64,000 nucleotides of DNA from Calothrix brevissima NIES-22 (GTDB taxonomy: Bacteria > Cyanobacteriota > Cyanobacteriia > Cyanobacteriales > Nostocaceae): positions 7,674,199-7,738,198 of the forward strand of contig NZ_AP018207.1 in NCBI RefSeq assembly GCF_002367995.1. Direction: 5' to 3'. Of the stretch, positions 1-64,000 are shown one piece after another. Made by a program: the position numbers and the translations under genes. Every line of letters starts with the position of its first letter. The stretch's first letter is position 1. The notes beneath the pieces are model-generated. The model made no database searches and was not told where the DNA came from. It saw only the letters and a list, made by a program, of their open reading frames with translations.

Positions 1-759
1 GTGATTGCCACCCAGTTAACAGGTGCTAATGGTAGCTACTTATTTAATAATCTCCAAGCGGGCAGTTATACTGTACAGGTAGATACCAGTACCTTACCCA
101 ATGGCACTATCCTCACTGGCGATCCTGATGGTAGTAACGATAACAGATCCCTAGTTACCCTAACCGCAGGTGAGAACAACCTCGGCCAGGACTTTGGTTA
201 TCGATTCCCAACAGCGCCAACAGCTATCCAAGTTAGAGTTGCAACTAGTAGCGATGATGCTGAACAAAGTTCTTCTGGAAGCATGAGTTTGACCAGTACA
301 GATTTAGAACTTATTAATGATGGCGGCGATCAACTTGTAGGTTTACGTTTTGTCGGCGTGAATATTCCTCAAGCAGCAACAATCACTAATGCTTATATTC
401 AATTTAAGGTTGATGAACGAACCTCAGTAGCAACTAACCTGATAATTCACGGACAAGATGTGGATAATGCTGGCACATTCACCACGACTAGAGGAGATAT
501 TTCTTCCCGTACCCTCACAGATGCTAATGCTGTCTGGAATTCTGTACCCACCTGGAATACAGTGGGTGCAGCAGGTGTCGATCAACGTACTTCCAATCTG
601 GCTGCGGTGATTCAAGAAATTGTCAATCGTCCTGGTTGGAGTAGCGGTAATGCGCTGGCGACAATTATTAGCGGTACAGGTCATCGAGTGGCGGAAGCCT
701 TTGATGGCGACCAACTCGGCGCGCCTTCACTCTATGTAGAGTTTATCGCCAATCAATAA
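1..759 (+). CDS. C-terminal part of a large secreted SdrD-B-type surface protein (5' end outside window)
   Basis: The frame is open from the first base, so the gene starts upstream; the GTG at position 1 is probably internal. Residues about 8-68 resemble the end of an SdrD-B/Cna-B-like beta domain (GSYLFNNLQAGSYTV, then DPDGSNDN and DFGYRF). Residues about 75-252 form a second beta-rich domain with the motifs AYIQFKVDE, WNSVPTWN, VIQEIVNRPGW and a closing APSLYVEF. This second type recurs at the ends of very large cyanobacterial and marine surface proteins. There is no membrane anchor or PEP-CTERM tail, so release or a type I-like export route is possible. No catalytic residues are evident. 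A GC-rich hairpin follows 38 bases after the stop. The domain assignment is from memory of the families; the function (adhesion or matrix) is inferred. Confidence 0.75.
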   Translation: MIATQLTGANGSYLFNNLQAGSYTVQVDTSTLPNGTILTGDPDGSNDNRSLVTLTAGENNLGQDFGYRFPTAPTAIQVRVATSSDDAEQSSSGSMSLTSTDLELINDGGDQLVGLRFVGVNIPQAATITNAYIQFKVDERTSVATNLIIHGQDVDNAGTFTTTRGDISSRTLTDANAVWNSVPTWNTVGAAGVDQRTSNLAAVIQEIVNRPGWSSGNALATIISGTGHRVAEAFDGDQLGAPSLYVEFIANQ

Positions 760-797
760 GTAAAAGGTAAGTAGATCCGCAACTCACAAGCCTTTTT

Positions 798-821
798 CCC
801 CTCCCCGTTTACGGGGAGGGG
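798..821 (+). terminator. GC-rich perfect hairpin after the surface-protein gene
   Basis: Arms CCCCTCCCCG (798-807) and CGGGGAGGGG (812-821) pair perfectly around a TTTA loop. The downstream sequence (ATGTTTTAGTTTTAG) is T-rich but not a clean U-tract. It is the likely transcription end of the preceding gene, although the same kind of hairpin also occurs in cyanobacteria as a dispersed repeat. Confidence 0.55.
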
Positions 822-1020
822 ATGTTTTAGTTTTAGACAAAACTGGGGTGGGGTAACGCGGATCTTAATGGTAGAGAATTTGAGGGTAGTGATAAAATAT
901 CGGGCATGGGTTGATTGTGGCTTTTGAGTTGTCGTTTGGGAAGACAATAACTCTACTACATCAGCTCTCTCTCTTCAGCCTCTTATTTTGGCAAAGGTAT
1001 TGTGGATGAAGGGACATTAC

Positions 1021-1127
1021 ATACAGCGAATTGCAAGTTGGTGAGGTACAAATAATCGTTGATTGTAGGGGCATTGGCACTGCCATGCCCCGAAGCGCGT
1101 ACCTCATTTACCTAAAATATGCTGTAT
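1021..1127. mobile_element. Possible MITE (imperfect 29-bp terminal inverted repeats)
   Basis: The ends are inverted copies: ATACAGC...TGAGGTAC at 1021-1049 and GTACCTCA...GCTGTAT at 1099-1127, about 21 of 29 positions pairing. Inside is a second hairpin (GGGGCATTGGCA / TGCCATGCCCC, 1068-1091). There is no coding capacity and no clear direct target duplication. The nested symmetry fits a small non-autonomous element or a structured repeat. The rest of the 760-1155 gap holds nothing else that I recognise. Confidence 0.45.
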
Positions 1128-1155
1128 AGCCCATTACCTCTTTGTTCATGTTTCT

Positions 1156-1581
1156 GTGGAACCTAATAACCAAGATTTAGCAACCTTTGCTAAATTAATT
1201 GCTGTGCCAGATGTGGCGATTTATCTTCAGCAGCAAGAAGCTGTTTTAATTGAGAGAACTTTAACCAGGGGACATAAACGAATTCCCAATATTTCCTATG
1301 CGCAAGTAGAGAAGTTTATTAGATTTACTGTATCTACTCTTGAGGAAATAGTCAAATTTTCTACTATTAAAAATAATGTATTAATAGTAAATTGCGATCG
1401 CAAAATTCACCCAGTGCAAGATAATCAAAATAATTCATCACTGCTGTTAGCGAGGAAACTACTAGAACAAGGAATAAATATAGCGAATCAGGAGAGTATA
1501 GAGGAAATTAGTCTTATACAACAGGGGCTAGGGGCTAGGAAGGGAGACAAGGAGGACAAGGGAGACAAGGAGGACAAATGA
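1156..1581 (+). CDS. Hypothetical protein with repeat-derived C-terminal tail
   Basis: This 141-residue protein is not recognised. The start is GTG with no obvious ribosome binding site, and the ATG at 1148 is in another frame. Residues 1-120 look like a soluble, mainly helical protein (QLATF..., YAQVEKFIRFTVSTLEEIVKF) of normal composition. The last 12 residues are two copies of GDKEDK, encoded by two exact 18-bp repeats at 1542-1577, and coding runs straight into an (ACAAATG)n tract. The original stop was therefore probably lost and the gene now ends in spreading repeat DNA. It lies 75 bases before galE on the same strand; a functional link is not evident. Confidence 0.5.
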   Translation: MEPNNQDLATFAKLIAVPDVAIYLQQQEAVLIERTLTRGHKRIPNISYAQVEKFIRFTVSTLEEIVKFSTIKNNVLIVNCDRKIHPVQDNQNNSSLLLARKLLEQGINIANQESIEEISLIQQGLGARKGDKEDKGDKEDK

Positions 1582-1615
1582 CAATTGTACAGACAAATGA
1601 CAAATGACAAATGAC
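1542..1615. repeat. Tandem 18-bp repeat followed by (ACAAATG)n heptamers
   Basis: Two exact copies of an 18-bp unit beginning GGGAGACAAGG lie at 1542-1559 and 1560-1577. A heptamer tract with unit ACAAATG follows (about 1592-1615). Such tracts are typical of intergenic DNA in heterocystous cyanobacteria; here the first part is translated as the tail of the preceding gene. Confidence 0.8.
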
Positions 1616-1656
1616 TAATGACTTAGGTTGCATTTAATCGATCGGGGTGAAAATCT

Positions 1657-2658
1657 ATGACACATCAAATTCTCGTCACTGGGGGAGCGGGTTATATCGG
1701 TTCCCATGTAGTACGCCAGCTAGGAGAAGCAGGGTATGACGTAGTAGTTTATGATAACTGCTCTACAGGTGTTGCTACTGCGGTGCTTGCGGGAAAATTG
1801 GTGGTTGGAGATTTAGCAGATATTGAGAGTTTGTACCGCACTTTTGCCGCAAATAAATTTGCAGCAGTTTTACATTTTGCTGCTAGTACAGTGGTTCCTG
1901 AATCTGTCGCCCAGCCCTTAGATTATTATGCAAATAATACTCGCAATACTTTAAATTTATTGCGTTGTTGTCAAACTTTTGGAGTCAAAAAATTAGTATT
2001 TTCTAGTACCGCAGCCGTATATGGCAATCCGGAAGAAAGTCCAGTATCAGAATCATTTCCCACCATCCCCATTAATCCCTATGGACGCTCGAAATTAATA
2101 AGTGAGTGGATGATTCAAGATTATGGATTAGCTTCAGAATTACAATATATAATTTTACGCTATTTCAATGTGGCTGGTGCCGATCCAGCAATGCGGATTG
2201 GTCAATTTACTCCCAATGCAACACATTTAATTAAAGTAGCTTGTGAAGCAGCTTTAGGTAAACGACCCTCGTTGAGTATCTTTGGTATCGATTTTCCCAC
2301 AGCTGATGGCACAGGCATTCGCGATTATATCCATGTAGAAGATTTAGCAACAGCGCACATAGATGCATTGCGGTATTTACAAGCGGGGGGTAAGAGTCGG
2401 GTACTGAATTGCGGTTATGGATATGGTTACAGTGTGCGCCAAGTCATAGCCAAGGTGAAGGAATTTTCGGGAGTGGATTTCCCGGTAATTGAAGCACCAA
2501 GACGCTTGGGAGATCCAGCTTGTGTGGTAGCTGCATCAGAGGAGATTCGTAAACTGTTGGGATGGAAGCCGCAATACGATCGCCTGGATGCAATTGTAGA
2601 GACAGCTTTAGAGTGGGAGAAGAAGCGAACTCACACAAAATCAAGCTTTAAGGCGTAA
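1657..2658 (+). CDS. galE: UDP-glucose 4-epimerase
   Basis: This 333-residue extended short-chain dehydrogenase (SDR) is of normal length for GalE and interconverts UDP-glucose and UDP-galactose in the cytoplasm with bound NAD. The Rossmann motif TGGAGYIGSH is at residues 8-17, the SSTAAVYG serine segment at about 116-123, and the catalytic YxxxK pair is Tyr142/Lys146. The substrate-side motifs YFNVAGAD and RDYIHVEDLA are also present. A GGGGTGA purine stretch sits about 8 bases before the ATG. The gene converges with hypB. It can supply UDP-galactose for polysaccharides such as those of the cluster at 27-57 kb, but it is not physically part of that cluster. Confidence 0.93.
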   Translation: MTHQILVTGGAGYIGSHVVRQLGEAGYDVVVYDNCSTGVATAVLAGKLVVGDLADIESLYRTFAANKFAAVLHFAASTVVPESVAQPLDYYANNTRNTLNLLRCCQTFGVKKLVFSSTAAVYGNPEESPVSESFPTIPINPYGRSKLISEWMIQDYGLASELQYIILRYFNVAGADPAMRIGQFTPNATHLIKVACEAALGKRPSLSIFGIDFPTADGTGIRDYIHVEDLATAHIDALRYLQAGGKSRVLNCGYGYGYSVRQVIAKVKEFSGVDFPVIEAPRRLGDPACVVAASEEIRKLLGWKPQYDRLDAIVETALEWEKKRTHTKSSFKA

Positions 2659-2814
2659 GCCAGAGTAATTCATCACCAAAAGTCGCTATTTTAGGCGGCC
2701 CAGTTTTGCACCAGCTGCGATTTGACGATTGTTCAAAATCATGATGATGCTGCGGAATTTCTCGCCACTGGGGTGCACTTTTGTGGGATAGTTCAGTATC
2801 AATAAAATTTGACT

Positions 2815-3678
2815 TTAAGTCACAAGATTGTACGAATCTCCCACCTTTTGCGATAGCCAAGCATACCAACTATCTAAGCCTGCGCCTGTAGTCGATGAAA
2901 CTTGAAAAATCTCAATTTCTGGATTAACTTGGCGTGCATATTCTATGCATTTTTGCACGTTAAATTGTACATAAGGTAGCAAATCAATTTTTGTGAGCAT
3001 CATCACCTGACTAGCACGAAACATGTGAGGATATTTGATAGGCTTATCTTCTCCTTCCGTTACAGAAAGAATGACGACTTTCGCCTGTTCTCCTAAATCA
3101 AATAACGCGGGACAAACTAAATTACCCACATTCTCAATCATCACCACTGAATTTAATGGCGGGTTGAGTTGTTGTAAGCCTCTTTCAATCATTGATGCAT
3201 CTAAATGACAGCCTGTACCCGTGTTAATTTGCACAACTTTACAGCCTGTCTCTTGAATTTTTTTGGCATCATTTGTTGTTTCTTGATCGCCTTCAATGAC
3301 ACTAATAGATAATTGCGGCTGTAAATCATGAATCGTGCGTGTTAATAATGTAGTTTTCCCCGAACCGGGAGAACTCATTAAATTTAAAGCGAGGATATTT
3401 CGCCCTTTAAACCAGCCGCGATTTTGGGCAGCGAGTAAATTATTTTTTGTTAAAATATCTTGTTCTAAGGATATAGTTGTGCCATGCATTTTCGCATGAA
3501 TTGCTGATGCTTCTGTATGGGTATCATGATTGTGACTGTGAGTAATTACAGTCCCATCAGGTAAAGTATGAGTATGAGTATGCTCGTGATTATGGTGATG
3601 ATGATGTTCAACTTCACCAGTCGCTAAATTAGTAACTTTGCTTTCTCCATCTTCAGAACAACCGCAGGTTACACACAT
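2815..3678 (-). CDS. hypB: Hydrogenase nickel-insertion GTPase HypB
   Basis: This 287-residue SIMIBI-class GTPase delivers nickel to the large subunit of [NiFe]-hydrogenase together with HypA. The N-terminal CxxCGC nickel site is at residues 2-7. A histidine-rich nickel store occupies about 25-61. The P-loop (SPGSGKTT) is at 103-110, and EGDQET, ENVGNLVCPA and TKIDLL follow as the other G motifs. Its start overlaps the end of hypA by 10 bases, so translation is probably coupled. It is the last gene of the hyp run and ends about 155 bases from the convergent galE stop. No strong terminator is visible between them. Confidence 0.96.
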   Translation of the reverse strand: MCVTCGCSEDGESKVTNLATGEVEHHHHHNHEHTHTHTLPDGTVITHSHNHDTHTEASAIHAKMHGTTISLEQDILTKNNLLAAQNRGWFKGRNILALNLMSSPGSGKTTLLTRTIHDLQPQLSISVIEGDQETTNDAKKIQETGCKVVQINTGTGCHLDASMIERGLQQLNPPLNSVVMIENVGNLVCPALFDLGEQAKVVILSVTEGEDKPIKYPHMFRASQVMMLTKIDLLPYVQFNVQKCIEYARQVNPEIEIFQVSSTTGAGLDSWYAWLSQKVGDSYNLVT

Positions 3679-4010
3679 ACTTCCTCTATTTCAATTTCTT
3701 TAATTTTCAGTTCTTCACCAGCTATTAAATTCAATTGCACGCTACCACATTGACAAACGCCAAAAGGTTTTTCTAAAGGTATTTTTGCACCACATTGACG
3801 ACATTCTGCCAAACCAGGAATTTCTAAAATTTCTAATTTCGCTCCTGCTAAAACTGTATCTTGAGCGCAAATATCAAAACAAAAGCGAATAGCATCAGGC
3901 ATAATAGCTGATAACTTGCCAATTTCTAATAATACTCGGCTGACTTTTTTACCATTGGCATGTTCTTGAACAATCGCTACAACATTTTGCGTAATTCCTA
4001 GTTCATGCAT
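3669..4010 (-). CDS. hypA: Hydrogenase nickel metallochaperone HypA
   Basis: This 113-residue protein is full length for HypA, which binds nickel through the N-terminal MHE motif (Met1, His2, Glu3, all present) and hands it to hydrogenase with HypB. The structural zinc site is built from C70xxC73 and a second pair that reads C86-Q-C88, i.e. CxC rather than the common CxxC. This may be normal for the cyanobacterial subfamily, but it is a visible departure from the textbook motif. The C-terminus ends in an acidic helix and VCV. It overlaps hypB and lies 19 bases after hypE. Confidence 0.95.
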   Translation of the reverse strand: MHELGITQNVVAIVQEHANGKKVSRVLLEIGKLSAIMPDAIRFCFDICAQDTVLAGAKLEILEIPGLAECRQCGAKIPLEKPFGVCQCGSVQLNLIAGEELKIKEIEIEEVCV

Positions 4011-4029
4011 AGAAAATATCTATTAAACA

Positions 4030-5133
4030 TTAACAAATGCGTGGTAATTGATCGCCAACTAACATATCAACAATTCTTTCTGCATTGAATACAGTTTTTA
4101 ATAAAACCACACCTGGCGGCGAAGCTGATACTTCCGCAATAATTGCTGCATCTTTGCCAGCAGGATGAGATTTCATTGCTGATAAAACAGCTTCAGCATA
4201 TTTTTTTGGTACTACTGCTACTACCTTACCTTCATTCGCTAAATATAAAGGATCTAAACCTAAAATTTCGCAAACTCCTTTCACTTCTTCCCGTACAGGT
4301 ATAGATTTTTCATCAAGGCGAATTCCTACATTAGAACTGAGAGCAAATTCATTTAATACTGTCGCTAAACCGCCCCTTGTTGCATCGCGCATTGCATGAA
4401 CTTCTGGACAAACTTTAAGGATATTAGCAACTAAATTATGCAACGGTTGACAGTCACTTTCAATATCAGTATCTAAAGCTAATTCGCCTCTAGCAATTAA
4501 AATTGCTGCCCCATGATTGCCCAATTCACCATTAATAATTACCACATCTCCTGGTTGAACTTTTTGGGCAGAAATTTCTACTCCTTTAGGTATTACACCA
4601 ATCCCAGCCGTGTTAATAAATAATTTATCCGCCGCACCCCGATGCACAACTTTAGTGTCACCGGTGACAATTTGAATATCAGCTTTTCTCGCAGCAGCTT
4701 GCATACTAGCCGCTACTCGGCGTAAGGTTTCTGTTGGTAATCCTTCTTCTAAGATTACACTACAGGTAAGATATAAGGGTTTAGCACCACTCACGGCTAA
4801 ATCATTGACTGTACCGTTAACGGCTAATTCACCAATATCACTACCAGGAAAAAATAGCGGATCTACAACATAAGAATCTGTGGTAAAAGCTAGTCTATCT
4901 CCCTGTGACATAAGATGGGCTAAATTAAAACTAGCTTGGTCTTCTAATTGAGAAAGAATGGGATTATCAAAACTTTTAACAAAAATCTCATCTATTAAAT
5001 CGCGCATGGCTTTACCACCACTACCATGTGCGAGAGTAATATGAGTATCTCGTACTTTACCTTGGCGACGGCGAACTTTTTCTAGCTTTTGAAATAGGGA
5101 ATTTTGGGCTGAGGTATTTGGTGATAAATCCAT
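4030..5133 (-). CDS. hypE: Hydrogenase cyanide-ligand synthesis protein HypE
   Basis: HypE belongs to the AIR-synthase-like ATPase family and dehydrates the carbamoyl group that HypF places on its C-terminal cysteine, giving the thiocyanate used for the Fe-CN ligands. The essential C-terminal PRIC is present. The body shows HGSGGKAMRDLI near the N-terminus, TDSYVVDPLFFPG, and the DTKVV and ATRGGLATVLNE motifs. The frame stays open 16 codons further upstream, but that extension encodes STVNSQQ twice and is a translated (TTGACTG)n heptamer tract. I therefore place the start at the ATG at 5133 (MDLSPNT), giving 367 residues. The gene is followed by hypA after 19 bases. Confidence 0.95.
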   Translation of the reverse strand: MDLSPNTSAQNSLFQKLEKVRRRQGKVRDTHITLAHGSGGKAMRDLIDEIFVKSFDNPILSQLEDQASFNLAHLMSQGDRLAFTTDSYVVDPLFFPGSDIGELAVNGTVNDLAVSGAKPLYLTCSVILEEGLPTETLRRVAASMQAAARKADIQIVTGDTKVVHRGAADKLFINTAGIGVIPKGVEISAQKVQPGDVVIINGELGNHGAAILIARGELALDTDIESDCQPLHNLVANILKVCPEVHAMRDATRGGLATVLNEFALSSNVGIRLDEKSIPVREEVKGVCEILGLDPLYLANEGKVVAVVPKKYAEAVLSAMKSHPAGKDAAIIAEVSASPPGVVLLKTVFNAERIVDMLVGDQLPRIC

Positions 5134-5135
5134 TG

Positions 5136-5180
5136 ATTGTTGACTGTTGACTGTTGACTGTTGACTGTTGACTGTTGACA
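5136..5180. repeat. (TTGACTG)n heptamer tract at the hypE 5' end
   Basis: About six tandem copies of the heptamer TTGACTG lie immediately upstream of hypE. They keep an open frame into the gene and could be mistaken for its N-terminus. A second short copy (5205-5242) touches the end of the next gene, whose last residues STVNSQ are again repeat-encoded. Confidence 0.85.
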
Positions 5181-5182
5181 AC

Positions 5183-5202
5183 AGACGCGATTAATCGCGT
5201 CT
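5183..5202. repeat. Perfect 20-bp palindrome
   Basis: AGACGCGATTAATCGCGTCT is its own reverse complement, embedded between two heptamer tracts upstream of hypE. A half copy (AGAGACGCGAT) occurs at about 7236 between hypD and hypC. It is probably a dispersed palindromic repeat rather than an operator. Confidence 0.6.
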
Positions 5203-5220
5203 CTAACAACTGACTATTAA

Positions 5221-5634
5221 CTATTGACTATTGACTGTTGACTCTTTCAGAAAAAGTTGCGACCAGGTAACAAAAATTAACAGAGGAATAGCGCTAACTG
5301 ATTCTAATAAAATTAAGGTGTTCATTTTTAATGATAGATGCCACATTGGGGTAATAATATATTGCCCTAAAGTTATTTGGCTCATAATAATATAGATATA
5401 AAGGCAGAAATATGCTGATAAAAATGCCCTTTTAATATATAGATAATAACCTGCTATACATAAAGGTGTCATAACTAGCCAAAGAGAATGTGTAATTTGG
5501 GGTGTAAATAAAGATGTTTCTGGATATTCATCAAAGAAAATAATATGATCGGCGTAATGTACAATGGAAACAAATATATTAATGGCTATTAAAATAAGTA
5601 ACCAAATTTGGCGCTGATTATAGGTTGTATGCAT
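5221..5634 (-). CDS. Small four-helix membrane protein in the hyp run
   Basis: The start is placed at the ATG at 5634 (MHTTYNQRQ), because GCGGGGAA sits about 6 bases upstream; an in-frame ATG at 5676 is possible. The product of about 137 residues has four hydrophobic segments (around residues 9-30, 49-66, 75-96 and 105-128) and is likely an inner-membrane protein. I do not recognise the family. The last residues (STVNSQ) come from a heptamer repeat, so the true C-terminus may have been extended. It lies between the tautomerase-like gene and hypE, where as I recall Nostoc PCC 7120 has no extra gene. A hydrogenase role is not implied by the sequence. Confidence 0.6.
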   Translation of the reverse strand: MHTTYNQRQIWLLILIAINIFVSIVHYADHIIFFDEYPETSLFTPQITHSLWLVMTPLCIAGYYLYIKRAFLSAYFCLYIYIIMSQITLGQYIITPMWHLSLKMNTLILLESVSAIPLLIFVTWSQLFLKESTVNSQ

Positions 5635-5696
5635 AGAGATTCCCCGCAATTTTTTATCCGTGATTGATAAGGGCACAACAATGTTGTGCCCCTGAT

Positions 5697-5912
5697 TTAT
5701 CTACCTGATTCATCGTGTCTACCACGATGTCTATCACACAGTAACTCGCCATTTACAGCCCAGCTTTCTCGTTCAAATTCATCAATATGAATGGTAATCC
5801 ATTCGGGCTTGGTATCTAAAGCTGCAACTAAAGCGTTAGTAATGGCTTCTACTAATCGCCGCTTTTTTTCAATGGAATGTCCTCTGGCAATTTTAACTGT
5901 AACAAATGGCAT
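5697..5912 (-). CDS. 4-oxalocrotonate tautomerase-like small protein
   Basis: From the ATG at 5912 this is a 71-residue protein starting MPFVTVKIARG. Pro2 would become the N-terminal catalytic proline of the tautomerase superfamily once Met is removed. GAGGAGA lies about 8 bases upstream, which decides this start over the ATG five codons earlier. The family's beta-alpha-beta fold is visible (VTVKIARG, then a charged helix RRLVEAITNALVAAL, then WITIHIDEF). The C-terminus is slightly longer than usual and polar (CDRHRGRHDESGR). As I recall, a homologue lies between hypD and hypE in Nostoc PCC 7120. It has no established role in hydrogenase maturation. Confidence 0.85.
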   Translation of the reverse strand: MPFVTVKIARGHSIEKKRRLVEAITNALVAALDTKPEWITIHIDEFERESWAVNGELLCDRHRGRHDESGR

Positions 5913-5944
5913 AAAATGTCTCCTCAAATGTGTGGTTGAGTTAG

Positions 5945-7129
5945 CTATACCAAAGATGTACTACAGGATGGCAGAGGTTCTTGAGATAATGGTAGCTTTG
6001 GTTTTTCTGGCATTGTATTTTTGGCAATGGTAGAGAGTCTGCCATATTTATAATAGGCAGCGCAAGCACCTTCAGAAGATACCATACAAGTTCCAATTGG
6101 TGTTTCTGGAGTGCAAGCTGTACCAAATACTTTACATTGCCAAGGTTTTAATACTCCCTTAAGAATTTCTCCACATTTACAAGCTTTATGATCGGCAACT
6201 TTTATGTTAGGAATGGTAAATTTTAATTCAGCATCAAATTGAGCGTATTCTGGGCGAATTTGTAACCCAGATTCAGGAATATCACCTAAACCGCGCCACT
6301 CAAATTGTTCTCGCGCCACGAAAACTTGATTGATAGCAGCTAGCGCAGTTTGATTTCCGGCGGGTTGTACTATGCGATTATATTGGTTCTCGACTTCGCA
6401 ACGATTTTCTAATATTTGTTGCAATAACATCCAAATAGATTGGAGTATGTCTAAAGGTTCAAAGCCAGAGACAACTATTGGCTTATGATATTGTTGAGGA
6501 ATAAATTGATAAGGGTCAGTACCAATTACCATGCTGACATGACCAGGCCCGACAAATCCATCTAGTTGTAAGTCAGGATTATCTAGTAGTGCTTTTAAGG
6601 CGGGAATCACAAGAACGTGATTGCAAAACATACTAAAGTTAGATATGTTTTCGGTAGCAGCTTGAAGAATTGTCAAGGCGGTACTGGGGGCTGTGGTTTC
6701 AAAACCAAGTCCAAAAAATACTATTTCTTTGTCGGGGTTGTCTTTGGCGATTTGCAAACTATCTAGGGGCGAGTACACCATGCGAATATCTGCCCCTGTC
6801 GCTCTGGCTTGCAATAAGCTAGTATGAGAACCAGGAACGCGCATGGCATCGCCAAAGGTGGTGAAGATGACGTTATCATGTTCACAGATAGCGATCGCAT
6901 CATCTATTCTCCCCTTTGGCATGACACATACCGGACAACCAGGCCCGTGTATTAATTCAATGCGATCGGGTAAAATCTCTTCGATACCATACTTAAATAT
7001 AGAATGGGTATGCCCGCCGCATACCTCCATGATTTTTATGGGTTTTTCTAGCTGTTGGCTTAATTTGGTAATTTCACGGCGTAAACCTTCAGCTTTTTCC
7101 GGTTCACGGAATTCATCAACGTATTTCAT
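5945..7129 (-). CDS. hypD: Hydrogenase Fe(CN)2CO assembly scaffold HypD
   Basis: This 394-residue [4Fe-4S] protein is the scaffold on which, with HypC, the Fe(CN)2CO unit is assembled. The conserved motifs are present: CGGHTHSI (Cys37 and its histidines), GPGCPVC (Cys65 and Cys68) and GFETTAP in the middle. The C-terminal cysteine-rich region CKCGEILKG ... CKVFGTACTP ... GTCMVSSEGACAAYYKYG provides the cluster ligands. The length is slightly above the usual ~375-380 because of a proline/serine-rich tail (about 20 residues). The gene follows hypC after a 212-base gap that contains heptamer repeats, and it precedes the tautomerase-like gene by 32 bases. Confidence 0.96.
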   Translation of the reverse strand: MKYVDEFREPEKAEGLRREITKLSQQLEKPIKIMEVCGGHTHSIFKYGIEEILPDRIELIHGPGCPVCVMPKGRIDDAIAICEHDNVIFTTFGDAMRVPGSHTSLLQARATGADIRMVYSPLDSLQIAKDNPDKEIVFFGLGFETTAPSTALTILQAATENISNFSMFCNHVLVIPALKALLDNPDLQLDGFVGPGHVSMVIGTDPYQFIPQQYHKPIVVSGFEPLDILQSIWMLLQQILENRCEVENQYNRIVQPAGNQTALAAINQVFVAREQFEWRGLGDIPESGLQIRPEYAQFDAELKFTIPNIKVADHKACKCGEILKGVLKPWQCKVFGTACTPETPIGTCMVSSEGACAAYYKYGRLSTIAKNTMPEKPKLPLSQEPLPSCSTSLV

Positions 7130-7195
7130 ATTGTGATGGTGTGAGGAAGGGTGTTTACAGAGGAATCTTTTTATGAAAACGTTAAGGAAAAATAG

Positions 7196-7231
7196 TTGTC
7201 ATTTGTCATTTGTCATTTGTCATTTGTCATT
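7196..7231. repeat. (ATTTGTC)n heptamer tract between hypC and hypD
   Basis: About five tandem copies of ATTTGTC lie in the 212-base gap between hypC and hypD, followed by a partial AGAGACGCGAT palindrome half. No promoter or terminator was recognised in this gap. Confidence 0.85.
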
Positions 7232-7341
7232 TCTTAGAGACGCGATGAACCCTTGTCTGTACAATTGTCATTTATGATGGGGAAGGGTTTTGGTAGATTT
7301 GGTTGGTGGGAAATTATTGGTTGCAATTATGACTGACTAAA

Positions 7342-7587
7342 TTAGATATAGGTTGCTATTTCCTCTAACATTTTTAATGTTTCTGCGGCTTCTTGTTCGT
7401 TAATGCGATTCATCGCAAAGCCTACATGTACTAATACCCAATTACCAATACAAGCTTCTGGGGGATGTTGTTCGTCTACTATACAAGCGATGTTGACTTG
7501 GCGCTTCACACCACCTACATTGACTATCGCTAGTTTGTTATTATTGTCTGTGATTTCGACAATTTGACCGGGAATTCCTAAACACAT
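7342..7587 (-). CDS. hypC: Hydrogenase maturation chaperone HypC
   Basis: This 81-residue protein is of normal length. HypC carries the Fe(CN)2CO unit between HypD and the hydrogenase large-subunit precursor. The N-terminal MCLGIPGQI motif gives the essential Cys2 once Met is removed. The OB-fold core (VNVGGVKRQVNIACI) and the helical C-terminus (NEQEAAETLKMLEEIA) are visible. It lies 65 bases downstream of hypF on the same strand and so belongs to the same transcriptional run. Confidence 0.96.
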   Translation of the reverse strand: MCLGIPGQIVEITDNNNKLAIVNVGGVKRQVNIACIVDEQHPPEACIGNWVLVHVGFAMNRINEQEAAETLKMLEEIATYI

Positions 7588-7652
7588 TGGTATTTTCCTT
7601 GTGGGAGAGAAACGAACTACAGAGGCGCAGAAAATCTATCCAAAATATATAA

Positions 7653-10064
7653 TTAAATAAGCGTGTTTTCTGTTAAATTATATGCGGCAAGAATGACCGC
7701 TTGTCCTAAAGATATACCTCCATCGTTGGGAGGAACTAAACTGTGAGTGAATACTTCTATTCCTAATGTTTGTAATCCCTGGGTGACTTGCTTCAATAAA
7801 AGAGTATTTTGAAATACGCCTCCTGTCAGGACTACTTGATGAATAAGATTTTCTTGAGATAGATGTTTAACCATTTCGATAATTGCTGTGGCTAAACTTC
7901 TATGAAATTTGGTAGCAATTATCCCTGGAGATATTTGCTGCTGTAAGTCTGTGAGTAAGGCAAGCCACATGGGGCTAGGGTCTATACAATAAATACTATC
8001 GAAAAAGGTAAAATTAAAAGGATAATTTGGATTTTCTTCAGAATTATTTAAGTTATGACTCTCGGCTAATGCTTCCATTGCGATCGCAGCTTGTCCTTCA
8101 TAGCTACAATCTTCTCTAAAAATGCCAATCGCCGCTGCTACTGCATCAAATAATCTCCCGGCTGAGGATGCTAAGGGAGAGTTGATATTTTGCTCTATAA
8201 GCTGATTGAGTAACTTTAGCGGTTTTTGCTGGAAAAAATTTAATATTTCTAAATCGCCATAATTTTGTGTTAAATTTTGCCAGTCATCTGCGGCTATCAG
8301 GTGGGCGTAGGTATTTCGCCAAGGCTGATAAATTGCTTGTTCTCCCCCTATCATCGCTACTGGTTTAAATCTTGCTAGGCGCTTAAATTGGCGATAATCT
8401 GCTAATAAAAATTCTCCGCCCCAAAATGTCCCATCTTCCCCATAACCTAAGCCGTCTAAAGCAATACCTAAAACAGGCGGGGAATGGAGAGGAATCCCAT
8501 TTTCTGCCATACAAGCAGCTATATGGGCGTGATGATGTTGAATCGGATAAATTTTGATTTGGTTAGCGGCGGCTAATTCTTTACCAAGTTTGCTAGAAAG
8601 ATATTCTGGATGTTTATCTATGGCGATAGCTTGGGGTTGATGTTGAAATAAATTTAAGTATAAATTTAGAGTATCTTGATAAGCATTAAAAGCCGCAGCA
8701 TTTTCTAAATCGCCTAAATGTTGGGAGAGAATCGCCTCGCCTTCTCGTAATAAGCAAAAGGTATTTTTTAACTCGCTACCCATTGCTAAAATTGGCGGGA
8801 TATTTTCAAATCCAGGAGGTAAATTAATTGGTGCTGGCGCATAGCCTCTAGCGCGGCGAATTGTTTGCACTTTATCGCCAACAACACGCACTACTGAATC
8901 ATCTATGCGATTGACAATCTCGCGATTATGTAAGAGAAAATAATCAGCAATTTTTCCTAATTTTTCTCTAGCTTCGCCATTATCAATACATTGCGGTTCA
9001 TCGGATAAATTGCCGCTAGTTAATACAATTGGGCGATTCATCCGCTTAAGAATTAAATGATGTAAAGGCGTATAAGGTAACATAAAACCAAGGCTATTTT
9101 GCCCTGGTGCTACAGATGGCGCAATACAATTTCGGATTTTAGATTTTAGATTTTGGATTGAAGATTGGTTTTGAAGAATTTCTCTCCTCTCCCTCACCTT
9201 TAACAAAACAATTGGCGCAGCCGGACTCGTGAGTAATTCTTTTTCTTTATCGCTAATTATGCAATATTCGGCAATGATATCTATATCTCTCGCCATTAAA
9301 GCTAAGGGTTTATGATATCGCTGTTTACGCTGACGCAATTTTTGCACAGCAGTCTCTACAGTTGCATCACAAGCTAAATGAATTCCCCCTAAACCTTTAA
9401 TTGCAACTATCTCGCCTTTTTGTAATAAGGTACAAACTGCATCCACATCATCTAACATAGAGAACATGGAAGAGGTAATTGATTTACCATCAGCACGTTC
9501 TAACCAAGCTTGAGGGCCGCAATTATAGCAGGCTATAGGTTGGGCGTGAAAGCGGCGATTTTCTATGTCGTGGTATGAGTTCTCGCATTGGGGACACATG
9601 ACAAATGCAGACATACTTGTATTGCTTCTGTCATAGGGAATGGCGCGAATAATACTTAATCTAGGGCCGCAATGGGTACAATTAGTGAAGGGATAACGGA
9701 AAAAGCGGCTAAAGGGGTCAAAAATTTCCTGTTGACATTGGGGACAGATAGCAGCGTCGGGGGAAATTTCTGTTTTTACTGTACCACTGACACTATGCGC
9801 GATCGCAAAATCAGCAAATTCCCATTCACCAATATAAGGAGTTCTGATAATCTCCTGAATTCTCGCTAACGGCGGACATTCTTGTGGCAATCTTTGGATA
9901 AATTCTTCTAAAGCTGCTTCGCTACCAACCGCGCGAATTAATACGCCTTCCCCATCATTACAAACATCGCCCCGCAAACCGCAAGCTTTAGCAATACGGT
10001 ACACAGTTGGGCGAAATCCCACACCCTGAACTGTACCGCGAACTCTAATTTTTTCACTCACCAT
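7653..10064 (-). CDS. hypF: Carbamoyltransferase HypF, with an in-frame repeat insertion
   Basis: HypF (803 residues) uses carbamoyl phosphate and ATP to carbamoylate the C-terminal cysteine of HypE. The order is: an acylphosphatase domain (1-90, motif RVRGTVQGVGFRP); two C4-type zinc motifs (about 105-185, with CPQCQQEIF, CTHCGPR, CPQCENSYHD and CYNCGPQ); a YrdC-like domain (about 200-390, KGLGGIHLACDA, KPLALMARD); and a Kae1-like domain (about 400-803, HHHAHIAACMAENG, DGLGYGEDG, TGGVFQN). Residues 301-311 (SSIQNLKSKIR) are encoded by an intergenic-type heptamer repeat at 9134-9163, inserted in frame in a loop just before CIAPSVAPGQN. The start overlaps the NHL gene stop by 11 bases. Confidence 0.96.
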   Translation of the reverse strand: MVSEKIRVRGTVQGVGFRPTVYRIAKACGLRGDVCNDGEGVLIRAVGSEAALEEFIQRLPQECPPLARIQEIIRTPYIGEWEFADFAIAHSVSGTVKTEISPDAAICPQCQQEIFDPFSRFFRYPFTNCTHCGPRLSIIRAIPYDRSNTSMSAFVMCPQCENSYHDIENRRFHAQPIACYNCGPQAWLERADGKSITSSMFSMLDDVDAVCTLLQKGEIVAIKGLGGIHLACDATVETAVQKLRQRKQRYHKPLALMARDIDIIAEYCIISDKEKELLTSPAAPIVLLKVRERREILQNQSSIQNLKSKIRNCIAPSVAPGQNSLGFMLPYTPLHHLILKRMNRPIVLTSGNLSDEPQCIDNGEAREKLGKIADYFLLHNREIVNRIDDSVVRVVGDKVQTIRRARGYAPAPINLPPGFENIPPILAMGSELKNTFCLLREGEAILSQHLGDLENAAAFNAYQDTLNLYLNLFQHQPQAIAIDKHPEYLSSKLGKELAAANQIKIYPIQHHHAHIAACMAENGIPLHSPPVLGIALDGLGYGEDGTFWGGEFLLADYRQFKRLARFKPVAMIGGEQAIYQPWRNTYAHLIAADDWQNLTQNYGDLEILNFFQQKPLKLLNQLIEQNINSPLASSAGRLFDAVAAAIGIFREDCSYEGQAAIAMEALAESHNLNNSEENPNYPFNFTFFDSIYCIDPSPMWLALLTDLQQQISPGIIATKFHRSLATAIIEMVKHLSQENLIHQVVLTGGVFQNTLLLKQVTQGLQTLGIEVFTHSLVPPNDGGISLGQAVILAAYNLTENTLI

Positions 10065-11271
10065 AATTAAACCGCCACAGCAAAATTCGGTTGTTTCCAG
10101 AATCAGCTATTACCGCAGTTTTGCCACAAATTTTTATGCCATAACACCAATTTAAACTGTCTCTTGTAGGCAAGCCAAAATCGCGATTTTCGCCTTTATT
10201 TTTAAAATTTATTTGTCCGGTAACTGCATCTGCTGCCACATCTTGCAGTGATAAAATTGACTCTGGTTGCTTCCATCCTAGCAAGCGAGAATTAGCTGTA
10301 TCGGCAACTATTAACCAATCGCCAGCCACATCCACACCATAAGGCATACTTAAACTAGCAGCAGAAGGAAAATAAACGCCTCGATTTAACTCGGCAAATT
10401 CAAAGTTTTTCTGTCCTAATACCACTGCACAAGGGGCATTATTTTCTGTTGGTATCCCTTGCCAAATCATCACCCGATTGTTACCAGCATCTGCGACAAC
10501 TAAATTATCACCCCAAAAGGTAATATCGTGACACCAGCGCATACTAGAAGCTGTGGGAGAACCGCCGCCATTTTCATTCCGGGATACCATATCTGGCTGT
10601 CCCAAAACTAAATCGGCTGGTTGTCCATTTTCTGTTGGTAATTGCTGCCAAATTAACAGCCGCCGATTACCTGTATCTGCTACAAATAGCCGTCCTTGGT
10701 GATAGCAAATACCATAAGGCCAATGCATTTTATTGGCGGCGGCTACTTGACTACCGCGATTTGGTTCGTTATCAGTAAAATTAGCTTGTCCTAATACTAA
10801 ATCGGCAGGAACATGACTATCTTCTGGTAATTTATGCCAAATTAATACGCGATGATTCCAAGCATCTGCAACAGCTAATCCTGCACCACAAGCACAAATT
10901 CCTGTAGGTACGCTGAAAGTTGCTTTTCCTGGCGTACCTTTAGCATTTTGTCCTTCACGATTAAAATCTGGTTGTCCAATTACCCAATCAGCACTTTGAT
11001 TATCTTGAGTAGGTAAATTGCGCCATCCCAATAAACGATGATGTCCTGTATCTGCTACCCATAATGGCCCGGTTTCTGATAATAAACAAGCACCACGAGG
11101 GCCAAACATATTTTGGGAATTAGGCGCTAATGGAATCGCTAATTGTCCCGGTTCCAGAATATCACCTAAAATTACCTCGGCACCTGTTGAAGAAAAGGGT
11201 AATTTTGGGGCATTTTCTGTTGATTCTGGCGGTAATGAAGATGAGGAATTCAGTCTGATGGATTTATGCAT
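10054..11271 (-). CDS. NHL-repeat (beta-propeller) protein of the extended hyp operon
   Basis: This 405-residue protein contains about six repeats of the type VADTGNHRVLIW followed by a spacer with DLVLGQ, characteristic of NHL beta-propellers. The first 30 residues are serine/proline-rich and the N-terminus is not a clear signal peptide, so the location is uncertain (probably cytoplasmic). Its stop overlaps the hypF start by 11 bases, which indicates translational coupling. An NHL protein at this position just before hypF is, as I recall, also found in Nostoc PCC 7120, where it is co-transcribed with hyp. The biochemical role is unknown; a scaffold or small-molecule-binding propeller is plausible. 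Confidence 0.85.
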   Translation of the reverse strand: MHKSIRLNSSSSLPPESTENAPKLPFSSTGAEVILGDILEPGQLAIPLAPNSQNMFGPRGACLLSETGPLWVADTGHHRLLGWRNLPTQDNQSADWVIGQPDFNREGQNAKGTPGKATFSVPTGICACGAGLAVADAWNHRVLIWHKLPEDSHVPADLVLGQANFTDNEPNRGSQVAAANKMHWPYGICYHQGRLFVADTGNRRLLIWQQLPTENGQPADLVLGQPDMVSRNENGGGSPTASSMRWCHDITFWGDNLVVADAGNNRVMIWQGIPTENNAPCAVVLGQKNFEFAELNRGVYFPSAASLSMPYGVDVAGDWLIVADTANSRLLGWKQPESILSLQDVAADAVTGQINFKNKGENRDFGLPTRDSLNWCYGIKICGKTAVIADSGNNRILLWRFNYGE

Positions 11272-11308
11272 TAACCGCTTAGGGATGTGAAGCTAATTCG
11301 TAATTCGG

Positions 11309-11331
11309 TTGACTGTTGACTGTTGACTGTT
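11309..11331. repeat. (TTGACTG)n heptamer tract upstream of the NHL gene
   Basis: About three copies of the same heptamer seen near hypE occur in the gap upstream of the NHL gene. Just beyond lie short runs of GGGCATT (about 11466-11492) and of a CTGCCAT-type unit (about 11513-11540), also typical intergenic tandem repeats. Confidence 0.75.
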
Positions 11332-11551
11332 AACCGTCAACAGTGAAAAATACTAAGGGAATATTTTTTTACTTGGAAGTCCCTAAATCCTCAACTAATT
11401 CCATTACTAATTATTTTAAAGCTCTTTATGTGAGTATTTGTGTATTGGTAGTTGCAGTTTGTGAATTGGGCATTGGGCATTGGGCATTGGTTATTTCTCC
11501 TCCTTCCCTTCTGCCATCTGCCATCTGCCCTCTGCCTTTCTCGATTCCTCA

Positions 11552-12544
11552 TTATTGCATCTGCAATTGCTGATTACTGAGTTGCATTTCTGTTTCTAGT
11601 TCTTGCAAAGCTTGGGCAACAATTTGTGCTTGTTCTAACTGTTGATACTGGGTGAATATTTCCCAAGCTTGTTGATAGTAATTCCTGGCTTTTAACAGAT
11701 TTTGCGGATTCCCGGCTTCGGGTTTTTCTGGATCGTCAGGAAGATTGAAGAGGGCGTTAGCTTTGTTAGAAATAGTATTAGCGTATTCTAAAGGCGTATC
11801 TTGAGCATTCCGCACTTTTAAGGCTTCTTCATAAGCTGCGATCGCGCGTAAATTATTCTCGATAGGATGGTTACTTTGCAGGTATTGTAAGGCATTCCCC
11901 AAATTATTTTGCAACATGGCGTATTCTCTGGGGTTTTCAATTAGGGTAATTTGCTTGAGTGCTGACTCAAATGTCTGTACCGCCAAGCCTTCACATAACT
12001 GTTTTTGTTCCATTCCCACTGAGATAGAAAGATAGGCGATCGCAATATTGTTGTGTAAAATTGCATATTCTTCTGGGTATTTTTCCGCAGTAAATACCCG
12101 CAAAGCCTCTTGATAAGCTTTAATACTATCCGCTATTTGTGCCAAATTAAAGGGGACTAAAGACTGTAACACCAAGCCAAAATTCATCTGGGCTTCGGCT
12201 AATTCCTCTTTAGAAGCTAACTGCTGCAAAATTGGTAATGCTTCTACATAGGCTGCTTTTGCTTCTAGTAATAATTCCGTTCCCTCATCGGGAATTGTTC
12301 GCAAAGCCCCAGCCATACCCACCTTAGCGCGGGCTTTCATGAGGGGATAGTCATCGCTACACATTTCCGTCGCCCGTTTATAAAGTGCGATCGCACTCCA
12401 TAAATCTTGCGCATTTTTCGGTTTTTTCTGCAAACCTTGTGCTAGTTCAATCAGCATATCGATTTTCTCTTGTGTCGTTGCTGACTCCGATGCAATAGCT
12501 GCGATCGCGGCCTTGACTGTTGAATCTGTAATACTAGGGATCAT
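11552..12544 (-). CDS. Tetratricopeptide-repeat protein (paralogue A) of the extended hyp operon
   Basis: This protein of about 330 residues has TPR-like helical repeats (EALRVFTAEKYPEEYAILHNNIAIAY, NPREYAMLQNNLGNALQYL, DTPLEYANTISNKANALFNLPDD). The start is placed at the ATG at 12544 (MIPSITDSTV), because this point aligns with the paralogue at 20701-21678; a TTG 19 codons upstream is the only other option. The N-terminal segment AAIAAIASESATT is nearly identical in both paralogues. TPR proteins usually mediate protein interaction. This one probably belongs to the hydrogenase maturation locus, where as I recall one TPR gene is normally present. It sits 280 bases upstream of the NHL gene. Confidence 0.8.
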   Translation of the reverse strand: MIPSITDSTVKAAIAAIASESATTQEKIDMLIELAQGLQKKPKNAQDLWSAIALYKRATEMCSDDYPLMKARAKVGMAGALRTIPDEGTELLLEAKAAYVEALPILQQLASKEELAEAQMNFGLVLQSLVPFNLAQIADSIKAYQEALRVFTAEKYPEEYAILHNNIAIAYLSISVGMEQKQLCEGLAVQTFESALKQITLIENPREYAMLQNNLGNALQYLQSNHPIENNLRAIAAYEEALKVRNAQDTPLEYANTISNKANALFNLPDDPEKPEAGNPQNLLKARNYYQQAWEIFTQYQQLEQAQIVAQALQELETEMQLSNQQLQMQ

Positions 12545-13104
12545 CTGCACAAGTAAGTAATGATGGGTTGACAAATAAAATTGCAAGTATTCTCGACTCA
12601 AGCAAGCTAGGCAGTATCAGTCAGAAGATTTTCCGTTCTCTACCTACTAAATTGACTGAGGTTAGCCGCAATAGATTTCTCAGCGTAAAAGTTGCTTCTA
12701 CTTTAGAGTAAGTCACGCCAGAAATTCTAGACTTATCAAGCAGATTTTAACCAAAATATACACAATTTAATTATTGATTAATATCTGGGATAGCGCTGCT
12801 ATTTAAGCTACACGATCCTATTAGATTGATATTAGATCGTTTACTGAATTTATTGAGGTATAAATACATTTAAATAGCCCATTTGCATCAAAAAACATAT
12901 AAATTAATTATTAATTTATAGATTTTAAATCTCACCAAAAATCCGCTACATTATCTTAGTAAATTGCTCCTAGATAATTATCTGTATTCTTTGATGCAAT
13001 TCTCCAAATTCCTAGATCCCCGACTTCTTCAAGAAGTCGGGGATCTGAAACCCAGTTCAATAAGACGACTATAGGTAATTACGAATTACGAATTACGAAT
13101 TATT
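12545..13104. other. Intergenic region between the TPR-CHAT gene and TPR paralogue A
   Basis: This stretch is AT-rich (about 560 bases) with no convincing gene. Its left part would carry the promoter for the TPR/NHL/hypF genes if those are not read through from the TPR-CHAT gene. Its right part holds the palindrome at 13014-13046 and an (ATTACGA)n tract at 13076-13105 that abuts the stop of the TPR-CHAT gene. I see no obvious NtcA box. Confidence 0.6.
13014..13046. repeat. 33-bp palindrome, copy 1 (downstream of the TPR-CHAT gene)
   Basis: AGATCCCCGACTTCTT pairs with AAGAAGTCGGGGATCT around a single C. An identical palindrome with an A in the centre is at 17883-17915. This copy lies about 60 bases after the stop of the minus-strand TPR-CHAT gene and could act as a terminator, although no U-run follows. 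It is a dispersed repeat type seen in many cyanobacteria. Confidence 0.8.
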
Positions 13105-16100
13105 TTAAAGTCCATTACCAATTAAGATGAATGGTGCCCAGTAGTAAGGATGAGAATAACCACTGGTATTATTTTCATTTCTTGACGATATATCTGGATT
13201 TGTTAGCTCAAAAATGCCACGACCGTTCCCAGTATTTTCACCTGTAGATTTATTACTATTGAGTAAACTCAATTGTGCTTGGCGTAATGCTTCAGCTTTA
13301 GTTATGCGTGTTTTTGAGTTGGCTGAATTGGCGAGATTACTGTAAAATTGTTGCATGAGTTGAGCCGTACTGCGATCGCTGACTACCCATAAAGAAGCCA
13401 TCACCGATTTGGCTTTATCTCTGAGAAAATAAGCACTCATACCTTGAATTTCTATCCCATTTTGATCGGAACCTCCCAAAGCTGTTTCGCAAGCAGATAA
13501 TACTACAAGATGAATTTCGCGTAATTTTTGTAAATATTTAATTTTTGTTATTGGATATGGGTCACCTGTTCCCAGAAGGATATATGATTCTTCTGGGTTA
13601 TTAGCTTTAAATAAACCATGAGTAGCAATGTGTAAAATATTGCGTCCATCGAGGTTATTTTCCAGCGCATCTATGGTAAAAGCTTGATTGAGAAATTTTG
13701 TACCAGGGTAAATTCCTTTACTATCGTTGGGTTTTTGTTTTACAATCGCATCTAACTCAATGGGTACATAATTTAATGCAGAAAATGTACCATCAGGAGT
13801 TTTTGCTTGATTTGATAAACCCAAACCGAGAACCTGTGTATCTTGGATTTGTGGAGGTAGGGTATCTTTAGCATCTGTTAATCCAGCATTTAGCACAGAT
13901 ACAACACTATAATTTTCAATTAAATATTTTTCCCCATCAAACAGCGCCGCCATAGGAATATAATTAATAGCGCGATCGGGAACAAACACTAAATGTTTAA
14001 CTTTGTTTGCTTTTAGTTCCGATTCTATCGGTTTGATTAAACAATCATACAGCTTTTTACCTGTTGCTTTTACTTGAGTAATATCACTATCTGGTTGTTG
14101 GAGTAATCTCCGAAAATTACTAACATCTTTGGTAAGTTCACTTTCGCCAATTTGACAAACCTTACTACTAAGAATACCCCCTTTTGCAGCCCAAAGTATG
14201 CGGACTTTATCTTTGAGTACTAAGGGATAAATCAGTACCGTCCCATCTGGTTGTTTAGGTGCAGCTAGTATTTTTTCAGCGCTAGCGATTAAATCATCAG
14301 TGCGATCGTATACATCTTTAATCCGTGATTTATCAACTTCAGAATTTTTAGGATTTTTCAGATTTTCAATTAATGAGTTGAATTCTTCAGTTAGTTGTCG
14401 ATGCTGGGTTCTTAAATTACTTAATTGAGAACATTTTTTCTGTTCACACTCAGCAAGCTGATTAGCGAAAGCGATTAATGTGCCATGTTTGTTAATAATT
14501 TGCTTTTCTGTATTACTTAATTCTAAGTTTGTGATTTTACTAGTACCTGTTGTTTCACGCGCAAAATTATTTAATTCTTGAATTTTCAAAAGTTCCATTA
14601 CTTGTTGTGCTTCAGCTTCTTGACCTTGTGAGGATAATAAATCGGCTAATTGACGATAAATATCCTCGGTTTTAACTGAGCCAAAATCTACAGTTGTTTG
14701 TAAAAAAGAAGCTTGTAACTCTGGCGTTAATAATTTAATCCCCCGCCGTACTTCTTCAATGCGGTTGATAGCTTCTTTATAATAAGAAATTGCTGCATTC
14801 GGCTGATTTAAATCGGCATAAACACGACCTAAACTTGCATATATTCCTGAATCAGCGCCTACAGTTTTGGCTTGAGTTTTAATTGCTAATGCTTGGTTAT
14901 ATGTTTTAATCGCTTCTTGCTTTTTACCAAACTTACGCTGTAAATTACCTATAAGTGTTAGTACAGTCTTTTCATCATTAGGATTTTTGCCTTTTCTCGC
15001 CGATGCTAAACTAGCTTGGGCTGCTTCGATAGCTTTTTGCTCGTTATTTAACTCACCATAGCCCAAACTAAGGAGAATATTTCCTATTATTTCTACTGAA
15101 ATCATTTTAGGTTGGGGCAAAATATCCAAACCAAGATTGGCATATTCAATAGTTTTTTGTGGTTCACCTTTGCCAAAATAGCTGTAAGCAAGAATAAATA
15201 ACGTAGTACCCTCAAACTGAGGATTTTGCATTTTCTTGGCTAGAGAAAGTGCTTGTTGTAGATATTCAATATTTTTTTGATAATCGCCTAAGCTATTATA
15301 GAATATTCCCATTTCTAATAGCTTTAACCATTCATAATAAGGATTATTGTCTAGTTTAGCGACGACTTTCAAAGCTTCCTGAAATAATTCCAAAGTTTTC
15401 TGATAATTGCCTTGATTAGTATAAATCTGCCTTTGAATATCTAAAGCATCTATTTTCAGATTTAAATTTTGCGTTTTTTCTGCAATTAATAATATTTGCT
15501 GTGCAGAATCTAAAGCTTGCTGATAATCCCCCTTCCCTGTATAAGCAGCACTGAGTTTCTTTAATGCTTCTGCTTCTAAATCAGTATTCTTAATTTCTCT
15601 CGCTATTTTCAAAGCTTGTTGGGTAAATTCAATTGCTTTTTGGAAGTCTTGGCTAGTATTATATACATTGCCTATATCAATTAATGCCTTTGCTTCCAAT
15701 TTAGGCTTTTTCAAACTTCGCACCAAATTTAAACTTTTTTGGGCAAATTCTAGAGCTTTATCGTATTCCCCAAGATTTGTATAAATTAAACTCAAAGTTC
15801 CTAAAATATCTGGCTTGCGCCTCAAAACATACTCTTGAAGATTTTCAGGTATTTTCTGAATATCAATTTCTTCTGCTTTTGTTAAAGCTTGCTGTGCAAA
15901 TTGAATACCTTGTTCATAATCTCCTAAAACATTATATATAGAAGCAAGCCCTAATAAAGCTTCTGATTCTAACCTAGGATTTTTAAGTATTCTAGCAATT
16001 TCCAACTGTCGCTGAATTAATTCAGTTACCTTGGTGTAATCTCCTAAAGCGCCGTAAACTCCTGCAAGATAAGATAAAGCATTTCTCTCAGCTTCTAAAT

Positions 16101-17733
16101 TTCCAGATTGTCGTGCAATTGTTAAACCTTTTTGAATAAATTCCTGTGCTTTTTGTAATTCTTGAAGCTCCAAGTAATAATTACCTGTTGAAGAATAAGC
16201 TTCACCTTGTATCCTCATTACTTCTTTTACTGCTGCTGAATCTTTGAGTTCTCTGGCAATATTTAAGGCTTCTGCTACTAAGTTAAGTGTTTGATTTTCT
16301 TGGCTTATAGCAAGAGTATAATCTTTTTTTACGTAAGCTTCAACAGCGCTTAACCTATATAACCACATGATTTGTATTAAAATATCCAGTTGCACAGGAC
16401 GGTTATTCAGTGGTTTTTGTTCAAGAGCTAATGCTTGCTGATAAAATTCAATTGCCCTATCAAATTGTTTTTGAGTACCATAAGTACTTCCAATTTCAGC
16501 AAGAATTTTAGCTTCTAGTATTTGATTCTTGATCTCCCTAGCGATAGGTAATGATTTTTGTAAATTTTCCATCGCCTGTTCAGGGTTACCTTGCAATTTA
16601 TAAATTCCTCCTATTAAAAAGAGAATTCTACCTTCCTCTGATTTATTTTTAAATTCACGCATTAATGGCAAAGCTTTTTGATAGAACTCTAAGGCACGGT
16701 CATATTTTTCTTGCTTTATATAACTATTTCCCAGAGATGCGAGAACCTCAGATTCAAGAGATTTATCTTTTATTTCAAGAACAACAGGTAAGGCTTGTTG
16801 GTAGACTTCAATAGCTTTATCATATTTTTGTTGCTGAAAATAAGTATCTCCTACAGTAGTGAGAATACTAGCTTCAGAAGAACGAATTCCTGCTGCTTGA
16901 ATTAGCGGTAATGATTGCTGAAAAAATTTCAATGCATTGTCATATTCTTTTTTATTAAAATAAATAAATCCTATCTGCTGTAAACTTCTACCTTCCCAAG
17001 CACGGTTTCCTATTTCACGATTCACAGCTAAAGCTTTATTCAACCAATCCAATGCATTAGGATAATCATTTATGTTGTCGTAAGCTACTCCTATCCTAAA
17101 TAGAGTAAATCCCTCTTGAAATTTATCGCCCAATTCTTGATGCATTACCAGGGCTTGTTGTAAAAGTTTCAAGCCTTTATCTTGTTGTTTCAAGAAAGTA
17201 TAAGTAAATCCCATTCGACTGAGAGTAACTGCTTCCCCGGTTTTATCTTTTACCTCACGGCGAATTTCTAAAGCTTGCTGTAAAGTTTTTAAAGCTTCCT
17301 CTTCTTTAAATAAAGCCAGGTAAACCCCACCAATATTATCTAAAGTTTCCCCCTCTCCAGCACGGTCTTTAATTTCTCTACGAATTGTCAATGCTTGCTG
17401 TAAAACTTCTAAGGCTTTGTCCTGTTGAAGCAACCCGTTATAAACCTGTCCTATATTATTGAGAGTTTGTCCAACTCCCGCCTTATCGCCCAATTTTCGC
17501 CGTATCTCCAACACTCGTTGATATGTTTGCAACGCCTTGGGATATTCCCCAAACCGATACTGCTGTACACCTGCTTGAAATAACTTATCCGCTTCCGCTT
17601 TGCTATCAGCAGAACTTGCGACTTGTGCCAATGTATGCTTAACTACCAACGGATTTACAGCTAAAGCCACAGAACCACTCAAAGACAACAATAAGGCGGT
17701 AAAGGTTACGTATTTCAAACGGTTAGACATCAC
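13105..17733 (-). CDS. Exported TPR-CHAT protein (caspase-like protease domain)
   Basis: This 1542-residue protein begins with a signal-peptide-like segment (residues 1-26, KYVTFTALLLSLSGSVALAV). About twenty TPR-type repeats follow (residues ~48-1000, units such as YPKALQTYQRVLEIRRKLGD). After a helical linker (1000-1200) comes a C-terminal CHAT domain. The caspase-like dyad is present: His1372 in HIATHG and Cys1415 in LSACETALGG. Near the end are GMSAYFLRDKAKSVMASLWVV and a closing YYWAPFILIG. CHAT domains are clan CD peptidases, several of them activated by TPR-linked partners. Substrate and partner are unknown here. It interrupts the extended hyp locus and has palindrome copies just outside both ends. 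Confidence 0.9.
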   Translation of the reverse strand: MMSNRLKYVTFTALLLSLSGSVALAVNPLVVKHTLAQVASSADSKAEADKLFQAGVQQYRFGEYPKALQTYQRVLEIRRKLGDKAGVGQTLNNIGQVYNGLLQQDKALEVLQQALTIRREIKDRAGEGETLDNIGGVYLALFKEEEALKTLQQALEIRREVKDKTGEAVTLSRMGFTYTFLKQQDKGLKLLQQALVMHQELGDKFQEGFTLFRIGVAYDNINDYPNALDWLNKALAVNREIGNRAWEGRSLQQIGFIYFNKKEYDNALKFFQQSLPLIQAAGIRSSEASILTTVGDTYFQQQKYDKAIEVYQQALPVVLEIKDKSLESEVLASLGNSYIKQEKYDRALEFYQKALPLMREFKNKSEEGRILFLIGGIYKLQGNPEQAMENLQKSLPIAREIKNQILEAKILAEIGSTYGTQKQFDRAIEFYQQALALEQKPLNNRPVQLDILIQIMWLYRLSAVEAYVKKDYTLAISQENQTLNLVAEALNIARELKDSAAVKEVMRIQGEAYSSTGNYYLELQELQKAQEFIQKGLTIARQSGNLEAERNALSYLAGVYGALGDYTKVTELIQRQLEIARILKNPRLESEALLGLASIYNVLGDYEQGIQFAQQALTKAEEIDIQKIPENLQEYVLRRKPDILGTLSLIYTNLGEYDKALEFAQKSLNLVRSLKKPKLEAKALIDIGNVYNTSQDFQKAIEFTQQALKIAREIKNTDLEAEALKKLSAAYTGKGDYQQALDSAQQILLIAEKTQNLNLKIDALDIQRQIYTNQGNYQKTLELFQEALKVVAKLDNNPYYEWLKLLEMGIFYNSLGDYQKNIEYLQQALSLAKKMQNPQFEGTTLFILAYSYFGKGEPQKTIEYANLGLDILPQPKMISVEIIGNILLSLGYGELNNEQKAIEAAQASLASARKGKNPNDEKTVLTLIGNLQRKFGKKQEAIKTYNQALAIKTQAKTVGADSGIYASLGRVYADLNQPNAAISYYKEAINRIEEVRRGIKLLTPELQASFLQTTVDFGSVKTEDIYRQLADLLSSQGQEAEAQQVMELLKIQELNNFARETTGTSKITNLELSNTEKQIINKHGTLIAFANQLAECEQKKCSQLSNLRTQHRQLTEEFNSLIENLKNPKNSEVDKSRIKDVYDRTDDLIASAEKILAAPKQPDGTVLIYPLVLKDKVRILWAAKGGILSSKVCQIGESELTKDVSNFRRLLQQPDSDITQVKATGKKLYDCLIKPIESELKANKVKHLVFVPDRAINYIPMAALFDGEKYLIENYSVVSVLNAGLTDAKDTLPPQIQDTQVLGLGLSNQAKTPDGTFSALNYVPIELDAIVKQKPNDSKGIYPGTKFLNQAFTIDALENNLDGRNILHIATHGLFKANNPEESYILLGTGDPYPITKIKYLQKLREIHLVVLSACETALGGSDQNGIEIQGMSAYFLRDKAKSVMASLWVVSDRSTAQLMQQFYSNLANSANSKTRITKAEALRQAQLSLLNSNKSTGENTGNGRGIFELTNPDISSRNENNTSGYSHPYYWAPFILIGNGL

Positions 17734-17882
17734 AAATCCTCTAGATAGCGACTCTCAATAGATTGGTTAATCTTCTATATCTTTGATGTAGGGTAGGTTA
17801 TGCAAAAATAGAAAATTAACCTCAGCATAATTACGCATTGTAGAGCTAGAGGTGATGACTTTAAAACCAGGGACTTGATGCG

Positions 17883-17915
17883 AGATCCCCGACTTCTTAA
17901 AGAAGTCGGGGATCT
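17883..17915. repeat. 33-bp palindrome, copy 2 (between the TPR-CHAT and DUF4351-like genes)
   Basis: This is the same inverted repeat as at 13014-13046, with arms AGATCCCCGACTTCTT / AAGAAGTCGGGGATCT and a central A. It lies in the divergent promoter gap and would be translated if the next gene started upstream of 17953. The two copies bracket the TPR-CHAT gene. Confidence 0.8.
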
Positions 17916-17952
17916 GACCCCTCGCGGAGTCGAAGGGTGGTATAAACAAAAA

Positions 17953-18852
17953 ATGACAAGATTTCCTTTTGATCAATTCGCCAAAGACTATCTAGAAGAA
18001 CTGTTACAGCCTTTAGGTACAGTTCAAGTACCCCGTCGGGTAGCAGGAGAAGTGCGCGAGATAGATGTCTGGTTCGCGCCAGACACCTCACCCAACACAG
18101 CCGAAGCCTCTAAGCTAGGATTATTGGGACGATTAGCCGCAACACCTTCACTATTTGAACCTTTCCGCAATGCCGCCAGCGCTACAGAAATTTGTAATTG
18201 TCTGTTAAAATTACTAGAAATTCGTGGTGAATACGAGCGAGAAGCCAACCGCAATCAACAGCGTCTGGAAGAAAATCATTTACCTCGGTTGTGGATTCTA
18301 TCTCCCACCGCCTCCGAATCCATCATAGAGGGATTTGCGGCTGTTAGCGACCAACAGAATTGGGTAAATGGGGTATATTTTTTACCAAGATACTTAAGAA
18401 CTGCGATCGTCGCCATTCACCAATTACCTAAGACAAGAGATACACTCTGGTTAAGAATTCTCGGAAAAGGTAGAGTGCAACAACAAGCAATTGACGAATT
18501 AGAATCACTCCCAAAAAATGAGGCGTTACGCTTAAGAGCATTAGAGTTACTATACAGTTTAAAAACTACCTTAGAAGTGAGCCAAAATATAGATGAGGAA
18601 GATAGGGACTTAATTATGCGCTTATCACCACTTTATACTCAACGTTTAGAAGAAGCTACACGACAAGGACTCCAGCAAGGACAGCGTGAAGTAGTTGAAA
18701 ATTTACTCAGAAGTCGTTTCGGATCGCTAGATGAGCAATTATTGGCAATTATTGAACCTTTGTTGTTATTACCAACTGAGGAATTTACTCCTTTATTGCT
18801 GCAATTATCCCGTGAGGAGTTGCTAGCACGTTTTGGTAGTCAAAGTAATTAG
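17953..18852 (+). CDS. Rpn/DUF4351-like protein (predicted PD-(D/E)XK-type transposase relative)
   Basis: The start is placed at the ATG at 17953 (MTRFPFDQFAKDYLEEL). The open frame upstream only translates the palindrome at 17883-17915. The product has 299 residues. The N-terminal half carries FAKDYLEELL...VREIDVWFAP, resembling the E/D motif of Rpn-type PD-(D/E)XK nucleases that are common and numerous in cyanobacteria. The C-terminal part (about 235-299) matches my memory of DUF4351: EATRQGLQQGQREVVENLLRSRFG, then SREELLARF. It is the only plus-strand gene inside the hyp locus. A role in DNA mobility or defence is inferred from the family, not shown. Confidence 0.75.
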   Translation: MTRFPFDQFAKDYLEELLQPLGTVQVPRRVAGEVREIDVWFAPDTSPNTAEASKLGLLGRLAATPSLFEPFRNAASATEICNCLLKLLEIRGEYEREANRNQQRLEENHLPRLWILSPTASESIIEGFAAVSDQQNWVNGVYFLPRYLRTAIVAIHQLPKTRDTLWLRILGKGRVQQQAIDELESLPKNEALRLRALELLYSLKTTLEVSQNIDEEDRDLIMRLSPLYTQRLEEATRQGLQQGQREVVENLLRSRFGSLDEQLLAIIEPLLLLPTEEFTPLLLQLSREELLARFGSQSN

Positions 18853-19009
18853 TAAGTTGGCGTAATTAAAGATAACTGGTGATGGCTGTCATTTGTCCTT
18901 TGTCAATAGTCATTTGTCAGAGGAAACAAAAAACAGGGAACAGGGCATTATTTTTAGTTGATTTTCCCGTACCCAATGCCCAATACTTCGACTACGCTCA
19001 GTACAAGTG

Positions 19010-19034
19010 CCCCATGCCCCATGCCCAATGCCCA
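19010..19034. repeat. GCCCCAT/GCCCAAT tandem tract
   Basis: Short tandem runs of GCCCCAT and GCCCAAT lie between the convergent ends of the DUF4351-like gene and the NifU/Rieske gene. Similar units begin at about 18970. No clear terminator hairpin was found here. Confidence 0.6.
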
Positions 19035-19035
19035 T

Positions 19036-19878
19036 TTATCGCAACTGTACAAAAACCTTACCTTCTTTAATTTTTAACGGATATGACTGAAGCCCAACTT
19101 CAGGAACCGTTAAACATTCACCAGTTTGTAAGTTATATTGAAAACCGTGGTTAGGACAAGTAATGATTCCATTTTCTACTTTACCTTCATCCAACGTAGA
19201 GCCGAGATGAGAGCAAGCATTATGGTAACAGCTAATGCGATCGCCTTGGCGAGATAGAATAAATGCATGTCCCGCAACTTTAACTGCTAACACACCAGCT
19301 TCGGGAACTTGCTCAACAGTTGTAACTCTAATCCATGTAGAGCCTATTTTTGGATGAAATGGACTAGTTAAATTAGATGTAGAACTACCAGCACTAGCGC
19401 CACTACTCACAGCAATAACTTGCGTAATCTCTGGACAATGGGATTTAATTGCCTGTTCAACTCCTTGAGATAAAGTTAAAGTAGAAGCAGGACAATTACT
19501 ACAAGTTCCTGTCAGTCTAACTTCCACTGTATCCGGTAGTTTAATTGCCACTAGTTCTATATCACCATTATGGCTTTGTAAACCTGGCCGTACTTCTTCC
19601 AGGGCGATTTGTAGGCGTTTTTCTAAAGGTGGTGTAGGTGGTTTGACTAATTCGTGATATAGCAATACTGCATATACCACTTCATCATCAACAGCATGAC
19701 GCAAAGCTGATATAGATTCTTCCTTAAAGCTTTTAATTAAACGTTTTAAAGCTGTTTTATGTAAGTCTTCAATTGCTCTTTTCAACCCGATAACTACACA
19801 CCTTTGACTTTCATCCCACTCAGCAATAATTTCTTCAAAGCGGTTAATTTCTTGAACCAATTCTTCTAAATTAGTCAT
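19036..19878 (-). CDS. NifU-like and Rieske-domain fusion protein
   Basis: This 280-residue protein has three parts. Residues 1-85 are a charged helical domain. Residues about 90-155 are a NifU C-terminal-type domain with the cluster motif CSNCPAS and the lead-in VRPGLQSHNGDIELV. Residues about 175-280 are a Rieske domain with CSHLG (CxH) and CPNHG (CxxH), the complete ligand set for a [2Fe-2S] centre. It probably binds two kinds of Fe-S centre and moves electrons or builds clusters in the cytoplasm. A NifU-like protein is, as I recall, part of the extended hyp operon of Nostoc PCC 7120. Supplying Fe-S clusters to HupS or HypD is a reasonable inference but not demonstrated. Confidence 0.88.
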   Translation of the reverse strand: MTNLEELVQEINRFEEIIAEWDESQRCVVIGLKRAIEDLHKTALKRLIKSFKEESISALRHAVDDEVVYAVLLYHELVKPPTPPLEKRLQIALEEVRPGLQSHNGDIELVAIKLPDTVEVRLTGTCSNCPASTLTLSQGVEQAIKSHCPEITQVIAVSSGASAGSSTSNLTSPFHPKIGSTWIRVTTVEQVPEAGVLAVKVAGHAFILSRQGDRISCYHNACSHLGSTLDEGKVENGIITCPNHGFQYNLQTGECLTVPEVGLQSYPLKIKEGKVFVQLR

Positions 19879-19884
19879 TTGTCA

Positions 19885-20041
19885 AGGGTCAATAGTCAAT
19901 AGTCAATAGTCAATAGTCCATAGTCAATAGTCCATAGTCAATAGTCCATAGTCCAATGTTAAAATAAATCAGTTATTATTAATGCCAATGACAAATGACA
20001 AATGACAAATGACCATTGACCATTGACCATTGACCATTGAC
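19885..20041. repeat. Mixed heptamer repeat block
   Basis: Repeats of CAATAGT and its variant CCATAGT fill 19885-19955. After a 30-base spacer, ACAAATG and then ACCATTG units run from 19987 to 20041 and end at the stop codon of the next gene. The block separates the NifU/Rieske gene from the two small membrane proteins. Confidence 0.85.
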
Positions 20042-20044
20042 AAT

Positions 20045-20269
20045 TTACTTCATTTTGAAGTCTTTCAATAAAAATGGCATGGCTATGCCAGTGATTAAGC
20101 TAGATATAATAATTGGTAGCCAAAAAGGCATTGCGGTTTGGGCAAAGACAACTAAAATAACGCAACCGATAGTAATACCAATTGTTAGTTGCTGCACAAA
20201 ATGCATGGGGTCGCGGAATAATTTTCCCTTGAAGAATAACTTAGCTGATAACCACCCTAGCTCAAACAT
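20045..20269 (-). CDS. Small membrane protein of the extended hyp operon
   Basis: This 74-residue protein starts at an ATG preceded at 5 bases by a strong AGGAGG. It has two hydrophobic segments (about residues 27-46 and 48-66) and is likely an inner-membrane protein. The N-terminus (MFELGWLSAKLFFKGKLF) is amphipathic. It lies 8 bases downstream of another small membrane protein gene, so the two are co-transcribed. As I recall, Nostoc PCC 7120 has two small genes in the equivalent place between hupS and hyp. No known function. Confidence 0.78.
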   Translation of the reverse strand: MFELGWLSAKLFFKGKLFRDPMHFVQQLTIGITIGCVILVVFAQTAMPFWLPIIISSLITGIAMPFLLKDFKMK

Positions 20270-20277
20270 GAAACCTC

Positions 20278-20529
20278 CTAGAAATTGCTAAATAAATTTA
20301 GTACAGCTAGCCCTAAAAGTACTGCGGGAATCACACCCGCAGGGCCAAATAATCCGCCTAATGTGGCTGAAAATTTATAACCGATATCTTTTCCAGCTAA
20401 TAGCATTCCTCCAATTGCACCGCCTAGCATGGCTGCAACAGTGGCTATGAGTAAGGATAACAATACCGTACTAATGTTAATTTCTCCAGATGAGAAACTG
20501 CTGAGAAAATTGCTCGCAACACCTAGCAT
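20278..20529 (-). CDS. Small glycine-rich membrane protein of the extended hyp operon
   Basis: This 83-residue protein has two glycine- and alanine-rich hydrophobic segments (about residues 18-45, with AAMLGGAIGGMLLAG, and 54-80, with GGLFGPAGVIPAVLLGLAVL). The pattern resembles small membrane proteins of the DUF456 or YtxH size class, but I do not recognise a family. Its ATG follows AAGGAAAC at about 4 bases. It is 8 bases upstream of the 74-residue gene, forming a two-gene cassette. Function unknown; the hydrogenase context is inferred from position. Confidence 0.75.
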   Translation of the reverse strand: MLGVASNFLSSFSSGEINISTVLLSLLIATVAAMLGGAIGGMLLAGKDIGYKFSATLGGLFGPAGVIPAVLLGLAVLNLFSNF

Positions 20530-20700
20530 TTTTAGTTTCCTTGAGAATATTTATTATTTTTTGATTTTTGTCGCAATCCTGCTGAAGTCGCGAACTTCTA
20601 CATGAAAATAGCTAATAACTTTTTTCATGAATATTTCAGGATTGTTATAACTGTAAACAGTACACAAGTTAATGTCTGATAACTGTTAAAAGCTAACTAT

Positions 20701-21678
20701 TCATAAATAGTAATTTGTAATCTCTGCAACAATTTCGTTAAGAGATTGGGCAACTAGTTGTGCTTGTTTTAACTGTTGGTTTTGGTTGAAAATTTCCCAA
20801 GCTTCTTGATAGTAAGCACGAGACTGTAAAAGATTGTGCAAATTACCGGCTGGTGGTTGTTGGATATTATCGGGTAGTTTACAGAGGGCGTTGGCTTTAT
20901 GAGAAATTGTGTTAGCGTATTCCAGAGGTGTTTCTTGAGGGTTACACACTTTTAAAGCTTCGTCATAAGCAGCGATCGCTCTTAAGTTATTCTCTAGAGG
21001 ATGGGAAAGCATGAAATATTGCCAAGCATTGCCCAAGTTGTTCTGTAACATGGCATATTCTTGGGGATGATCGATTAGCTGAATATGCTTTAGCGCTACT
21101 TGTAATGACTGTACTGCTAACCCGTGACGTAAATATTCCCGTTCTGAGGCTAGGGGTAGAGAAAAATAGGCGATCGCAATATTGTTGTATAAGATAGCGT
21201 ACTCTTGGGGATAATCTTGCCAAGTAAATACCTGCAAAGCCTGTTGATAAGCTTTGACGCAGTCTATTATCCGCGCCAAATTGAAGGGTACTAGTGATTG
21301 CAACACTAACCCTAAATTCATCTGTGCTTCTGCCACCTCTATTGGCAAAGCTAACTGTTGTAAAATTGGCAATGCCTCTTCATAGCCAATTTTCGCTTGT
21401 AGCAGCAATTGCGCCCCTACATCAGGAATCCTCTGTAATGTCTTAGCCATCCCCACTTGCGCCTTGGCTTTGAGTAAGGGATAGTCCTCTGTACAAAGTT
21501 CATAGGCTCGGTAATATAGGGAAAGTGCATTCCGCAATTGTTTGGTAGTTGGGGACTGCTTTTGCAAACCTAGCGCCGTCTCTATCAGCATCTGGATTTT
21601 TTCTGCTGTAGTTGCTGACTCCGATGCAATGGCTGCAATTGCTGCTGTCACTACTGAATCTCTTGTGCTAGGGGTCAT
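20701..21678 (-). CDS. Tetratricopeptide-repeat protein (paralogue B), first gene of the extended hyp locus
   Basis: This protein of about 325 residues is a close paralogue of the one at 11552-12544 over its whole length: AAIAAIASESATT, YEEALPILQQLA, NLGLVLQSLVPFNLARI, QEYAMLQNNLGNA and TPLEYANTISHKANAL correspond segment by segment. I place the start at the ATG at 21678 (MTPSTRDS), matching the paralogue; an ATG at 21726 and a TTG at 21750 are in frame. Predicted all-helical, TPR-like and cytoplasmic. It is divergent from hupS across a gap of about 1.1 kb. The two copies bracket the DUF4351/TPR-CHAT insertion, the NifU/Rieske gene and the small membrane genes. Confidence 0.8.
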   Translation of the reverse strand: MTPSTRDSVVTAAIAAIASESATTAEKIQMLIETALGLQKQSPTTKQLRNALSLYYRAYELCTEDYPLLKAKAQVGMAKTLQRIPDVGAQLLLQAKIGYEEALPILQQLALPIEVAEAQMNLGLVLQSLVPFNLARIIDCVKAYQQALQVFTWQDYPQEYAILYNNIAIAYFSLPLASEREYLRHGLAVQSLQVALKHIQLIDHPQEYAMLQNNLGNAWQYFMLSHPLENNLRAIAAYDEALKVCNPQETPLEYANTISHKANALCKLPDNIQQPPAGNLHNLLQSRAYYQEAWEIFNQNQQLKQAQLVAQSLNEIVAEITNYYL

Positions 21679-21892
21679 AACTACCGTAATCTGGCCGTTG
21701 GGGAATTGAATTTTTTCAACGCCCATCTGTGATACCAATTCAAAATTCAAAATTGATGAATTTGAGCGAATTGATATCTTGAAAACAGGAAAACCTGTCT
21801 CATCTAGGGCTATAGATACTCAGCCGATTTACGCAGATTGTGAATCTCTTCAGCGAAACTCCCTGATTTTCCCCAATCTCATCCTGTCTTTT

Positions 21893-22077
21893 GGGAGCAT
21901 CCCAATTTTGACGCAATACCCTAGAAGGGTATTGCTATACCAACAAAGCCTGCCTACCCTTCGGGAACGTCTTCGACGAACGCAGGCTATCAAACTTTTA
22001 GCCTGCGAAGGCAGGCTTCGTATTTCTAGCCCCACCCTTATAGGGTGAGGGCGTTTTTGCACATTTGGGATGCTCCC
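21893..22077. mobile_element. 185-bp MITE with 8-bp target-site duplication
   Basis: Terminal inverted repeats GGGAGCATCCCAA (21893-21905) and TTGGGATGCTCCC (22065-22077) are perfect over 13 bases. The flanks are direct copies of TGTCTTTT (21885-21892 and 22078-22085), the expected target duplication. The interior contains nested inverted repeats (e.g. AGCCTGCGAAGGCAGGCT near 22000) and no gene; the short frames inside are accidental. It is a non-autonomous element inserted between TPR paralogue B and the hupS promoter region. Confidence 0.82.
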
Positions 22078-22434
22078 TGTCTTTTTCTCCTCCTCGTTAC
22101 GTCTCTCCTCACTAGGGAAAGACTCTCTTCACACCAATAGGGATGATAAATCTAGACTGGGCAAGAAAAAGAGTAGCCAGAATTTTGATCGTCTGGTATT
22201 GTTGCCAGTCGTTGACTGCACAATCTGAGGATTGAATTTATCAAGCATCTAAACTATAAAACAATCCATTGGCAAATTTCTAGAGGGAAAATGCCAATAT
22301 TCATGAGAGTTTTAAATACCTTAAAACTTCGTTAATTTAATTTGTATCAACAAATAACAAATACAACGATTTGAATATTATGTTCTCAATCTTATTTTAT
22401 CTATATTTCTAAATTTATGTCAGCAAATAACTAT

Positions 22435-22464
22435 TAATTATTTGTATAGGAATACAAATAATTA
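22435..22464. promoter_or_regulatory. Perfect 13-bp-arm dyad upstream of hupS
   Basis: TAATTATTTGTAT (22435-22447) pairs perfectly with ATACAAATAATTA (22452-22464) around AGGA. It is enclosed by a longer-range inverted pair TGTCAGCAAA (22418-22427) / TTTGCTGACA (22540-22549). AT-rich with no U-tract, it looks more like a protein-binding dyad than a terminator. No regulator is assigned. Confidence 0.5.
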
Positions 22465-22714
22465 TATCAGGCAATTACTATGCTATATACCTACTATACT
22501 TGCTATGCCTGTAATTCACCTAAAAATTAAAGCTTAATGTTTGCTGACAAATATAATATTAGTCTATCTATTATCCCTGTTTATTATAAAAATAATGTTA
22601 TAACTATCACAATCTAATTTATTTTTTTAACGCTTCCAATTGGTACTCACAATATTTTTTCCTTGAATCAGGAATATTTGAGCAAAAATAGATTAAATTA
22701 AAAATAAAGATTGA

Positions 22715-22753
22715 GAAACAGGTGATATCGCTACAATCCTTATCACCTGTTTC
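22715..22753 (+). promoter_or_regulatory. 13-bp stem-loop just before hupS
   Basis: GAAACAGGTGATA (22715-22727) and TATCACCTGTTTC (22741-22753) pair perfectly across a 13-base loop, ending 33 bases before the hupS ATG. No U-run follows, so it is probably not a terminator. It could stabilise the leader, affect translation or bind a regulator. hupS itself has no visible Shine-Dalgarno sequence. Confidence 0.5.
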
Positions 22754-22786
22754 ATGCATCATAACTAGTAAAAAAATACATAGCCG

Positions 22787-23755
22787 ATGACTAATGTACT
22801 ATGGCTACAGGGTGGTGCTTGTTCGGGTAATACCATTTCATTCCTGAACGCCGAAGAACCCACAGTATGCGATTTAATTGCTGATTTTGGCATCAAATTG
22901 CTGTGGCATCCATCCTTAGGGTTGGAACTGGGCGATAACTTACAAAAACTACTGCGCGATTGTATTTCCGGCAAAATTCCTCTAGATATCTTGGTATTTG
23001 AAGGTACTGTTGTCAACGCCCCTAACGGGACAGGGGAATGGAATCGCTTTGCCGATCGCCCGATGAAAGACTGGTTAACAGAACTCGCCCAAGTTGCCAG
23101 TTTTATTGTAGCGGTGGGTGACTGTGCTACATGGGGCGGAATTCCTGCCATGTCGCCTAACCCCAGCGATTCTCAAGGCTTGCAATTCCTCAAGCGGGAA
23201 GAGGGCGGATTTTTAGGTAAAGACTTCCGCACTAAATCCGGTTTACCTGTAATTAATATTCCTGGATGTCCCGCCCATCCCGACTGGATTAGCCAAATTT
23301 TAGTTGCGATCGCCACTGGACGTTTAGGAGACATCACCTTAGACGAACTCCATCGTCCGCAAACCTTCTTTAAAACCTTCACCCAAATCGGTTGTACTCG
23401 TAACGTCCACTTTGCCTACAAAGCATCTACTGTTGACTTTGGTCAGCGCAAAGGCTGTCTATTCTACGACTTAGGTTGTCGCGGGCCTATGACCCATTCC
23501 TCATGTAACCGCATCCTCTGGAATCGCGTCTCCTCCAAAACCCGCGCCGGAATGCCTTGTTTAGGCTGCACCGAACCAGAATTTCCCTTCTTTGATCTGC
23601 AACCAGGAACGGTATTTAAAACACATGTTTTAAATATGGAGTGGTACTCAATGCAGATATGTGTAGTACCGCTAGCGAGAAGGTCAACAGTCAACAGTCA
23701 AAAGCTTAATACATCAAGGCGTGTGACTGTTGGAAACGCACAAATGACAAACTGA
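22787..23755 (+). CDS. hupS: Uptake [NiFe]-hydrogenase small subunit HupS, C-terminus replaced
   Basis: HupS carries the Fe-S relay that takes electrons from H2 oxidised at HupL, mainly in heterocysts. Residues 1-279 are good HupS: GGACSGNT (Cys12), GDCATWGG (Cys113), NIPGCPAHPD (Cys161), and the medial/distal cluster ligands in RNVHFAYK, KGCLFYDLGCRGP, SSCNRILWN and MPCLGC. There is no signal peptide, as in other cyanobacterial HupS. Family members are about 320 residues. After FKT (codon 279, ending at 23623) similarity stops and 43 unrelated residues follow, including STVNSQ from a heptamer repeat. The expected C-terminal ~40 residues and hupL are nowhere in the window. The breakpoint coincides with a palindrome. 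The gene is either interrupted by an excisable element or truncated. Confidence 0.93.
   Translation: MTNVLWLQGGACSGNTISFLNAEEPTVCDLIADFGIKLLWHPSLGLELGDNLQKLLRDCISGKIPLDILVFEGTVVNAPNGTGEWNRFADRPMKDWLTELAQVASFIVAVGDCATWGGIPAMSPNPSDSQGLQFLKREEGGFLGKDFRTKSGLPVINIPGCPAHPDWISQILVAIATGRLGDITLDELHRPQTFFKTFTQIGCTRNVHFAYKASTVDFGQRKGCLFYDLGCRGPMTHSSCNRILWNRVSSKTRAGMPCLGCTEPEFPFFDLQPGTVFKTHVLNMEWYSMQICVVPLARRSTVNSQKLNTSRRVTVGNAQMTN
23615..23634. other. Palindrome at the hupS breakpoint (candidate recombination core site)
   Basis: TTTAAAACA (23615-23623) and TGTTTTAAA (23626-23634) are perfect 9-bp inverted arms around CA. The left arm is the native codons F-K-T of hupS and the right arm is foreign, as expected for a tyrosine-recombinase core at one end of an inserted element. 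A second small inverted pair GGTACT/AGTACC follows at 23643-23670. The assignment as an attachment site is inference. Confidence 0.45.
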
Positions 23756-23822
23756 CTTGAAATCTTTGTGCTATGGCAATCATGGCATTATCTACAATAA
23801 CTATTCACATTAGGCGTGACTT

Positions 23823-25412
23823 CTAAAATTGCAAGACTTGATTGACATAGATTTCAACTGTTGTACCAGCAGGTAAAAACCAAACATTAGTTCGTTGATT
23901 CATTTGGGCGATCGCTTGTTGATTGCGTTGTACAATTTGGGGAACCACACTGTTCATCCCACCTTCCAAAACTCCGGCCAAGATGTTTCGTTGAGGGTTA
24001 GTATTGCTAATGATAGTACCACCAACATTTGTAGTTACAACTTGAGACTCAGTACGGTTAGATAACTCTGCCGCTTTAGCAAGACCACCTAAGGCAAATA
24101 GTCCTAAGTCCATACCTAAAATAGATGATCCCCTGTTGGGGAATTGGTTAGCGATCAGAGGTTTACCTTGGGGAGCACGAATTAGCAGCGTATTTTGTGG
24201 TAGGGTTTTTTCCGAAATGTTGCCCTGGTTCTGTGTAATAATTTTTACGACATCCATTTGCAGCAAACCTTGTTCGGAAAGAGTACGAATTTCAGTTAAG
24301 AATTCAGTATTTGCCGGAACTGCGATCGCACCATCCACAGCTTTTAATGGTTCTTTCAATCGGACTACAAATACATTTTTGTTCTCACTATTTGTAGATT
24401 TCATTGTTTCTCCAAAGACAGCTGTCGCCAACACAGCTTTTGCAGAGCTTCCCACTGCTATAGATTTTGGACTCTGTTGCAATCCTTGGCTCACCACAGG
24501 AGTTTGCGGCTTTGGTGTTGGTAGAGGTTGAGGAATTATTGTGCTTTGCAACACCTGCTCATTCCTTGGGTATGTCGTCGGAGTTGTTACATTAGTAGAC
24601 TGATTGCTAACACCCGCAGGCTTAGAGCTATCTAAGTTTGCTAAGTTTGTCCCTTCTTGGAGTGGTTTTGGTGTAGGTTGTGGAGTTGTATTAACTAATG
24701 GTTGATTTTTTGGTAATTCTGCTATTGGCTGAGGTGGTAGTAAAGGTTGAGAAAGAGGTGGTTGGGAATAGGGAACTCTAACAATGCGCTCAACTGTAAC
24801 TATCCGGGGTACGTAAACTGTTGATGTCGGTGTTGGACTTGTTGGGATCGTCGTTCGTCTAGATGGAAAAGCATCTGGTTGGGGATTTTTTTGCACAGCT
24901 AACTGAGAAGCTGATATTGGTTTTCCTGCTCTTAAGCTTTGTTGTGCTAGTTTCACAGCCTGTGCTTGTTCACTCAGCGCTAATTTGGTTTTGAGAGTTT
25001 CAACTTCTTCCTCTAAATATTGCGAACTCGATTGTTTTTCTGTTGGGGCTTGTTTTTTGAGATCAACAATATTATGGGGTTTCGGTTTTTGATTATCAGT
25101 ATTCATCAACTGCGATAAAAATCCGCCAACAACTAATACAAGAGTTAAAGTAGCAATAGCTACTAAGCCTAACTTAGCAAAGGGATTAGATGAGATTGAT
25201 TGCTCGGTTTTATTTTCTGTAGGTAGAGGCAATGACGACTGCAAGTTAGTTGATTCTGGCTCTACCTCGGTAGCAACAGATAAAGATTCTGCTTCTAAAC
25301 CTACTAATTTTGCTATCTCTAATTCCCATTCTTCAGCATCTTCTTTTAATGAAGGCTTTTCAGGTTGGGGAGTTAATAAATCTTGGGTAGGACTTTCTGA
25401 AGGAATTATCAT
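23823..25412 (-). CDS. VirB10/TrbI-like single-pass membrane protein
   Basis: This 529-residue protein has an acidic N-terminal cytoplasmic part (1-75), one transmembrane helix (about 80-103, LGLVAIATLTLVLVVGGFL), a coiled-coil segment (about 120-160), a long proline/threonine/glutamine-rich spacer (180-320) and a C-terminal beta domain (about 330-529). The C-terminal part carries features I associate with VirB10/TrbI: GAIAVPANTEFLTEI, LPQNTLLIRAPQG and the ending LPAGTTVEIYVNQVLQF. In type IV secretion, VirB10 spans the envelope. No other secretion or conjugation gene is in the window, so this is either an orphan of the kind common in cyanobacteria or a remnant of a mobile element. It is transcribed towards the hupS tail. 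Confidence 0.7.
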   Translation of the reverse strand: MIIPSESPTQDLLTPQPEKPSLKEDAEEWELEIAKLVGLEAESLSVATEVEPESTNLQSSLPLPTENKTEQSISSNPFAKLGLVAIATLTLVLVVGGFLSQLMNTDNQKPKPHNIVDLKKQAPTEKQSSSQYLEEEVETLKTKLALSEQAQAVKLAQQSLRAGKPISASQLAVQKNPQPDAFPSRRTTIPTSPTPTSTVYVPRIVTVERIVRVPYSQPPLSQPLLPPQPIAELPKNQPLVNTTPQPTPKPLQEGTNLANLDSSKPAGVSNQSTNVTTPTTYPRNEQVLQSTIIPQPLPTPKPQTPVVSQGLQQSPKSIAVGSSAKAVLATAVFGETMKSTNSENKNVFVVRLKEPLKAVDGAIAVPANTEFLTEIRTLSEQGLLQMDVVKIITQNQGNISEKTLPQNTLLIRAPQGKPLIANQFPNRGSSILGMDLGLFALGGLAKAAELSNRTESQVVTTNVGGTIISNTNPQRNILAGVLEGGMNSVVPQIVQRNQQAIAQMNQRTNVWFLPAGTTVEIYVNQVLQF

Positions 25413-25917
25413 TTTTGATATATTATTTATGGTTTATTTTATTTTTTATAAATTTCATTTTTAATTTTGCAGATATCATAAAGTTTTAACCAAGATTCTG
25501 TCATGAAACCGCTTGTTCATCTGTTGATTTAACAATAATTAAATTATTAACTGCGAATAATTGACCAATCCTGTCAGAATCAGCGAAAATTAATTGTTAG
25601 TTGATTTTTGCTGTTAAGTAGCTGTATTCCTCCTTTAATATACAAATTCCGTTTCCCTAACTTCACATAACTTCACATACATTTTACATAAACATTATAT
25701 TTGGTGCATGTATCTTAGCCTGTTATCTGCTGGTACCGATGGATAGAAACTAATATTTCATGTAATAGAAGGTTTTACCTTACTGCTGTCATTCTACTCT
25801 TAAATATGGTTAGGTAAGTTGTTTGACTTGAATTTTCCTGTCAGTCACAAAGAAATTAAACATTATCAAGTTGGTTTTGGTATATATTTCTATACACTAT
25901 ACACTTACAAAACCAAA
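25413..25917. other. AT-rich intergenic region
   Basis: About 500 bases without a convincing gene. It should contain the promoter of the VirB10-like gene. A direct repeat ACTTCACATA occurs twice near 25660. No terminator or mobile-element end was recognised. Confidence 0.5.
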
Positions 25918-26277
25918 TTAAAAAAAAGATTTAGTAAAGTCTGGAGTAACTTTCCTTGATTTATCCTGAAGGTTAACAACTACAGGGAATTGTTCATAAC
26001 CTGGGTAGTAGCGCCAGAAAGTAGAAATCCCCTCTTTGCAAGGGAAAAAGCTTTCCGAAGCATTCAGCGCAATAATTTCTTTGGGATATTTTGCGATCTC
26101 GATCAAACTATCCACCGCTAATACCAGAATCCAACCGATTAATCTGGTGTTAAGGCTTTGTAAAATTTTCGCTGCGGCTTTTAATGCATCTTCAACTCTG
26201 GTACTGAGGGAATCGAGTTGCAGATGTTCTGGGTAAGCAAAATACAGGAAATATCTGAGAGTGGGGTTTTTTGCCAA
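25918..26277 (-). CDS. Hypothetical protein
   Basis: This 119-residue protein is not recognised. It has a plausible globular composition: an N-terminal segment with aromatic residues (LRYFLYFAYPEHLQL), two amphipathic helices (VEDALKAAAKILQSLNTRLIGWILVLAVDSLIEIAKY) and a C-terminal part with FWRYYPGYEQFPVVVN. There is no signal peptide; the hydrophobic stretch LIGWILVLAVDSL is short and contains charged neighbours. It stands alone between two gaps, 500 bases upstream of the VirB10-like gene on the same strand. It may be a real small gene or a fragment of a larger one. Confidence 0.45.
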   Translation of the reverse strand: MAKNPTLRYFLYFAYPEHLQLDSLSTRVEDALKAAAKILQSLNTRLIGWILVLAVDSLIEIAKYPKEIIALNASESFFPCKEGISTFWRYYPGYEQFPVVVNLQDKSRKVTPDFTKSFF

Positions 26278-26741
26278 GCTATAGAACTAAAACCCCCAGG
26301 CGCATCAGTGATAATACTGTTTGATACCGCGATCGCTAAAAAAGGTAGCTAACGATCAGTTGATGCAAGACTGTACAGTTTATGCTAGCAGTGGGTTTTC
26401 TATAGATGATCCCAATGCCATTGTCAGCAAAACTGATTATAAGAATGCAGTATAATTAAGCATCCTGTCGCGTTGTTCTTCTGCACTTAAAGAACGCAGG
26501 TCTGATTGCTCAAATAAATTATTCTATTGTTGAGAATATCTAGATAGGGCGTGTTTTCAAACTAGTCAATTACGAGAAAATCTCACAACCAAATATGAAA
26601 ATCTCTCTTTCCTAGTCCCTATTTTTAAGCTAGAAATGTAGGTTAGCTTGAATGAAGTGAAGCTTAACATATACAAGCTTTTAAATGTTGGGTTTCTCTG
26701 GGGGAAGCCGCTTTGCATCTACGTCCCGCAAACCAACCCAC
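26278..26741. other. Intergenic region left of the MITE
   Basis: About 460 bases with no convincing coding frame or RNA gene; the frame opening at 26648 runs into the MITE and is judged accidental. Sequence features are weak, and a degenerate mobile-element remnant is possible. Confidence 0.45.
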
Positions 26742-26746
26742 ATATG

Positions 26747-26882
26747 CAGGACTTACGCAAAAATTGTCAAAAAGCTGAATTTATGGAACTGCCTTCTGTG
26801 CGAGAGGCTTCCGCCAACGCCCAGCGTCTCGCACAGAAGATGCCAAGAACGGCAAGAGTTCGTAGAGTGTACGTAAGTCCTA
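26747..26882. mobile_element. 136-bp MITE with 5-bp target-site duplication
   Basis: The ends CAGGACTTACG (26747-26757) and CGTAAGTCCTA (26872-26882) are inverted copies apart from the terminal base. Exact direct repeats ATATG flank it (26742-26746 and 26883-26887). Inside, CTTCTGTGCGAGA (26793-26805) and TCTCGCACAGAAG (26827-26839) form a perfect 13-bp hairpin. It is non-autonomous; the transposase is elsewhere in the genome. Confidence 0.82.
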
Positions 26883-27012
26883 ATATGTAGCAATCATTTT
26901 TCAAATTGGTATCACTATTTCTGTAGATAAGTGTTTTGTCTTTATTTCCATCCTTATCTTTGGAATGCTTGTGAAATCAGACTTTTGCAAAAGTTGCCCA
27001 AGGTATTAGATA

Positions 27013-27555
27013 TTAATAGTTCAATCTCTTCTTGATAGCTTGAGCAGGATTACCTGCATAAATAATCATTGCATCTAAAGAACGCCCAGTCACTCCACCA
27101 AGGGTCAGTACTGCTCCTTTACCAACGGTTACTCCTGGGCCAATTACTGACTTGGCGGCAATCCAACTACTCTCGTGAATGTAGATTGGCGCAGGAATGA
27201 GTTTAAAATCAGGATGATTCCAATGATGATTGCCAGTGCAGAGATAGACACCTTGGGATACACAAACATGATTCTCAATCACCACAGGTGCAATGTTATC
27301 AATCCAGGTATTTTCCCCAATCCAACTAAAATCACCAACGCTTAACCGCCAGGGAAACTTTACCTTCACCCCTGGTTTAATGCGGACTTGTTGACCAATG
27401 GTAGCACCAAATCTCCGCAGTATCCAAACTTTTACCTTTGACATGGGAAGCCAATAACTCTCAACCAAAGGCGAGCCGATGAAATACCAGAGAAGTTGTT
27501 TCCAGTATGGTGCTCCTGGAGTATAAGTACCGACACTATATTGATCTAAACGCAT
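27013..27555 (-). CDS. WcaF-like left-handed beta-helix O-acetyltransferase
   Basis: The start is placed at the ATG at 27555 (MRLDQYSVG), the usual WcaF-type beginning; the frame stays open for 25 more codons into the preceding gene. The product has 180 residues. Hexapeptide repeats of the left-handed beta-helix run from about residue 55 to 170 (IGQQVRIKPGVKV, IGENTWID, IGPGVTVGKGAVLTLGG). The catalytic-type His and the substrate loop occur in CTGNHHWNHPDF. These enzymes acetylate a sugar of colanic-acid-like exopolysaccharide with acetyl-CoA. It is the last gene of the minus-strand polysaccharide run, 19 bases after the DUF218 gene. Confidence 0.88.
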   Translation of the reverse strand: MRLDQYSVGTYTPGAPYWKQLLWYFIGSPLVESYWLPMSKVKVWILRRFGATIGQQVRIKPGVKVKFPWRLSVGDFSWIGENTWIDNIAPVVIENHVCVSQGVYLCTGNHHWNHPDFKLIPAPIYIHESSWIAAKSVIGPGVTVGKGAVLTLGGVTGRSLDAMIIYAGNPAQAIKKRLNY

Positions 27556-27574
27556 AATTATAGATGCAATGAGG

Positions 27575-28129
27575 TTAGTAGAAGTTTGTTCCTGTATGAC
27601 CTGTGACAATCCAGAGTAATGAGCGAGCAATATCTCGCAGAATCCGCAGGCGTGATTCTTTTGGTTTATCGGATGGTACAGAGAGTGGGGTAAATGCGAT
27701 CCCTTGACTACCTAAAACAAGAAAAGCGATCGCTTTAGCCCTGGGCATATGATTGTTAGAGGTAATCAAGAAAAGATGTTGAATATTGTGTTCTTTAAAA
27801 TCTGAAACCAAAGTCGTAAAGTTGGTTACTGTATCAACAGCACGATAATCAAGATGAAAGCGGCGATCGGGGATACCAGCATCATGAAAAATCTTACGTG
27901 CCATCTGAGGCGGTGAACCAGAGGAAACCCATATCTCTAATTTTGGATACCATTGGGCAAGTTCGGCTGAGAATTCTTCCCGATCGATCCAGGCACCAAG
28001 AGTCAGGATAGCTTGAGGTCGAGGAGCTTGATGAAAGGCGATCGCTAGACGAACAGGAATAAACAGTATAAAAGTGAGGCTCAAACTGACAACAGCCAAA
28101 ATCCAGTATTTTTTGAATTTGCGGTGCAA
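27575..28129 (-). CDS. YdcF/ElyC-like (DUF218) membrane-anchored protein
   Basis: This 184-residue protein has a single N-terminal hydrophobic helix (residues about 8-30), probably a membrane anchor. A DUF218-type domain follows (about 38-165) with ILTLGAWIDREEF, VSSGSPPQMARKIFHDAGIP, the A-V-D-T-VTNF segment and LITSNNHMPRAKAIAF. Family members are linked to cell-envelope polysaccharide or lipid-carrier metabolism in bacteria, but the reaction is not settled. It is flanked closely by the WcaF-like gene and sits in the polysaccharide locus, which fits an envelope role. Confidence 0.82.
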   Translation of the reverse strand: MHRKFKKYWILAVVSLSLTFILFIPVRLAIAFHQAPRPQAILTLGAWIDREEFSAELAQWYPKLEIWVSSGSPPQMARKIFHDAGIPDRRFHLDYRAVDTVTNFTTLVSDFKEHNIQHLFLITSNNHMPRAKAIAFLVLGSQGIAFTPLSVPSDKPKESRLRILRDIARSLLWIVTGHTGTNFY

Positions 28130-28237
28130 TTGTCTAACTGATGAAATAATTTTTGATTTTGAATTTATCTGAATACTATTGCCAAATATGAGGCAAACTT
28201 AAAATATCTAACTGAGAAATATCAGCTATAAATTTAG

Positions 28238-29218
28238 CTATGCTTTTGCTGATACTGTACTCGATTTGGGATTATTCATACACTGCAAAAGTGAAGATTC
28301 TCGCATATCATGTTGCATACCATAGTCGGTTGTGCCAAATTCTATTTGTAATATGAGACGGTCTCGTTTAATCGGCGTTGTGCCTTTATGAAAACAAAAG
28401 GTATCTTCTGCAAAACCAAAGCCTGCTTTGCCGTAAATACTTACTAATAATTTCTCTCCATAATAATTGATAATTTCCTCATCTTTTTCTCGTTTAGGTA
28501 GTAACAAATGTGAGATTTTTTTTTGCTTGTGACTACCACGAACGCAGATATGTGGCCCGCCATAGACATCAACATCTGTTAAATAAAAGAAGAATTTCAA
28601 AAAGCGATAATCATCTATATCATAGTGAAACATTTGAAATGCTTTTCTTTTGTGTTGCTCGGATGACTCACCAGCAAAACTCCACCACAATTGATTTCCT
28701 TGATGGCAAGGTTCATGCTCTAAATACTGAGCAGCTATTGCCAACAACTTAGGATCGCTTTGCAGTTGATTAATAACTGGACAATGCAAAGCTGTGTTAA
28801 AATAGCCAGCTAATGTAAACTCGGTGCCGTAATAGCTTTGTGCTAATTCTTTCTGATGATAATAGAAACCTAAATGAGGTTGCCGATAGCCATAACATGG
28901 TTGAGAGTGAGCAAATAAGACTATTTCTTGGATAATTTCTTCAGGAAGATTCATCCCTAAATAAAAACCATCTTTTTTCAGGCTGTCAACAACTACATCT
29001 ACATTAATGTCTTCAAAGCAAGTTGAGCTTTGACTTACAGAAAATTCAGATGACTTAGCGAGAAGTTTAGATAAAGATCCCATTATGGATCTTCCTAGAT
29101 AAAATCTAGCCATTGTTCGCATTAATAGCCATCGGGGGTTTTTAGTTAAACCCAGGTAATTCTCATAAAGAATATCGTACAATAACGTAAATACTTGATT
29201 CAACGAGAAATTGGGCAT
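28238..29218 (-). CDS. Phytanoyl-CoA dioxygenase-like 2-oxoglutarate/Fe(II) enzyme
   Basis: This 326-residue protein has the 2-His-1-carboxylate iron site: His198 and Asp200 in HYD, and His277 in CFHKG, followed by the 2-oxoglutarate-binding arginine in KRDR. LWWSFAGESSE and GGPHICVRGSH are also typical of the PhyH group. The N-terminal 60 residues are variable and partly hydrophobic. Members hydroxylate diverse small molecules, including lipids and sugars. Being inside a polysaccharide locus suggests that it modifies a glycan or lipid-linked precursor, but this is inferred only from position. There are 108 bases to the next gene downstream. Confidence 0.8.
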   Translation of the reverse strand: MPNFSLNQVFTLLYDILYENYLGLTKNPRWLLMRTMARFYLGRSIMGSLSKLLAKSSEFSVSQSSTCFEDINVDVVVDSLKKDGFYLGMNLPEEIIQEIVLFAHSQPCYGYRQPHLGFYYHQKELAQSYYGTEFTLAGYFNTALHCPVINQLQSDPKLLAIAAQYLEHEPCHQGNQLWWSFAGESSEQHKRKAFQMFHYDIDDYRFLKFFFYLTDVDVYGGPHICVRGSHKQKKISHLLLPKREKDEEIINYYGEKLLVSIYGKAGFGFAEDTFCFHKGTTPIKRDRLILQIEFGTTDYGMQHDMRESSLLQCMNNPKSSTVSAKA

Positions 29219-29357
29219 AAATAATCAGAGATTTGTTGATTATATTAATGTTGATTGGAGAGCATATACAAAAAATTAATGAGAAGAGTTTCGGTAGACA
29301 CTCTTGATTAACTAATGCAGAAATCGATTTTGAGCAAATACTGGTTCAATATCATGC

Positions 29358-30176
29358 TCAATTCTTATGAAGAATTGTCCCCCATTTAGCACCAATAGCA
29401 TTGGGATAATCTCTGTGTCTTTTTTCAGCTTCGATGAGACGAATCGAAAGAATAATTTCTGCCAAAACACGCTGGAACGCATAGTACCAACCACGCCAAC
29501 CGTCGAGAATACCAGCTTTGAAAATCAGGCAGTAAATTAAGATAATGAAAGGGGCGAGAATCTTTTGTCTGCGGATGCGATCGCCTAAACTTAATTCACT
29601 TGTGGGTGTTTCCAATAATTTTTCTACCTCAATAACTAAATAACGATCCTGCGCCCACAACCAACGGCTGAAGGATTTGCGATCGTCATGGTGAATATAA
29701 GCTCCCAGCATTGCTGATTTTCCCTGAACCTGTAGTAATTGGGTGTGACCATCCTGTATATATATAGCCTTATCTTTACGAAACAGGGCTTGGCGTGGAG
29801 GAAGGATAGTACCACGTAGGGGTTTACCGAAAACGCAGTATTTGAAACGAACGAAATAGCCGTTAACTGAGTTATCAATTGGTAAATCTACCATTTCTGC
29901 CAGCAATTCCTCTGTGACAATGTAGTCTGCATCTAACGAGAGAACCCACTCAGAACTGACTTTTTTCAAGCCATAGTTCCACTGGTTTGCATGGGTATCA
30001 AACTGGCGTTGATAGAATTTTACCTGTGGGTAAAAATTAATAATCTCAATAGTCTGGTCAGTGCTGTAACTATCAATAATGATAATTTTTTTTGCCCAGG
30101 TAAGATGTTCAAGAGTGCGCTCAATGTTAGGTGCTTCGTTGTAGGTCAAGATCAGTGGAGTGATGTTTTTTAGCAT
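29358..30176 (-). CDS. Glycosyltransferase family 2 (WaaE/KdtX-like)
   Basis: This 272-residue GT-A enzyme has LILTYNEAPNIERTLEHL at the start, the nucleotide-binding IIDSYSTD at about 34-41 and the metal-binding DAD in SLDADYIVTEE at about 84. The LTYNE...TLEHL...IIDSYSTD pattern matches the WaaE-type subgroup that adds glucose or heptose to glycan precursors. The C-terminal third contains a membrane-associated stretch (FIILIYCLIFKAG). It probably acts on the cytoplasmic face of the membrane. It sits 46 bases downstream of a GT4 gene in the same run. Confidence 0.9.
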   Translation of the reverse strand: MLKNITPLILTYNEAPNIERTLEHLTWAKKIIIIDSYSTDQTIEIINFYPQVKFYQRQFDTHANQWNYGLKKVSSEWVLSLDADYIVTEELLAEMVDLPIDNSVNGYFVRFKYCVFGKPLRGTILPPRQALFRKDKAIYIQDGHTQLLQVQGKSAMLGAYIHHDDRKSFSRWLWAQDRYLVIEVEKLLETPTSELSLGDRIRRQKILAPFIILIYCLIFKAGILDGWRGWYYAFQRVLAEIILSIRLIEAEKRHRDYPNAIGAKWGTILHKN

Positions 30177-30222
30177 AAGTAGAAAATATTCCGATGTCTT
30201 ACTGGTTTGCTTGCTGAAAAAA

Positions 30223-31440
30223 TTAGGGGATTTGGACTGTTTGTAATTGTTTTTGCTTGTCTTTGTTCGTATTGTTGGCTATTTTGTCGTAAATGAAAAT
30301 TAATTCTTGCGCCATGTGTTCCCAAGTGTACTGCTCTAAAATCAGTTGACGAGCACGATTGCCCATTTCTTTAGCAGCCTGTGGAGCGCTAAAATACTTC
30401 TGCAATGCAGAAGCGATCGCCAAAATATCTAGATCTGGAATGTAGCCAAGTTGGTGTTTTTTGACGACAGAAGCTAGCGCCACACCAGGAGTAACAAGAG
30501 TAGGAAGACCTACAGCTAAGGCTTCTAGAACTGCTACAGCAAAGTTTTCGGAGTGAGAGGTGAGAACAAAAAGGTCTGAGCCTTGCATTAAGATATTTTT
30601 GGTATCGCCTTCAACAAATCCTACAACATGAGTGCGATCGCGTATTCCATGAGATATCAGCATAGACTCAATCTCAGCTTCGTACTCTGGGGTACCACTA
30701 CCTGCCAAAATGAAAGTGAAACGATGATGGATAAGTTTGCTCAAAGCGGGAATCAGATAATCTAATCCTTTTTTATGATGTAGACGAGACAAAAACAAAA
30801 TGACTGGTTCGTCTGCTGGGATATTGAAACGTTGGCGTAGACGGTAACGAGCATCAGCAATTTGGTTTGGTAAAAACAGCCCTAGTGGTAGTACAAAGCT
30901 AGGTGCTTGCAATCCCAATTCAGAAACTTCCTGTTGTTCTTGTTGAGAAGTAAAGTGAACGATCTGGCTATTGTTGAGGTTCTCTCGCTCGAGCAACCTG
31001 AGGTAAGTTTGCTTTTTACGAGTACTTTGCTGTAAAGACCACTCACATAGTAAACCATGTGTAGAGACCATGTAAGGAACATTTTTGAGGCGAGCGATCG
31101 CCATTGCTACTGTAGATGGATAGGAAAAAAGAGCGTGAATGTGTACAATATCGTATTGAGAAATATTCTGCCAGAGCCATTCGGTAAACTGCCCAGAAAA
31201 AGCGTATTCTCTAACGGCTTTGACATTGGGTGAAAAGCGTTGGAAAAACCAAATAGGAACTTGCTTATACTCAATGCGCTTTTGTAAGGGAACATCAAGC
31301 AAATCATCACCATTGTCATTAGTAGTAGCAATCTCGGCATCGATATTGTTGATTCGCAATTGCTGAACCATATGCAAAACAGCCTGACTAGTACCGCCAC
31401 GTACTTGAGACACAGACGGAATAATATGCAGAATTTTCAT
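30223..31440 (-). CDS. Glycosyltransferase family 4
   Basis: This 405-residue GT-B enzyme has the N-terminal donor-side glycine-rich motif SQVRGGTSQAVLHM (about residues 10-23), HIHALFSYPS in the acceptor domain and the C-terminal retaining-GT4 signature ENFAVAVLEALAVGLPTL with the E-x7-E pair. LFLSRLHHKKGLDYL marks the start of the C-terminal domain. It probably transfers a hexose during repeat-unit assembly at the cytoplasmic membrane. The last ~20 residues are polar (NTNKDKQKQLQ). A 548-base gap separates it from the polymerase gene upstream, so it may have its own promoter. Confidence 0.92.
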   Translation of the reverse strand: MKILHIIPSVSQVRGGTSQAVLHMVQQLRINNIDAEIATTNDNGDDLLDVPLQKRIEYKQVPIWFFQRFSPNVKAVREYAFSGQFTEWLWQNISQYDIVHIHALFSYPSTVAMAIARLKNVPYMVSTHGLLCEWSLQQSTRKKQTYLRLLERENLNNSQIVHFTSQQEQQEVSELGLQAPSFVLPLGLFLPNQIADARYRLRQRFNIPADEPVILFLSRLHHKKGLDYLIPALSKLIHHRFTFILAGSGTPEYEAEIESMLISHGIRDRTHVVGFVEGDTKNILMQGSDLFVLTSHSENFAVAVLEALAVGLPTLVTPGVALASVVKKHQLGYIPDLDILAIASALQKYFSAPQAAKEMGNRARQLILEQYTWEHMAQELIFIYDKIANNTNKDKQKQLQTVQIP

Positions 31441-31988
31441 GGTTTAAGAATTAATTGGCAAATATTTAGGTACAAAAACAACTACTAACCTTAGTAGGTT
31501 AGCGGCAATAATTATTGTTGGGATCGGGCAGAGAACAAGAATAAAAAAGCTTGGAGGCTGATTTAATTTTCTGCACCCAGTTTGATTTGTGCCGACTTAC
31601 TTAATCGGCTTTTTTGAAAGCAACTATGCTATTACCCACCAAAAACTTTTTCAGGTCGAGCAATTAACTGAGTTACAGTCAACCCTAAAAAAGAGCAATT
31701 TTCATACATAGCAAACTGGACTTGAGTTAAATGCTTCTCAAATCAGGAGGATGTTAAAGTATAAAAATTACAATTCAATTGGTGCTAAATCTAGTTTATA
31801 AATTAAAGAAAACTTAGAAATAACAGCACAATTTCAAGATAAACTTCAAATATTTAGTAATTACTACCTCATCTCTCTAGCAATTGCTTATAATGTTTCA
31901 GAATGTGGTGAATTTTCATAATTTATGATTTATTATACCTCATAATTGCCATAAACAAAAACTCAAAACCAGTTAAAACATAGGTTAA
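31441..31988. other. Intergenic region inside the polysaccharide locus
   Basis: About 550 AT-rich bases with no open frame of interest, no tandem repeat and no clear hairpin. It probably carries a promoter for the 27-31 kb group of genes. I found no recognisable regulatory motif. Confidence 0.5.
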
Positions 31989-33344
31989 TCAACTATTTCT
32001 AAAAAATCTGAATGTGGCGTTGTTTTCCATAAAATAAGAACGGCTTTGCCTCTCATCTTGAAGGAGCAAATATTTTCCAAGTGATAGATACATAATCAGC
32101 GATATCACAGGGAAAGTCAGATTTCCCAGCAGTATTGCCTCTGTAAAACTTCCTGATAAAAGGCTAGTTAAGCCACCAATCACGGTGCTACAATGTGGGA
32201 TATAACTTGAGTTTTTACTGCTTAATTGATGAAGTTTAAACATCATTTTTACACACTCTATTCCCATCATTACTAGAGGTATAAATCCAATTAACCCTGT
32301 AGTTGATCCAGTAGCTAACCAAGTACTTTCACCAAAACCTAAACGACCTCCTTCTAGGGGAGCACCAAAGACTGGGTATTTGATGAATTTACTCGACATA
32401 CTTGACCAGACACCTTCACGGGTATTCTGAGTTGAACTGTATCTACTGGCAACGGTGTTGCTCATAACTACATCTGGCCCTTGTAAATAAAGCATAAAAG
32501 CTAACACGATGCCAACAAAAAACCCTAGACGTAGTAAAGTTCCTAATCTCTGGCGGTAAAATAACAAAATTGTCGGTACAGCCATAATTAAACCAGTACG
32601 AGAACCAGTGAGGAATAAAAAGTACAATAGGATAAAAAGATTAGCGATCCAGAATACTTTTACCCAATCCCATTTCTGACGCATTTCAATCAGGAACATT
32701 AAGCTAGGAATTGTCGCAGCTAAGAGAGCAGTAGCGTGGAGCGGGTTACCAGTAGTTCCCGTAAAGCGTCCATGCAAAAATGTCATTGCTTGCAAATTGA
32801 AAACCCCTTGGTAGACGCCGGCAAAACCAAAAATGACACCAGCCATCGCAATAGACCAAACGCCTAAATGAAAATTCTGTTCATTCTGTAGCCAACGGGA
32901 TGGCCCTAACTTTAGCATGAGTACTAGTGCTACAAAGGTAATTAATCCTAATAAGGCAAAGTTTATTTCCCCAAACAACAATATCTTGTAGAAAAATGCA
33001 AATTGAACAACTATCAGGTATTTAATTGGTTTTGGGATGAATGTTCTACGCCCTTGATCAGCTGACTCTATTCCTAATATGAGAAGCAAACATAATAAAA
33101 CGATAGTGAGGGGCCGACCCATGTCGCGCAGCTGCTCCAAGGGAACAACTAAGGGTGGAGCTGTAATCCACTGATCCTCATATTTACCCAGGGAAGCTGT
33201 ATAGCAGAACAGTGAGAATAAAAACCAAGCTAAACGACGGGAACGTTTAGCTTTATTAAATATTACCCACCCTAGAACAATGCCCAGCAAACCAAGGGGA
33301 CTAAAGAGGAGATTAAAAAGTTGATTAGTAAAACTCGAACCCAT
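31989..33344 (-). CDS. O-antigen polymerase/ligase-type membrane protein (Wzy/WaaL family)
   Basis: This 451-residue polytopic protein has about 11 hydrophobic segments and a larger central periplasmic loop. The loop region carries GRFTGTTGNPLHATALLAA, and a later segment carries FLFLTGSRTGL, the SRTG signature common in Wzy_C/WaaL proteins. Such proteins join undecaprenyl-linked repeat units, or attach them to an acceptor, on the outer face of the inner membrane. It is the only polymerase candidate in the locus. It follows the GT4 gene at 33356 after 11 bases, so the two are co-transcribed. Confidence 0.87.
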   Translation of the reverse strand: MGSSFTNQLFNLLFSPLGLLGIVLGWVIFNKAKRSRRLAWFLFSLFCYTASLGKYEDQWITAPPLVVPLEQLRDMGRPLTIVLLCLLLILGIESADQGRRTFIPKPIKYLIVVQFAFFYKILLFGEINFALLGLITFVALVLMLKLGPSRWLQNEQNFHLGVWSIAMAGVIFGFAGVYQGVFNLQAMTFLHGRFTGTTGNPLHATALLAATIPSLMFLIEMRQKWDWVKVFWIANLFILLYFLFLTGSRTGLIMAVPTILLFYRQRLGTLLRLGFFVGIVLAFMLYLQGPDVVMSNTVASRYSSTQNTREGVWSSMSSKFIKYPVFGAPLEGGRLGFGESTWLATGSTTGLIGFIPLVMMGIECVKMMFKLHQLSSKNSSYIPHCSTVIGGLTSLLSGSFTEAILLGNLTFPVISLIMYLSLGKYLLLQDERQSRSYFMENNATFRFFRNS

Positions 33345-33355
33345 GTGTTAAAGTT

Positions 33356-34474
33356 TCATGCTAAATTTTCTGCGATCGCATCTGTCATATTTTGCCCGAT
33401 CGTTTTTGTTTGGCAGATGTCATAGATTAGTTCCCGCCAACGGCTGGCCCAAATCTTAGCAGCGTAGGGAGCCGCCAATTGTTGCGATCGCTTACCCCAA
33501 ATAGATAAATTACTATATTGTTGATGTAGTGTTAGAAGTGCTTTTGCTAAGGCTTTCGCATCTTCTTTTGGTATAATTAAACCATTATACCAAGGGCGAA
33601 CTACCTCCACAGCCGAACCACAAACCTCTGTACATACAATAGGTAACCCAGCAGCAGCAGCTTCCACCAAGGCTAGCGGCCAAGGATCAAACCTACTGGG
33701 CAAAATAAAAGCCCCAGCAGACTGCCATACTGACTGCATTTCTGTTGGTTGTAAAAAACCTCTATTGTCAATTCCTGGTTGTCCCTGGAGTTTTGACTCT
33801 AGCGCTCCCTGCCCGCAGCATACCAATGTCCAAGGATTAGATACCTGGGAACGATAAAGTTGATAGGCTTCTACTAGCAGATCGATAGCCTTCACCGGGA
33901 CATAGCGACCAACAAATAAAAAAGAACGGGGCCAGTCTGGCTTGAGTCGTTTTTCCCACAAAGGTGACCACACATCGTAATCAATACCATAAAGCCCACG
34001 CATAATATTTGTTGATTCTGCTCCCAAGCGTAAGGCATACTGCCAGCTGCGTTCCCCAGGTACTACAAAACGATCCATGCGTTGCAAATAAGAACGCAGA
34101 AACCAAGGCGCTAAATGCTGTTTCCAAGTACCATACCAAGGTGTGTCCATAGTAAAAATTAAGGAAGTTTGACGCAACTCAGGAGCAAACGCCAACCAAA
34201 AATACGGCTTGTGAAACCAGCCGTTAAGAACTACTACATCTGGAGATTCTGCCAACACCAGATGCTTAACTAAGTTTGCATCCTGTCTTTCCTGTAAATC
34301 TAAAAGCCGACAGGGGATACCCTGCATTAATTGGTCAGAAAATGTTGTTTCGGTACAAGCTTGAAAGGCAATAATATATACCTCAATATCTGGTGATTGA
34401 AGTAAAGCTCGCCAGCAGGCTGCCATGTAACCAGAGATATCAGCCCAGCAAAAGACAACTTTCATTGATTTCAC
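33356..34474 (-). CDS. Glycosyltransferase family 4
   Basis: This 372-residue GT-B enzyme has the C-terminal retaining motif SRFDPWPLALVEAAAAGLPIV (DPWPLALVEA) and a clear domain start LFVGRYVPVKAIDLLVEAY. The N-terminal domain (1-170) is less conserved, with VLNGWFHKPYF. The start overlaps the end of the next upstream GT gene by 4 bases (ATGA), which implies coupling. Probably adds a sugar to a lipid-linked repeat unit; donor and acceptor are not predictable from the sequence. Confidence 0.9.
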   Translation of the reverse strand: MKSMKVVFCWADISGYMAACWRALLQSPDIEVYIIAFQACTETTFSDQLMQGIPCRLLDLQERQDANLVKHLVLAESPDVVVLNGWFHKPYFWLAFAPELRQTSLIFTMDTPWYGTWKQHLAPWFLRSYLQRMDRFVVPGERSWQYALRLGAESTNIMRGLYGIDYDVWSPLWEKRLKPDWPRSFLFVGRYVPVKAIDLLVEAYQLYRSQVSNPWTLVCCGQGALESKLQGQPGIDNRGFLQPTEMQSVWQSAGAFILPSRFDPWPLALVEAAAAGLPIVCTEVCGSAVEVVRPWYNGLIIPKEDAKALAKALLTLHQQYSNLSIWGKRSQQLAAPYAAKIWASRWRELIYDICQTKTIGQNMTDAIAENLA

Positions 34475-35598
34475 GAGTATTTACGCAGTACATCAATTAA
34501 TCTTGCAACGCAGGAATCCCAAGTAAACTGTTTGGCATGATTACGGCCAATTTGCGCATACTGATTCCGTAGTTGTGTATCTTTTTCCAAATTAATCAGC
34601 AGATCCGCGATCGTGGCAGAATTTTCAGGTTCGACAATAATTGCTGCTGAACCTCCAATATCAGGAAGAGCACCTCGATTAGCAACTACAGCAGGTACAC
34701 CAGCCGCCATCGCCTCGATAGTGGGAATGCCAAATCCTTCATATAAAGATAAAAATAATAAAGATGTTGCCATTCGTAAGAATTTAGGCAATTCATCATC
34801 AGTTACTATACCTTGAAAAATAATGTTATCCAGGGTACTAGCTGCCTCTATCAAGTTTGGTTCACTAGAGCCAACAACTAAGATTTTTAAGGAACTTTTG
34901 CGAATTTTCAGTTCTTTGGCTACTTCCAGTACATAATATCCTCCCTTTTTATATCTCAAACCCCCAATAACGATCGCATAAGGATCTGTGAGTGGAGATT
35001 GTAAAGATTTACAATCAACATCAGCAATTTCAAAAAATTTACTATCTACACCATTGCCAATAAATGTTATTTTTTCTGGTTTGATATTCAGTAATTCAAT
35101 TATTTTTTGCTTACTATAGTTAGAAACTGTACAAATATGATCTACTCGTTCAAATATTTGAGAAATCCATATTTGTGTTTTCCATCGTTGCCAAACATGA
35201 CTTTTACTGTTAGACCAAGGTAAATTTCGTTCCAGTGTATGCATATCATGCATAGTAATTACCATAGGAATATCTCTTGTCACAGGAACGTACTCTACCA
35301 CTGGAGAATATAAACAGTCTGTATTCCCGATAAATTTATCCATTCTGGGAAGATGACCAAATTTCCAGAGTCTTTCAGTCAGGAGCCTTTGATAAGGATA
35401 AGTGCATAGGTTAAATTCATGTAATGGTGTCCGAGGATCGAGTTTGCCATCAGCACCAACATATTGCTGAGAAACTAACAATGAAACTTCAAAATTTTGG
35501 GATTGAGTGAGATGAAGTAACATATTATTAATATGTCTGCCTACACCCGTGCAAGGCAAATATGTACGTTCTGGTTGTAGATAGGCAGTAATATGCAT
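34471..35598 (-). CDS. Glycosyltransferase family 4
   Basis: This 375-residue GT-B enzyme has an N-terminal TGVGRHINNMLLHL glycine-containing loop, HDMHTLERNLPW in the acceptor domain, VSNYSKQKIIELL, the C-terminal domain entry IVIGGLRYKKGGYYV and the retaining motif EGFGIPTIEAMAAGVPAV. These are hallmarks of mannosyl/rhamnosyl-type GT4 enzymes. It overlaps the following gene by 4 bases and lies 36 bases after the GT4 gene upstream. Confidence 0.92.
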   Translation of the reverse strand: MHITAYLQPERTYLPCTGVGRHINNMLLHLTQSQNFEVSLLVSQQYVGADGKLDPRTPLHEFNLCTYPYQRLLTERLWKFGHLPRMDKFIGNTDCLYSPVVEYVPVTRDIPMVITMHDMHTLERNLPWSNSKSHVWQRWKTQIWISQIFERVDHICTVSNYSKQKIIELLNIKPEKITFIGNGVDSKFFEIADVDCKSLQSPLTDPYAIVIGGLRYKKGGYYVLEVAKELKIRKSSLKILVVGSSEPNLIEAASTLDNIIFQGIVTDDELPKFLRMATSLLFLSLYEGFGIPTIEAMAAGVPAVVANRGALPDIGGSAAIIVEPENSATIADLLINLEKDTQLRNQYAQIGRNHAKQFTWDSCVARLIDVLRKYS

Positions 35599-35634
35599 TT
35601 TTTCAGCACTTAGGAGATGATATTGATAAATATA

Positions 35635-36951
35635 TTATTTAGCTACTCTAGCGAAATAATCATGTTTAAGGGATAAAATACCCGAAGTATAGAACTTGTA
35701 TAACCAAGGTTGATGTACCAATTTTGTCATCAGACTATCGTATATAGGCAGTTTACCATTAAAACTATTGATTTTTGCTACAACTTCCTTTTGCATAATT
35801 TTGGTAATAAAGCCATTACCTTCTAGTTTTTCTAAAAGCTCCTTATCGGGTTGATTGCGATTTGAAGATAACAATTTGCACAGGATGTTCAAACGAGAAC
35901 AAATATAGCTGTTATCAAATTTATCTAATATTTGATTACGTCCATTTTTACCGAGTAAAGCCGCCTGTTCATAGTTTCCCGCAATTTTTATCATTGCCTC
36001 AATAAAAGCATTTTGATTATTCACTACTATACCAGTGTGATTGTGCTCTACTACTTCTACTTGGCTATTATCTTTGGCTGGAGAACTCAGTGTAATTATA
36101 GGTGTCTCGCATAATAGTGATTCGGCTAAAACGATGCCAAAACTTTCACCGATCCGAGAAGCATGGAGCATAACATCCATCATTGAGTATAAAAGTCTCA
36201 ATTCACAATCGTCAAAGACTGGTGAAATCACAAATACTTTTTGGCGAATCTTGGTAGGTAATTTTTTGATTTTTTCTTGAATAGATGGAGGAGGTGCAAC
36301 TAGCACTAAAGAGATATTATTGACTTTTTGTGCTACTGCTTTAAAAGCATTTATGATTACAGGATGCCATTTAGATTCGCAATAAGAGCCTACTCTGCCA
36401 AATACAAAATCATCTTTGGGTATTCCTATTTGTTGTTTTTTAGCAACAATATCTTCGTTTCTACTTCTGTAAAAAGCATCTGTAATTACAGAATTAGGCA
36501 AAACACTTGCTAAAGGCTTGTAACCAAGCACGCTTGACCATTGTAGCCATTTCCATAAACACCATTCTGTTAAATGCAAATGTAAATCTATATATCCTGG
36601 GGGAATTTTATAGTCTACACGAGAAAAGAAATTAGTTTCCAAGATTAAAGGATTAATCTGTTTTTTCAAATCTATAATTATTTGATTAACCTTTTTGTCA
36701 TACATCCCTGCTCGATGAATATGTACAATATCTGGTGACCATTGCAATATATTTGGCAAAGCATCCTGCTCAAATTTCAAGCAATAAGAATGAATACCTT
36801 CATTCTCTAAAAAATCTGCCCTATTGCCAAGCCCATTAATAGTTAAAACCTTGACTTCATGCCCAAGATTTTTCATCCCAATAGAATAGTTTTGGGCAAC
36901 ACGTTGAGAACCTCGGTATTCGAGGTTATCTAGTATGGTGAGATACTTCAT
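35635..36951 (-). CDS. Glycosyltransferase family 4 (long variant)
   Basis: This 438-residue GT-B enzyme starts with YLTILDNLEYRGSQRVAQNYS (donor-side loop), has VHIHRAGMYD in the middle and the retaining signature ESFGIVLAESLLCETPII with both glutamates. About 60 extra C-terminal residues, beyond the usual GT4 core, include a helical segment and a hydrophobic patch of unknown role. The ATG overlaps the stop of the gene upstream by 4 bases. Probably a cytoplasmic enzyme of repeat-unit assembly. Confidence 0.88.
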   Translation of the reverse strand: MKYLTILDNLEYRGSQRVAQNYSIGMKNLGHEVKVLTINGLGNRADFLENEGIHSYCLKFEQDALPNILQWSPDIVHIHRAGMYDKKVNQIIIDLKKQINPLILETNFFSRVDYKIPPGYIDLHLHLTEWCLWKWLQWSSVLGYKPLASVLPNSVITDAFYRSRNEDIVAKKQQIGIPKDDFVFGRVGSYCESKWHPVIINAFKAVAQKVNNISLVLVAPPPSIQEKIKKLPTKIRQKVFVISPVFDDCELRLLYSMMDVMLHASRIGESFGIVLAESLLCETPIITLSSPAKDNSQVEVVEHNHTGIVVNNQNAFIEAMIKIAGNYEQAALLGKNGRNQILDKFDNSYICSRLNILCKLLSSNRNQPDKELLEKLEGNGFITKIMQKEVVAKINSFNGKLPIYDSLMTKLVHQPWLYKFYTSGILSLKHDYFARVAK

Positions 36952-37931
36952 GAATTTAAATGATAAATTTGGTGATAAAGATTATTGAAAAAACGCTGCC
37001 TTCTTAACTTCTCTAAGGGGAGTCTAAATAGGTAATATAATCCAATTCTCCAATAAATCAAAAACCAATTAAAAATCGGTCGATTCATTAAAAAATATCT
37101 GTAAAATAAGTACTTATTAGGCATTAATGCATTCAATCTATAACCTGCCCAATGCATAATAAATAATTGTTTTTTGTGATCTAAACCCCCATAATCCCAT
37201 AAATAGTATTTTCTATCTTTTTGGTAAATTTTTCCTGATTGTCTGGCCCAGCCGTGTTGACATATACCGCCAATTACTTCTGCCAAATGTCCATAGCGCA
37301 CAGGTTTTATATCGCAGCAATAGTTGATAAAGGCTTGATCTGTATTGCGCGGATTGAGTTGATTTCTAATTTTCAACGCACTCTCTGCTAGTTGCTCAAA
37401 CTCTTCTATTGAAAATAGTCCGTGACGAGAAGCCCAACGACCAGAATTAAACCCACGCCCTCGTCCTTGTCTTAATAATTCTTGGCGAAATGCTCCTTGT
37501 TGGTAAACTTGATCGATGGCGCAGTCATAATGCAAAAAATCAAAACCAAGGGTTTCTACTGCTTTAATGAAAGGCTTGAGATCCGCTAGCACGAGTTGTC
37601 GAACATCTAAGTACATAAAATAGTTTAGTGGCCCCCAAAAAGAAGCATAGCGCCTAAACCAGTATGGCCCAGTAGGTGTATAACCTAGCTCAAATGCTTG
37701 ACCGATCGCTTCTAAACGAGAAAATGATGAATCTGTATATACCTCAAATTTGTAAGTATCGCTCAATTTCAACAAGCGATCGCACTCATCATTAAAGGGA
37801 ATCAGAATCAACCGTAAATCTGGGTTAAAGGTTCTGAAGCTATTGAGAAAAGCGATCGCCCAATCATAAACAACATCATTAGCTGAGAAATAAACACCAA
37901 TAGTTGATTCTTGAATTGATTCTTGAGACAT
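36948..37931 (-). CDS. GT-A-type nucleotide-sugar transferase-like protein
   Basis: This 327-residue protein resembles the GT8/DUF nucleotide-diphospho-sugar transferase group. IGVYFSANDVVYDWAIAFLNSFR begins the fold, and YFMYLDVRQLVLADL sits where the DxD metal site should be but shows DVR, so the second aspartate is missing. TDQAFINYCC and a late HWAGYR resemble the C-terminal metal-binding part of GT8. The tail is basic and aromatic (RIGLYYLFRLPLEKLRRQRF), suggesting membrane association. It is tightly linked to genes on both sides (4-base overlap and 12-base gap). Activity is likely but not certain. Confidence 0.7.
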   Translation of the reverse strand: MSQESIQESTIGVYFSANDVVYDWAIAFLNSFRTFNPDLRLILIPFNDECDRLLKLSDTYKFEVYTDSSFSRLEAIGQAFELGYTPTGPYWFRRYASFWGPLNYFMYLDVRQLVLADLKPFIKAVETLGFDFLHYDCAIDQVYQQGAFRQELLRQGRGRGFNSGRWASRHGLFSIEEFEQLAESALKIRNQLNPRNTDQAFINYCCDIKPVRYGHLAEVIGGICQHGWARQSGKIYQKDRKYYLWDYGGLDHKKQLFIMHWAGYRLNALMPNKYLFYRYFLMNRPIFNWFLIYWRIGLYYLFRLPLEKLRRQRFFNNLYHQIYHLNS

Positions 37932-37943
37932 GGCGCTAGCTGA

Positions 37944-38912
37944 TTAGTTAACAGGGGAATTGAGCAGCTTTCTAATGTGACTAAGAGTGAATTCTGCCCA
38001 ATAGGGATTAATCAGTTTCACTAATAGCGGATAGGGTTTATTTCCTGTTACACAGTTTTTTGGATCTAGGCTAGAAGCAACTGCAAAATATTCCTTAGCT
38101 TCTTTGATGTAACCTTCTCTTAATATACCTCTGCCGTATGCCCAAAAGCGTTGAGCTAAGATTTTTCGCACTTCCGCCAACAGAGGTTTACCTGTCTGAG
38201 TTTCTATCAGTTGTTTCTGTTTTTGTAGGGCAGAAAAATAAAACATTGGCCCCTTGCTGCTATAGCCATGATGGCTGATGCGTTGGGTATCTACATACTC
38301 ACGATATCTATATACTGCACCAGGAAAATAGACAAATTCTATACCAGCTAATACCAAACGCAGATGCAAATCAAATTCTTGTCCTCGTGGTAATGAGGGG
38401 TCAAATCCGCCAATTTCTAGCAAATACTCACGTTTATGTAGGGGACAAGAAGTTAAGGGACTGTTAGCTAAAATGTGAGCGATCGCATCTTCATCACTTT
38501 TTCGGGGACGCAGTGGATAACCTGGAATTGGCTCACCCTCTCGATTAATCCAGATTGCATCGCCATAGACAATTGCTTTCCCACTAGATGTGAGTTGGGT
38601 TGTCTGAGCTAGTTGTTTTTCTATACAATCTGGCAACAGTACATCATCAGCATCTAAAAATTTAATATATTCACCTTTAGCTAACTCAATTCCTCGGTTT
38701 CGCGCCAATGGTGCGCCACGATTTTTACCTGTTTCCCAGCGAATCCGATCGCCAAAGGCTCTAATTATTTCTATACTGCTATCAGTTGAGCCATCATCAA
38801 CCACAATAATCTCTGTATGACTGTAGCTTTGAGCGATCGCACTGGCGATCGCTTCTTTGAGGAAAGCTTGACTGTTATAGCAGGGAATAATAATTGATAC
38901 TAACGGTGACAT
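37944..38912 (-). CDS. Glycosyltransferase family 2
   Basis: This 322-residue GT-A enzyme has VSIIIPCYNSQAFLKEAI at residues 5-22, VVDDGSTD at about 38-45, NRGAPLARNRGI, and the metal-binding pair in KFLDADDVLLPD at about 84-95. PLHKREYLLEIGGFD and ELRxxx-type acceptor motifs follow. The C-terminal 80 residues form a helical tail of the kind seen in long exopolysaccharide GT2 enzymes. It lies 12 bases from the GT8-like gene and 51 bases from the SGNH-like gene. Confidence 0.93.
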   Translation of the reverse strand: MSPLVSIIIPCYNSQAFLKEAIASAIAQSYSHTEIIVVDDGSTDSSIEIIRAFGDRIRWETGKNRGAPLARNRGIELAKGEYIKFLDADDVLLPDCIEKQLAQTTQLTSSGKAIVYGDAIWINREGEPIPGYPLRPRKSDEDAIAHILANSPLTSCPLHKREYLLEIGGFDPSLPRGQEFDLHLRLVLAGIEFVYFPGAVYRYREYVDTQRISHHGYSSKGPMFYFSALQKQKQLIETQTGKPLLAEVRKILAQRFWAYGRGILREGYIKEAKEYFAVASSLDPKNCVTGNKPYPLLVKLINPYWAEFTLSHIRKLLNSPVN

Positions 38913-38963
38913 ATATTTAATTAATTAATTAATAATTTTTAACTAATAATTTTTAGCATTAGT

Positions 38964-39974
38964 CTAATCATTCAGGGAATTATCCATTTTGTTTAACAAA
39001 ATCTCAGTAAAAACAGGCTTATCCCGCATATCTATATGCGATGTATCAGGCAGTTTAAAGTTAGATAATTCTGGATAATCTGCAAAGTGTACAGAGGCAA
39101 CATGCAACTTATCTACAAACTGTTTCCAGTACTGTTCAGGGGGAGCAATCTGATTCTCAATCGCCCATCTTTCCTGAGAAGTTGGCATCCGAATAAAGAT
39201 GACATGACCTCCTCGCTCCTGAAAATTCTCAACTAAAGTTTGCCAATGTTCAGTTTGCTGTAACCAGGTGTTAGGATTAGGAAAGGACTGCTTTGCTGCT
39301 TGTTTAACTCCGTTCAATCTATCATCATGGATTTTGTGTAGGAATTGCTTATCAGCCCGTTTATAATCTATTAACTCTTCTCGATCGAATAGAGTCTTGG
39401 TGTAATATGGTTCGGGAAGTTGATGCTGAATTAGTAAATTTCCCCATAAGCGCAAAGAGCTACCGCCAGGATTGAGAAACACAAAATTATTTTGTAGCCA
39501 TGCTGAAATTTGATGATTGAGTTGTCGATTTAGTGAATAGTTAGTATGGCAGTATTCTATAAATTCTTTCTGGTCATAAGTTGGAGAAATCAACGTCTGT
39601 TCTGTTTCGTCAAGAATTATAACTCCTCTAAAATTAGTATTTTCCACAATATCTTTAAATACTGGATAAGAAGTTCCTCTTCCCGATTGGGCTAAGAGAA
39701 TTGCTTTTTTATGAGGAAAATGCTGATGCAAAATATTTAGATCAAAGCCTGTCTGCATTCGAGATGCACCAAGTAAAATTACATCATTTTTTCCTAATGC
39801 TTTAATTTGAGAGTAGACATCACAAAATAAATCTGCATCGCTGACTATAGAGGGTTGATAAGCTCCTTTACGAAGTAAAGTCTCATTCAAGGTAAAACCC
39901 ATTAATACCAAAGCTGGTGTGAATAACCAGATTTTAAACCATTGCATAAACACCTTAATATTTTCTGTCAGCAC
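38964..39974 (-). CDS. SGNH-hydrolase-like membrane-anchored partner of the MBOAT acyltransferase
   Basis: This 336-residue protein has one N-terminal membrane helix (about residues 12-28) and an exported domain. LLGASRMQTGFD (about 66-77) resembles the first SGNH block with its serine, and DTSHIDMRD near the C-terminus provides the Asp-x-x-His pair. This pattern is that of AlgJ/AlgX- or DltD-like partners, which transfer acyl groups to polysaccharide outside the inner membrane. It starts 3 bases after the stop of the AlgI-like gene, a standard pairing. The activity is inferred; the individual motifs are what I can see. Confidence 0.75.
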   Translation of the reverse strand: MLTENIKVFMQWFKIWLFTPALVLMGFTLNETLLRKGAYQPSIVSDADLFCDVYSQIKALGKNDVILLGASRMQTGFDLNILHQHFPHKKAILLAQSGRGTSYPVFKDIVENTNFRGVIILDETEQTLISPTYDQKEFIEYCHTNYSLNRQLNHQISAWLQNNFVFLNPGGSSLRLWGNLLIQHQLPEPYYTKTLFDREELIDYKRADKQFLHKIHDDRLNGVKQAAKQSFPNPNTWLQQTEHWQTLVENFQERGGHVIFIRMPTSQERWAIENQIAPPEQYWKQFVDKLHVASVHFADYPELSNFKLPDTSHIDMRDKPVFTEILLNKMDNSLND

Positions 39975-39977
39975 TTT

Positions 39978-41399
39978 TTAGAACTGGAAGTAAATAAATG
40001 AGCGATCTTCTCCTTGTAAAGTAGCGATCGCGTATAACATAGTTGCTAGTGCAATAGATATAGCCCACCAAGGTGTCTGTTGTACAATTTCTTCTAGTGT
40101 TTTCTCTCTAAACAGCCAATGTATAACCAGAATAGCAAAAATCACTGCCAAGGTAGTTATGAGTGACTGTTGACTCAGAACAATATTTGCAGGTTTAGAT
40201 GTTATGTGAACCATCGCATTAATTATATTCATTGCTTGTGTAAATGAATTGGCACGAAAGAAAACCCAAGTTACACAAATTAGTCCAAAGGTTACTAGAG
40301 ATAAGAGTAACTGCACTCCAGAATATTTCCAAATAGAATAATGTCCTAATACTTTTTTTAAGGTTCGCTCTAGCACCAAATAAATGCCATGAAGTCCTCC
40401 CCAAATTACAAATGTCCAGGAAGCACCATGCCAAAGTCCACCTAAAAGCATAGTAATCATCAAATTTATTTGAGTGCGCAAATTACCGTGACGATTCCCA
40501 CCTAAAGGGATATACAAATAATCTCTGAGCCATGAAGAAAGAGAAATATGCCACCTGCGCCAAAAGTCTGAAAAACCGACAGATGCGTAGGGAAATTGAA
40601 AGTTTTTTGGCAAAGTAAATCCTAAACACTGCGACGCACCAATAGCACAGATCGAGTACCCAGAAAAATCACAATATATTTGACCAGCAAAGGCGAGTGT
40701 TCCTCCCCACGCTGCGGAAAAACTAGGTATACCGGAAACAAAATAGAGTGATTCTGTGACAGGAGCAAGTAAAGCATCAGCCACAACTACTTTCTCAAAT
40801 AGTCCCAGAACTATTAAACTCAATCCCCATCCAAAGTTAGCTATTGAAAATGCCTTTGGTGACTCACATTGTTGCAAAAAACTATATCTTAAAATTGGGC
40901 CTGCTACCAATTGCGGAAAGAAAGTTACAAAAAGAGCATAGTCTATAAAAGAATGCCAGGGTTTAATTTTTCCAAAATAAATTTCTAATGTATATGAAAG
41001 TGTGTGAAAAGTATAAAAGGAGATACCAACAGGTAGGACGATCCCCAACTGAATTGGCTGATAATTAATTCCGGCAATCTTGGCAAGAACTGTAAAGTTG
41101 TCCAGTAAAAAATCTCCATATTTAAAGAATCCGAGTAAACCCAAGTTAATTACCAGCGCACACAATAAAAATAGTCGCCTTACAAAAGCCTGATTTGTAC
41201 GGTAGATTATTTTTGACAAATACCAATTTACTACTGTTGTCAACCACAATAAGATGATAAAAGGCGGATTCCACGCCAGATAAAAAATGTAGCTAACAAC
41301 TAAAAGAAAGTATTTACGGATTTTCCAAGGTTTAATCGTGTAATACACAATTAAAACCAATAAAAAGAATATAGCGAATGTATAAGAATTAAATACCAT
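39978..41399 (-). CDS. MBOAT-family O-acyltransferase (AlgI-like)
   Basis: This 473-residue polytopic protein has about 11 hydrophobic segments. LGGLWHGASWTFVIWGGLHG contains the catalytic-type histidine (WHGASW) and a second conserved histidine of the MBOAT family. DFWRRWHISLSSWLRDYLYIPLGG is the hallmark AlgI/DltB motif. It moves acetyl groups across the membrane for O-acetylation of an exopolysaccharide, together with the adjacent SGNH-like protein 3 bases downstream. Good length match to AlgI. Confidence 0.93.
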   Translation of the reverse strand: MVFNSYTFAIFFLLVLIVYYTIKPWKIRKYFLLVVSYIFYLAWNPPFIILLWLTTVVNWYLSKIIYRTNQAFVRRLFLLCALVINLGLLGFFKYGDFLLDNFTVLAKIAGINYQPIQLGIVLPVGISFYTFHTLSYTLEIYFGKIKPWHSFIDYALFVTFFPQLVAGPILRYSFLQQCESPKAFSIANFGWGLSLIVLGLFEKVVVADALLAPVTESLYFVSGIPSFSAAWGGTLAFAGQIYCDFSGYSICAIGASQCLGFTLPKNFQFPYASVGFSDFWRRWHISLSSWLRDYLYIPLGGNRHGNLRTQINLMITMLLGGLWHGASWTFVIWGGLHGIYLVLERTLKKVLGHYSIWKYSGVQLLLSLVTFGLICVTWVFFRANSFTQAMNIINAMVHITSKPANIVLSQQSLITTLAVIFAILVIHWLFREKTLEEIVQQTPWWAISIALATMLYAIATLQGEDRSFIYFQF

Positions 41400-41643
41400 G
41401 TAAATTCAAGGAAAATTATAAATTATCTAGTTATTGACAATTGTGCAGAGTATAGGCAGTTAAAGCGTTCCAAACCTGTATCACATCCAAATATATTGAT
41501 TACAATAAATGGATTTAATCCTCCAAAACCTAGCAAATATTCACATTTAAATTAGTAATTTGCTGATAAATATTACTTGAAGTAAATAAAGTATTTCATA
41601 GCGTTAACAATGAGTGAGTTTTTGTATAAATTATAATTATTAT

Positions 41644-42603
41644 CTAACTTTTTTGTCTGAAAACTGGAAAATAATTGTGATAAATTTTTCGAGAGTAAGA
41701 TGTCAGAATTCCACCAAAACCGAGTATTAATGACTTAATGGAGTGTTGTGAAAAAGGTTTGGCTTGAAATCCTAACCAAGCGTTCTTGCGAGCAGATTGA
41801 TAAAATCCATGAGATAAAGCCATCTCCATCCACAAAAAACGAAAATCGCTTTCTTGATTAGGAGAGTCATTTATTAGAATAGTTGGTACTGTTTTTTGAT
41901 TAAGATTTCGGCGCTCATAAGCTTCCTGAAGAGCCTGTTGCTTAACTTGCTGATGATGCTCTTTTTTCTTTACTGTTACATTCTTCGTATGCATTCGATA
42001 CTTAAGTAGTACATCAGGCAAATTTGCTAACTTACCAACTTCGGCTAATCTCAGAAAAAGATCATAATCTTCACCTGGTTCAAACTCTGGACGATATCCA
42101 TTAATTTCTAGTAATACTTTTTTGCGAATCATAGAGGCTGGATGCATAATCTTACCTTTACCATTCATTTGGCTTGTATCAATTGCATCGTTATCTAGAG
42201 GAAAGTCAATATATGCAATGGGATCACCTTCTGGATCGATTCGGAGTGCTTGCGCTCCAACAGCTACATAATCTAAATGATTATCTAAAAATTCAACCTG
42301 TTTTTCAAACCTCTCTGGTGTACAAATATCATCAGAGTCCATGCGGGCAATGTATTCTCCTTTTGCCATTGATAGTCCTAAATTCAGGAGTGGTGAATAG
42401 CCCTGATGTTCGTAGGAAATTACTTTAATTCGTTGATCTTGTTGAGCAAAGTTTTTTAAAATCTGTAGGCTTTGGTCAGTTGAGCCATCATTAAGAGCTA
42501 TCAACTCAAAATCCGTAAAAGTTTGATTAATAACACTTTCAACAGCTTCAGCTAAATAACGTTCGCTGTTCCAAACTGGCATAATGACGCTAATTTTATA
42601 CAT
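41644..42603 (-). CDS. Glycosyltransferase family 2
   Basis: The start is placed at the ATG at 42603 (MYKISVIMPVWNSERYLAEAV), the usual GT2 beginning; an ATG 11 codons earlier is in frame. The enzyme (319 residues) has ALNDGSTD at about 34-41, the metal-binding pair in RMDSDDICTPERF at about 85, and the acceptor-side GEDYDLFLRLAEVG at about 158. The C-terminal 80 residues form a helical tail. It lies 33 bases after the GT gene upstream, with 244 bases of AT-rich DNA downstream before the MBOAT gene. Confidence 0.92.
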   Translation of the reverse strand: MYKISVIMPVWNSERYLAEAVESVINQTFTDFELIALNDGSTDQSLQILKNFAQQDQRIKVISYEHQGYSPLLNLGLSMAKGEYIARMDSDDICTPERFEKQVEFLDNHLDYVAVGAQALRIDPEGDPIAYIDFPLDNDAIDTSQMNGKGKIMHPASMIRKKVLLEINGYRPEFEPGEDYDLFLRLAEVGKLANLPDVLLKYRMHTKNVTVKKKEHHQQVKQQALQEAYERRNLNQKTVPTILINDSPNQESDFRFLWMEMALSHGFYQSARKNAWLGFQAKPFSQHSIKSLILGFGGILTSYSRKIYHNYFPVFRQKS

Positions 42604-42636
42604 AAATATCTTTATTTGTTCAAAAGTATTAATCAA

Positions 42637-43827
42637 TTATTCCTGAATAATTTCAGCAAGTTTTATCTTTAATCTTTGCTCACTATGAGAATCAATAAAA
42701 GCTTGCCTCAAACTTTCATCAAATTGGAAATTGTACAGTAAATAATTGATAGCATTAGCCATTTCCAATAAATTTGTTGGCTCAACAGCATACCCTAGTT
42801 GATAATTTTTTACTCGTTCAGATAAGAGGGTATTATCAGCAACAAGCACAGGAGTTTCTAGACCAATGGCTTTAGTTAATTTATTACTGCTGTGCTGAAA
42901 GTCGGGATAGCAGACGAAAGCCACATTTGCTCTTCTATAAAGAGCATTTAATGTTTCTTCAGGCGGATAAATATCAGTCCAAACTAGAAGATTTTTTGGT
43001 GGTTTTGATAAGCGTTCGTTGATATAATCTAATTCATCAGCATCATATCCATCTAATCTGACTAAACCCATCGTAAAAAATAAAATTCCTGAGTCAGACA
43101 TCAGATCTGCAACACGTAAAAAGTGTATTAGTCCATGCTTTTTAGTTAAACTCGCTAGGAATACTATTTTTCTGTCACCTGCTACTTTATCAAGTTCTAA
43201 CACCAATGAAGGTTCATCTGTATGGCATCGCAAGTATGAAACGTCTGGAAAATGATGAACAGCTATAGCTGGAAACTTGATTTTTAACTCAAAAACCAAA
43301 CGCTCATTAAGCAAACATAGTCCCTTCAAAGAAGAATGATTAATTAAGCTGTGAGACTCACACTCCTGAAGAAATTTCTCCTTCGGAGGAGTCCAGATAT
43401 ACAACCCTGCCCAGGCTTGAGGTAGTAGATATTTTTGTAAAAATAGCGGTATATCAACCCAATATCCTTGCATATCAAGGAGAAACACAAAAGTCTCATT
43501 TCTTGAATCTGCCTCTATAGCTGCATTTTTCACAAACCACCAAAGTCCCAAGCTGGCAGCGCTAGGTATTGAAAAACTCAAATTTAACTGATTTATAAGT
43601 TTAATCAGTTTTAGGAAAAATTTCTGGAATACAAATAGTTTGGGCTGACGAATTTGAAGTTTTTTATCTGCTAGTTCTTGGGGAAAAGAAAATTTAATTT
43701 CATCTTCCCCTAAACACAAGACATCAACTTGATAATTCAATTCTAGCAAAAGTTTGGTATACAGTAAGAAATATGGACAATGATGCCCTATCCAACTATT
43801 CATGTCTACTAAAAGTATTCGTTTCAT
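42637..43827 (-). CDS. GT-B-fold glycosyltransferase, divergent
   Basis: This 396-residue protein is probably a GT4-type enzyme, but diverged. It opens with ILLVDMNSWIGHHCPYFLLYTKLLLEL, a variant of the donor-side loop. IVFLASLTKKHGLIHFLRVADLM marks the C-terminal domain entry, and SNKLTKAIGLETPVLVAD replaces the usual E-x7-E segment with a lysine/glutamate arrangement. The gene is tightly packed (12 bases from the next upstream gene). The role in repeat-unit synthesis is inferred from context. Confidence 0.78.
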   Translation of the reverse strand: MKRILLVDMNSWIGHHCPYFLLYTKLLLELNYQVDVLCLGEDEIKFSFPQELADKKLQIRQPKLFVFQKFFLKLIKLINQLNLSFSIPSAASLGLWWFVKNAAIEADSRNETFVFLLDMQGYWVDIPLFLQKYLLPQAWAGLYIWTPPKEKFLQECESHSLINHSSLKGLCLLNERLVFELKIKFPAIAVHHFPDVSYLRCHTDEPSLVLELDKVAGDRKIVFLASLTKKHGLIHFLRVADLMSDSGILFFTMGLVRLDGYDADELDYINERLSKPPKNLLVWTDIYPPEETLNALYRRANVAFVCYPDFQHSSNKLTKAIGLETPVLVADNTLLSERVKNYQLGYAVEPTNLLEMANAINYLLYNFQFDESLRQAFIDSHSEQRLKIKLAEIIQE

Positions 43828-43839
43828 ACTTCCAATTGA

Positions 43840-45060
43840 TTACTCAAATAAATAATTTTTGATATATTGTAAAAACATATCAACAGTATGATTAGATTGG
43901 AAGTTTTCAATAACATATTGATATCCCAAGTTTGCCATCTGAGTCATTTGCTTTGGGTTTTCAATTAATATATTAATAACTTCTCGAAGTGTCTCAACAG
44001 AATTTTCTGAATCTGTATCAATTAAGAAACCACTATGTCCATCTTTAATGGCTTCTGTTACTCCACCATTTCGACCACCAATTACAACATTTTCAAAGTA
44101 AGCAGCTTCTAAGAAACTAATACCAAAACCTTCAAAGTCATTCCCATTTTGATATTGATTGGGCATGATAAAAATAGAACTGATATTGAGAAGAGAAAAT
44201 TTTTCTCTATCATCAAATTCCCCCACAAGTAAAACTTGTTTATCTAATTTTAAAGAAGAAATCAGAGATTTTAGAGATGGAAATTCTTCGCCATCACCCA
44301 TAATTATGTAAATTATGTCTTGATTTTTCTTAATTATCGGTTCAAGAGATTTAATCGCTAAATCAATACCTTTACGCTTCACTAAGCGACATATACTAGA
44401 AATAACTATTTTTCCTCGCAAATTGCTATGAAAAATTTGTTCTAAATCCTCTATAGGGTAAAGAGTAGTCTCCTGTAAATAATTAACATCAATGCCAGGA
44501 TATAAAATGTAATGAGGTGTTTTGATACTAGATTGTAAGGTTTTAAACAAGGTTGCTGTTGCTTGGGAATTAAATATTAGCAACTTGGCTTTGGCGCTAA
44601 TATCAGCAAACCAGTGAAAATCATCTTTAGAGGCAACAATAATATCTTTACCATGTAATATAATGGCGTATTGAACATGGAAGAATTGCAGCAGAGAAAT
44701 CCATCTTTTGGAGATGGGGCTGATCGTCCAATTGACGATTACAAATGTTTGCTGACGATGGCGAAGCCAAAACCATATTTGCTGTAGTTCCAGCCATCGT
44801 AGTTGGCAAATATAAAGTAGTGAGTAAAACTTACGTTTTAGTAAACCTTTGTTCTGAAAGGGCTTTATCCAAGAAAAATCTTGTGGCGCAGAGACTTTAA
44901 AAAGATAACTATCATTTTGAATGTTAGATGTCAAAACCTGCTCTAAAATTCCTTTTTCATTTAATTTTTCGGCGAGTTGAAATGTATATTCAGCCACGCC
45001 TCCACGCATGGGTTTAAAGTCTGTAGCCAGAATAGTAATTGTTTTACTCATGTATGTCAT
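43840..45060 (-). CDS. Glycosyltransferase family 4
   Basis: This 406-residue GT-B enzyme has KPMRGGVAEYTFQLAEKL at the donor-side loop, VVKRKGIDLAIKSL-type sequence (RLVKRKGIDLAIKSL) at the C-terminal domain entry, and the retaining signature FEGFGISFLEAAYFENVVI followed by GRNGGVTEAI. ATG codons at 45060 and 45051 are both possible starts. It is separated from its upstream neighbour by 67 bases and from its downstream neighbour by 12. Confidence 0.92.
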   Translation of the reverse strand: MTYMSKTITILATDFKPMRGGVAEYTFQLAEKLNEKGILEQVLTSNIQNDSYLFKVSAPQDFSWIKPFQNKGLLKRKFYSLLYICQLRWLELQQIWFWLRHRQQTFVIVNWTISPISKRWISLLQFFHVQYAIILHGKDIIVASKDDFHWFADISAKAKLLIFNSQATATLFKTLQSSIKTPHYILYPGIDVNYLQETTLYPIEDLEQIFHSNLRGKIVISSICRLVKRKGIDLAIKSLEPIIKKNQDIIYIIMGDGEEFPSLKSLISSLKLDKQVLLVGEFDDREKFSLLNISSIFIMPNQYQNGNDFEGFGISFLEAAYFENVVIGGRNGGVTEAIKDGHSGFLIDTDSENSVETLREVINILIENPKQMTQMANLGYQYVIENFQSNHTVDMFLQYIKNYLFE

Positions 45061-45127
45061 TCAATTTAATTTAAATAATTTACTTTAATAATTATTAGAT
45101 TTTTATCTGGGCTATTCAAAAACCTGC

Positions 45128-46369
45128 TTATCTAATTGCAGATGACGCTGATAAAACCTGCTCGTATAGTTCAATGTACCGTGTTGCTTGCAATTCTAAG
45201 GAATATTCTGCCAGAGCGATCGCTCTACAGTTTTTTCTCATGTTTTGCCGTAACTGTTCATCTTCCAGTAATTGGACAATACCATGACAAAAGTCTTGTG
45301 TATTTTCTGGTTCAGCTAAGTAACCTGTAATTCCTGGACGTACTAAATCTGGTACGCCACCTATCTTAAAAGATACCATTGGCGTACCACAAGCCATGCT
45401 CTCTTGTAGTACCAAGGGTAAATTATCAGCACGGGTAGGAAAGATAAACAAATCAGCCGCAGAGTATGCTATTGACTTGAGGCGATCGCTGTTCAGATAA
45501 CCAAGGCTCAGAACTTTCATTCCCACCTGCTTGGCAATTTCTTCTCCTTTATTACCAAATGTCAATAATACAGTTTCGTCTTTCAGAGATTCCGGTAGAT
45601 TTTGTAGAGCATTAAAAAGCAAATCTCCTCCCTTGCGCTTATCGTTCAGGTTAGTAGCTCCAAACATGATAATTTTCTGATTTACTGGTAAACCGAGTAC
45701 TACCCTGCACAGTTGAGAATCAATTGGTTGGTAAGCTGCTGTATCAATTCCATAAGGAATGCAGTGAATAGGGAAACAACTGAGCATACTTGTTTTAGCC
45801 TGCTCTGCTAACCAATTGCTAGGAGTAACAATAGTTAGATTTGAATTACTGTAAACCCAATTTTTCAGTTTCCACTCTACTCGAGTATTATCACGGTAAA
45901 TATGCGGATATCTATCTAAATAGGGACATTTACCACACCCAATTTTCCAGCGATCGCAATCATAACTGTAAGCACAGTGTCCGGTAAAACTCCACATATC
46001 ATGGAGTGTAAAAACAGCCGGCTTACTTTTTGTTAGTTTGGCAAGAGCTAGATAATTGAACCAACCGTAAGAGCCATGAATATTATGTAAATTTAAAATA
46101 TCAGCTTCTTGATAAAATGGATGTTTGGGAATATTAAAACTGCTTAATATATTTATATAAAGTAAGCCAAATCTACCATTAAAACGAAATAATTGGTCAT
46201 TAAGATCGTGGTTTTGTGAAATAACTTCAACCCTGGCATCTGAAGTTAATGCTTCACCTACCAATAATTTAGAGTTTATTTCTTTATTGAGTAAACCTTG
46301 ATGGAGGCGATAGGCAGCTATAGCTGCTCCTCCACCAATGTCGGATTGATTAATATGCAATATATTCAT
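45128..46369 (-). CDS. Glycosyltransferase family 4 (WcaL/WcfI-like)
   Basis: This 413-residue GT-B enzyme begins MNILHINQSDIGGGAAIAAYRLHQGLL, with the characteristic GGGAAIAAYRL loop, followed by LHNIHGSYGWFNYL and TLHDMWSFTGHCAYSYDC, with the cysteine-rich C-DRW-GCGKCPYL segment typical of this subgroup. The C-terminal domain contains LNDKRKGGDLLFNAL and DNLPLVLQESMACGTPMVSF. These features match a well-populated subfamily found in exopolysaccharide clusters. It lies 49 bases downstream of the next GT gene. Confidence 0.93.
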   Translation of the reverse strand: MNILHINQSDIGGGAAIAAYRLHQGLLNKEINSKLLVGEALTSDARVEVISQNHDLNDQLFRFNGRFGLLYINILSSFNIPKHPFYQEADILNLHNIHGSYGWFNYLALAKLTKSKPAVFTLHDMWSFTGHCAYSYDCDRWKIGCGKCPYLDRYPHIYRDNTRVEWKLKNWVYSNSNLTIVTPSNWLAEQAKTSMLSCFPIHCIPYGIDTAAYQPIDSQLCRVVLGLPVNQKIIMFGATNLNDKRKGGDLLFNALQNLPESLKDETVLLTFGNKGEEIAKQVGMKVLSLGYLNSDRLKSIAYSAADLFIFPTRADNLPLVLQESMACGTPMVSFKIGGVPDLVRPGITGYLAEPENTQDFCHGIVQLLEDEQLRQNMRKNCRAIALAEYSLELQATRYIELYEQVLSASSAIR

Positions 46370-46418
46370 GTAGTTTGTCTAAATATAAAAAATTATTAAT
46401 AAATTCCGCCTATCTAAT

Positions 46419-48074
46419 TTAAGTTAAATAGATTAATTTTAGTAAGCGATAGTACAACCATTGGGGCAGCAATAATTGCAGCCGCCCGAACCGACCAAAT
46501 CCACTGCTTCTAATTGTATTAATCCAGAGGCTTAAACGCTGAAAGAAAGATTTAGGAAAATGATTTACTTTAATCAAATCATCAACGTTGGTCTTTTCTT
46601 GACCACTGGCATAGGAAAACAATTTTGGTAAGAAAACGTCTGGCTCGCTAATCAATATTTGATCTATTATTGGTTCTGTAGATAAAGTAAGCCGTGGAGT
46701 TGTGGCAGCACGATCGTATACATCTTCCAAAAAGCATTGCCAGTTACTTCCGGTATGAGTTTCTACAATTTGTTTTTTAGTCTGTTCCCCAATTAATAAT
46801 CTCAATTCTTCGTTTTCAATTAAGTCAGACAGAACTTTTGTGTATTCCTCCCGATCGCGCACCCGGATCAAGTGTTTATCCAGACCTGGTGCATCAGAAC
46901 CAAGTATCCCACAGGCATCAGAGAATGGATAGCGGCTTACTAAAGGTACGCCGTAGCTTCCGGCTTCTAATAATGATGTGATTGAGATGATTGGGAAAGT
47001 ATCAACATATATGTCAGCAGCTTGATAAAAAATTGCTGTGTCTTCACGCTCTCCAAATACTTTAATTCTTCCCTGTGTTTGTTCAATAGCTATCGTCCAA
47101 TCCTCACTTTTATCTGGGCCAATAACTATTAGAATAGCCTGTTTATATCGCTCTAATAATGGAACATGTAGATCGGCATAGCTGATTTTGTCAACTTTTC
47201 TGTACTTAGGTGCCCTGGCAATCGAAAGAATGACAATGCTATCTTCTGTTAGACCTAGTTGCTGCTTTGCTTCTGAGCGGGACAGTATTCTATGTATAGG
47301 ATTTAAAATTATTGGCAGCAATACATTGCGCTGTCTCTCAATTCCTCTACGTTCTTGTGATAAGTGCAAACCAGACCAACGCAGATTTGCTACTATATCA
47401 CTAATACTTACTCCCACCCATAAACCGTGATCAGCATGGTTAACAAGTATAATTGGCGGACAATTTTGTTTATCTGCAAATGCAATTAATGGAATGATAT
47501 CAGCAGGCATTATATGTAATATAACAACATCTGCTGATGCAGCTATTTTACGTAATTTCTTTGCCCAAGATATAACATTACCAGGCGTTTCATTTAGGGC
47601 ATATATATTACTATTACTATTATGTATAACTTCTCTAAAAACTTTTGGTACATTCAAAAATGATTGTTGCGTTAACACAAGAGAGTGCGAACGCCCTTTA
47701 TCTTGCTGAATCCAACGTAATATCATTCTAGAATGCCCGCCAATACTGGCTACAGAGGTGGCAACATGTAGAACATTTTTTATAGTTCCAGATGATAAGG
47801 TGTTTTTTTGTATAGGAAAGCTTGATGATAAGGTCTTTTTTCCAACAGTAACAAATATTTGTTCTAGCTCTGGACTAACAAAAATACCACCATGTCGCAA
47901 AAAGGCATATAAAGCTGCACTCTGACCATAGATTACAGCTTCGTTGTATTTGCCATTCTCTGCAAAGTCTCTAGCCTGAGCAACAATATTTTGAAAAACA
48001 TTGAAGTTTTCTTGGATGAGGCAGCTGCCTTCTTCACGCCAAATGTTGAGCGTGTTATCAACTATTTTCTCCAT
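46419..48074 (-). CDS. GT-B-fold glycosyltransferase with N-terminal extension
   Basis: This 551-residue protein has about 90 extra N-terminal residues predicted as helical (possibly a protein-interaction segment). A GT-B core follows with VLHVATSVASIGGHSRMILRW (donor-side loop), ILVNHADHGLWVGVSISDIVANL and SIARAPKYRKVDKISY at the C-terminal domain entry. The retaining region TFPIISITSLLEAGSYGVPLV keeps only the second glutamate of the usual pair. Probably an active transferase, less certain than its neighbours. An 89-base gap separates it from the GT-C gene. Confidence 0.78.
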   Translation of the reverse strand: MEKIVDNTLNIWREEGSCLIQENFNVFQNIVAQARDFAENGKYNEAVIYGQSAALYAFLRHGGIFVSPELEQIFVTVGKKTLSSSFPIQKNTLSSGTIKNVLHVATSVASIGGHSRMILRWIQQDKGRSHSLVLTQQSFLNVPKVFREVIHNSNSNIYALNETPGNVISWAKKLRKIAASADVVILHIMPADIIPLIAFADKQNCPPIILVNHADHGLWVGVSISDIVANLRWSGLHLSQERRGIERQRNVLLPIILNPIHRILSRSEAKQQLGLTEDSIVILSIARAPKYRKVDKISYADLHVPLLERYKQAILIVIGPDKSEDWTIAIEQTQGRIKVFGEREDTAIFYQAADIYVDTFPIISITSLLEAGSYGVPLVSRYPFSDACGILGSDAPGLDKHLIRVRDREEYTKVLSDLIENEELRLLIGEQTKKQIVETHTGSNWQCFLEDVYDRAATTPRLTLSTEPIIDQILISEPDVFLPKLFSYASGQEKTNVDDLIKVNHFPKSFFQRLSLWINTIRSSGFGRFGRLQLLLPQWLYYRLLKLIYLT

Positions 48075-48163
48075 TAATATTCTTTTCCTAAATTTAGAAA
48101 GCTTGGCAGGATATTACAAAAATGTCACAACTTAAAATTAGCATTGCTTTATTACAAAATAAC

Positions 48164-49741
48164 TCAGCGAGTATATAACTTGTAAGGCCCATAAGGACGA
48201 GACTCGCTTTTTAAAGCTTTCTGTTCTTTTTTTTCTGAACTTATATTTTTATTTTGGCTATCTGTAAAAGTTTTTTGTAATTTAAAACCCATTGATTCCA
48301 TTCTTTGAATCATTTCAGAACTGATATTATATTGGGCAGTAACCGCATCATCAATACCAGCAATGAACTGCCTAAGTTTCATATCAGATGCAGCACTAAT
48401 ATTCTTCTCCCGTTGTTCATTTTGCAAGTCGAAAGGAAAAAACATTTTCCAACCAAGTTCGCGACCAGCATAATATAATTCTATGGCGTTGACATAGACT
48501 TTATGGGAAGTATCATTTATCATCGCGACTCCAGCATTATGTAAAATAATGGGGTCTCTACTTTCTTTTTGGCTCAGGGCCAATACCGGACGCACAATTA
48601 AAGATAAAACGATAGACCAGGTTAGTAGGATAATTACAATACTATAAACTACTCGCAAATGATTTTTTTTATGTTTAGATTCAAAAGATTTGTAAATACC
48701 AACAATCATGTATATGATGTACGGTAAAAGATAAATGGCACGAAATGTATAAAATTTACTACTCGTTAGAAGTGCGCCCATGAAGATTAGAGTTAGGTTT
48801 AATGTTTTATTTCGTGAATAAAACATTCCCACTAAAGCAATTATCGGTAGTAGCGGATTAATTTTATAGGTGATAATTACATCATTCAAGTTTGATTTGA
48901 GTTCTGCCAAGAAATTGGCGCGATTTCTTAATGTTCTATCGCCACTAGCCATAACTTGTAAATCGCTCAATGACATAGTAAACTGTTGCCATATGGGAAT
49001 AGTTAACAGGCAGGCTGTGATTATTCCACCGATGACAAATGCGATTATTTGCCACAAGGTTATTTTCCAATTTTTACTAACTATTTGTACTTGCCAGATT
49101 AGTTCAGCAAATTCCAGCAAAACTAGCGGATATAAAAGAACAGCAGATGGCCAAACAAACATATTGGCAGCAGCCACACTTCCTGCTAGAAACACCAGCC
49201 ATGTAAATTTTTGCGCATTCTGGAATTTGTTAAATGCAAGTCTCAGCAGCCAGCAACAGCCAAAACAGAATGCAAAAGCCCAGCAGTCAATGCGTGCACC
49301 ACGGTAACTTTGCACAAACATAGGCTCTAGCAAAAAAGTTAGAGCTAATAGCCATGAAATCGCCTTGGGAGTTTTTCGAGATAACAACCATACTAATAAT
49401 GCTGTCGCTGCAATCATTCCGCCGATAACTGAAGTTAATCTAGGCCCAAAAATAGAGAGATTGCTAGCTCTAAAAGCTAGTTCTTGCAATGTTACGCCTA
49501 GATAAGAATACAAAAAAACTGGTCTTTGTGCTGCAACCGACCAGTTAATTGACCAATCTGTATGAGGTTCAAGTGTGAGTCTACCATATTCGATGATTTG
49601 GACTTCATCATTCCATGCTGGGGGAGAAATTGTGATTGTACTTAAATGCACTATAAATACTATGAATAGTGCAATACTCCATGCAAGCCAAAGCTGATAA
49701 TTTGCTAACTTGCTAGAATTTTTCCACGAAATAGATAACAT
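48164..49741 (-). CDS. GT-C-type membrane glycosyltransferase (ArnT/PMT-like)
   Basis: This 525-residue protein has about 11 hydrophobic segments and an extended loop after the first, carrying PPAWNDEVQIIEYGRL (about 36-51). The acidic pair in NDE is the catalytic-type motif of GT-C enzymes such as ArnT. The C-terminal ~130 residues are soluble, basic and lysine-rich (SSEKKEQKALKSESRPYG). GT-C enzymes use polyprenyl-phosphate sugars on the outer face of the membrane. The two genes that usually supply such a donor, a GtrB-like GT2 and a small SMR-type membrane protein, lie immediately upstream at 49837-51306. Confidence 0.82.
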   Translation of the reverse strand: MLSISWKNSSKLANYQLWLAWSIALFIVFIVHLSTITISPPAWNDEVQIIEYGRLTLEPHTDWSINWSVAAQRPVFLYSYLGVTLQELAFRASNLSIFGPRLTSVIGGMIAATALLVWLLSRKTPKAISWLLALTFLLEPMFVQSYRGARIDCWAFAFCFGCCWLLRLAFNKFQNAQKFTWLVFLAGSVAAANMFVWPSAVLLYPLVLLEFAELIWQVQIVSKNWKITLWQIIAFVIGGIITACLLTIPIWQQFTMSLSDLQVMASGDRTLRNRANFLAELKSNLNDVIITYKINPLLPIIALVGMFYSRNKTLNLTLIFMGALLTSSKFYTFRAIYLLPYIIYMIVGIYKSFESKHKKNHLRVVYSIVIILLTWSIVLSLIVRPVLALSQKESRDPIILHNAGVAMINDTSHKVYVNAIELYYAGRELGWKMFFPFDLQNEQREKNISAASDMKLRQFIAGIDDAVTAQYNISSEMIQRMESMGFKLQKTFTDSQNKNISSEKKEQKALKSESRPYGPYKLYTR

Positions 49742-49836
49742 AATTACAATTTTTTATTAGCTAATTTTTGTCATAATGCTAGGTAATGAGAAGACTACAT
49801 TCGCTGGGGTAGTAAATTGAATCTAGGCTGAATTTT

Positions 49837-50820
49837 TTAGATATTTCTATCGGTTATCTCCTCGACAATATAACGCGGACGACGCCGCGATTCATCTAGC
49901 GATCGCCAGATGTATTCTCCCAAACCACCCATCATGAGCATTTGCGTACCGCCTAATACTAGGACGACAACCATTAAAGATGACCAACCTGGTGTGGGAT
50001 GCCCAAAGATGGCATTGAAAACCACAAATCCAGCAAAAATAAAACCTAATAAAGCAACAATAAACCCTATGTAGGACATAAGGCGAATGGGTAGATAGCT
50101 AAAAGATGTCAGCGAATCGACAACTAGTTTGAGCTTTTTCTCTAAACTCCAGCCGGATCTGCCATGCGATCGCACGTGTTTATCATAGGTAATATAAGCC
50201 TGGCGAAAACCCATCCAGGTAATTAAGGCCATCAGGCTCACATTACTTTCATTAAAATTACTTAAATTTTCGATGACTCGACGGTCGATGAGGAAAAAAT
50301 CAGCACCAGTGGCTGGCATTTGTTTCATGCCAACTACCTGACGCATCAAGAAATAATACAAGCGAGCAAAACCAATTTTACTGGCTTTTTCACCAGGACG
50401 ACGTTTACGAACTGCCCAAACTACTTGCGCGCCTTCATTCCACTCTGCCAAGAGTTCTGGTAGGGTTTCAGGAGGATCTTGCAAGTCTGCGGCCATGATC
50501 GCTGCACAGTCACCCTGAGCATAGTGCAAACCACAGGTCATAGCTGTATGGGAACCAAAATTCCGCGAAAAACGAATACCGCGAACCCGTGAATCTCGTT
50601 TGGCTATATTGGCGATCGCTGCAAATGTTTTATCAGCTGAATGATCGTCTACCACAATCCATTCCCAATCGATTGTTAAGGAATCTAGTACTTCCACAAG
50701 ACGCTCATAAAGTAAGGGCAGATTTTCTGCTTCATTGTAAGCTGGAGTAACTATCGACAGCAGAGATCTTTTGACTTCGCCCTTATATGATGGCGATATC
50801 TGTAAATCATACTTTCTCAT
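49837..50820 (-). CDS. Polyprenyl-phosphate glycosyltransferase (GtrB/ArnC/DPM1-like GT2)
   Basis: This 327-residue protein has a GT2 domain (1-235) with LSIVTPAYNEAENLPLLYERL, WIVVDDHSADKT, MAADLQDPPE (DxD-type metal site at about 110) and GADFFLIDRRVIENL. Two transmembrane helices follow (about 245-270 and 280-305), then a cytoplasmic tail. This is the architecture of enzymes that attach a sugar to undecaprenyl phosphate. With the SMR-type protein (possible flippase) and the GT-C enzyme it forms a three-gene module for decorating a glycan outside the membrane. Confidence 0.93.
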   Translation of the reverse strand: MRKYDLQISPSYKGEVKRSLLSIVTPAYNEAENLPLLYERLVEVLDSLTIDWEWIVVDDHSADKTFAAIANIAKRDSRVRGIRFSRNFGSHTAMTCGLHYAQGDCAAIMAADLQDPPETLPELLAEWNEGAQVVWAVRKRRPGEKASKIGFARLYYFLMRQVVGMKQMPATGADFFLIDRRVIENLSNFNESNVSLMALITWMGFRQAYITYDKHVRSHGRSGWSLEKKLKLVVDSLTSFSYLPIRLMSYIGFIVALLGFIFAGFVVFNAIFGHPTPGWSSLMVVVLVLGGTQMLMMGGLGEYIWRSLDESRRRPRYIVEEITDRNI

Positions 50821-50931
50821 AGCTTTGATACTCTCAATTGATGAGGTTTCTTCAAGAGGAAATTTTAGATCTTAAATTTTAGATTTTCGATTGAGTCAAT
50901 TTTTATCTCAAATCCTCAATCCAAAATTAAT

Positions 50932-51306
50932 TCACTTGCCACCAATCAGAACTATTCCCGTTAAAACCACAGCTAAACCAACAAAGTGGCGAAATGTCAT
51001 TGATTCTTTAAATACAACTGTGGCACCTAAGGTGACCAAAACAAATGTCATGCTAACTAAGAGCGGGTAGGCAATATTGAGAGGTTCTGTGGAAATAACT
51101 CGGAACCAGACAAGACTAGCCAAACCGTACAATATAAAACCAATGTCAAACAATGGTTGACTAACTAAGCGCAACAAAGAATTTAATAGTTCATCTGCAT
51201 TTCCTCCTAATCCACCAGCACGAACTACTCCAATTCGCAACAAAATATTAGCTGTTACGGTCAAAACAGCACTCAATATGACTAAATATAAGCCGTTAGT
51301 TGTCAT
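50932..51306 (-). CDS. Small EamA/SMR-type membrane protein (candidate lipid-linked sugar flippase)
   Basis: This protein of about 124 residues has four transmembrane helices (about 5-23, 45-65, 72-93 and 100-120 from the ATG at 51306). The pattern VLTVTANILLRIG, FILYGLASLVWFRVIS, NIAYPLLVSMTFVLVTLGATVVF and VGLAVVLTGIVLIG fits the SMR/ArnE-ArnF group. GTG at 51330 is an alternative start. In ArnE/ArnF systems such proteins flip undecaprenyl-phosphate aminoarabinose; here the neighbouring GtrB-like and GT-C genes make the same role plausible for an unknown sugar. Confidence 0.82.
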   Translation of the reverse strand: MTTNGLYLVILSAVLTVTANILLRIGVVRAGGLGGNADELLNSLLRLVSQPLFDIGFILYGLASLVWFRVISTEPLNIAYPLLVSMTFVLVTLGATVVFKESMTFRHFVGLAVVLTGIVLIGGK

Positions 51307-51496
51307 CTCTTTTTTAAGCCGTAAATTCACGATATTCTATCTATAGAAACCGCTAAATGCATCTCAATAAAAAACTCCATCCACGAAGGTTTCAGATTTT
51401 GGTCTAGCGATAGTAATATAAGAACGTTAAGAAAGCTGCAAGCGATCGCCCCCAAAAACAATCCAGAGCGATCGCATAATTCAAACCGCTTTTCAA

Positions 51497-52699
51497 TCAA
51501 ACCTGACAAAGTTCTTTGAGAACTTCAACCACTCGATCCTGCTGCTGTTGTGTCATATCGTGAAACAATGGCAAAATAATTGCCCGTTCTTGTGCCTGTT
51601 CGCTTTCAGTTAAACGCTGACATTTTCCTGGCTGACAATCACAGGTATCTTGCGCAATTCCGCATGACCAGGCTTCTATACTATAAGCAGGTTCGCGGTG
51701 AGCGCACATAATACCGCGTCGGGTAGATATCCCAGTATCTAACATCGCCTGCATCACTTGTACTTGGTCGCATTTCTCTGGTAGCCTTACGCAAAAGCTT
51801 TGCCAGTTACTTTTTGCCCAAGTTGGCTCTGTGGGTAACTTTAATCCCGGTACATCTCCTAGCTTTTCTTGATACCGTTGTGCCAAATAACGCCGACGTT
51901 CAATAATTTCCGGTAGACGCTTGAGTTGTTCCCGCCCTACTGCTGCTTGAATATCGGTCATGCGGTAGTTGTAACCCAACATCGGGTATGACTCAAATAT
52001 TACCTGCTTTGCACCGTGACGCACTGTATCAGGTACGCTCATCCCATGTTGTCGCCAGAGGCGAAATTGCTTGTCCCACTCTGGGTTTTTAGCGGTTAGC
52101 ATTCCACCGTCGCCAGTAGAGATGATTTTGCGGGGGTGGAAGGAAAAACAAGCTATATCTCCATGTGGCTTGCCAATTTTCTCCCACTGTCCATCCCAGA
52201 GAATTTCACTGCCGATCGCACAAGCTGCGTCTTCAATTACTGGTAAATTGTAACGGTGGGCAATTTCTAAAATGGCTTTCAGGTCACAAGGCATTCCGAT
52301 TTGATGGACTACCAAAATCGCACGGGTGCGATCGCTAATTACATCCTCAATTAACATCGGGTTGATGTTATATGTCTGTGGTTCAATATCCACAAACACT
52401 GGAATCGCACCGCAGTAGCGAATGCTATTAGCGGTAGCAATATAGGAATGGCTGACGGTAATTACTTCATCGCCAGTCTGTACACCTACAGCTAACAATG
52501 CCAAATGCAGCGCTGTAGTGCAATTGGAAACAGCACAAGCATACTTTGCCCCGACGTAGGCAGCAAACTCTTGCTCAAAAGCAGCAACTTCTGGCCCTTG
52601 TGTGACCCATCCGGCTAAAATTGGGCGTTTTGCTGCTTCTGCCTCAGCTTCCCCCATCCAAGGTTTAGCAATGGGGATAGTTTGGATTTTTTCAGACAT
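51497..52699 (-). CDS. DegT/DnrJ/EryC1 sugar aminotransferase with a cysteine-rich insertion
   Basis: This 400-residue PLP enzyme has VSNCTTALHLALLAVGVQTGDEVI, the aspartate in VIEDAACAIGSE, and the PLP lysine (about residue 190) in SFHPRKIISTGDGG. Near the C-terminus a short insertion (about residues 350-365) carries four cysteines in the order CGIAQDTC-DC-QPGKC. This is unusual for the family and could bind metal. The likely reaction is transfer of an amino group to a 3- or 4-keto nucleotide sugar. It overlaps the upstream epimerase gene by 8 bases, which, with the adjacent formyltransferase, suggests synthesis of an N-formylated amino sugar. Confidence 0.9.
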   Translation of the reverse strand: MSEKIQTIPIAKPWMGEAEAEAAKRPILAGWVTQGPEVAAFEQEFAAYVGAKYACAVSNCTTALHLALLAVGVQTGDEVITVSHSYIATANSIRYCGAIPVFVDIEPQTYNINPMLIEDVISDRTRAILVVHQIGMPCDLKAILEIAHRYNLPVIEDAACAIGSEILWDGQWEKIGKPHGDIACFSFHPRKIISTGDGGMLTAKNPEWDKQFRLWRQHGMSVPDTVRHGAKQVIFESYPMLGYNYRMTDIQAAVGREQLKRLPEIIERRRYLAQRYQEKLGDVPGLKLPTEPTWAKSNWQSFCVRLPEKCDQVQVMQAMLDTGISTRRGIMCAHREPAYSIEAWSCGIAQDTCDCQPGKCQRLTESEQAQERAIILPLFHDMTQQQQDRVVEVLKELCQV

Positions 52700-53666
52700 T
52701 GCTTGCTTCCTTTGCCAGCTTTTGTTCGCGCCACCAACTCACCAACCGCTTCAATCCTTCTTCCAGGGATACCTGTGCCTCAAAACCCAATAAATTCTTA
52801 GCTTTGCTCACATCTGCCAATCGGCGCTGTACAGGGTTGACTTTGCGTTCAGGGCCGTATTCTGGTTGCAAATCTGACCCCATGACTTTCGCCAAACTAT
52901 AAGCTAGGTCATTCAAGCTACTTTCCACACTACTGGCAATGTTAAACACCTCATCAGTAACATCAGCTTTAGCCGCCAAAATATTGGCTCTAGCAATGTC
53001 TTCGATATACACAAAATCCATTGTCTGTTTGCCATCACCAAAAATTAATGGTGGTTGTCCTGCGGCGATGCGCTCCATCCACCGAATCAAAACCTCAGTA
53101 TATACGCCGTAAATATCCATACGCGGGCCATAGACATTAAAGTAGCGCAACCCTACATAATCTAGCCCATACATATCATGGAAACTGCGTAATAAGCCCT
53201 CATTAAATACCTTGGCAGCACCGTAGATGGTGCGATTATTGTATGGGTGATGAGATTCTGTAGTCGGAAAATCCTCTGCCATACCGTAAATAGAAGCAGA
53301 GGAAGCGGCTACTACCTTTTTCACACCCGCTTTGACTGCTGCTTCTAAAACATTGAAAGTTCCATCTGCTAAAACTTCCAAGGCTAAACGTGGTTCTTCG
53401 GCACATTGAGTAATCCGAATGGCTGCTTGATGAAAGACGATATCAACGCCTTGCATGACTTCGCCTAGCAGTTTTTGATCTCTAATATCGCCTTCGACAA
53501 TTACTAAAGGCCCATGTTCTTTTGCCCAGGTCAGATTTTTGATTTGTCCGCGTGTGAAGTTATCGAGAATGATAATTTCTGATACGCCTTCATTGACTAA
53601 TAAATCGGCAATATGGGAACCTACTAAACCTGCTCCGCCTGTAATTAATACTCGGTTATTTTGCAT
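52692..53666 (-). CDS. NAD-dependent nucleotide-sugar epimerase/dehydratase
   Basis: This 324-residue extended SDR has the Rossmann motif TGGAGLVGSH at residues 9-18, the serine segment AASSASIYG and the catalytic YGAAK (about 150). YFNVYGPRMD and FVYIEDIARANILAA are also conserved. Substrate cannot be fixed from sequence; a UDP-sugar 4-epimerase or 4,6-dehydratase-like role fits. It overlaps the aminotransferase start (8 bases) and the formyltransferase end (11 bases), so all three are translated together. Confidence 0.9.
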   Translation of the reverse strand: MQNNRVLITGGAGLVGSHIADLLVNEGVSEIIILDNFTRGQIKNLTWAKEHGPLVIVEGDIRDQKLLGEVMQGVDIVFHQAAIRITQCAEEPRLALEVLADGTFNVLEAAVKAGVKKVVAASSASIYGMAEDFPTTESHHPYNNRTIYGAAKVFNEGLLRSFHDMYGLDYVGLRYFNVYGPRMDIYGVYTEVLIRWMERIAAGQPPLIFGDGKQTMDFVYIEDIARANILAAKADVTDEVFNIASSVESSLNDLAYSLAKVMGSDLQPEYGPERKVNPVQRRLADVSKAKNLLGFEAQVSLEEGLKRLVSWWREQKLAKEASNV

Positions 53667-54624
53667 TTTTTTGTAATTCGCTAACTTGCGCTTCTAGAAG
53701 TTGAATACGATTTAGTAAATCAGAAGTTTGTAAGCCTAAGCTGCTTTTAACAGACTTAATTATATTTGCTGCTACTGTTCTTTCTTCTCCTGCAAATTGA
53801 ACTTCAAAAATTCTCAGCAATCCATCACCTGTCAGAACATCAACAAAACCTGCTGCTTTAGATCTAGCAATAATTCTACCGGGTATACGTCCAACATAAA
53901 CAGGTGGATTATCTACAGGTTTGGCTTGCCAAATTAGTAGTTTTTTTCCTTGAAAATATGTATAAGCGCCAGGAAAAGGAGTAACTAATGACCGGATTAA
54001 ACAATCTACACTTCTAGTAGAAGCCGACCAATTAATCTCACCGTCTTCAGGTAGGCGAGTACAACCATAAGTAGCTTCAGCGTTGTTTTGTTTGACTCCT
54101 TGGTAGCCATTAACAGCTTTAACAACTGTCTCGCCTAAGTTTTGCCCTTGAATTTGATTTAATCTGTCATACAAATCAGCTACAGTATCATCATTATGAA
54201 TCGGAATTAGTTGCTGAAATAAAATATTTCCCTCATCCAAATCTGGTGATATTTTATGAATACTAATAGCCGCACAAGGTTCATCATTAATAATTGCCCA
54301 ATTAACGTTAGCTCGACCTCGATATTGGGGTAAAGGAGAATAATGGACATTGATGAATGTAGACAGTTCAATCAGTGACGGTGGCAGAATTTGATTGTAG
54401 GAAGAAACTACCACGCAATCTGGCTGAAGTTTGAGAACGAGTGCATGAATTGCTTTTTGTGAAGTATCTGGAAATACTGGAATATTTGCTTGTTGAGCCA
54501 AATTAGCTACAGGATCATCTGGATCTGTATGACGCACTACTCCTTGAACATGACACTTGGACATTAAAGATTCTAAGGCAGTTAAGGCAGTGGTACCTAT
54601 ACCAATCAGCAGTACATTTACCAT
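53656..54624 (-). CDS. Sugar N-formyltransferase (methionyl-tRNA formyltransferase-like)
   Basis: This 322-residue protein has the formyltransferase catalytic triad: Asn92 and His94 in INVHYSPLPQYRG and Asp130 in SPDLDEGNIL, with the spacing seen in Fmt. It therefore probably uses 10-formyltetrahydrofolate. A C-terminal domain (about 205-295) resembles the Fmt C-terminal domain, and the last 25 residues form a short coiled coil. Its overlap with an epimerase and an aminotransferase gene indicates an amino-sugar acceptor rather than initiator tRNA. The exact sugar (for example a 3- or 4-formamido-deoxyhexose) is not predictable. Confidence 0.88.
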   Translation of the reverse strand: MVNVLLIGIGTTALTALESLMSKCHVQGVVRHTDPDDPVANLAQQANIPVFPDTSQKAIHALVLKLQPDCVVVSSYNQILPPSLIELSTFINVHYSPLPQYRGRANVNWAIINDEPCAAISIHKISPDLDEGNILFQQLIPIHNDDTVADLYDRLNQIQGQNLGETVVKAVNGYQGVKQNNAEATYGCTRLPEDGEINWSASTRSVDCLIRSLVTPFPGAYTYFQGKKLLIWQAKPVDNPPVYVGRIPGRIIARSKAAGFVDVLTGDGLLRIFEVQFAGEERTVAANIIKSVKSSLGLQTSDLLNRIQLLEAQVSELQKNAK

Positions 54625-54635
54625 TCACACATTCC

Positions 54636-55643
54636 TCACAGCAGTTGCACAAATTCCCACCCAGATTCTTGCGGTTGGCAGGATTGCCGCCAAATTACTT
54701 CAGCCGCTTTGAGTCCGCCTGTTTGCAGGCGCACAATTGGTTCTGGCCCCACTGCTGATGGGAGAATGCCCATGTGCCCTGGTTTTGGCTCAACTTCTGG
54801 ACATAGGGGTATATTCTGGGCAGCAAAAGCCGATCGCTCGATGTCGCCCCAGTATTGGGCAACCAATGTACCTGGCCAATACTTGGTAATCATAGCAGCA
54901 TCATTTGCACCGAGTATCGGTTCTAGTTTTGGTTGTAAAGCCACGAGAATGGCATCATAGTTTTTATTGGTGGATGCAGCTAGCAGACTATCAACAGTAT
55001 CTACTGTGGCACCAGCTTGGACTAAACCACGCTCAATGAATCGCTGAAAAGGGTTGTCACATAACAATAAAATATTGCTGGTGTAAACGGAAATTCCTGC
55101 ATCTAGCAATTGTTTGACTGCCATAATTCCCAAAAAGGAAAATACGTCCACTGCTGGATGGCGTTCGTTTACACCTGCTACCTGAATTCCTTTAAGGCGA
55201 CAGGCTGCGAGATCTACGTCCTCCGATCTAAACTCCCAAGCTTCGTACATTAAGCCAATGACAGCATTCGGTTTCATCCAGCCAATCATTTCTGCATTGA
55301 TCGGGCGAACGTGGCCGCTATTGGTGATGATATCTGCTTGACCAACGATATCTGGCGTTTTTTCGGTAATAAATTCAATGCGATCGCCAACTCCGGCAAT
55401 ATCAGCTAGTTGCTTTGTCAAAGCTTGTACTTGCTCTACCGTACCATAACGAGTAGTCCGGGCGATGGCAAAGACTTTTTCGGCTTTGGCGATCGCAGCT
55501 ACAACAGGTGTCACCGCATAGGCTCCCGTTGCGGCTTCTGTCAGCACGATCGCGTTTTGCAACTGCAAATCGCAACGCTCAACAGCTTGACGCACCAAGG
55601 AAACGAGGCGATGGGGATTTAAACCAGGACGGCGATCGCTCAT
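54636..55643 (-). CDS. Rossmann-fold protein of unknown function in the sugar operon
   Basis: This 335-residue protein is not assigned to a named family. It has a dehydrogenase-like middle region (VLTEAATGAYAVTPVVAAIAKAEKVFAIAR, then ADIITNSGHVRP, MKPNAVIGLMYEAWEFR) and a second alpha/beta half (VNERHPAVDVFSFLGIMAVKQLLDAGISVY, LLLCDNPFQRFIERGLVQAGATV, PGHMGILPSAVGPEPIVRL). The pattern suggests two Rossmann-like lobes that may bind NAD(P) and a polar substrate. It is 11 bases from the formyltransferase and overlaps the WbpE-like gene by 1 base, so it clearly belongs to this pathway. Function unknown. Confidence 0.75.
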   Translation of the reverse strand: MSDRRPGLNPHRLVSLVRQAVERCDLQLQNAIVLTEAATGAYAVTPVVAAIAKAEKVFAIARTTRYGTVEQVQALTKQLADIAGVGDRIEFITEKTPDIVGQADIITNSGHVRPINAEMIGWMKPNAVIGLMYEAWEFRSEDVDLAACRLKGIQVAGVNERHPAVDVFSFLGIMAVKQLLDAGISVYTSNILLLCDNPFQRFIERGLVQAGATVDTVDSLLAASTNKNYDAILVALQPKLEPILGANDAAMITKYWPGTLVAQYWGDIERSAFAAQNIPLCPEVEPKPGHMGILPSAVGPEPIVRLQTGGLKAAEVIWRQSCQPQESGWEFVQLL

Positions 55644-56752
55644 TACACAGCCACTCCTTGGAGAATGTTTTGCAGGCTGTCAGCTACTTTACTTACCTGT
55701 GCGGTTGTCAGTTCAGCATACATAGGTAAAGAAAGCACTTCTCTAGCCGCTAATTCCGAGTGGGGAAAATCACCTTGTTGATAACCTAAATCGGAGTAAG
55801 CTGTTTGCAGATGGACTGGAATTGGGTAATGAATCCCGGATTGAATTTCTTCTGCATTCAGCTGTTGCTGTAGCCATTCCCTTTGGGAAGTTCGCACTGC
55901 ATAGACATGATAAACGTGGCGATTATGAGGTAAAGCTACAGGTGTAGTTAAACCAGAATTGGCTAAAAGTCGATTGTATTGGGCTGCGTGTGTTCTTCTA
56001 GCTTCTGTCCACTCTTCGATGTAACGTAACTTCACCCGTAAAATCGCTCCCTGGATACCATCCATGCGGTAGTTATAGCCTTTGAGGACATGGTGATATC
56101 TACGTTCTTGACCCCAGTCGCGTAACATCTGCATGGTATGGGTATATTCAGGGTTACTAGTGACGATCATCCCACCTTCACCGTAAGCTCCTAAGTTCTT
56201 ACCAGGGTAAAAACTAAAGCAACCAATATCCCCAATACTACCTACCCTCTGTCCCTTGTACTCCGCACCATGAGCTTGGGCTGCATCTTCAATTACAGTC
56301 AAATTATAACGGCGAGCGATTTCCATAATTGGTTCCATGTCTGCTGCTTGACCGTACAAATGTACGGGCAGAATGGCTTTTGTGCGTTCGGTAATCGCTT
56401 GCTCGATTTTGCTGACATCTATCGTGTAAGTAATTGGATCGATATCAACAAAAACGGCTTTGGCTCCGGTATAACAAATTGCTGCCACTGTCGCTACAAA
56501 GGTAAAAGGTACGGTAATGACTTCGTCACCTGCACCAATCCCTGCGGCTAATAATGCCAAGTGGAGAGCACTAGTACCTGTATTGACAGCGACACCAAAA
56601 TCAGCATTACAGTAGTCAGCAAATTCTGCTTCTAGGGCTTTGACTTCATTACCCAAAACGAATTGAGTACTTTCTAAAACTTTGAGAACTGCGGTATCAA
56701 TTTCGTCTTTGATACTTAAATACTGAGTTTTAAGATCTACAAATGGAATCAC
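55643..56752 (-). CDS. DegT/DnrJ/EryC1 aminotransferase (WbpE/WlbC-like)
   Basis: This 369-residue PLP enzyme begins MIPFVDLKTQYLSIKDEID and has VNTGTSALHLALLAAGIGAGDEVI, VIEDAAQAHGAEYKG and the PLP lysine (about 186) in SFYPGKNLGAYGEGG. These are typical of WbpE-type enzymes that aminate the 3-keto position of UDP-GlcNAcA derivatives. The overlap with the Gfo/Idh/MocA oxidoreductase gene (4 bases) and the WbpD-like acyltransferase 2 kb away support a UDP-2,3-diacetamido-2,3-dideoxy-glucuronate type pathway. The exact sugar is inferred. Confidence 0.9.
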   Translation of the reverse strand: MIPFVDLKTQYLSIKDEIDTAVLKVLESTQFVLGNEVKALEAEFADYCNADFGVAVNTGTSALHLALLAAGIGAGDEVITVPFTFVATVAAICYTGAKAVFVDIDPITYTIDVSKIEQAITERTKAILPVHLYGQAADMEPIMEIARRYNLTVIEDAAQAHGAEYKGQRVGSIGDIGCFSFYPGKNLGAYGEGGMIVTSNPEYTHTMQMLRDWGQERRYHHVLKGYNYRMDGIQGAILRVKLRYIEEWTEARRTHAAQYNRLLANSGLTTPVALPHNRHVYHVYAVRTSQREWLQQQLNAEEIQSGIHYPIPVHLQTAYSDLGYQQGDFPHSELAAREVLSLPMYAELTTAQVSKVADSLQNILQGVAV

Positions 56753-57795
56753 GCTGCTACCTCTGCTATATTCAGTTCAACTAATCGGCCCTGTTTCTTG
56801 AGAGACTGGCTTGCAGCTTCGAGAATTCTTACTACCCGCAGTCCTGCTTCCCCATCAGTAATGGGGCGATCGCCGTTTTGGATACAATTAATGAAGTGTA
56901 ATCCTTCTGTTCGCAGTGCTTCTGTCATGTCTAATTGAGGTGACCACATATCACCTGTGCGGTAACCAATCAGCATTTGGTAAACGCTTTCAGTATTGCC
57001 GTTCAGGGTAATTCCTTTGTCGTACACCTTAATTTTTTCACTAGGTTCCAAATCATCAAACACGATCATCTTTTGCGAACCACCAATCAGAGTCCGGCGA
57101 ACTTTCACTGGTGCGAGCCAATTGACATTGATATGTGCCATCAAGTTGCTTTCAAAAAACAGAGTCAAATAAGCGATATTTTCCGGCTCTCCGGGAACGT
57201 GACTCATCCCAGTTGCGGACACTGCATAAGGTTGGGATGGCAAAACATAGTTCATAATCGATAGGTCATGTACTGCCAGATCCCAAATTACGTTAACATC
57301 GTGCTGGAATAGCCCTAAGTTAACGCGGACAGAATCATAGTAATAAATATCTCCTAAAGCATTTGTGCCAACCAAGTCCCGCATCTTCCGGACTGCACCA
57401 GTGTAGACAAAGGTGTGATCTACCATCAGCACCAAATTGCGTTTTTCAGCCTCGTCGATTAAACGCATTGCTTGCTCAGTGGAGACAGTCATTGGTTTTT
57501 CTACCAGTACGTGCTTTCCAGCCTTCAATGCAGCTAAAGCCAAATCGAAGTGGGTGGAAACTGGTGTGGCGATCGCCACCGCATCAATCGTCGGATCTGT
57601 AAAGATGTCGCGACAATCTGTTGTCACATTAATTTTGGGATATCTAGCTTGCACCTTTGCCAGTAACTCTGGTTTAAAATCGCTGACTGTTTTGATTTGT
57701 ACTCCTGGGATTTCCGAGAAATTTCTGACTAAATTCGGGCCCCAATAACCATAGCCGATGACACCAATATTAATGTTGCTTCCCATTGTTTTCAC
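56749..57795 (-). CDS. Gfo/Idh/MocA-family sugar oxidoreductase (WbpB/WlbA-like)
   Basis: This 348-residue protein has the NAD-binding motif IGVIGYGYWGPNLVRNF (residues about 9-25), the family EKPMT motif (HVLVEKPMTVS, catalytic-type lysine at about 100) and a C-terminal alpha/beta domain with WDLAVHDLSIMNYVL (histidine). In the WbpB reaction the 3-hydroxyl of UDP-GlcNAcA is oxidised for the WbpE-type aminotransferase, which lies immediately downstream with a 4-base overlap. M1 and M4 are both possible starts. It is the first gene of the tight operon that runs to 51497; a terminator belonging to the next gene lies 172 bases upstream. Confidence 0.9.
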   Translation of the reverse strand: MKTMGSNINIGVIGYGYWGPNLVRNFSEIPGVQIKTVSDFKPELLAKVQARYPKINVTTDCRDIFTDPTIDAVAIATPVSTHFDLALAALKAGKHVLVEKPMTVSTEQAMRLIDEAEKRNLVLMVDHTFVYTGAVRKMRDLVGTNALGDIYYYDSVRVNLGLFQHDVNVIWDLAVHDLSIMNYVLPSQPYAVSATGMSHVPGEPENIAYLTLFFESNLMAHINVNWLAPVKVRRTLIGGSQKMIVFDDLEPSEKIKVYDKGITLNGNTESVYQMLIGYRTGDMWSPQLDMTEALRTEGLHFINCIQNGDRPITDGEAGLRVVRILEAASQSLKKQGRLVELNIAEVAA

Positions 57796-57966
57796 TAATA
57801 AGAATTTAGTTTGGATGAACTAGCAATTGCAGCTATTAAAGAATAGCTCTAGCTTTTTGGTCTACAATATTCGGCTGTAAGCGCACCATATCTTGAGGTT
57901 TAATCCAGCTTTAATTAAGTTAGATATAGTACGTTTTTACAGTTGACAAAACTACCACAAATTAAA

Positions 57967-57999
57967 ACCCTTAACTCTTGTTTGGCAAAAGTTAAGGGT
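57967..57999 (-). terminator. Terminator after the PEP-CTERM-like gene
   Basis: On the minus strand ACCCTTAACTTTTG pairs with CAAGAGTTAAGGGT (one mismatch) around a 5-base loop, followed by TTTTAATTT. It lies about 84 bases beyond the stop of the gene at 58083-58724 and before the Gfo/Idh gene, so it separates the two transcription units. Confidence 0.72.
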
Positions 58000-58082
58000 G
58001 CTTATCTATCTGAGTGTAGCTAATAAAAAACTTAAGCTTTTTTAGCTGCTATTTAGGTAAAAATCTGCTTCTTGAGCTAATT

Positions 58083-58724
58083 TTAATTTCCTTGCCATTT
58101 TTTTCTTTTAAGAGTAATCCCACACATCAAGAAAAAAGCAACTATTGCACTAGGTAACATATTACCTTCGGGGACAGAATGAGATGATTTATTGATGTTT
58201 AATATTGCATAGTTGGCTTGTTCATTACCAAAGGGAAAAACATCTTGAGTTTCTCCTAGAAAATTAACCCATTCTTGCCCATAATTATGATTGACTTTAC
58301 TGACAATATACAGAACATCATTGGAGCCTACTATTCCTCGATATGGCACTAAGCCAGATGGATAATTATTGATTTGCGTTGGTACAGGCTGTTGTTGAGA
58401 GTTAAGTAAAACTACGATGCTGTCAACAAGGTTTTTCGCTCCTTCCGGATTATTCCAAAAAGTAGGTGTTTGAAAATTGGAGCTATTAGGAGAACCAAAT
58501 AAGTTGACAAACGAATCATACTTGAAGGTTATCTCATAACTGATATTATCAACTACTAAATCCTCAATTTTACTGACATTTCCAGGACTACTGTATTTTA
58601 CTTGCACCGCAGCAGCCGGAGTAGTGTTAGCAACAATAGTGGCAAAGCTCAGAACCGAAATTAGAGAAATAACTTTTGATATAATTGGTTTTTTGAGCAA
58701 GTAGACTTGAGTAAACATTTTCAC
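58083..58724 (-). CDS. Exported PEP-CTERM-like protein of unknown function
   Basis: This 213-residue protein has an N-terminal signal peptide (about residues 1-38, ending TTPAAA-V) and a beta-rich body. The C-terminus VPEGNMLPSAIVAFFLMCG followed by LKRKKW is a variant of the PEP-CTERM sorting tail: a VPE motif, one hydrophobic helix and basic residues. Such proteins are processed by exosortase-type systems and are often linked to extracellular polysaccharide. The last two motif residues differ from the usual VPEP. It sits between the WbpB-like and WbpD-like genes and has its own terminator. Confidence 0.75.
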   Translation of the reverse strand: MKMFTQVYLLKKPIISKVISLISVLSFATIVANTTPAAAVQVKYSSPGNVSKIEDLVVDNISYEITFKYDSFVNLFGSPNSSNFQTPTFWNNPEGAKNLVDSIVVLLNSQQQPVPTQINNYPSGLVPYRGIVGSNDVLYIVSKVNHNYGQEWVNFLGETQDVFPFGNEQANYAILNINKSSHSVPEGNMLPSAIVAFFLMCGITLKRKKWQGN

Positions 58725-58747
58725 CTCATCCCAAAGTCTGTGTATGC

Positions 58748-59260
58748 CTAGCTATAACTTGTAGCTGCTATCTCTAAGTTTTGTTGGCGATCGCGGACAT
58801 CACCGATCGCACGAGCAGGTACTCCCACTACAATTGCATAATCAGGAACATCATCAGTAACTACTGCTCCAGCACCAACAATGGCTTTTTCGCCAATTTT
58901 CACTCCTGGCAAGATAGTCGCATTGCTACCGATAGAAGCACAGCGTTTGACTAAAGTCTCAACGACATCCCAATCAGCTTCTGTTTTCAAACTCCCATCT
59001 TCATTAGCAGCGCGGGGATAAAGGTCATTAGTAAACATCACTCCATGACCAATAAAGACTTCATCTTCAATAATCACACCTTCACAGAGAAAGCTGTGGG
59101 ATGAAATCTTACACCTGCTACCAACAATGACATTTTTTTGGATTTCTACAAAACTACCTATTTTAGTGTCATCTCCAATCGTACAACTATAGAGATTCAC
59201 TAGTTGGGGATGGAAAATTTTGACGTTACTTCCCAACTTTACATCATCATTAACTGGCAT
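58748..59260 (-). CDS. WbpD/WlbB-like sugar N-acetyltransferase (left-handed beta-helix)
   Basis: This 170-residue hexapeptide-repeat protein has the repeats [60 protein letters not shown] and [31 protein letters not shown] catalytic-type His occurs in SSHSF and the substrate loop in TNDLYPRA. It matches WbpD/WlbB, which acetylates the 3-amino group of UDP-2-acetamido-3-amino-glucuronate, completing the pathway with the WbpB- and WbpE-like enzymes. It is 23 bases upstream of the PEP-CTERM-like gene on the same strand. Confidence 0.88.
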
Positions 59261-59339
59261 AATTTAACTGCCTGAATAGAAACATTAACTATTTTTTGAT
59301 TTAGCCTTGATTATTTTTTCTGAAACAAGAAAAACAAAA

Positions 59340-59378
59340 TGGGAGCATACCAAAATTTACGTATTCAGTATACTCCCA
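59340..59378 (-). terminator. Terminator after the DMFase-like secreted protein
   Basis: On the minus strand TGGGAGTATAC pairs with GTATGCTCCCA (one mismatch) around a 17-base loop, followed by TTTTGTTTTTC. It lies about 40 bases after the stop of the large gene at 59419-62997. Confidence 0.7.
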
Positions 59379-59418
59379 AGTAAATTGCACCTCCCAAAAT
59401 ACCTGATGATTGTTAGGT

Positions 59419-62400
59419 CTAAGGGGTAGTACTAAACAATACATCTACCCAGTAGTTACTCGCAGCGTAAGAGCTAGTGGGGAAGACAGAGTTGGCATTA
59501 TAGGTATAGAGACCATTACCGCCACTTTCGCCATTACGCAATGCATATAATGGCGATTTGAGTACACCCGAATTGGTAAAGAAATTCTCAGTCACAGAAT
59601 ACTTGCCGACATTAGTGTGATATGAGATCACGTAGACAGTATTGGCATTAATCGCAACTGATTGGGGAAAATTAGCCTGCTGCCATCCGGAAGCTGTCTC
59701 GCTAGTAAAAGTTACCCGAGCTAACTGAGTACCAGTACTACTCCACAATGTCCCAATATGGGTATTAGTATTTTGGGGACTCTTGTAGAACCTGATGCCT
59801 TTGATATAGCCACTCGTACTGGAGCGGAATTTCAGACCTAATTCCACAGGTGAGTTGTCTGGATCTGTGATTATAGCGGGTGTGGCAGTGTTATCCCAGA
59901 TACTAGTTACTGGTGATGTGGCGCTGGTAGCAAATGTCCAGCTGAAATTTGCTGCTAAAGCATTACCTGCTATGTCCTTAACTCGTGGATCGGTTGCACC
60001 GCCTTTGACTATGGCAGTATAGGTAGTAGAATTTGCTAGCGGACTGCTAGGTGTGAGTGTAGCTGTACGACTTGCGGCATCATAAGTAACAGTGCCACTG
60101 ACTACTGTATTTGCTGCGTTTCGCAATTCAAAAGTACTAGTGTTAATTGTTGCCGCATCTATCGCCTCACTAAAGGTGGCTGTAACGGTTGTGCTTGTAC
60201 TAATTCCTGTGGCATTACTAGTGGGAGTTGTCGCAGTCACCGTTGGCGGAGTCGTATCTGGAGTAACAGTAGTGAACGACCAGGTGACATTTGCGGCTAA
60301 AGCATTACCTGCTTGGTCTTTAACTCGTGGGTCAGTTGCACCCCCTTTAACCGTAGCAGTATAGGTACTGTTTGCTGCTAGTGCTGCGTTTGGTGTTAGC
60401 GTTGCAGTATTATTTGCTGAGTTATAGCTGATGGTGGCAGCTACTAGTCCATTGTTCGCATTGCGCAACTCGAAGGTATTAATGTTGATTGTGGTCGCAT
60501 CTATCGCTTCACTGAAGGCAGCAGTGACAGTTGTAGCAGTACTAACATTTGTTGCACTGTTGGTTGGGGTTGTAGAAGTCACTGTTGGTGGTGTTGTGTC
60601 CGGGCCAATACTGGTGACGAAAACTACATCTACCCAGTAATTACTGGAGCTAGAGCTGGTGCTGGGGAAAGTTGGGTTAGCATTATATGCATACACACCA
60701 TTGCTACCATTTTCACCATTACTCAGGGCATATAGTGGTGAGCTATCAACACCGGAATTGGCAAAGTATCCGTCATCAACGGAATAACGTCCTACATTAG
60801 TGTGGTAAGACACTACATAGACTGTATTAGCAGTAACTGCTACAGGAGCAGAAAAATTGACCTGCTGCCAACCCGAAGCAGTCTCACTGGTAAAGGTAGC
60901 TGTTGCCAATTGTTGACCACTGCTGCTCCACAGAGTGCCAACATGAGTACCTGTGTTTTGCACACTTTTGTAGAAGCGAATGCCAGTAATATAGCCACTG
61001 ACGTTGGGGCGAAACTTCAAACCCAGCTCAACCGCGTTTGGATCTGGATCTGCCAGTAGACCTGGTGTAACGTTGTCATTCCAAATACTACATGGACAGA
61101 TGCGGGTACCAACTGTAACAGTCACTCCGGCTCCAGGCGTTTCTAAATTACCACTATCATCAACAGCGCGGCTCTTAATGTTAACTGTTCCTTGTGCTGT
61201 TGGTATCCAGGTATAACTCCAACTGGCACGACCATTAGCAGGATGCCATGTAGTACCGCCGTCCACAGATACTTCAACACCGCCAACAACACCGCCACCC
61301 GTGTCGCTGGCTGTACCCGTTATTGTAAATGCATTACTAACTTGTAATGCTGTGCTAGCAGTGGGCGAAGTGATTGTGGAGGTGGGAGCAGTACCGTCGC
61401 TTGAAGCTGCGGCTAATTGTAAACCAGACTGTAGATTGGCAGGTTGTACGCCCATATCAGCAAACAGATTAACGGTTGCCTGCTGCATTCTGATATCTGG
61501 GGTTGTAATCAGGCGATCGTGATTGCCATCCAGACCCCAAGACCACTGTATCGTTCCAGAACCGAAAACCAATGCCCCGCTACTGTGTTTGTACAATGTC
61601 AGGCGGTGAGTTGCTGAACCTTGGGCATAAGTAGACCCATAGTCTTGTAAAACCTCAACACCATTGGCTATGGTTGTTGACAGCCGAATTAAGCCAGGGG
61701 GACGGAACCCGTTGTCAGAGTCTTCATCCCATTCGTAACCCAAGGTGCTATCGGTTAGTGTAGCCGTGTTACCTGCTGTGAGGTTGGCAATGTCGGTGTT
61801 GCGCCAAAAACGCATCTTGCCATCAGCTTCAGGTACTTTAATCGCAGTGGTGCCGCCATTAACTTTAAATATTGTTCCAGTCAAGGCATTTTCTGGACGG
61901 CCACCGTCAGCAGGTGGGCTAAAACGTGGATCGCGCCAAGTACCCGTCCATGTGGGTGGGTCTTGGGGATCGATAACCGCATTAGCCTTAGTCTCTTTGT
62001 AGGTAACCAAAGTGCGATAGGACGTTTGCGAGGAATCAATACTGTTTTCCCATCGAGTTTTCCAAAAGATTTCGTTACCGCTAAAAAATGCCAAATGCAC
62101 GCCGACATTGCGAGCAGCTTCAACTTTGTCGCGTTGCTGTTTAGACCAGTACTCGTCGTGGCCTACTGAGAGGAAGACCTGATGATTACGGATCAGGTCA
62201 CCAAAGCGATCGCTATCCATATCAGTAAAGTAGCTAACGTTATAACCGTTAGCCTCTAACCAGCGAACCATTGGGTATTCGGCATTAAAAAGCCAATCTT
62301 GACCGTTGTCAACTCCACGCGTGTTGAATGGGCGGTTATAGCTGACCTTATATGCCCTACTTGCAGGCGATCCTTTATAAAGGCTGTTGCCACCGTAGTC

Positions 62401-62997
62401 GTTGTAAGCCTGCCAGGTCGTATCAGATGTCTGGAACAATAGATCGGAATTGCTAGTATCGTCCCGAACAATGAAGACAATATGGCTAGCACCTCCAGTA
62501 TTGAGACGCACCACCTTGGCAAAATAAATTCCCGAAGTAGCATTTGCTGGGATCGGCCATGATGCTGATACTGCCCAGTTACCGCAATCAATTAGCCCAG
62601 TAGTCGCATCAGTTAAACAACTTGGTTGGCTCTGAGCCTGATTCACCGAAACGGAAGCTACTTTGCGGGCACCTTGCCCACCATAGTAGCCCATGCGGTA
62701 GATATCCAGGCGGTATTGAGTAGCGTTAGTGTTGATTTTGAAGTTAACTGTTTGACCTCGGTTGTAACTGATATCAGTTGCAAAACCTTGGATACTCGCG
62801 TCACCGATGCCGCTAATGTCCCATTCTGAGGCTGGATTGCCTGCCAGACAGTTTTCAGCAACAATTGGATTGGCTGGATTAGTGCAGGGATCTACCGCAA
62901 GAACCTTCTGTGATGACTGCTGAAAGCCTAAGTTCAGGTATACTACGATGAAAAATGACAACGCTGTCAGCGCGATCGCGCGAATGAACTTTTTCAT
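59419..62997 (-). CDS. Secreted multidomain protein: DMFase-like, Ig-like, two DUF4082 and two Big_5-type domains
   Basis: This 1192-residue protein has a signal peptide (about 1-34). Residues about 50-525 resemble the C-terminal domain of the N,N-dimethylformamidase large subunit (YRLDIYRMGYYGG, LFQTSDTTWQAYNDYGG, FLSVGHDEYWSKQQRD, SGNEIFWKTRW). Residues 540-632 are an Ig-like domain, and 635-795 DUF4082 (VELGLKFRPNVSGYITGIRFYK). Two Big_5/SbsA-like domains follow (about 800-905 and 908-1015, with VTATFSEAIDA), then a second DUF4082 (about 1028-1192). The repeats are near copies of each other at the DNA level. DUF4082 is probably a carbohydrate- or matrix-binding module. No membrane anchor is seen. 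The DMFase-like part may be structural rather than catalytic. Confidence 0.88.
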   Translation of the reverse strand: MKKFIRAIALTALSFFIVVYLNLGFQQSSQKVLAVDPCTNPANPIVAENCLAGNPASEWDISGIGDASIQGFATDISYNRGQTVNFKINTNATQYRLDIYRMGYYGGQGARKVASVSVNQAQSQPSCLTDATTGLIDCGNWAVSASWPIPANATSGIYFAKVVRLNTGGASHIVFIVRDDTSNSDLLFQTSDTTWQAYNDYGGNSLYKGSPASRAYKVSYNRPFNTRGVDNGQDWLFNAEYPMVRWLEANGYNVSYFTDMDSDRFGDLIRNHQVFLSVGHDEYWSKQQRDKVEAARNVGVHLAFFSGNEIFWKTRWENSIDSSQTSYRTLVTYKETKANAVIDPQDPPTWTGTWRDPRFSPPADGGRPENALTGTIFKVNGGTTAIKVPEADGKMRFWRNTDIANLTAGNTATLTDSTLGYEWDEDSDNGFRPPGLIRLSTTIANGVEVLQDYGSTYAQGSATHRLTLYKHSSGALVFGSGTIQWSWGLDGNHDRLITTPDIRMQQATVNLFADMGVQPANLQSGLQLAAASSDGTAPTSTITSPTASTALQVSNAFTITGTASDTGGGVVGGVEVSVDGGTTWHPANGRASWSYTWIPTAQGTVNIKSRAVDDSGNLETPGAGVTVTVGTRICPCSIWNDNVTPGLLADPDPNAVELGLKFRPNVSGYITGIRFYKSVQNTGTHVGTLWSSSGQQLATATFTSETASGWQQVNFSAPVAVTANTVYVVSYHTNVGRYSVDDGYFANSGVDSSPLYALSNGENGSNGVYAYNANPTFPSTSSSSSNYWVDVVFVTSIGPDTTPPTVTSTTPTNSATNVSTATTVTAAFSEAIDATTININTFELRNANNGLVAATISYNSANNTATLTPNAALAANSTYTATVKGGATDPRVKDQAGNALAANVTWSFTTVTPDTTPPTVTATTPTSNATGISTSTTVTATFSEAIDAATINTSTFELRNAANTVVSGTVTYDAASRTATLTPSSPLANSTTYTAIVKGGATDPRVKDIAGNALAANFSWTFATSATSPVTSIWDNTATPAIITDPDNSPVELGLKFRSSTSGYIKGIRFYKSPQNTNTHIGTLWSSTGTQLARVTFTSETASGWQQANFPQSVAINANTVYVISYHTNVGKYSVTENFFTNSGVLKSPLYALRNGESGGNGLYTYNANSVFPTSSYAASNYWVDVLFSTTP

Positions 62998-63236
62998 TTA
63001 GCACCCCTTGCTGGCAAGAAGTAGCCACTAGATAACAGCAGAGCACAGCATATATTACTTTCAATCATAATTAGTGAATCAATTTAATTTTGCTGAATAA
63101 GTATATGTTGGTCAATGTAAACATGCTTGAAACTTTTACCAATGACCAATGACAAATGACAGACCTTGCCATTTGTCTTTAATTACGCCAACCTACTGAA
63201 TTTGCAATCTGCTGTCACAAATTTAGACAGGCATTG

Positions 63237-63292
63237 AAAAAGGAGAGCAAGGGTAGGTTTTTGTCATCAAAAAACCCCCTTGCTCTCCTTTT
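63237..63292 (-). terminator. Strong terminator after the partial DUF4082 gene
   Basis: AAAAGGAGAGCAAGGG pairs perfectly with CCCTTGCTCTCCTTTT, and the stem extends further through GGTTTTT/AAAAACC. On the minus strand it is followed by TTTTTC. It begins 17 bases after the stop of the gene at 63309. A short heptamer tract (about 63138-63160) lies between it and the next gene. Confidence 0.85.
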
Positions 63293-63308
63293 CTCTACTA
63301 TGTTCTAA

Positions 63309-64000
63309 CTACGGTGTTGCAGCAGGTATAAATTCAACATCTACCCAGTAGTTACTCGAGCGATATGTAGAGTTCGGGAAGCCGCTAGTTGAACCATAGC
63401 GATAGACTCCGTTACCACCACTCACTCCATTTTGCAAGGCATGTAGTTGTTGCTTATCCACACCAGCACTGGCAAAGAAATTTTCAGTTAGGGAGTAGCG
63501 ACCAATACTTGTAAAGTAAGAAGCCACGTAGACGGTGTTAGCAGTTATTGGTATTGGACTAGCAAAATCAAATTGCTGCCAACCAGTAGTACTCAGGCTG
63601 CTCTGGCTTGCAGTTCCCAGTAATTGCCCACTATTGTTCCAAAGATTGACAGTATAGTTTCCTGTGTTGCTGTTTCCTTTGTAGAAACGTATTCCCTTGA
63701 TAGAACCAGCGCTATCGGAGCTGAATTTAACACCCAACTCTACTGCCGCTGTATCATTTTCTGATAATACACTTGGGGTTGCCGTGTTATCCCAGATTGT
63801 CAAGCTATTACCGATGCTATTACTGCTACTTGTAGTAAATGACCAAGTGTAATCCTGACTTAGGGTATTACCTGACTGGTCTAACACTCCTGTACTGCCA
63901 CCTTTAATCGTTGCAGTATAGATTGTGTTAGCTGCCAAGGTAGAGCTTGGGGTGAGCGTTGCTGTGTTGCTAGTTGCATCATAAGTAATGTTACCAGTCA
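63309..64000 (-). CDS. C-terminal part of a secreted Big_5/DUF4082 protein (5' end outside window)
   Basis: The frame is open to the window end, so the gene starts beyond 64000; the ATG at 63938 is internal to a domain. The visible part begins in a Big_5-type domain (ITYDATSNTATLTPSSTLAANTIYTATIKGG). It ends in a DUF4082 domain (VELGVKFSSDSAGSIKGIRFYKG ... VYVASYFTSIGRYSLTENFF ... YWVDVEF). It is clearly related to the C-terminal half of the neighbouring 1192-residue protein, on the same strand and separated by about 310 bases and a terminator, so the two look like a tandem family. The N-terminal domain is unknown. Confidence 0.87.
   Translation of the reverse strand, partial: TGNITYDATSNTATLTPSSTLAANTIYTATIKGGSTGVLDQSGNTLSQDYTWSFTTSSSNSIGNSLTIWDNTATPSVLSENDTAAVELGVKFSSDSAGSIKGIRFYKGNSNTGNYTVNLWNNSGQLLGTASQSSLSTTGWQQFDFASPIPITANTVYVASYFTSIGRYSLTENFFASAGVDKQQLHALQNGVSGGNGVYRYGSTSGFPNSTYRSSNYWVDVEFIPAATP

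Follow-up and report, generated by a model that had tools for sequence, protein, structure and literature searches.

The hupS gene of Calothrix brevissima NIES-22 is very probably interrupted at codon 279/280 by a heterocyst-type interruption element of 54,651 bp that carries its own serine recombinase, and this element is most likely cut out in the nitrogen-fixing cells. The anatomy of the element, the in-frame rejoining of the gene, the geometry of the crossover site, the recurrence of the break, and the selection on the gene halves and the recombinase are established by observation. Elements in hupS are already known. The survey of Hilton, Meeks and Zehr describes four of them, at two positions, among 38 genomes (Hilton et al., 2016; PMC4874684), and within the open-licence literature hupS interruption elements were found in a heterocyst context only there. 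What is new is the predicted glycan-export cargo, which has a homologue outside the element in five of seven congeners, together with the discordant histories of the recombinase and the host genes at the hupS site. No report of exopolysaccharide genes on a heterocyst excision element was found in the open-licence literature. Both the cargo and the crossover site are unusually clear for elements of this kind.

The divided hupS gene and its element

The window, that is the whole 64,000-nucleotide stretch that was analysed, corresponds to C1:7674199-7738198 (contig NZ_AP018207.1) of the 9.26-Mb genome. On another contig, C8, parts of the first 14 kb resemble plasmids, most of them from Nostoc and Tolypothrix. 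An earlier note on this DNA had read codons 1-279 as HupS, with a break at 23623 and 43 foreign residues after it, and both the open reading frame and the HupS matches bear this out (Table 1). The heptamer repeat that it described in the tail is also present, at about 23683-23701, as two copies of GTCAACA followed by GTCAA. When the rejoined protein was used as the query, only two HupS pieces were found genome-wide, residues 1-282 in the window and residues 276-320 at C1:7752461-7752595. The C-terminal piece reads TQTIMGVPKELPPGVKPKDYALLTMVAKDIAPSWAEEDIFTI and is followed directly by hupL. A missing C-terminus starting with VMGVPKEL and a hupL gene had been expected downstream, and both were found on the same contig, the former as IMGVPKEL. 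The two halves flank the element in the same orientation, with the intact C-terminus 54.6 kb downstream. Joined at the CA that they share, they give 963 nt in frame, encoding a HupS of 320 residues. The excised form is absent from the assembly, in which HupS searches return only the two halves.

Table 1. Features of the window around the hupS break and in the left part of the element.
Feature	Position in window	Strand	Remarks
Host genes upstream of hupS: NifU/Rieske protein and a second protein without Pfam match	19036..21750	-	Also aligned in G254, G259 and G260
hupS codons 1-279, N-terminal part, uptake [NiFe] hydrogenase small subunit	22787..23623	+	Oxidored_q6, NiFe_hyd_SSU_C
attL core palindrome TATTTAAAACA-CA-TGTTTTAAATA	23613..23636		Left arm hupS coding, right arm element
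43-residue tail and stop	23624..23755	+	Closes truncated hupS frame in unexcised form
Inferred crossover dinucleotide CA	23624..23625		Partner CA at C1:7752473-7752474, outside window
hupS element, left 40,375 bp	23626..64000		Rest ends at C1:7752474, 14,276 bp beyond window
GTGGTACT, putative zinc-ribbon recognition motif	23641..23648		Positions 16-23 from crossover; mirrored at right end
TrbI-like protein, left end of cargo	23823..25412	-	Pfam match just below cut-off
Glycan biosynthesis genes	27013..57795	-	12 ORFs with glycosyltransferase match, 13th past window
Hexapeptide transferase	58748..59260	-
1192-residue DMFA2_C/DUF4082/Big_5 protein	59419..62997	-	Marker for cluster in congeners
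1525-residue WD40/DUF4082/Big_5 protein, 3' part	63309..64000	-	Continues past window

A plain truncation of hupS, which would make the uptake hydrogenase a pseudogene, might be read from the 43 unrelated residues that end the frame in the window. It is refuted by the finding of the C-terminal part 54.6 kb away, where it is intact, in frame and immediately followed by hupL. Moreover, both hupS parts are under purifying selection, and the same break recurs in three other genomes, with its right side also seen in Tolypothrix sp. FACHB-123. This explanation is thus extremely improbable, and the suggestion that hupS had been broken by an excision-type element rather than truncated is upheld by the in-frame C-terminus, hupL and a recombinase gene. 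Relatives provide the empty site. The rejoined HupS query found a match in 37 of 243 genomes sampled from the order, two of them weak and partial, and 33 of the 35 genomes with strong matches have an uninterrupted hupS (at least 316 of 320 residues). The exceptions are C. brevissima NIES-22 itself and G220, in which the gene is split near codon 16.

Upstream of hupS, the NifU/Rieske gene and its neighbour are also aligned in the congeners G254, G259 and G260. Further upstream, a gene for a 1542-residue tetratricopeptide-type protein (read by eye; 13105-17733) and a second open reading frame (17875-18852) fill a 6-kb gap between the hyp and hup genes, a gap that measures only about 0.3 kb in G259.

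The DNA to the right of 23624, including the polysaccharide locus, had been proposed to be part of the element, and indeed the element spans 23626 to C1:7752474. At its right end lies a minus-strand open reading frame of 438 residues (C1:7751097-7752413), whose start codon is 59 bp from the right CA. As previously remarked, there is no recombinase gene in the window, which ends at C1:7738198. The 438-residue protein matches the Pfam families Resolvase (8.9e-30) and Zn_ribbon_recom (7.1e-9) above the cut-off and Recombinase just below it. It is a serine recombinase, of the same superfamily as XisF, which is assigned to the serine recombinase family (PMC4853749). A XisA/XisC-like gene had been expected. 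A site-specific recombinase is present, but it is of the serine type and not XisA/XisC-like. There is a tyrosine recombinase nearby, but inside a second element, in hupL. The hupS element has no XisH or XisI among all 38 of its open reading frames of at least 90 residues, and matches to these two proteins occur elsewhere in the genome (6 and 10, respectively).

The fdxN element of Anabaena/Nostoc PCC 7120, which is associated with XisF, XisH and XisI, is similar in size, about 55 kb. It resembles the hupS element in having a serine recombinase and in interrupting a nitrogen-fixation gene, a likeness at the level of the superfamily, but its target gene is different and the hupS element is without XisH and XisI. 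According to the survey of Hilton et al. (2016; PMC4874684), 101 elements ranged from about 1 kb to nearly 1 Mb, with an average of 41.5 kb over the measurable ones, and recombinase genes were their common thread while the other content varied widely. The hupS element has the layout commonest in that survey, with the recombinase inside, opposite to hupS and near the element end. However, the hupS recombinase described there for Rivularia sp. PCC 7116 is of the tyrosine type, whereas the one found here is of the serine type (PMC4874684). A looser parallel, drawn from its description, is the SP-beta prophage in spsM of the spore-forming bacterium Bacillus subtilis, where developmentally regulated excision also rebuilds a gene (PMC4191935). 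The transposable element carried by hupL of Thiomargarita is a separate matter (PMC4853749).

Other genes of this genome are divided as well. The hupL gene is split (C1:7753196-7765079) by an element of 11,883 bp, which is bordered by two copies of CACAGCAGTTATATGG and contains a 494-residue gene of the phage-integrase family, a tyrosine recombinase; the two hupL parts can be joined in frame. The same 16-bp repeat is quoted for the hupL element of Anabaena PCC 7120 (PMC3610870), so that an element of the XisC type, with identical repeats, stands in the same operon. With its tyrosine recombinase and perfect direct repeats, the XisC-type element is independent of the hupS element. The hupL element also contains (extended positions 81001-86403) a tandem duplication of two genes, one with a TIR_2 domain and one for an AAA_35 ATPase. 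Its period is 2947 bp, the copies are identical over at least 2456 bp, and the pair might be a defence-type module. The two parts of a nifE-like gene (C1:7779754-7787457), which match Oxidored_nitro positions 1-139 and 161-398, stand on either side of a gene for a serine recombinase that is 40% identical to that of the hupS element. Lastly, coxA (C1:699942-741042) is in two parts that match profile positions 2-58 and 53-436 and are separated by about 39.7 kb; a serine recombinase gene immediately follows the first part. All four of hupS, hupL, nifE and coxA are among the interrupted genes of the survey (PMC4874684). A MoaE-like gene (read by eye) beside a recombinase at C1:1616344 was considered as a further interrupted gene and dropped, as its length looks complete.

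Geometry of the crossover site

The earlier note had placed a palindrome of 9+2+9 bp (23615-23634) at the break in hupS. The palindrome is real and lies at the breakpoint, but its arms are longer, 11+2+11 bp (23613-23636). Palindromic centres with arms of at least 9 bp occur at 4 of 63,850 positions in the window, and those with arms of at least 11 bp at two, so such palindromes are uncommon yet not unique, and it is the position at the break that counts. The further expectation of a repeat of 23615-23634 failed, as no copy with up to three mismatches was found in the 20 kb around the right end. A search of those 20 kb for AACACATG was negative as well, and no word longer than 9 bp is common to both junctions, the longest being repeats of the heptamer type. 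What the two ends have in common is limited to AAC.CA, in which the core CA runs in the same direction at either border. In the survey, no mismatch was allowed in border repeats (PMC4874684). The palindrome as a repeated border was rejected, since only its inner arm is matched at the other end, and as a mirror image.

With the CA taken as the crossover, the left inner arm reads TGTTTTAAATATGGA-GTGGTACT in the outward direction and the right one, as the reverse complement, AGTTCTGTGAATGAT-GTGGTACT; both have the same 8-mer at positions 16-23 from the CA. Mirror symmetry was scored over 24 positions at shifts of -8 to +8 in the four elements with both junctions available. At shift 0 the arms agree at 15, 18, 18 and 13 of 24 positions, and at the 16 other shifts at 2-10. 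When the arms were shifted independently by up to 8, the best four pairings per element kept the same axis in all four elements, those of G299 scoring 14 with a wider gap. Among 200,000 random arm pairs drawn from the hupS element, a score of 13 or more was reached at a frequency of 0.0033 and 15 at 0.00024, and 18 never. The symmetry of a single element is only suggestive, because 37 of 54,651 centres in the element's own circle are equally symmetric over 25 positions; the four elements together are strong evidence. In the corresponding region of G299, whose recombinase is only 61% identical, the mirrored motif is a different one, ACAAGTAGG, which fits a motif that changes with the enzyme. 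A fifth element, in Tolypothrix sp. FACHB-123, has GTGGTACT in its right arm at the same distance from the CA.

A solved structure of a serine integrase complex places the zinc-ribbon motif at positions 16-24 of the attP half-site (PMC3783163), and the mirrored motif at 16-23 around a central dinucleotide is thus a likeness to attP. The same source expects a shifted motif in attB as well, toward the centre. In contrast, no shifted zinc-ribbon motif was found in the hupS-side (attB) arms, which are not symmetric (7 of 25 positions, a score reached at 2767 of 5800 positions of the region). The hupS element further differs from the integrases described there in that it concerns gene repair, not phage integration (PMC3783163). 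The palindrome itself is explained by the junction of two sides: its left arm is the hupS side and its right arm the element side, and both read TGTTTTAAATA outward. It is not perfect in the other elements compared. Judged from the sequences, the palindrome is the core of the left crossover site, and specificity would reside in the mirrored inner arms. This geometry provides a rule for placing the crossover of serine-type interruption elements that are without a long direct repeat. An assembly error that placed unrelated DNA inside hupS is conceivable in that the arrangement rests on a single assembly. However, both junctions share an exactly placed mirrored motif and the same type of junction recurs in other genomes, which leaves such an error hardly any probability.

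Taking the interruption element as the preferred reading, we infer the occurrence of excision in heterocysts, its timing and the co-factor that drives it as follows. During heterocyst development, the recombinase would pair attL (23624-23625) with attR (C1:7752473-7752474), the core CA having the same orientation at both. Strand exchange would then release a circle with the glycan locus and rebuild the 963-nt hupS directly before hupL. In the joined hupS, TTTAAAACA and AACAATTATG would meet on either side of the CA; in the circle, the CA would have GTGGTACT on both sides, in mirror image. The hupL gene would be repaired by an excision of its own, carried out independently by the tyrosine recombinase. 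In vegetative cells, the uptake hydrogenase is proposed to stay off because the genes for both subunits are broken.

Recurrence of the break and discordant histories

A match to the recombinase at E <= 1e-80 was found in 11 of 217 genomes of the family, including its own. The hupS gene was inspected in 18 genomes that had such a match, belonged to the same genus or had shown a split earlier, which makes the set a biased one. Besides C. brevissima NIES-22, three of the 18 have the split at codon 279/280, each with a related recombinase at the break: Plectonema cf. radiosum LEGE 06105 (G414; 90% identical), where the two halves lie on different contigs, Calothrix parasitica NIES-267 (G413; 82%) and G299 (61%). 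Tolypothrix sp. FACHB-123 has the same right junction and a recombinase that is 82% identical. Nine of the 18 genomes (G220, G254, G255, G256, G257, G260, G268, G279 and G413) have a hupS copy that is split at a second position, about codons 15-21; the evidence is a set of matches to the first 20-23 residues that are weak but agree with one another. Next to this position, all four genomes searched (G254, G255, G260 and G413) have a different serine recombinase, which over the aligned part is 26-34% identical to that of C. brevissima NIES-22. At a third position, about codons 84-95, one copy is split in Calothrix sp. NIES-4101 (G269), which also has an intact copy; the adjoining gene is 26.5% identical to the hupL-element recombinase. 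In G413, hupS is in three pieces (one at C1:7142892 of that genome), which are about 110 kb and 42 kb apart and are accompanied by two serine recombinases that differ from each other. It was also observed that G254, G256, G257 and G260 have a second, uninterrupted hupS copy (87-88% identical) beside the split one.

The contents of these elements differ. In nucleotide comparisons (blastn), similarity to G413 (whole element) and G414 (parts of two contigs) was limited to the hup region and the recombinase end of the element, and similarity to G299 to the hup region. In the 7.3 kb compared from Tolypothrix sp. FACHB-123, it covers the hup genes, the recombinase end and a portion of the hupL element. 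Given that the cargo differs between elements at the site, the hupS element is not one conserved island. Relatives of the recombinase (50-68% identical) were also seen at five loci beside genes read by eye as nifD, so this lineage of enzymes may have served different targets.

Selection was estimated from dN and dS by the Nei-Gojobori method. The N-terminal part of hupS, compared with the uninterrupted congener G259, has a dN of 0.037 and a dS of 0.70, and the C-terminal part (39 codons) values of 0.069 and 0.53. For the recombinase against G414 they are 0.057 and 0.58. In the 16 of 38 cargo open reading frames that align with G260, dN/dS is 0.03-0.38. Hence, both hupS halves and the recombinase are under purifying selection, and the cargo values do not have the look of decay. 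These data bear on the possibility that the element was once excised and is now stuck, through loss of the recombinase or of a directionality factor, leaving hupS dead in C. brevissima NIES-22. The absence of XisH and XisI from the element would fit this, as would a large cargo that stands elsewhere in congeners. However, the recombinase reading frame is complete, with a dN/dS of about 0.10 against G414, both inner arms are intact, and the hupS halves are undamaged. A stuck element is therefore improbable, though less so than a truncation or an assembly error.

The divergence of the recombinase and that of the host genes do not agree. Against G414, dS is 0.58 for the recombinase but 1.73 for the N-terminal parts of hupS and hupL. 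Against Tolypothrix sp. FACHB-123, 170 hupL codons are identical at the protein level with a dS of 0.13, and the C-terminal part of hupS is identical at 103 of 108 nt, while the recombinase is 82% identical with a dS of 1.90. Based on this discordance, the elements at the codon-279/280 site have probably been exchanged or replaced, and the site has probably been used repeatedly. Alternatively, the discordance could have arisen from homologous recombination that swapped the 3' region of the hup genes, which would leave an identical pattern. The conflict between recombinase and host genes suggests that elements at one site are replaced and not only inherited.

The glycan locus inside and outside the element

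All 38 open reading frames of at least 90 residues from 23823 to the Wzc-like gene were scanned, and 13 of them have a glycosyltransferase match above the cut-off. The stretch 27013..57795 also encodes a weak Wzy_C-like protein (below the cut-off), an MBOAT acyltransferase, a hexapeptide transferase, two DegT aminotransferases, an epimerase, a formyltransferase and a Gfo/Idh oxidoreductase, and includes some open reading frames without a match. Past the window follow, in order, an ABC exporter (Wzt_C and ABC2_membrane), a glycosyltransferase, a Wzz/AAA_31 (Wzc-like) protein and the recombinase. From these matches, the cargo is predicted to be a glycan-export locus.

The 1192-residue marker protein has a full-length match in five of seven congeners (G254-G257 and G260) and no match at E <= 1e-100 in G258 and G259. 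Each of these five has it 19-20 kb upstream of the start of hupS and outside the element at codon 15, and this type of locus is therefore old in the genus. Between positions 23,824 and 76,339 of the extended region, the parts that align with G254 and G260 keep their order and orientation. At about 28-46 kb, in the middle of the locus, G254 shows no match of at least 250 bp and G260 only partial matches. Thus, in these two comparisons, the ends and flanks of the locus are conserved and the core glycosyltransferases are variable. In both genomes, the locus lies a short way upstream of the NifU/Rieske gene and is separated from it by a second TrbI-like gene in inverted orientation, and in G260 the left neighbours of the locus are not hyp genes. 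In G259, where hupS is intact, there is no glycan locus at this place, and hyp genes (read by eye) are directly upstream, as in C. brevissima NIES-22. These congeners contain no close relative of the hupS recombinase at E <= 1e-80, nor was one found beside the glycan locus in the congener stretches examined. Among the genomes seen, the glycan locus is in an excisable element only in C. brevissima NIES-22.

A wider reading, which we put forward only tentatively and consider rather unlikely as a whole, is that a resident glycan-export locus under selection has ended up inside the hupS element and is thereby confined to vegetative cells and removed in each heterocyst, and that hupS codon 279/280 is a recurrent, swapped landing site. 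The low rating of this reading takes into account that the congeners compared have hardly any DNA similarity, or none, to the middle of the locus. If it is true, a surface-polysaccharide pathway leaves the chromosome in heterocysts, while in the five congeners the homologous locus would stay. The comparison between the locus inside the element in C. brevissima NIES-22 and outside it in these congeners allows a test of whether the confinement of the pathway to vegetative cells matters. If the landing-site part is true, elements at codon 279/280 would be exchanged between lineages independently of host descent.
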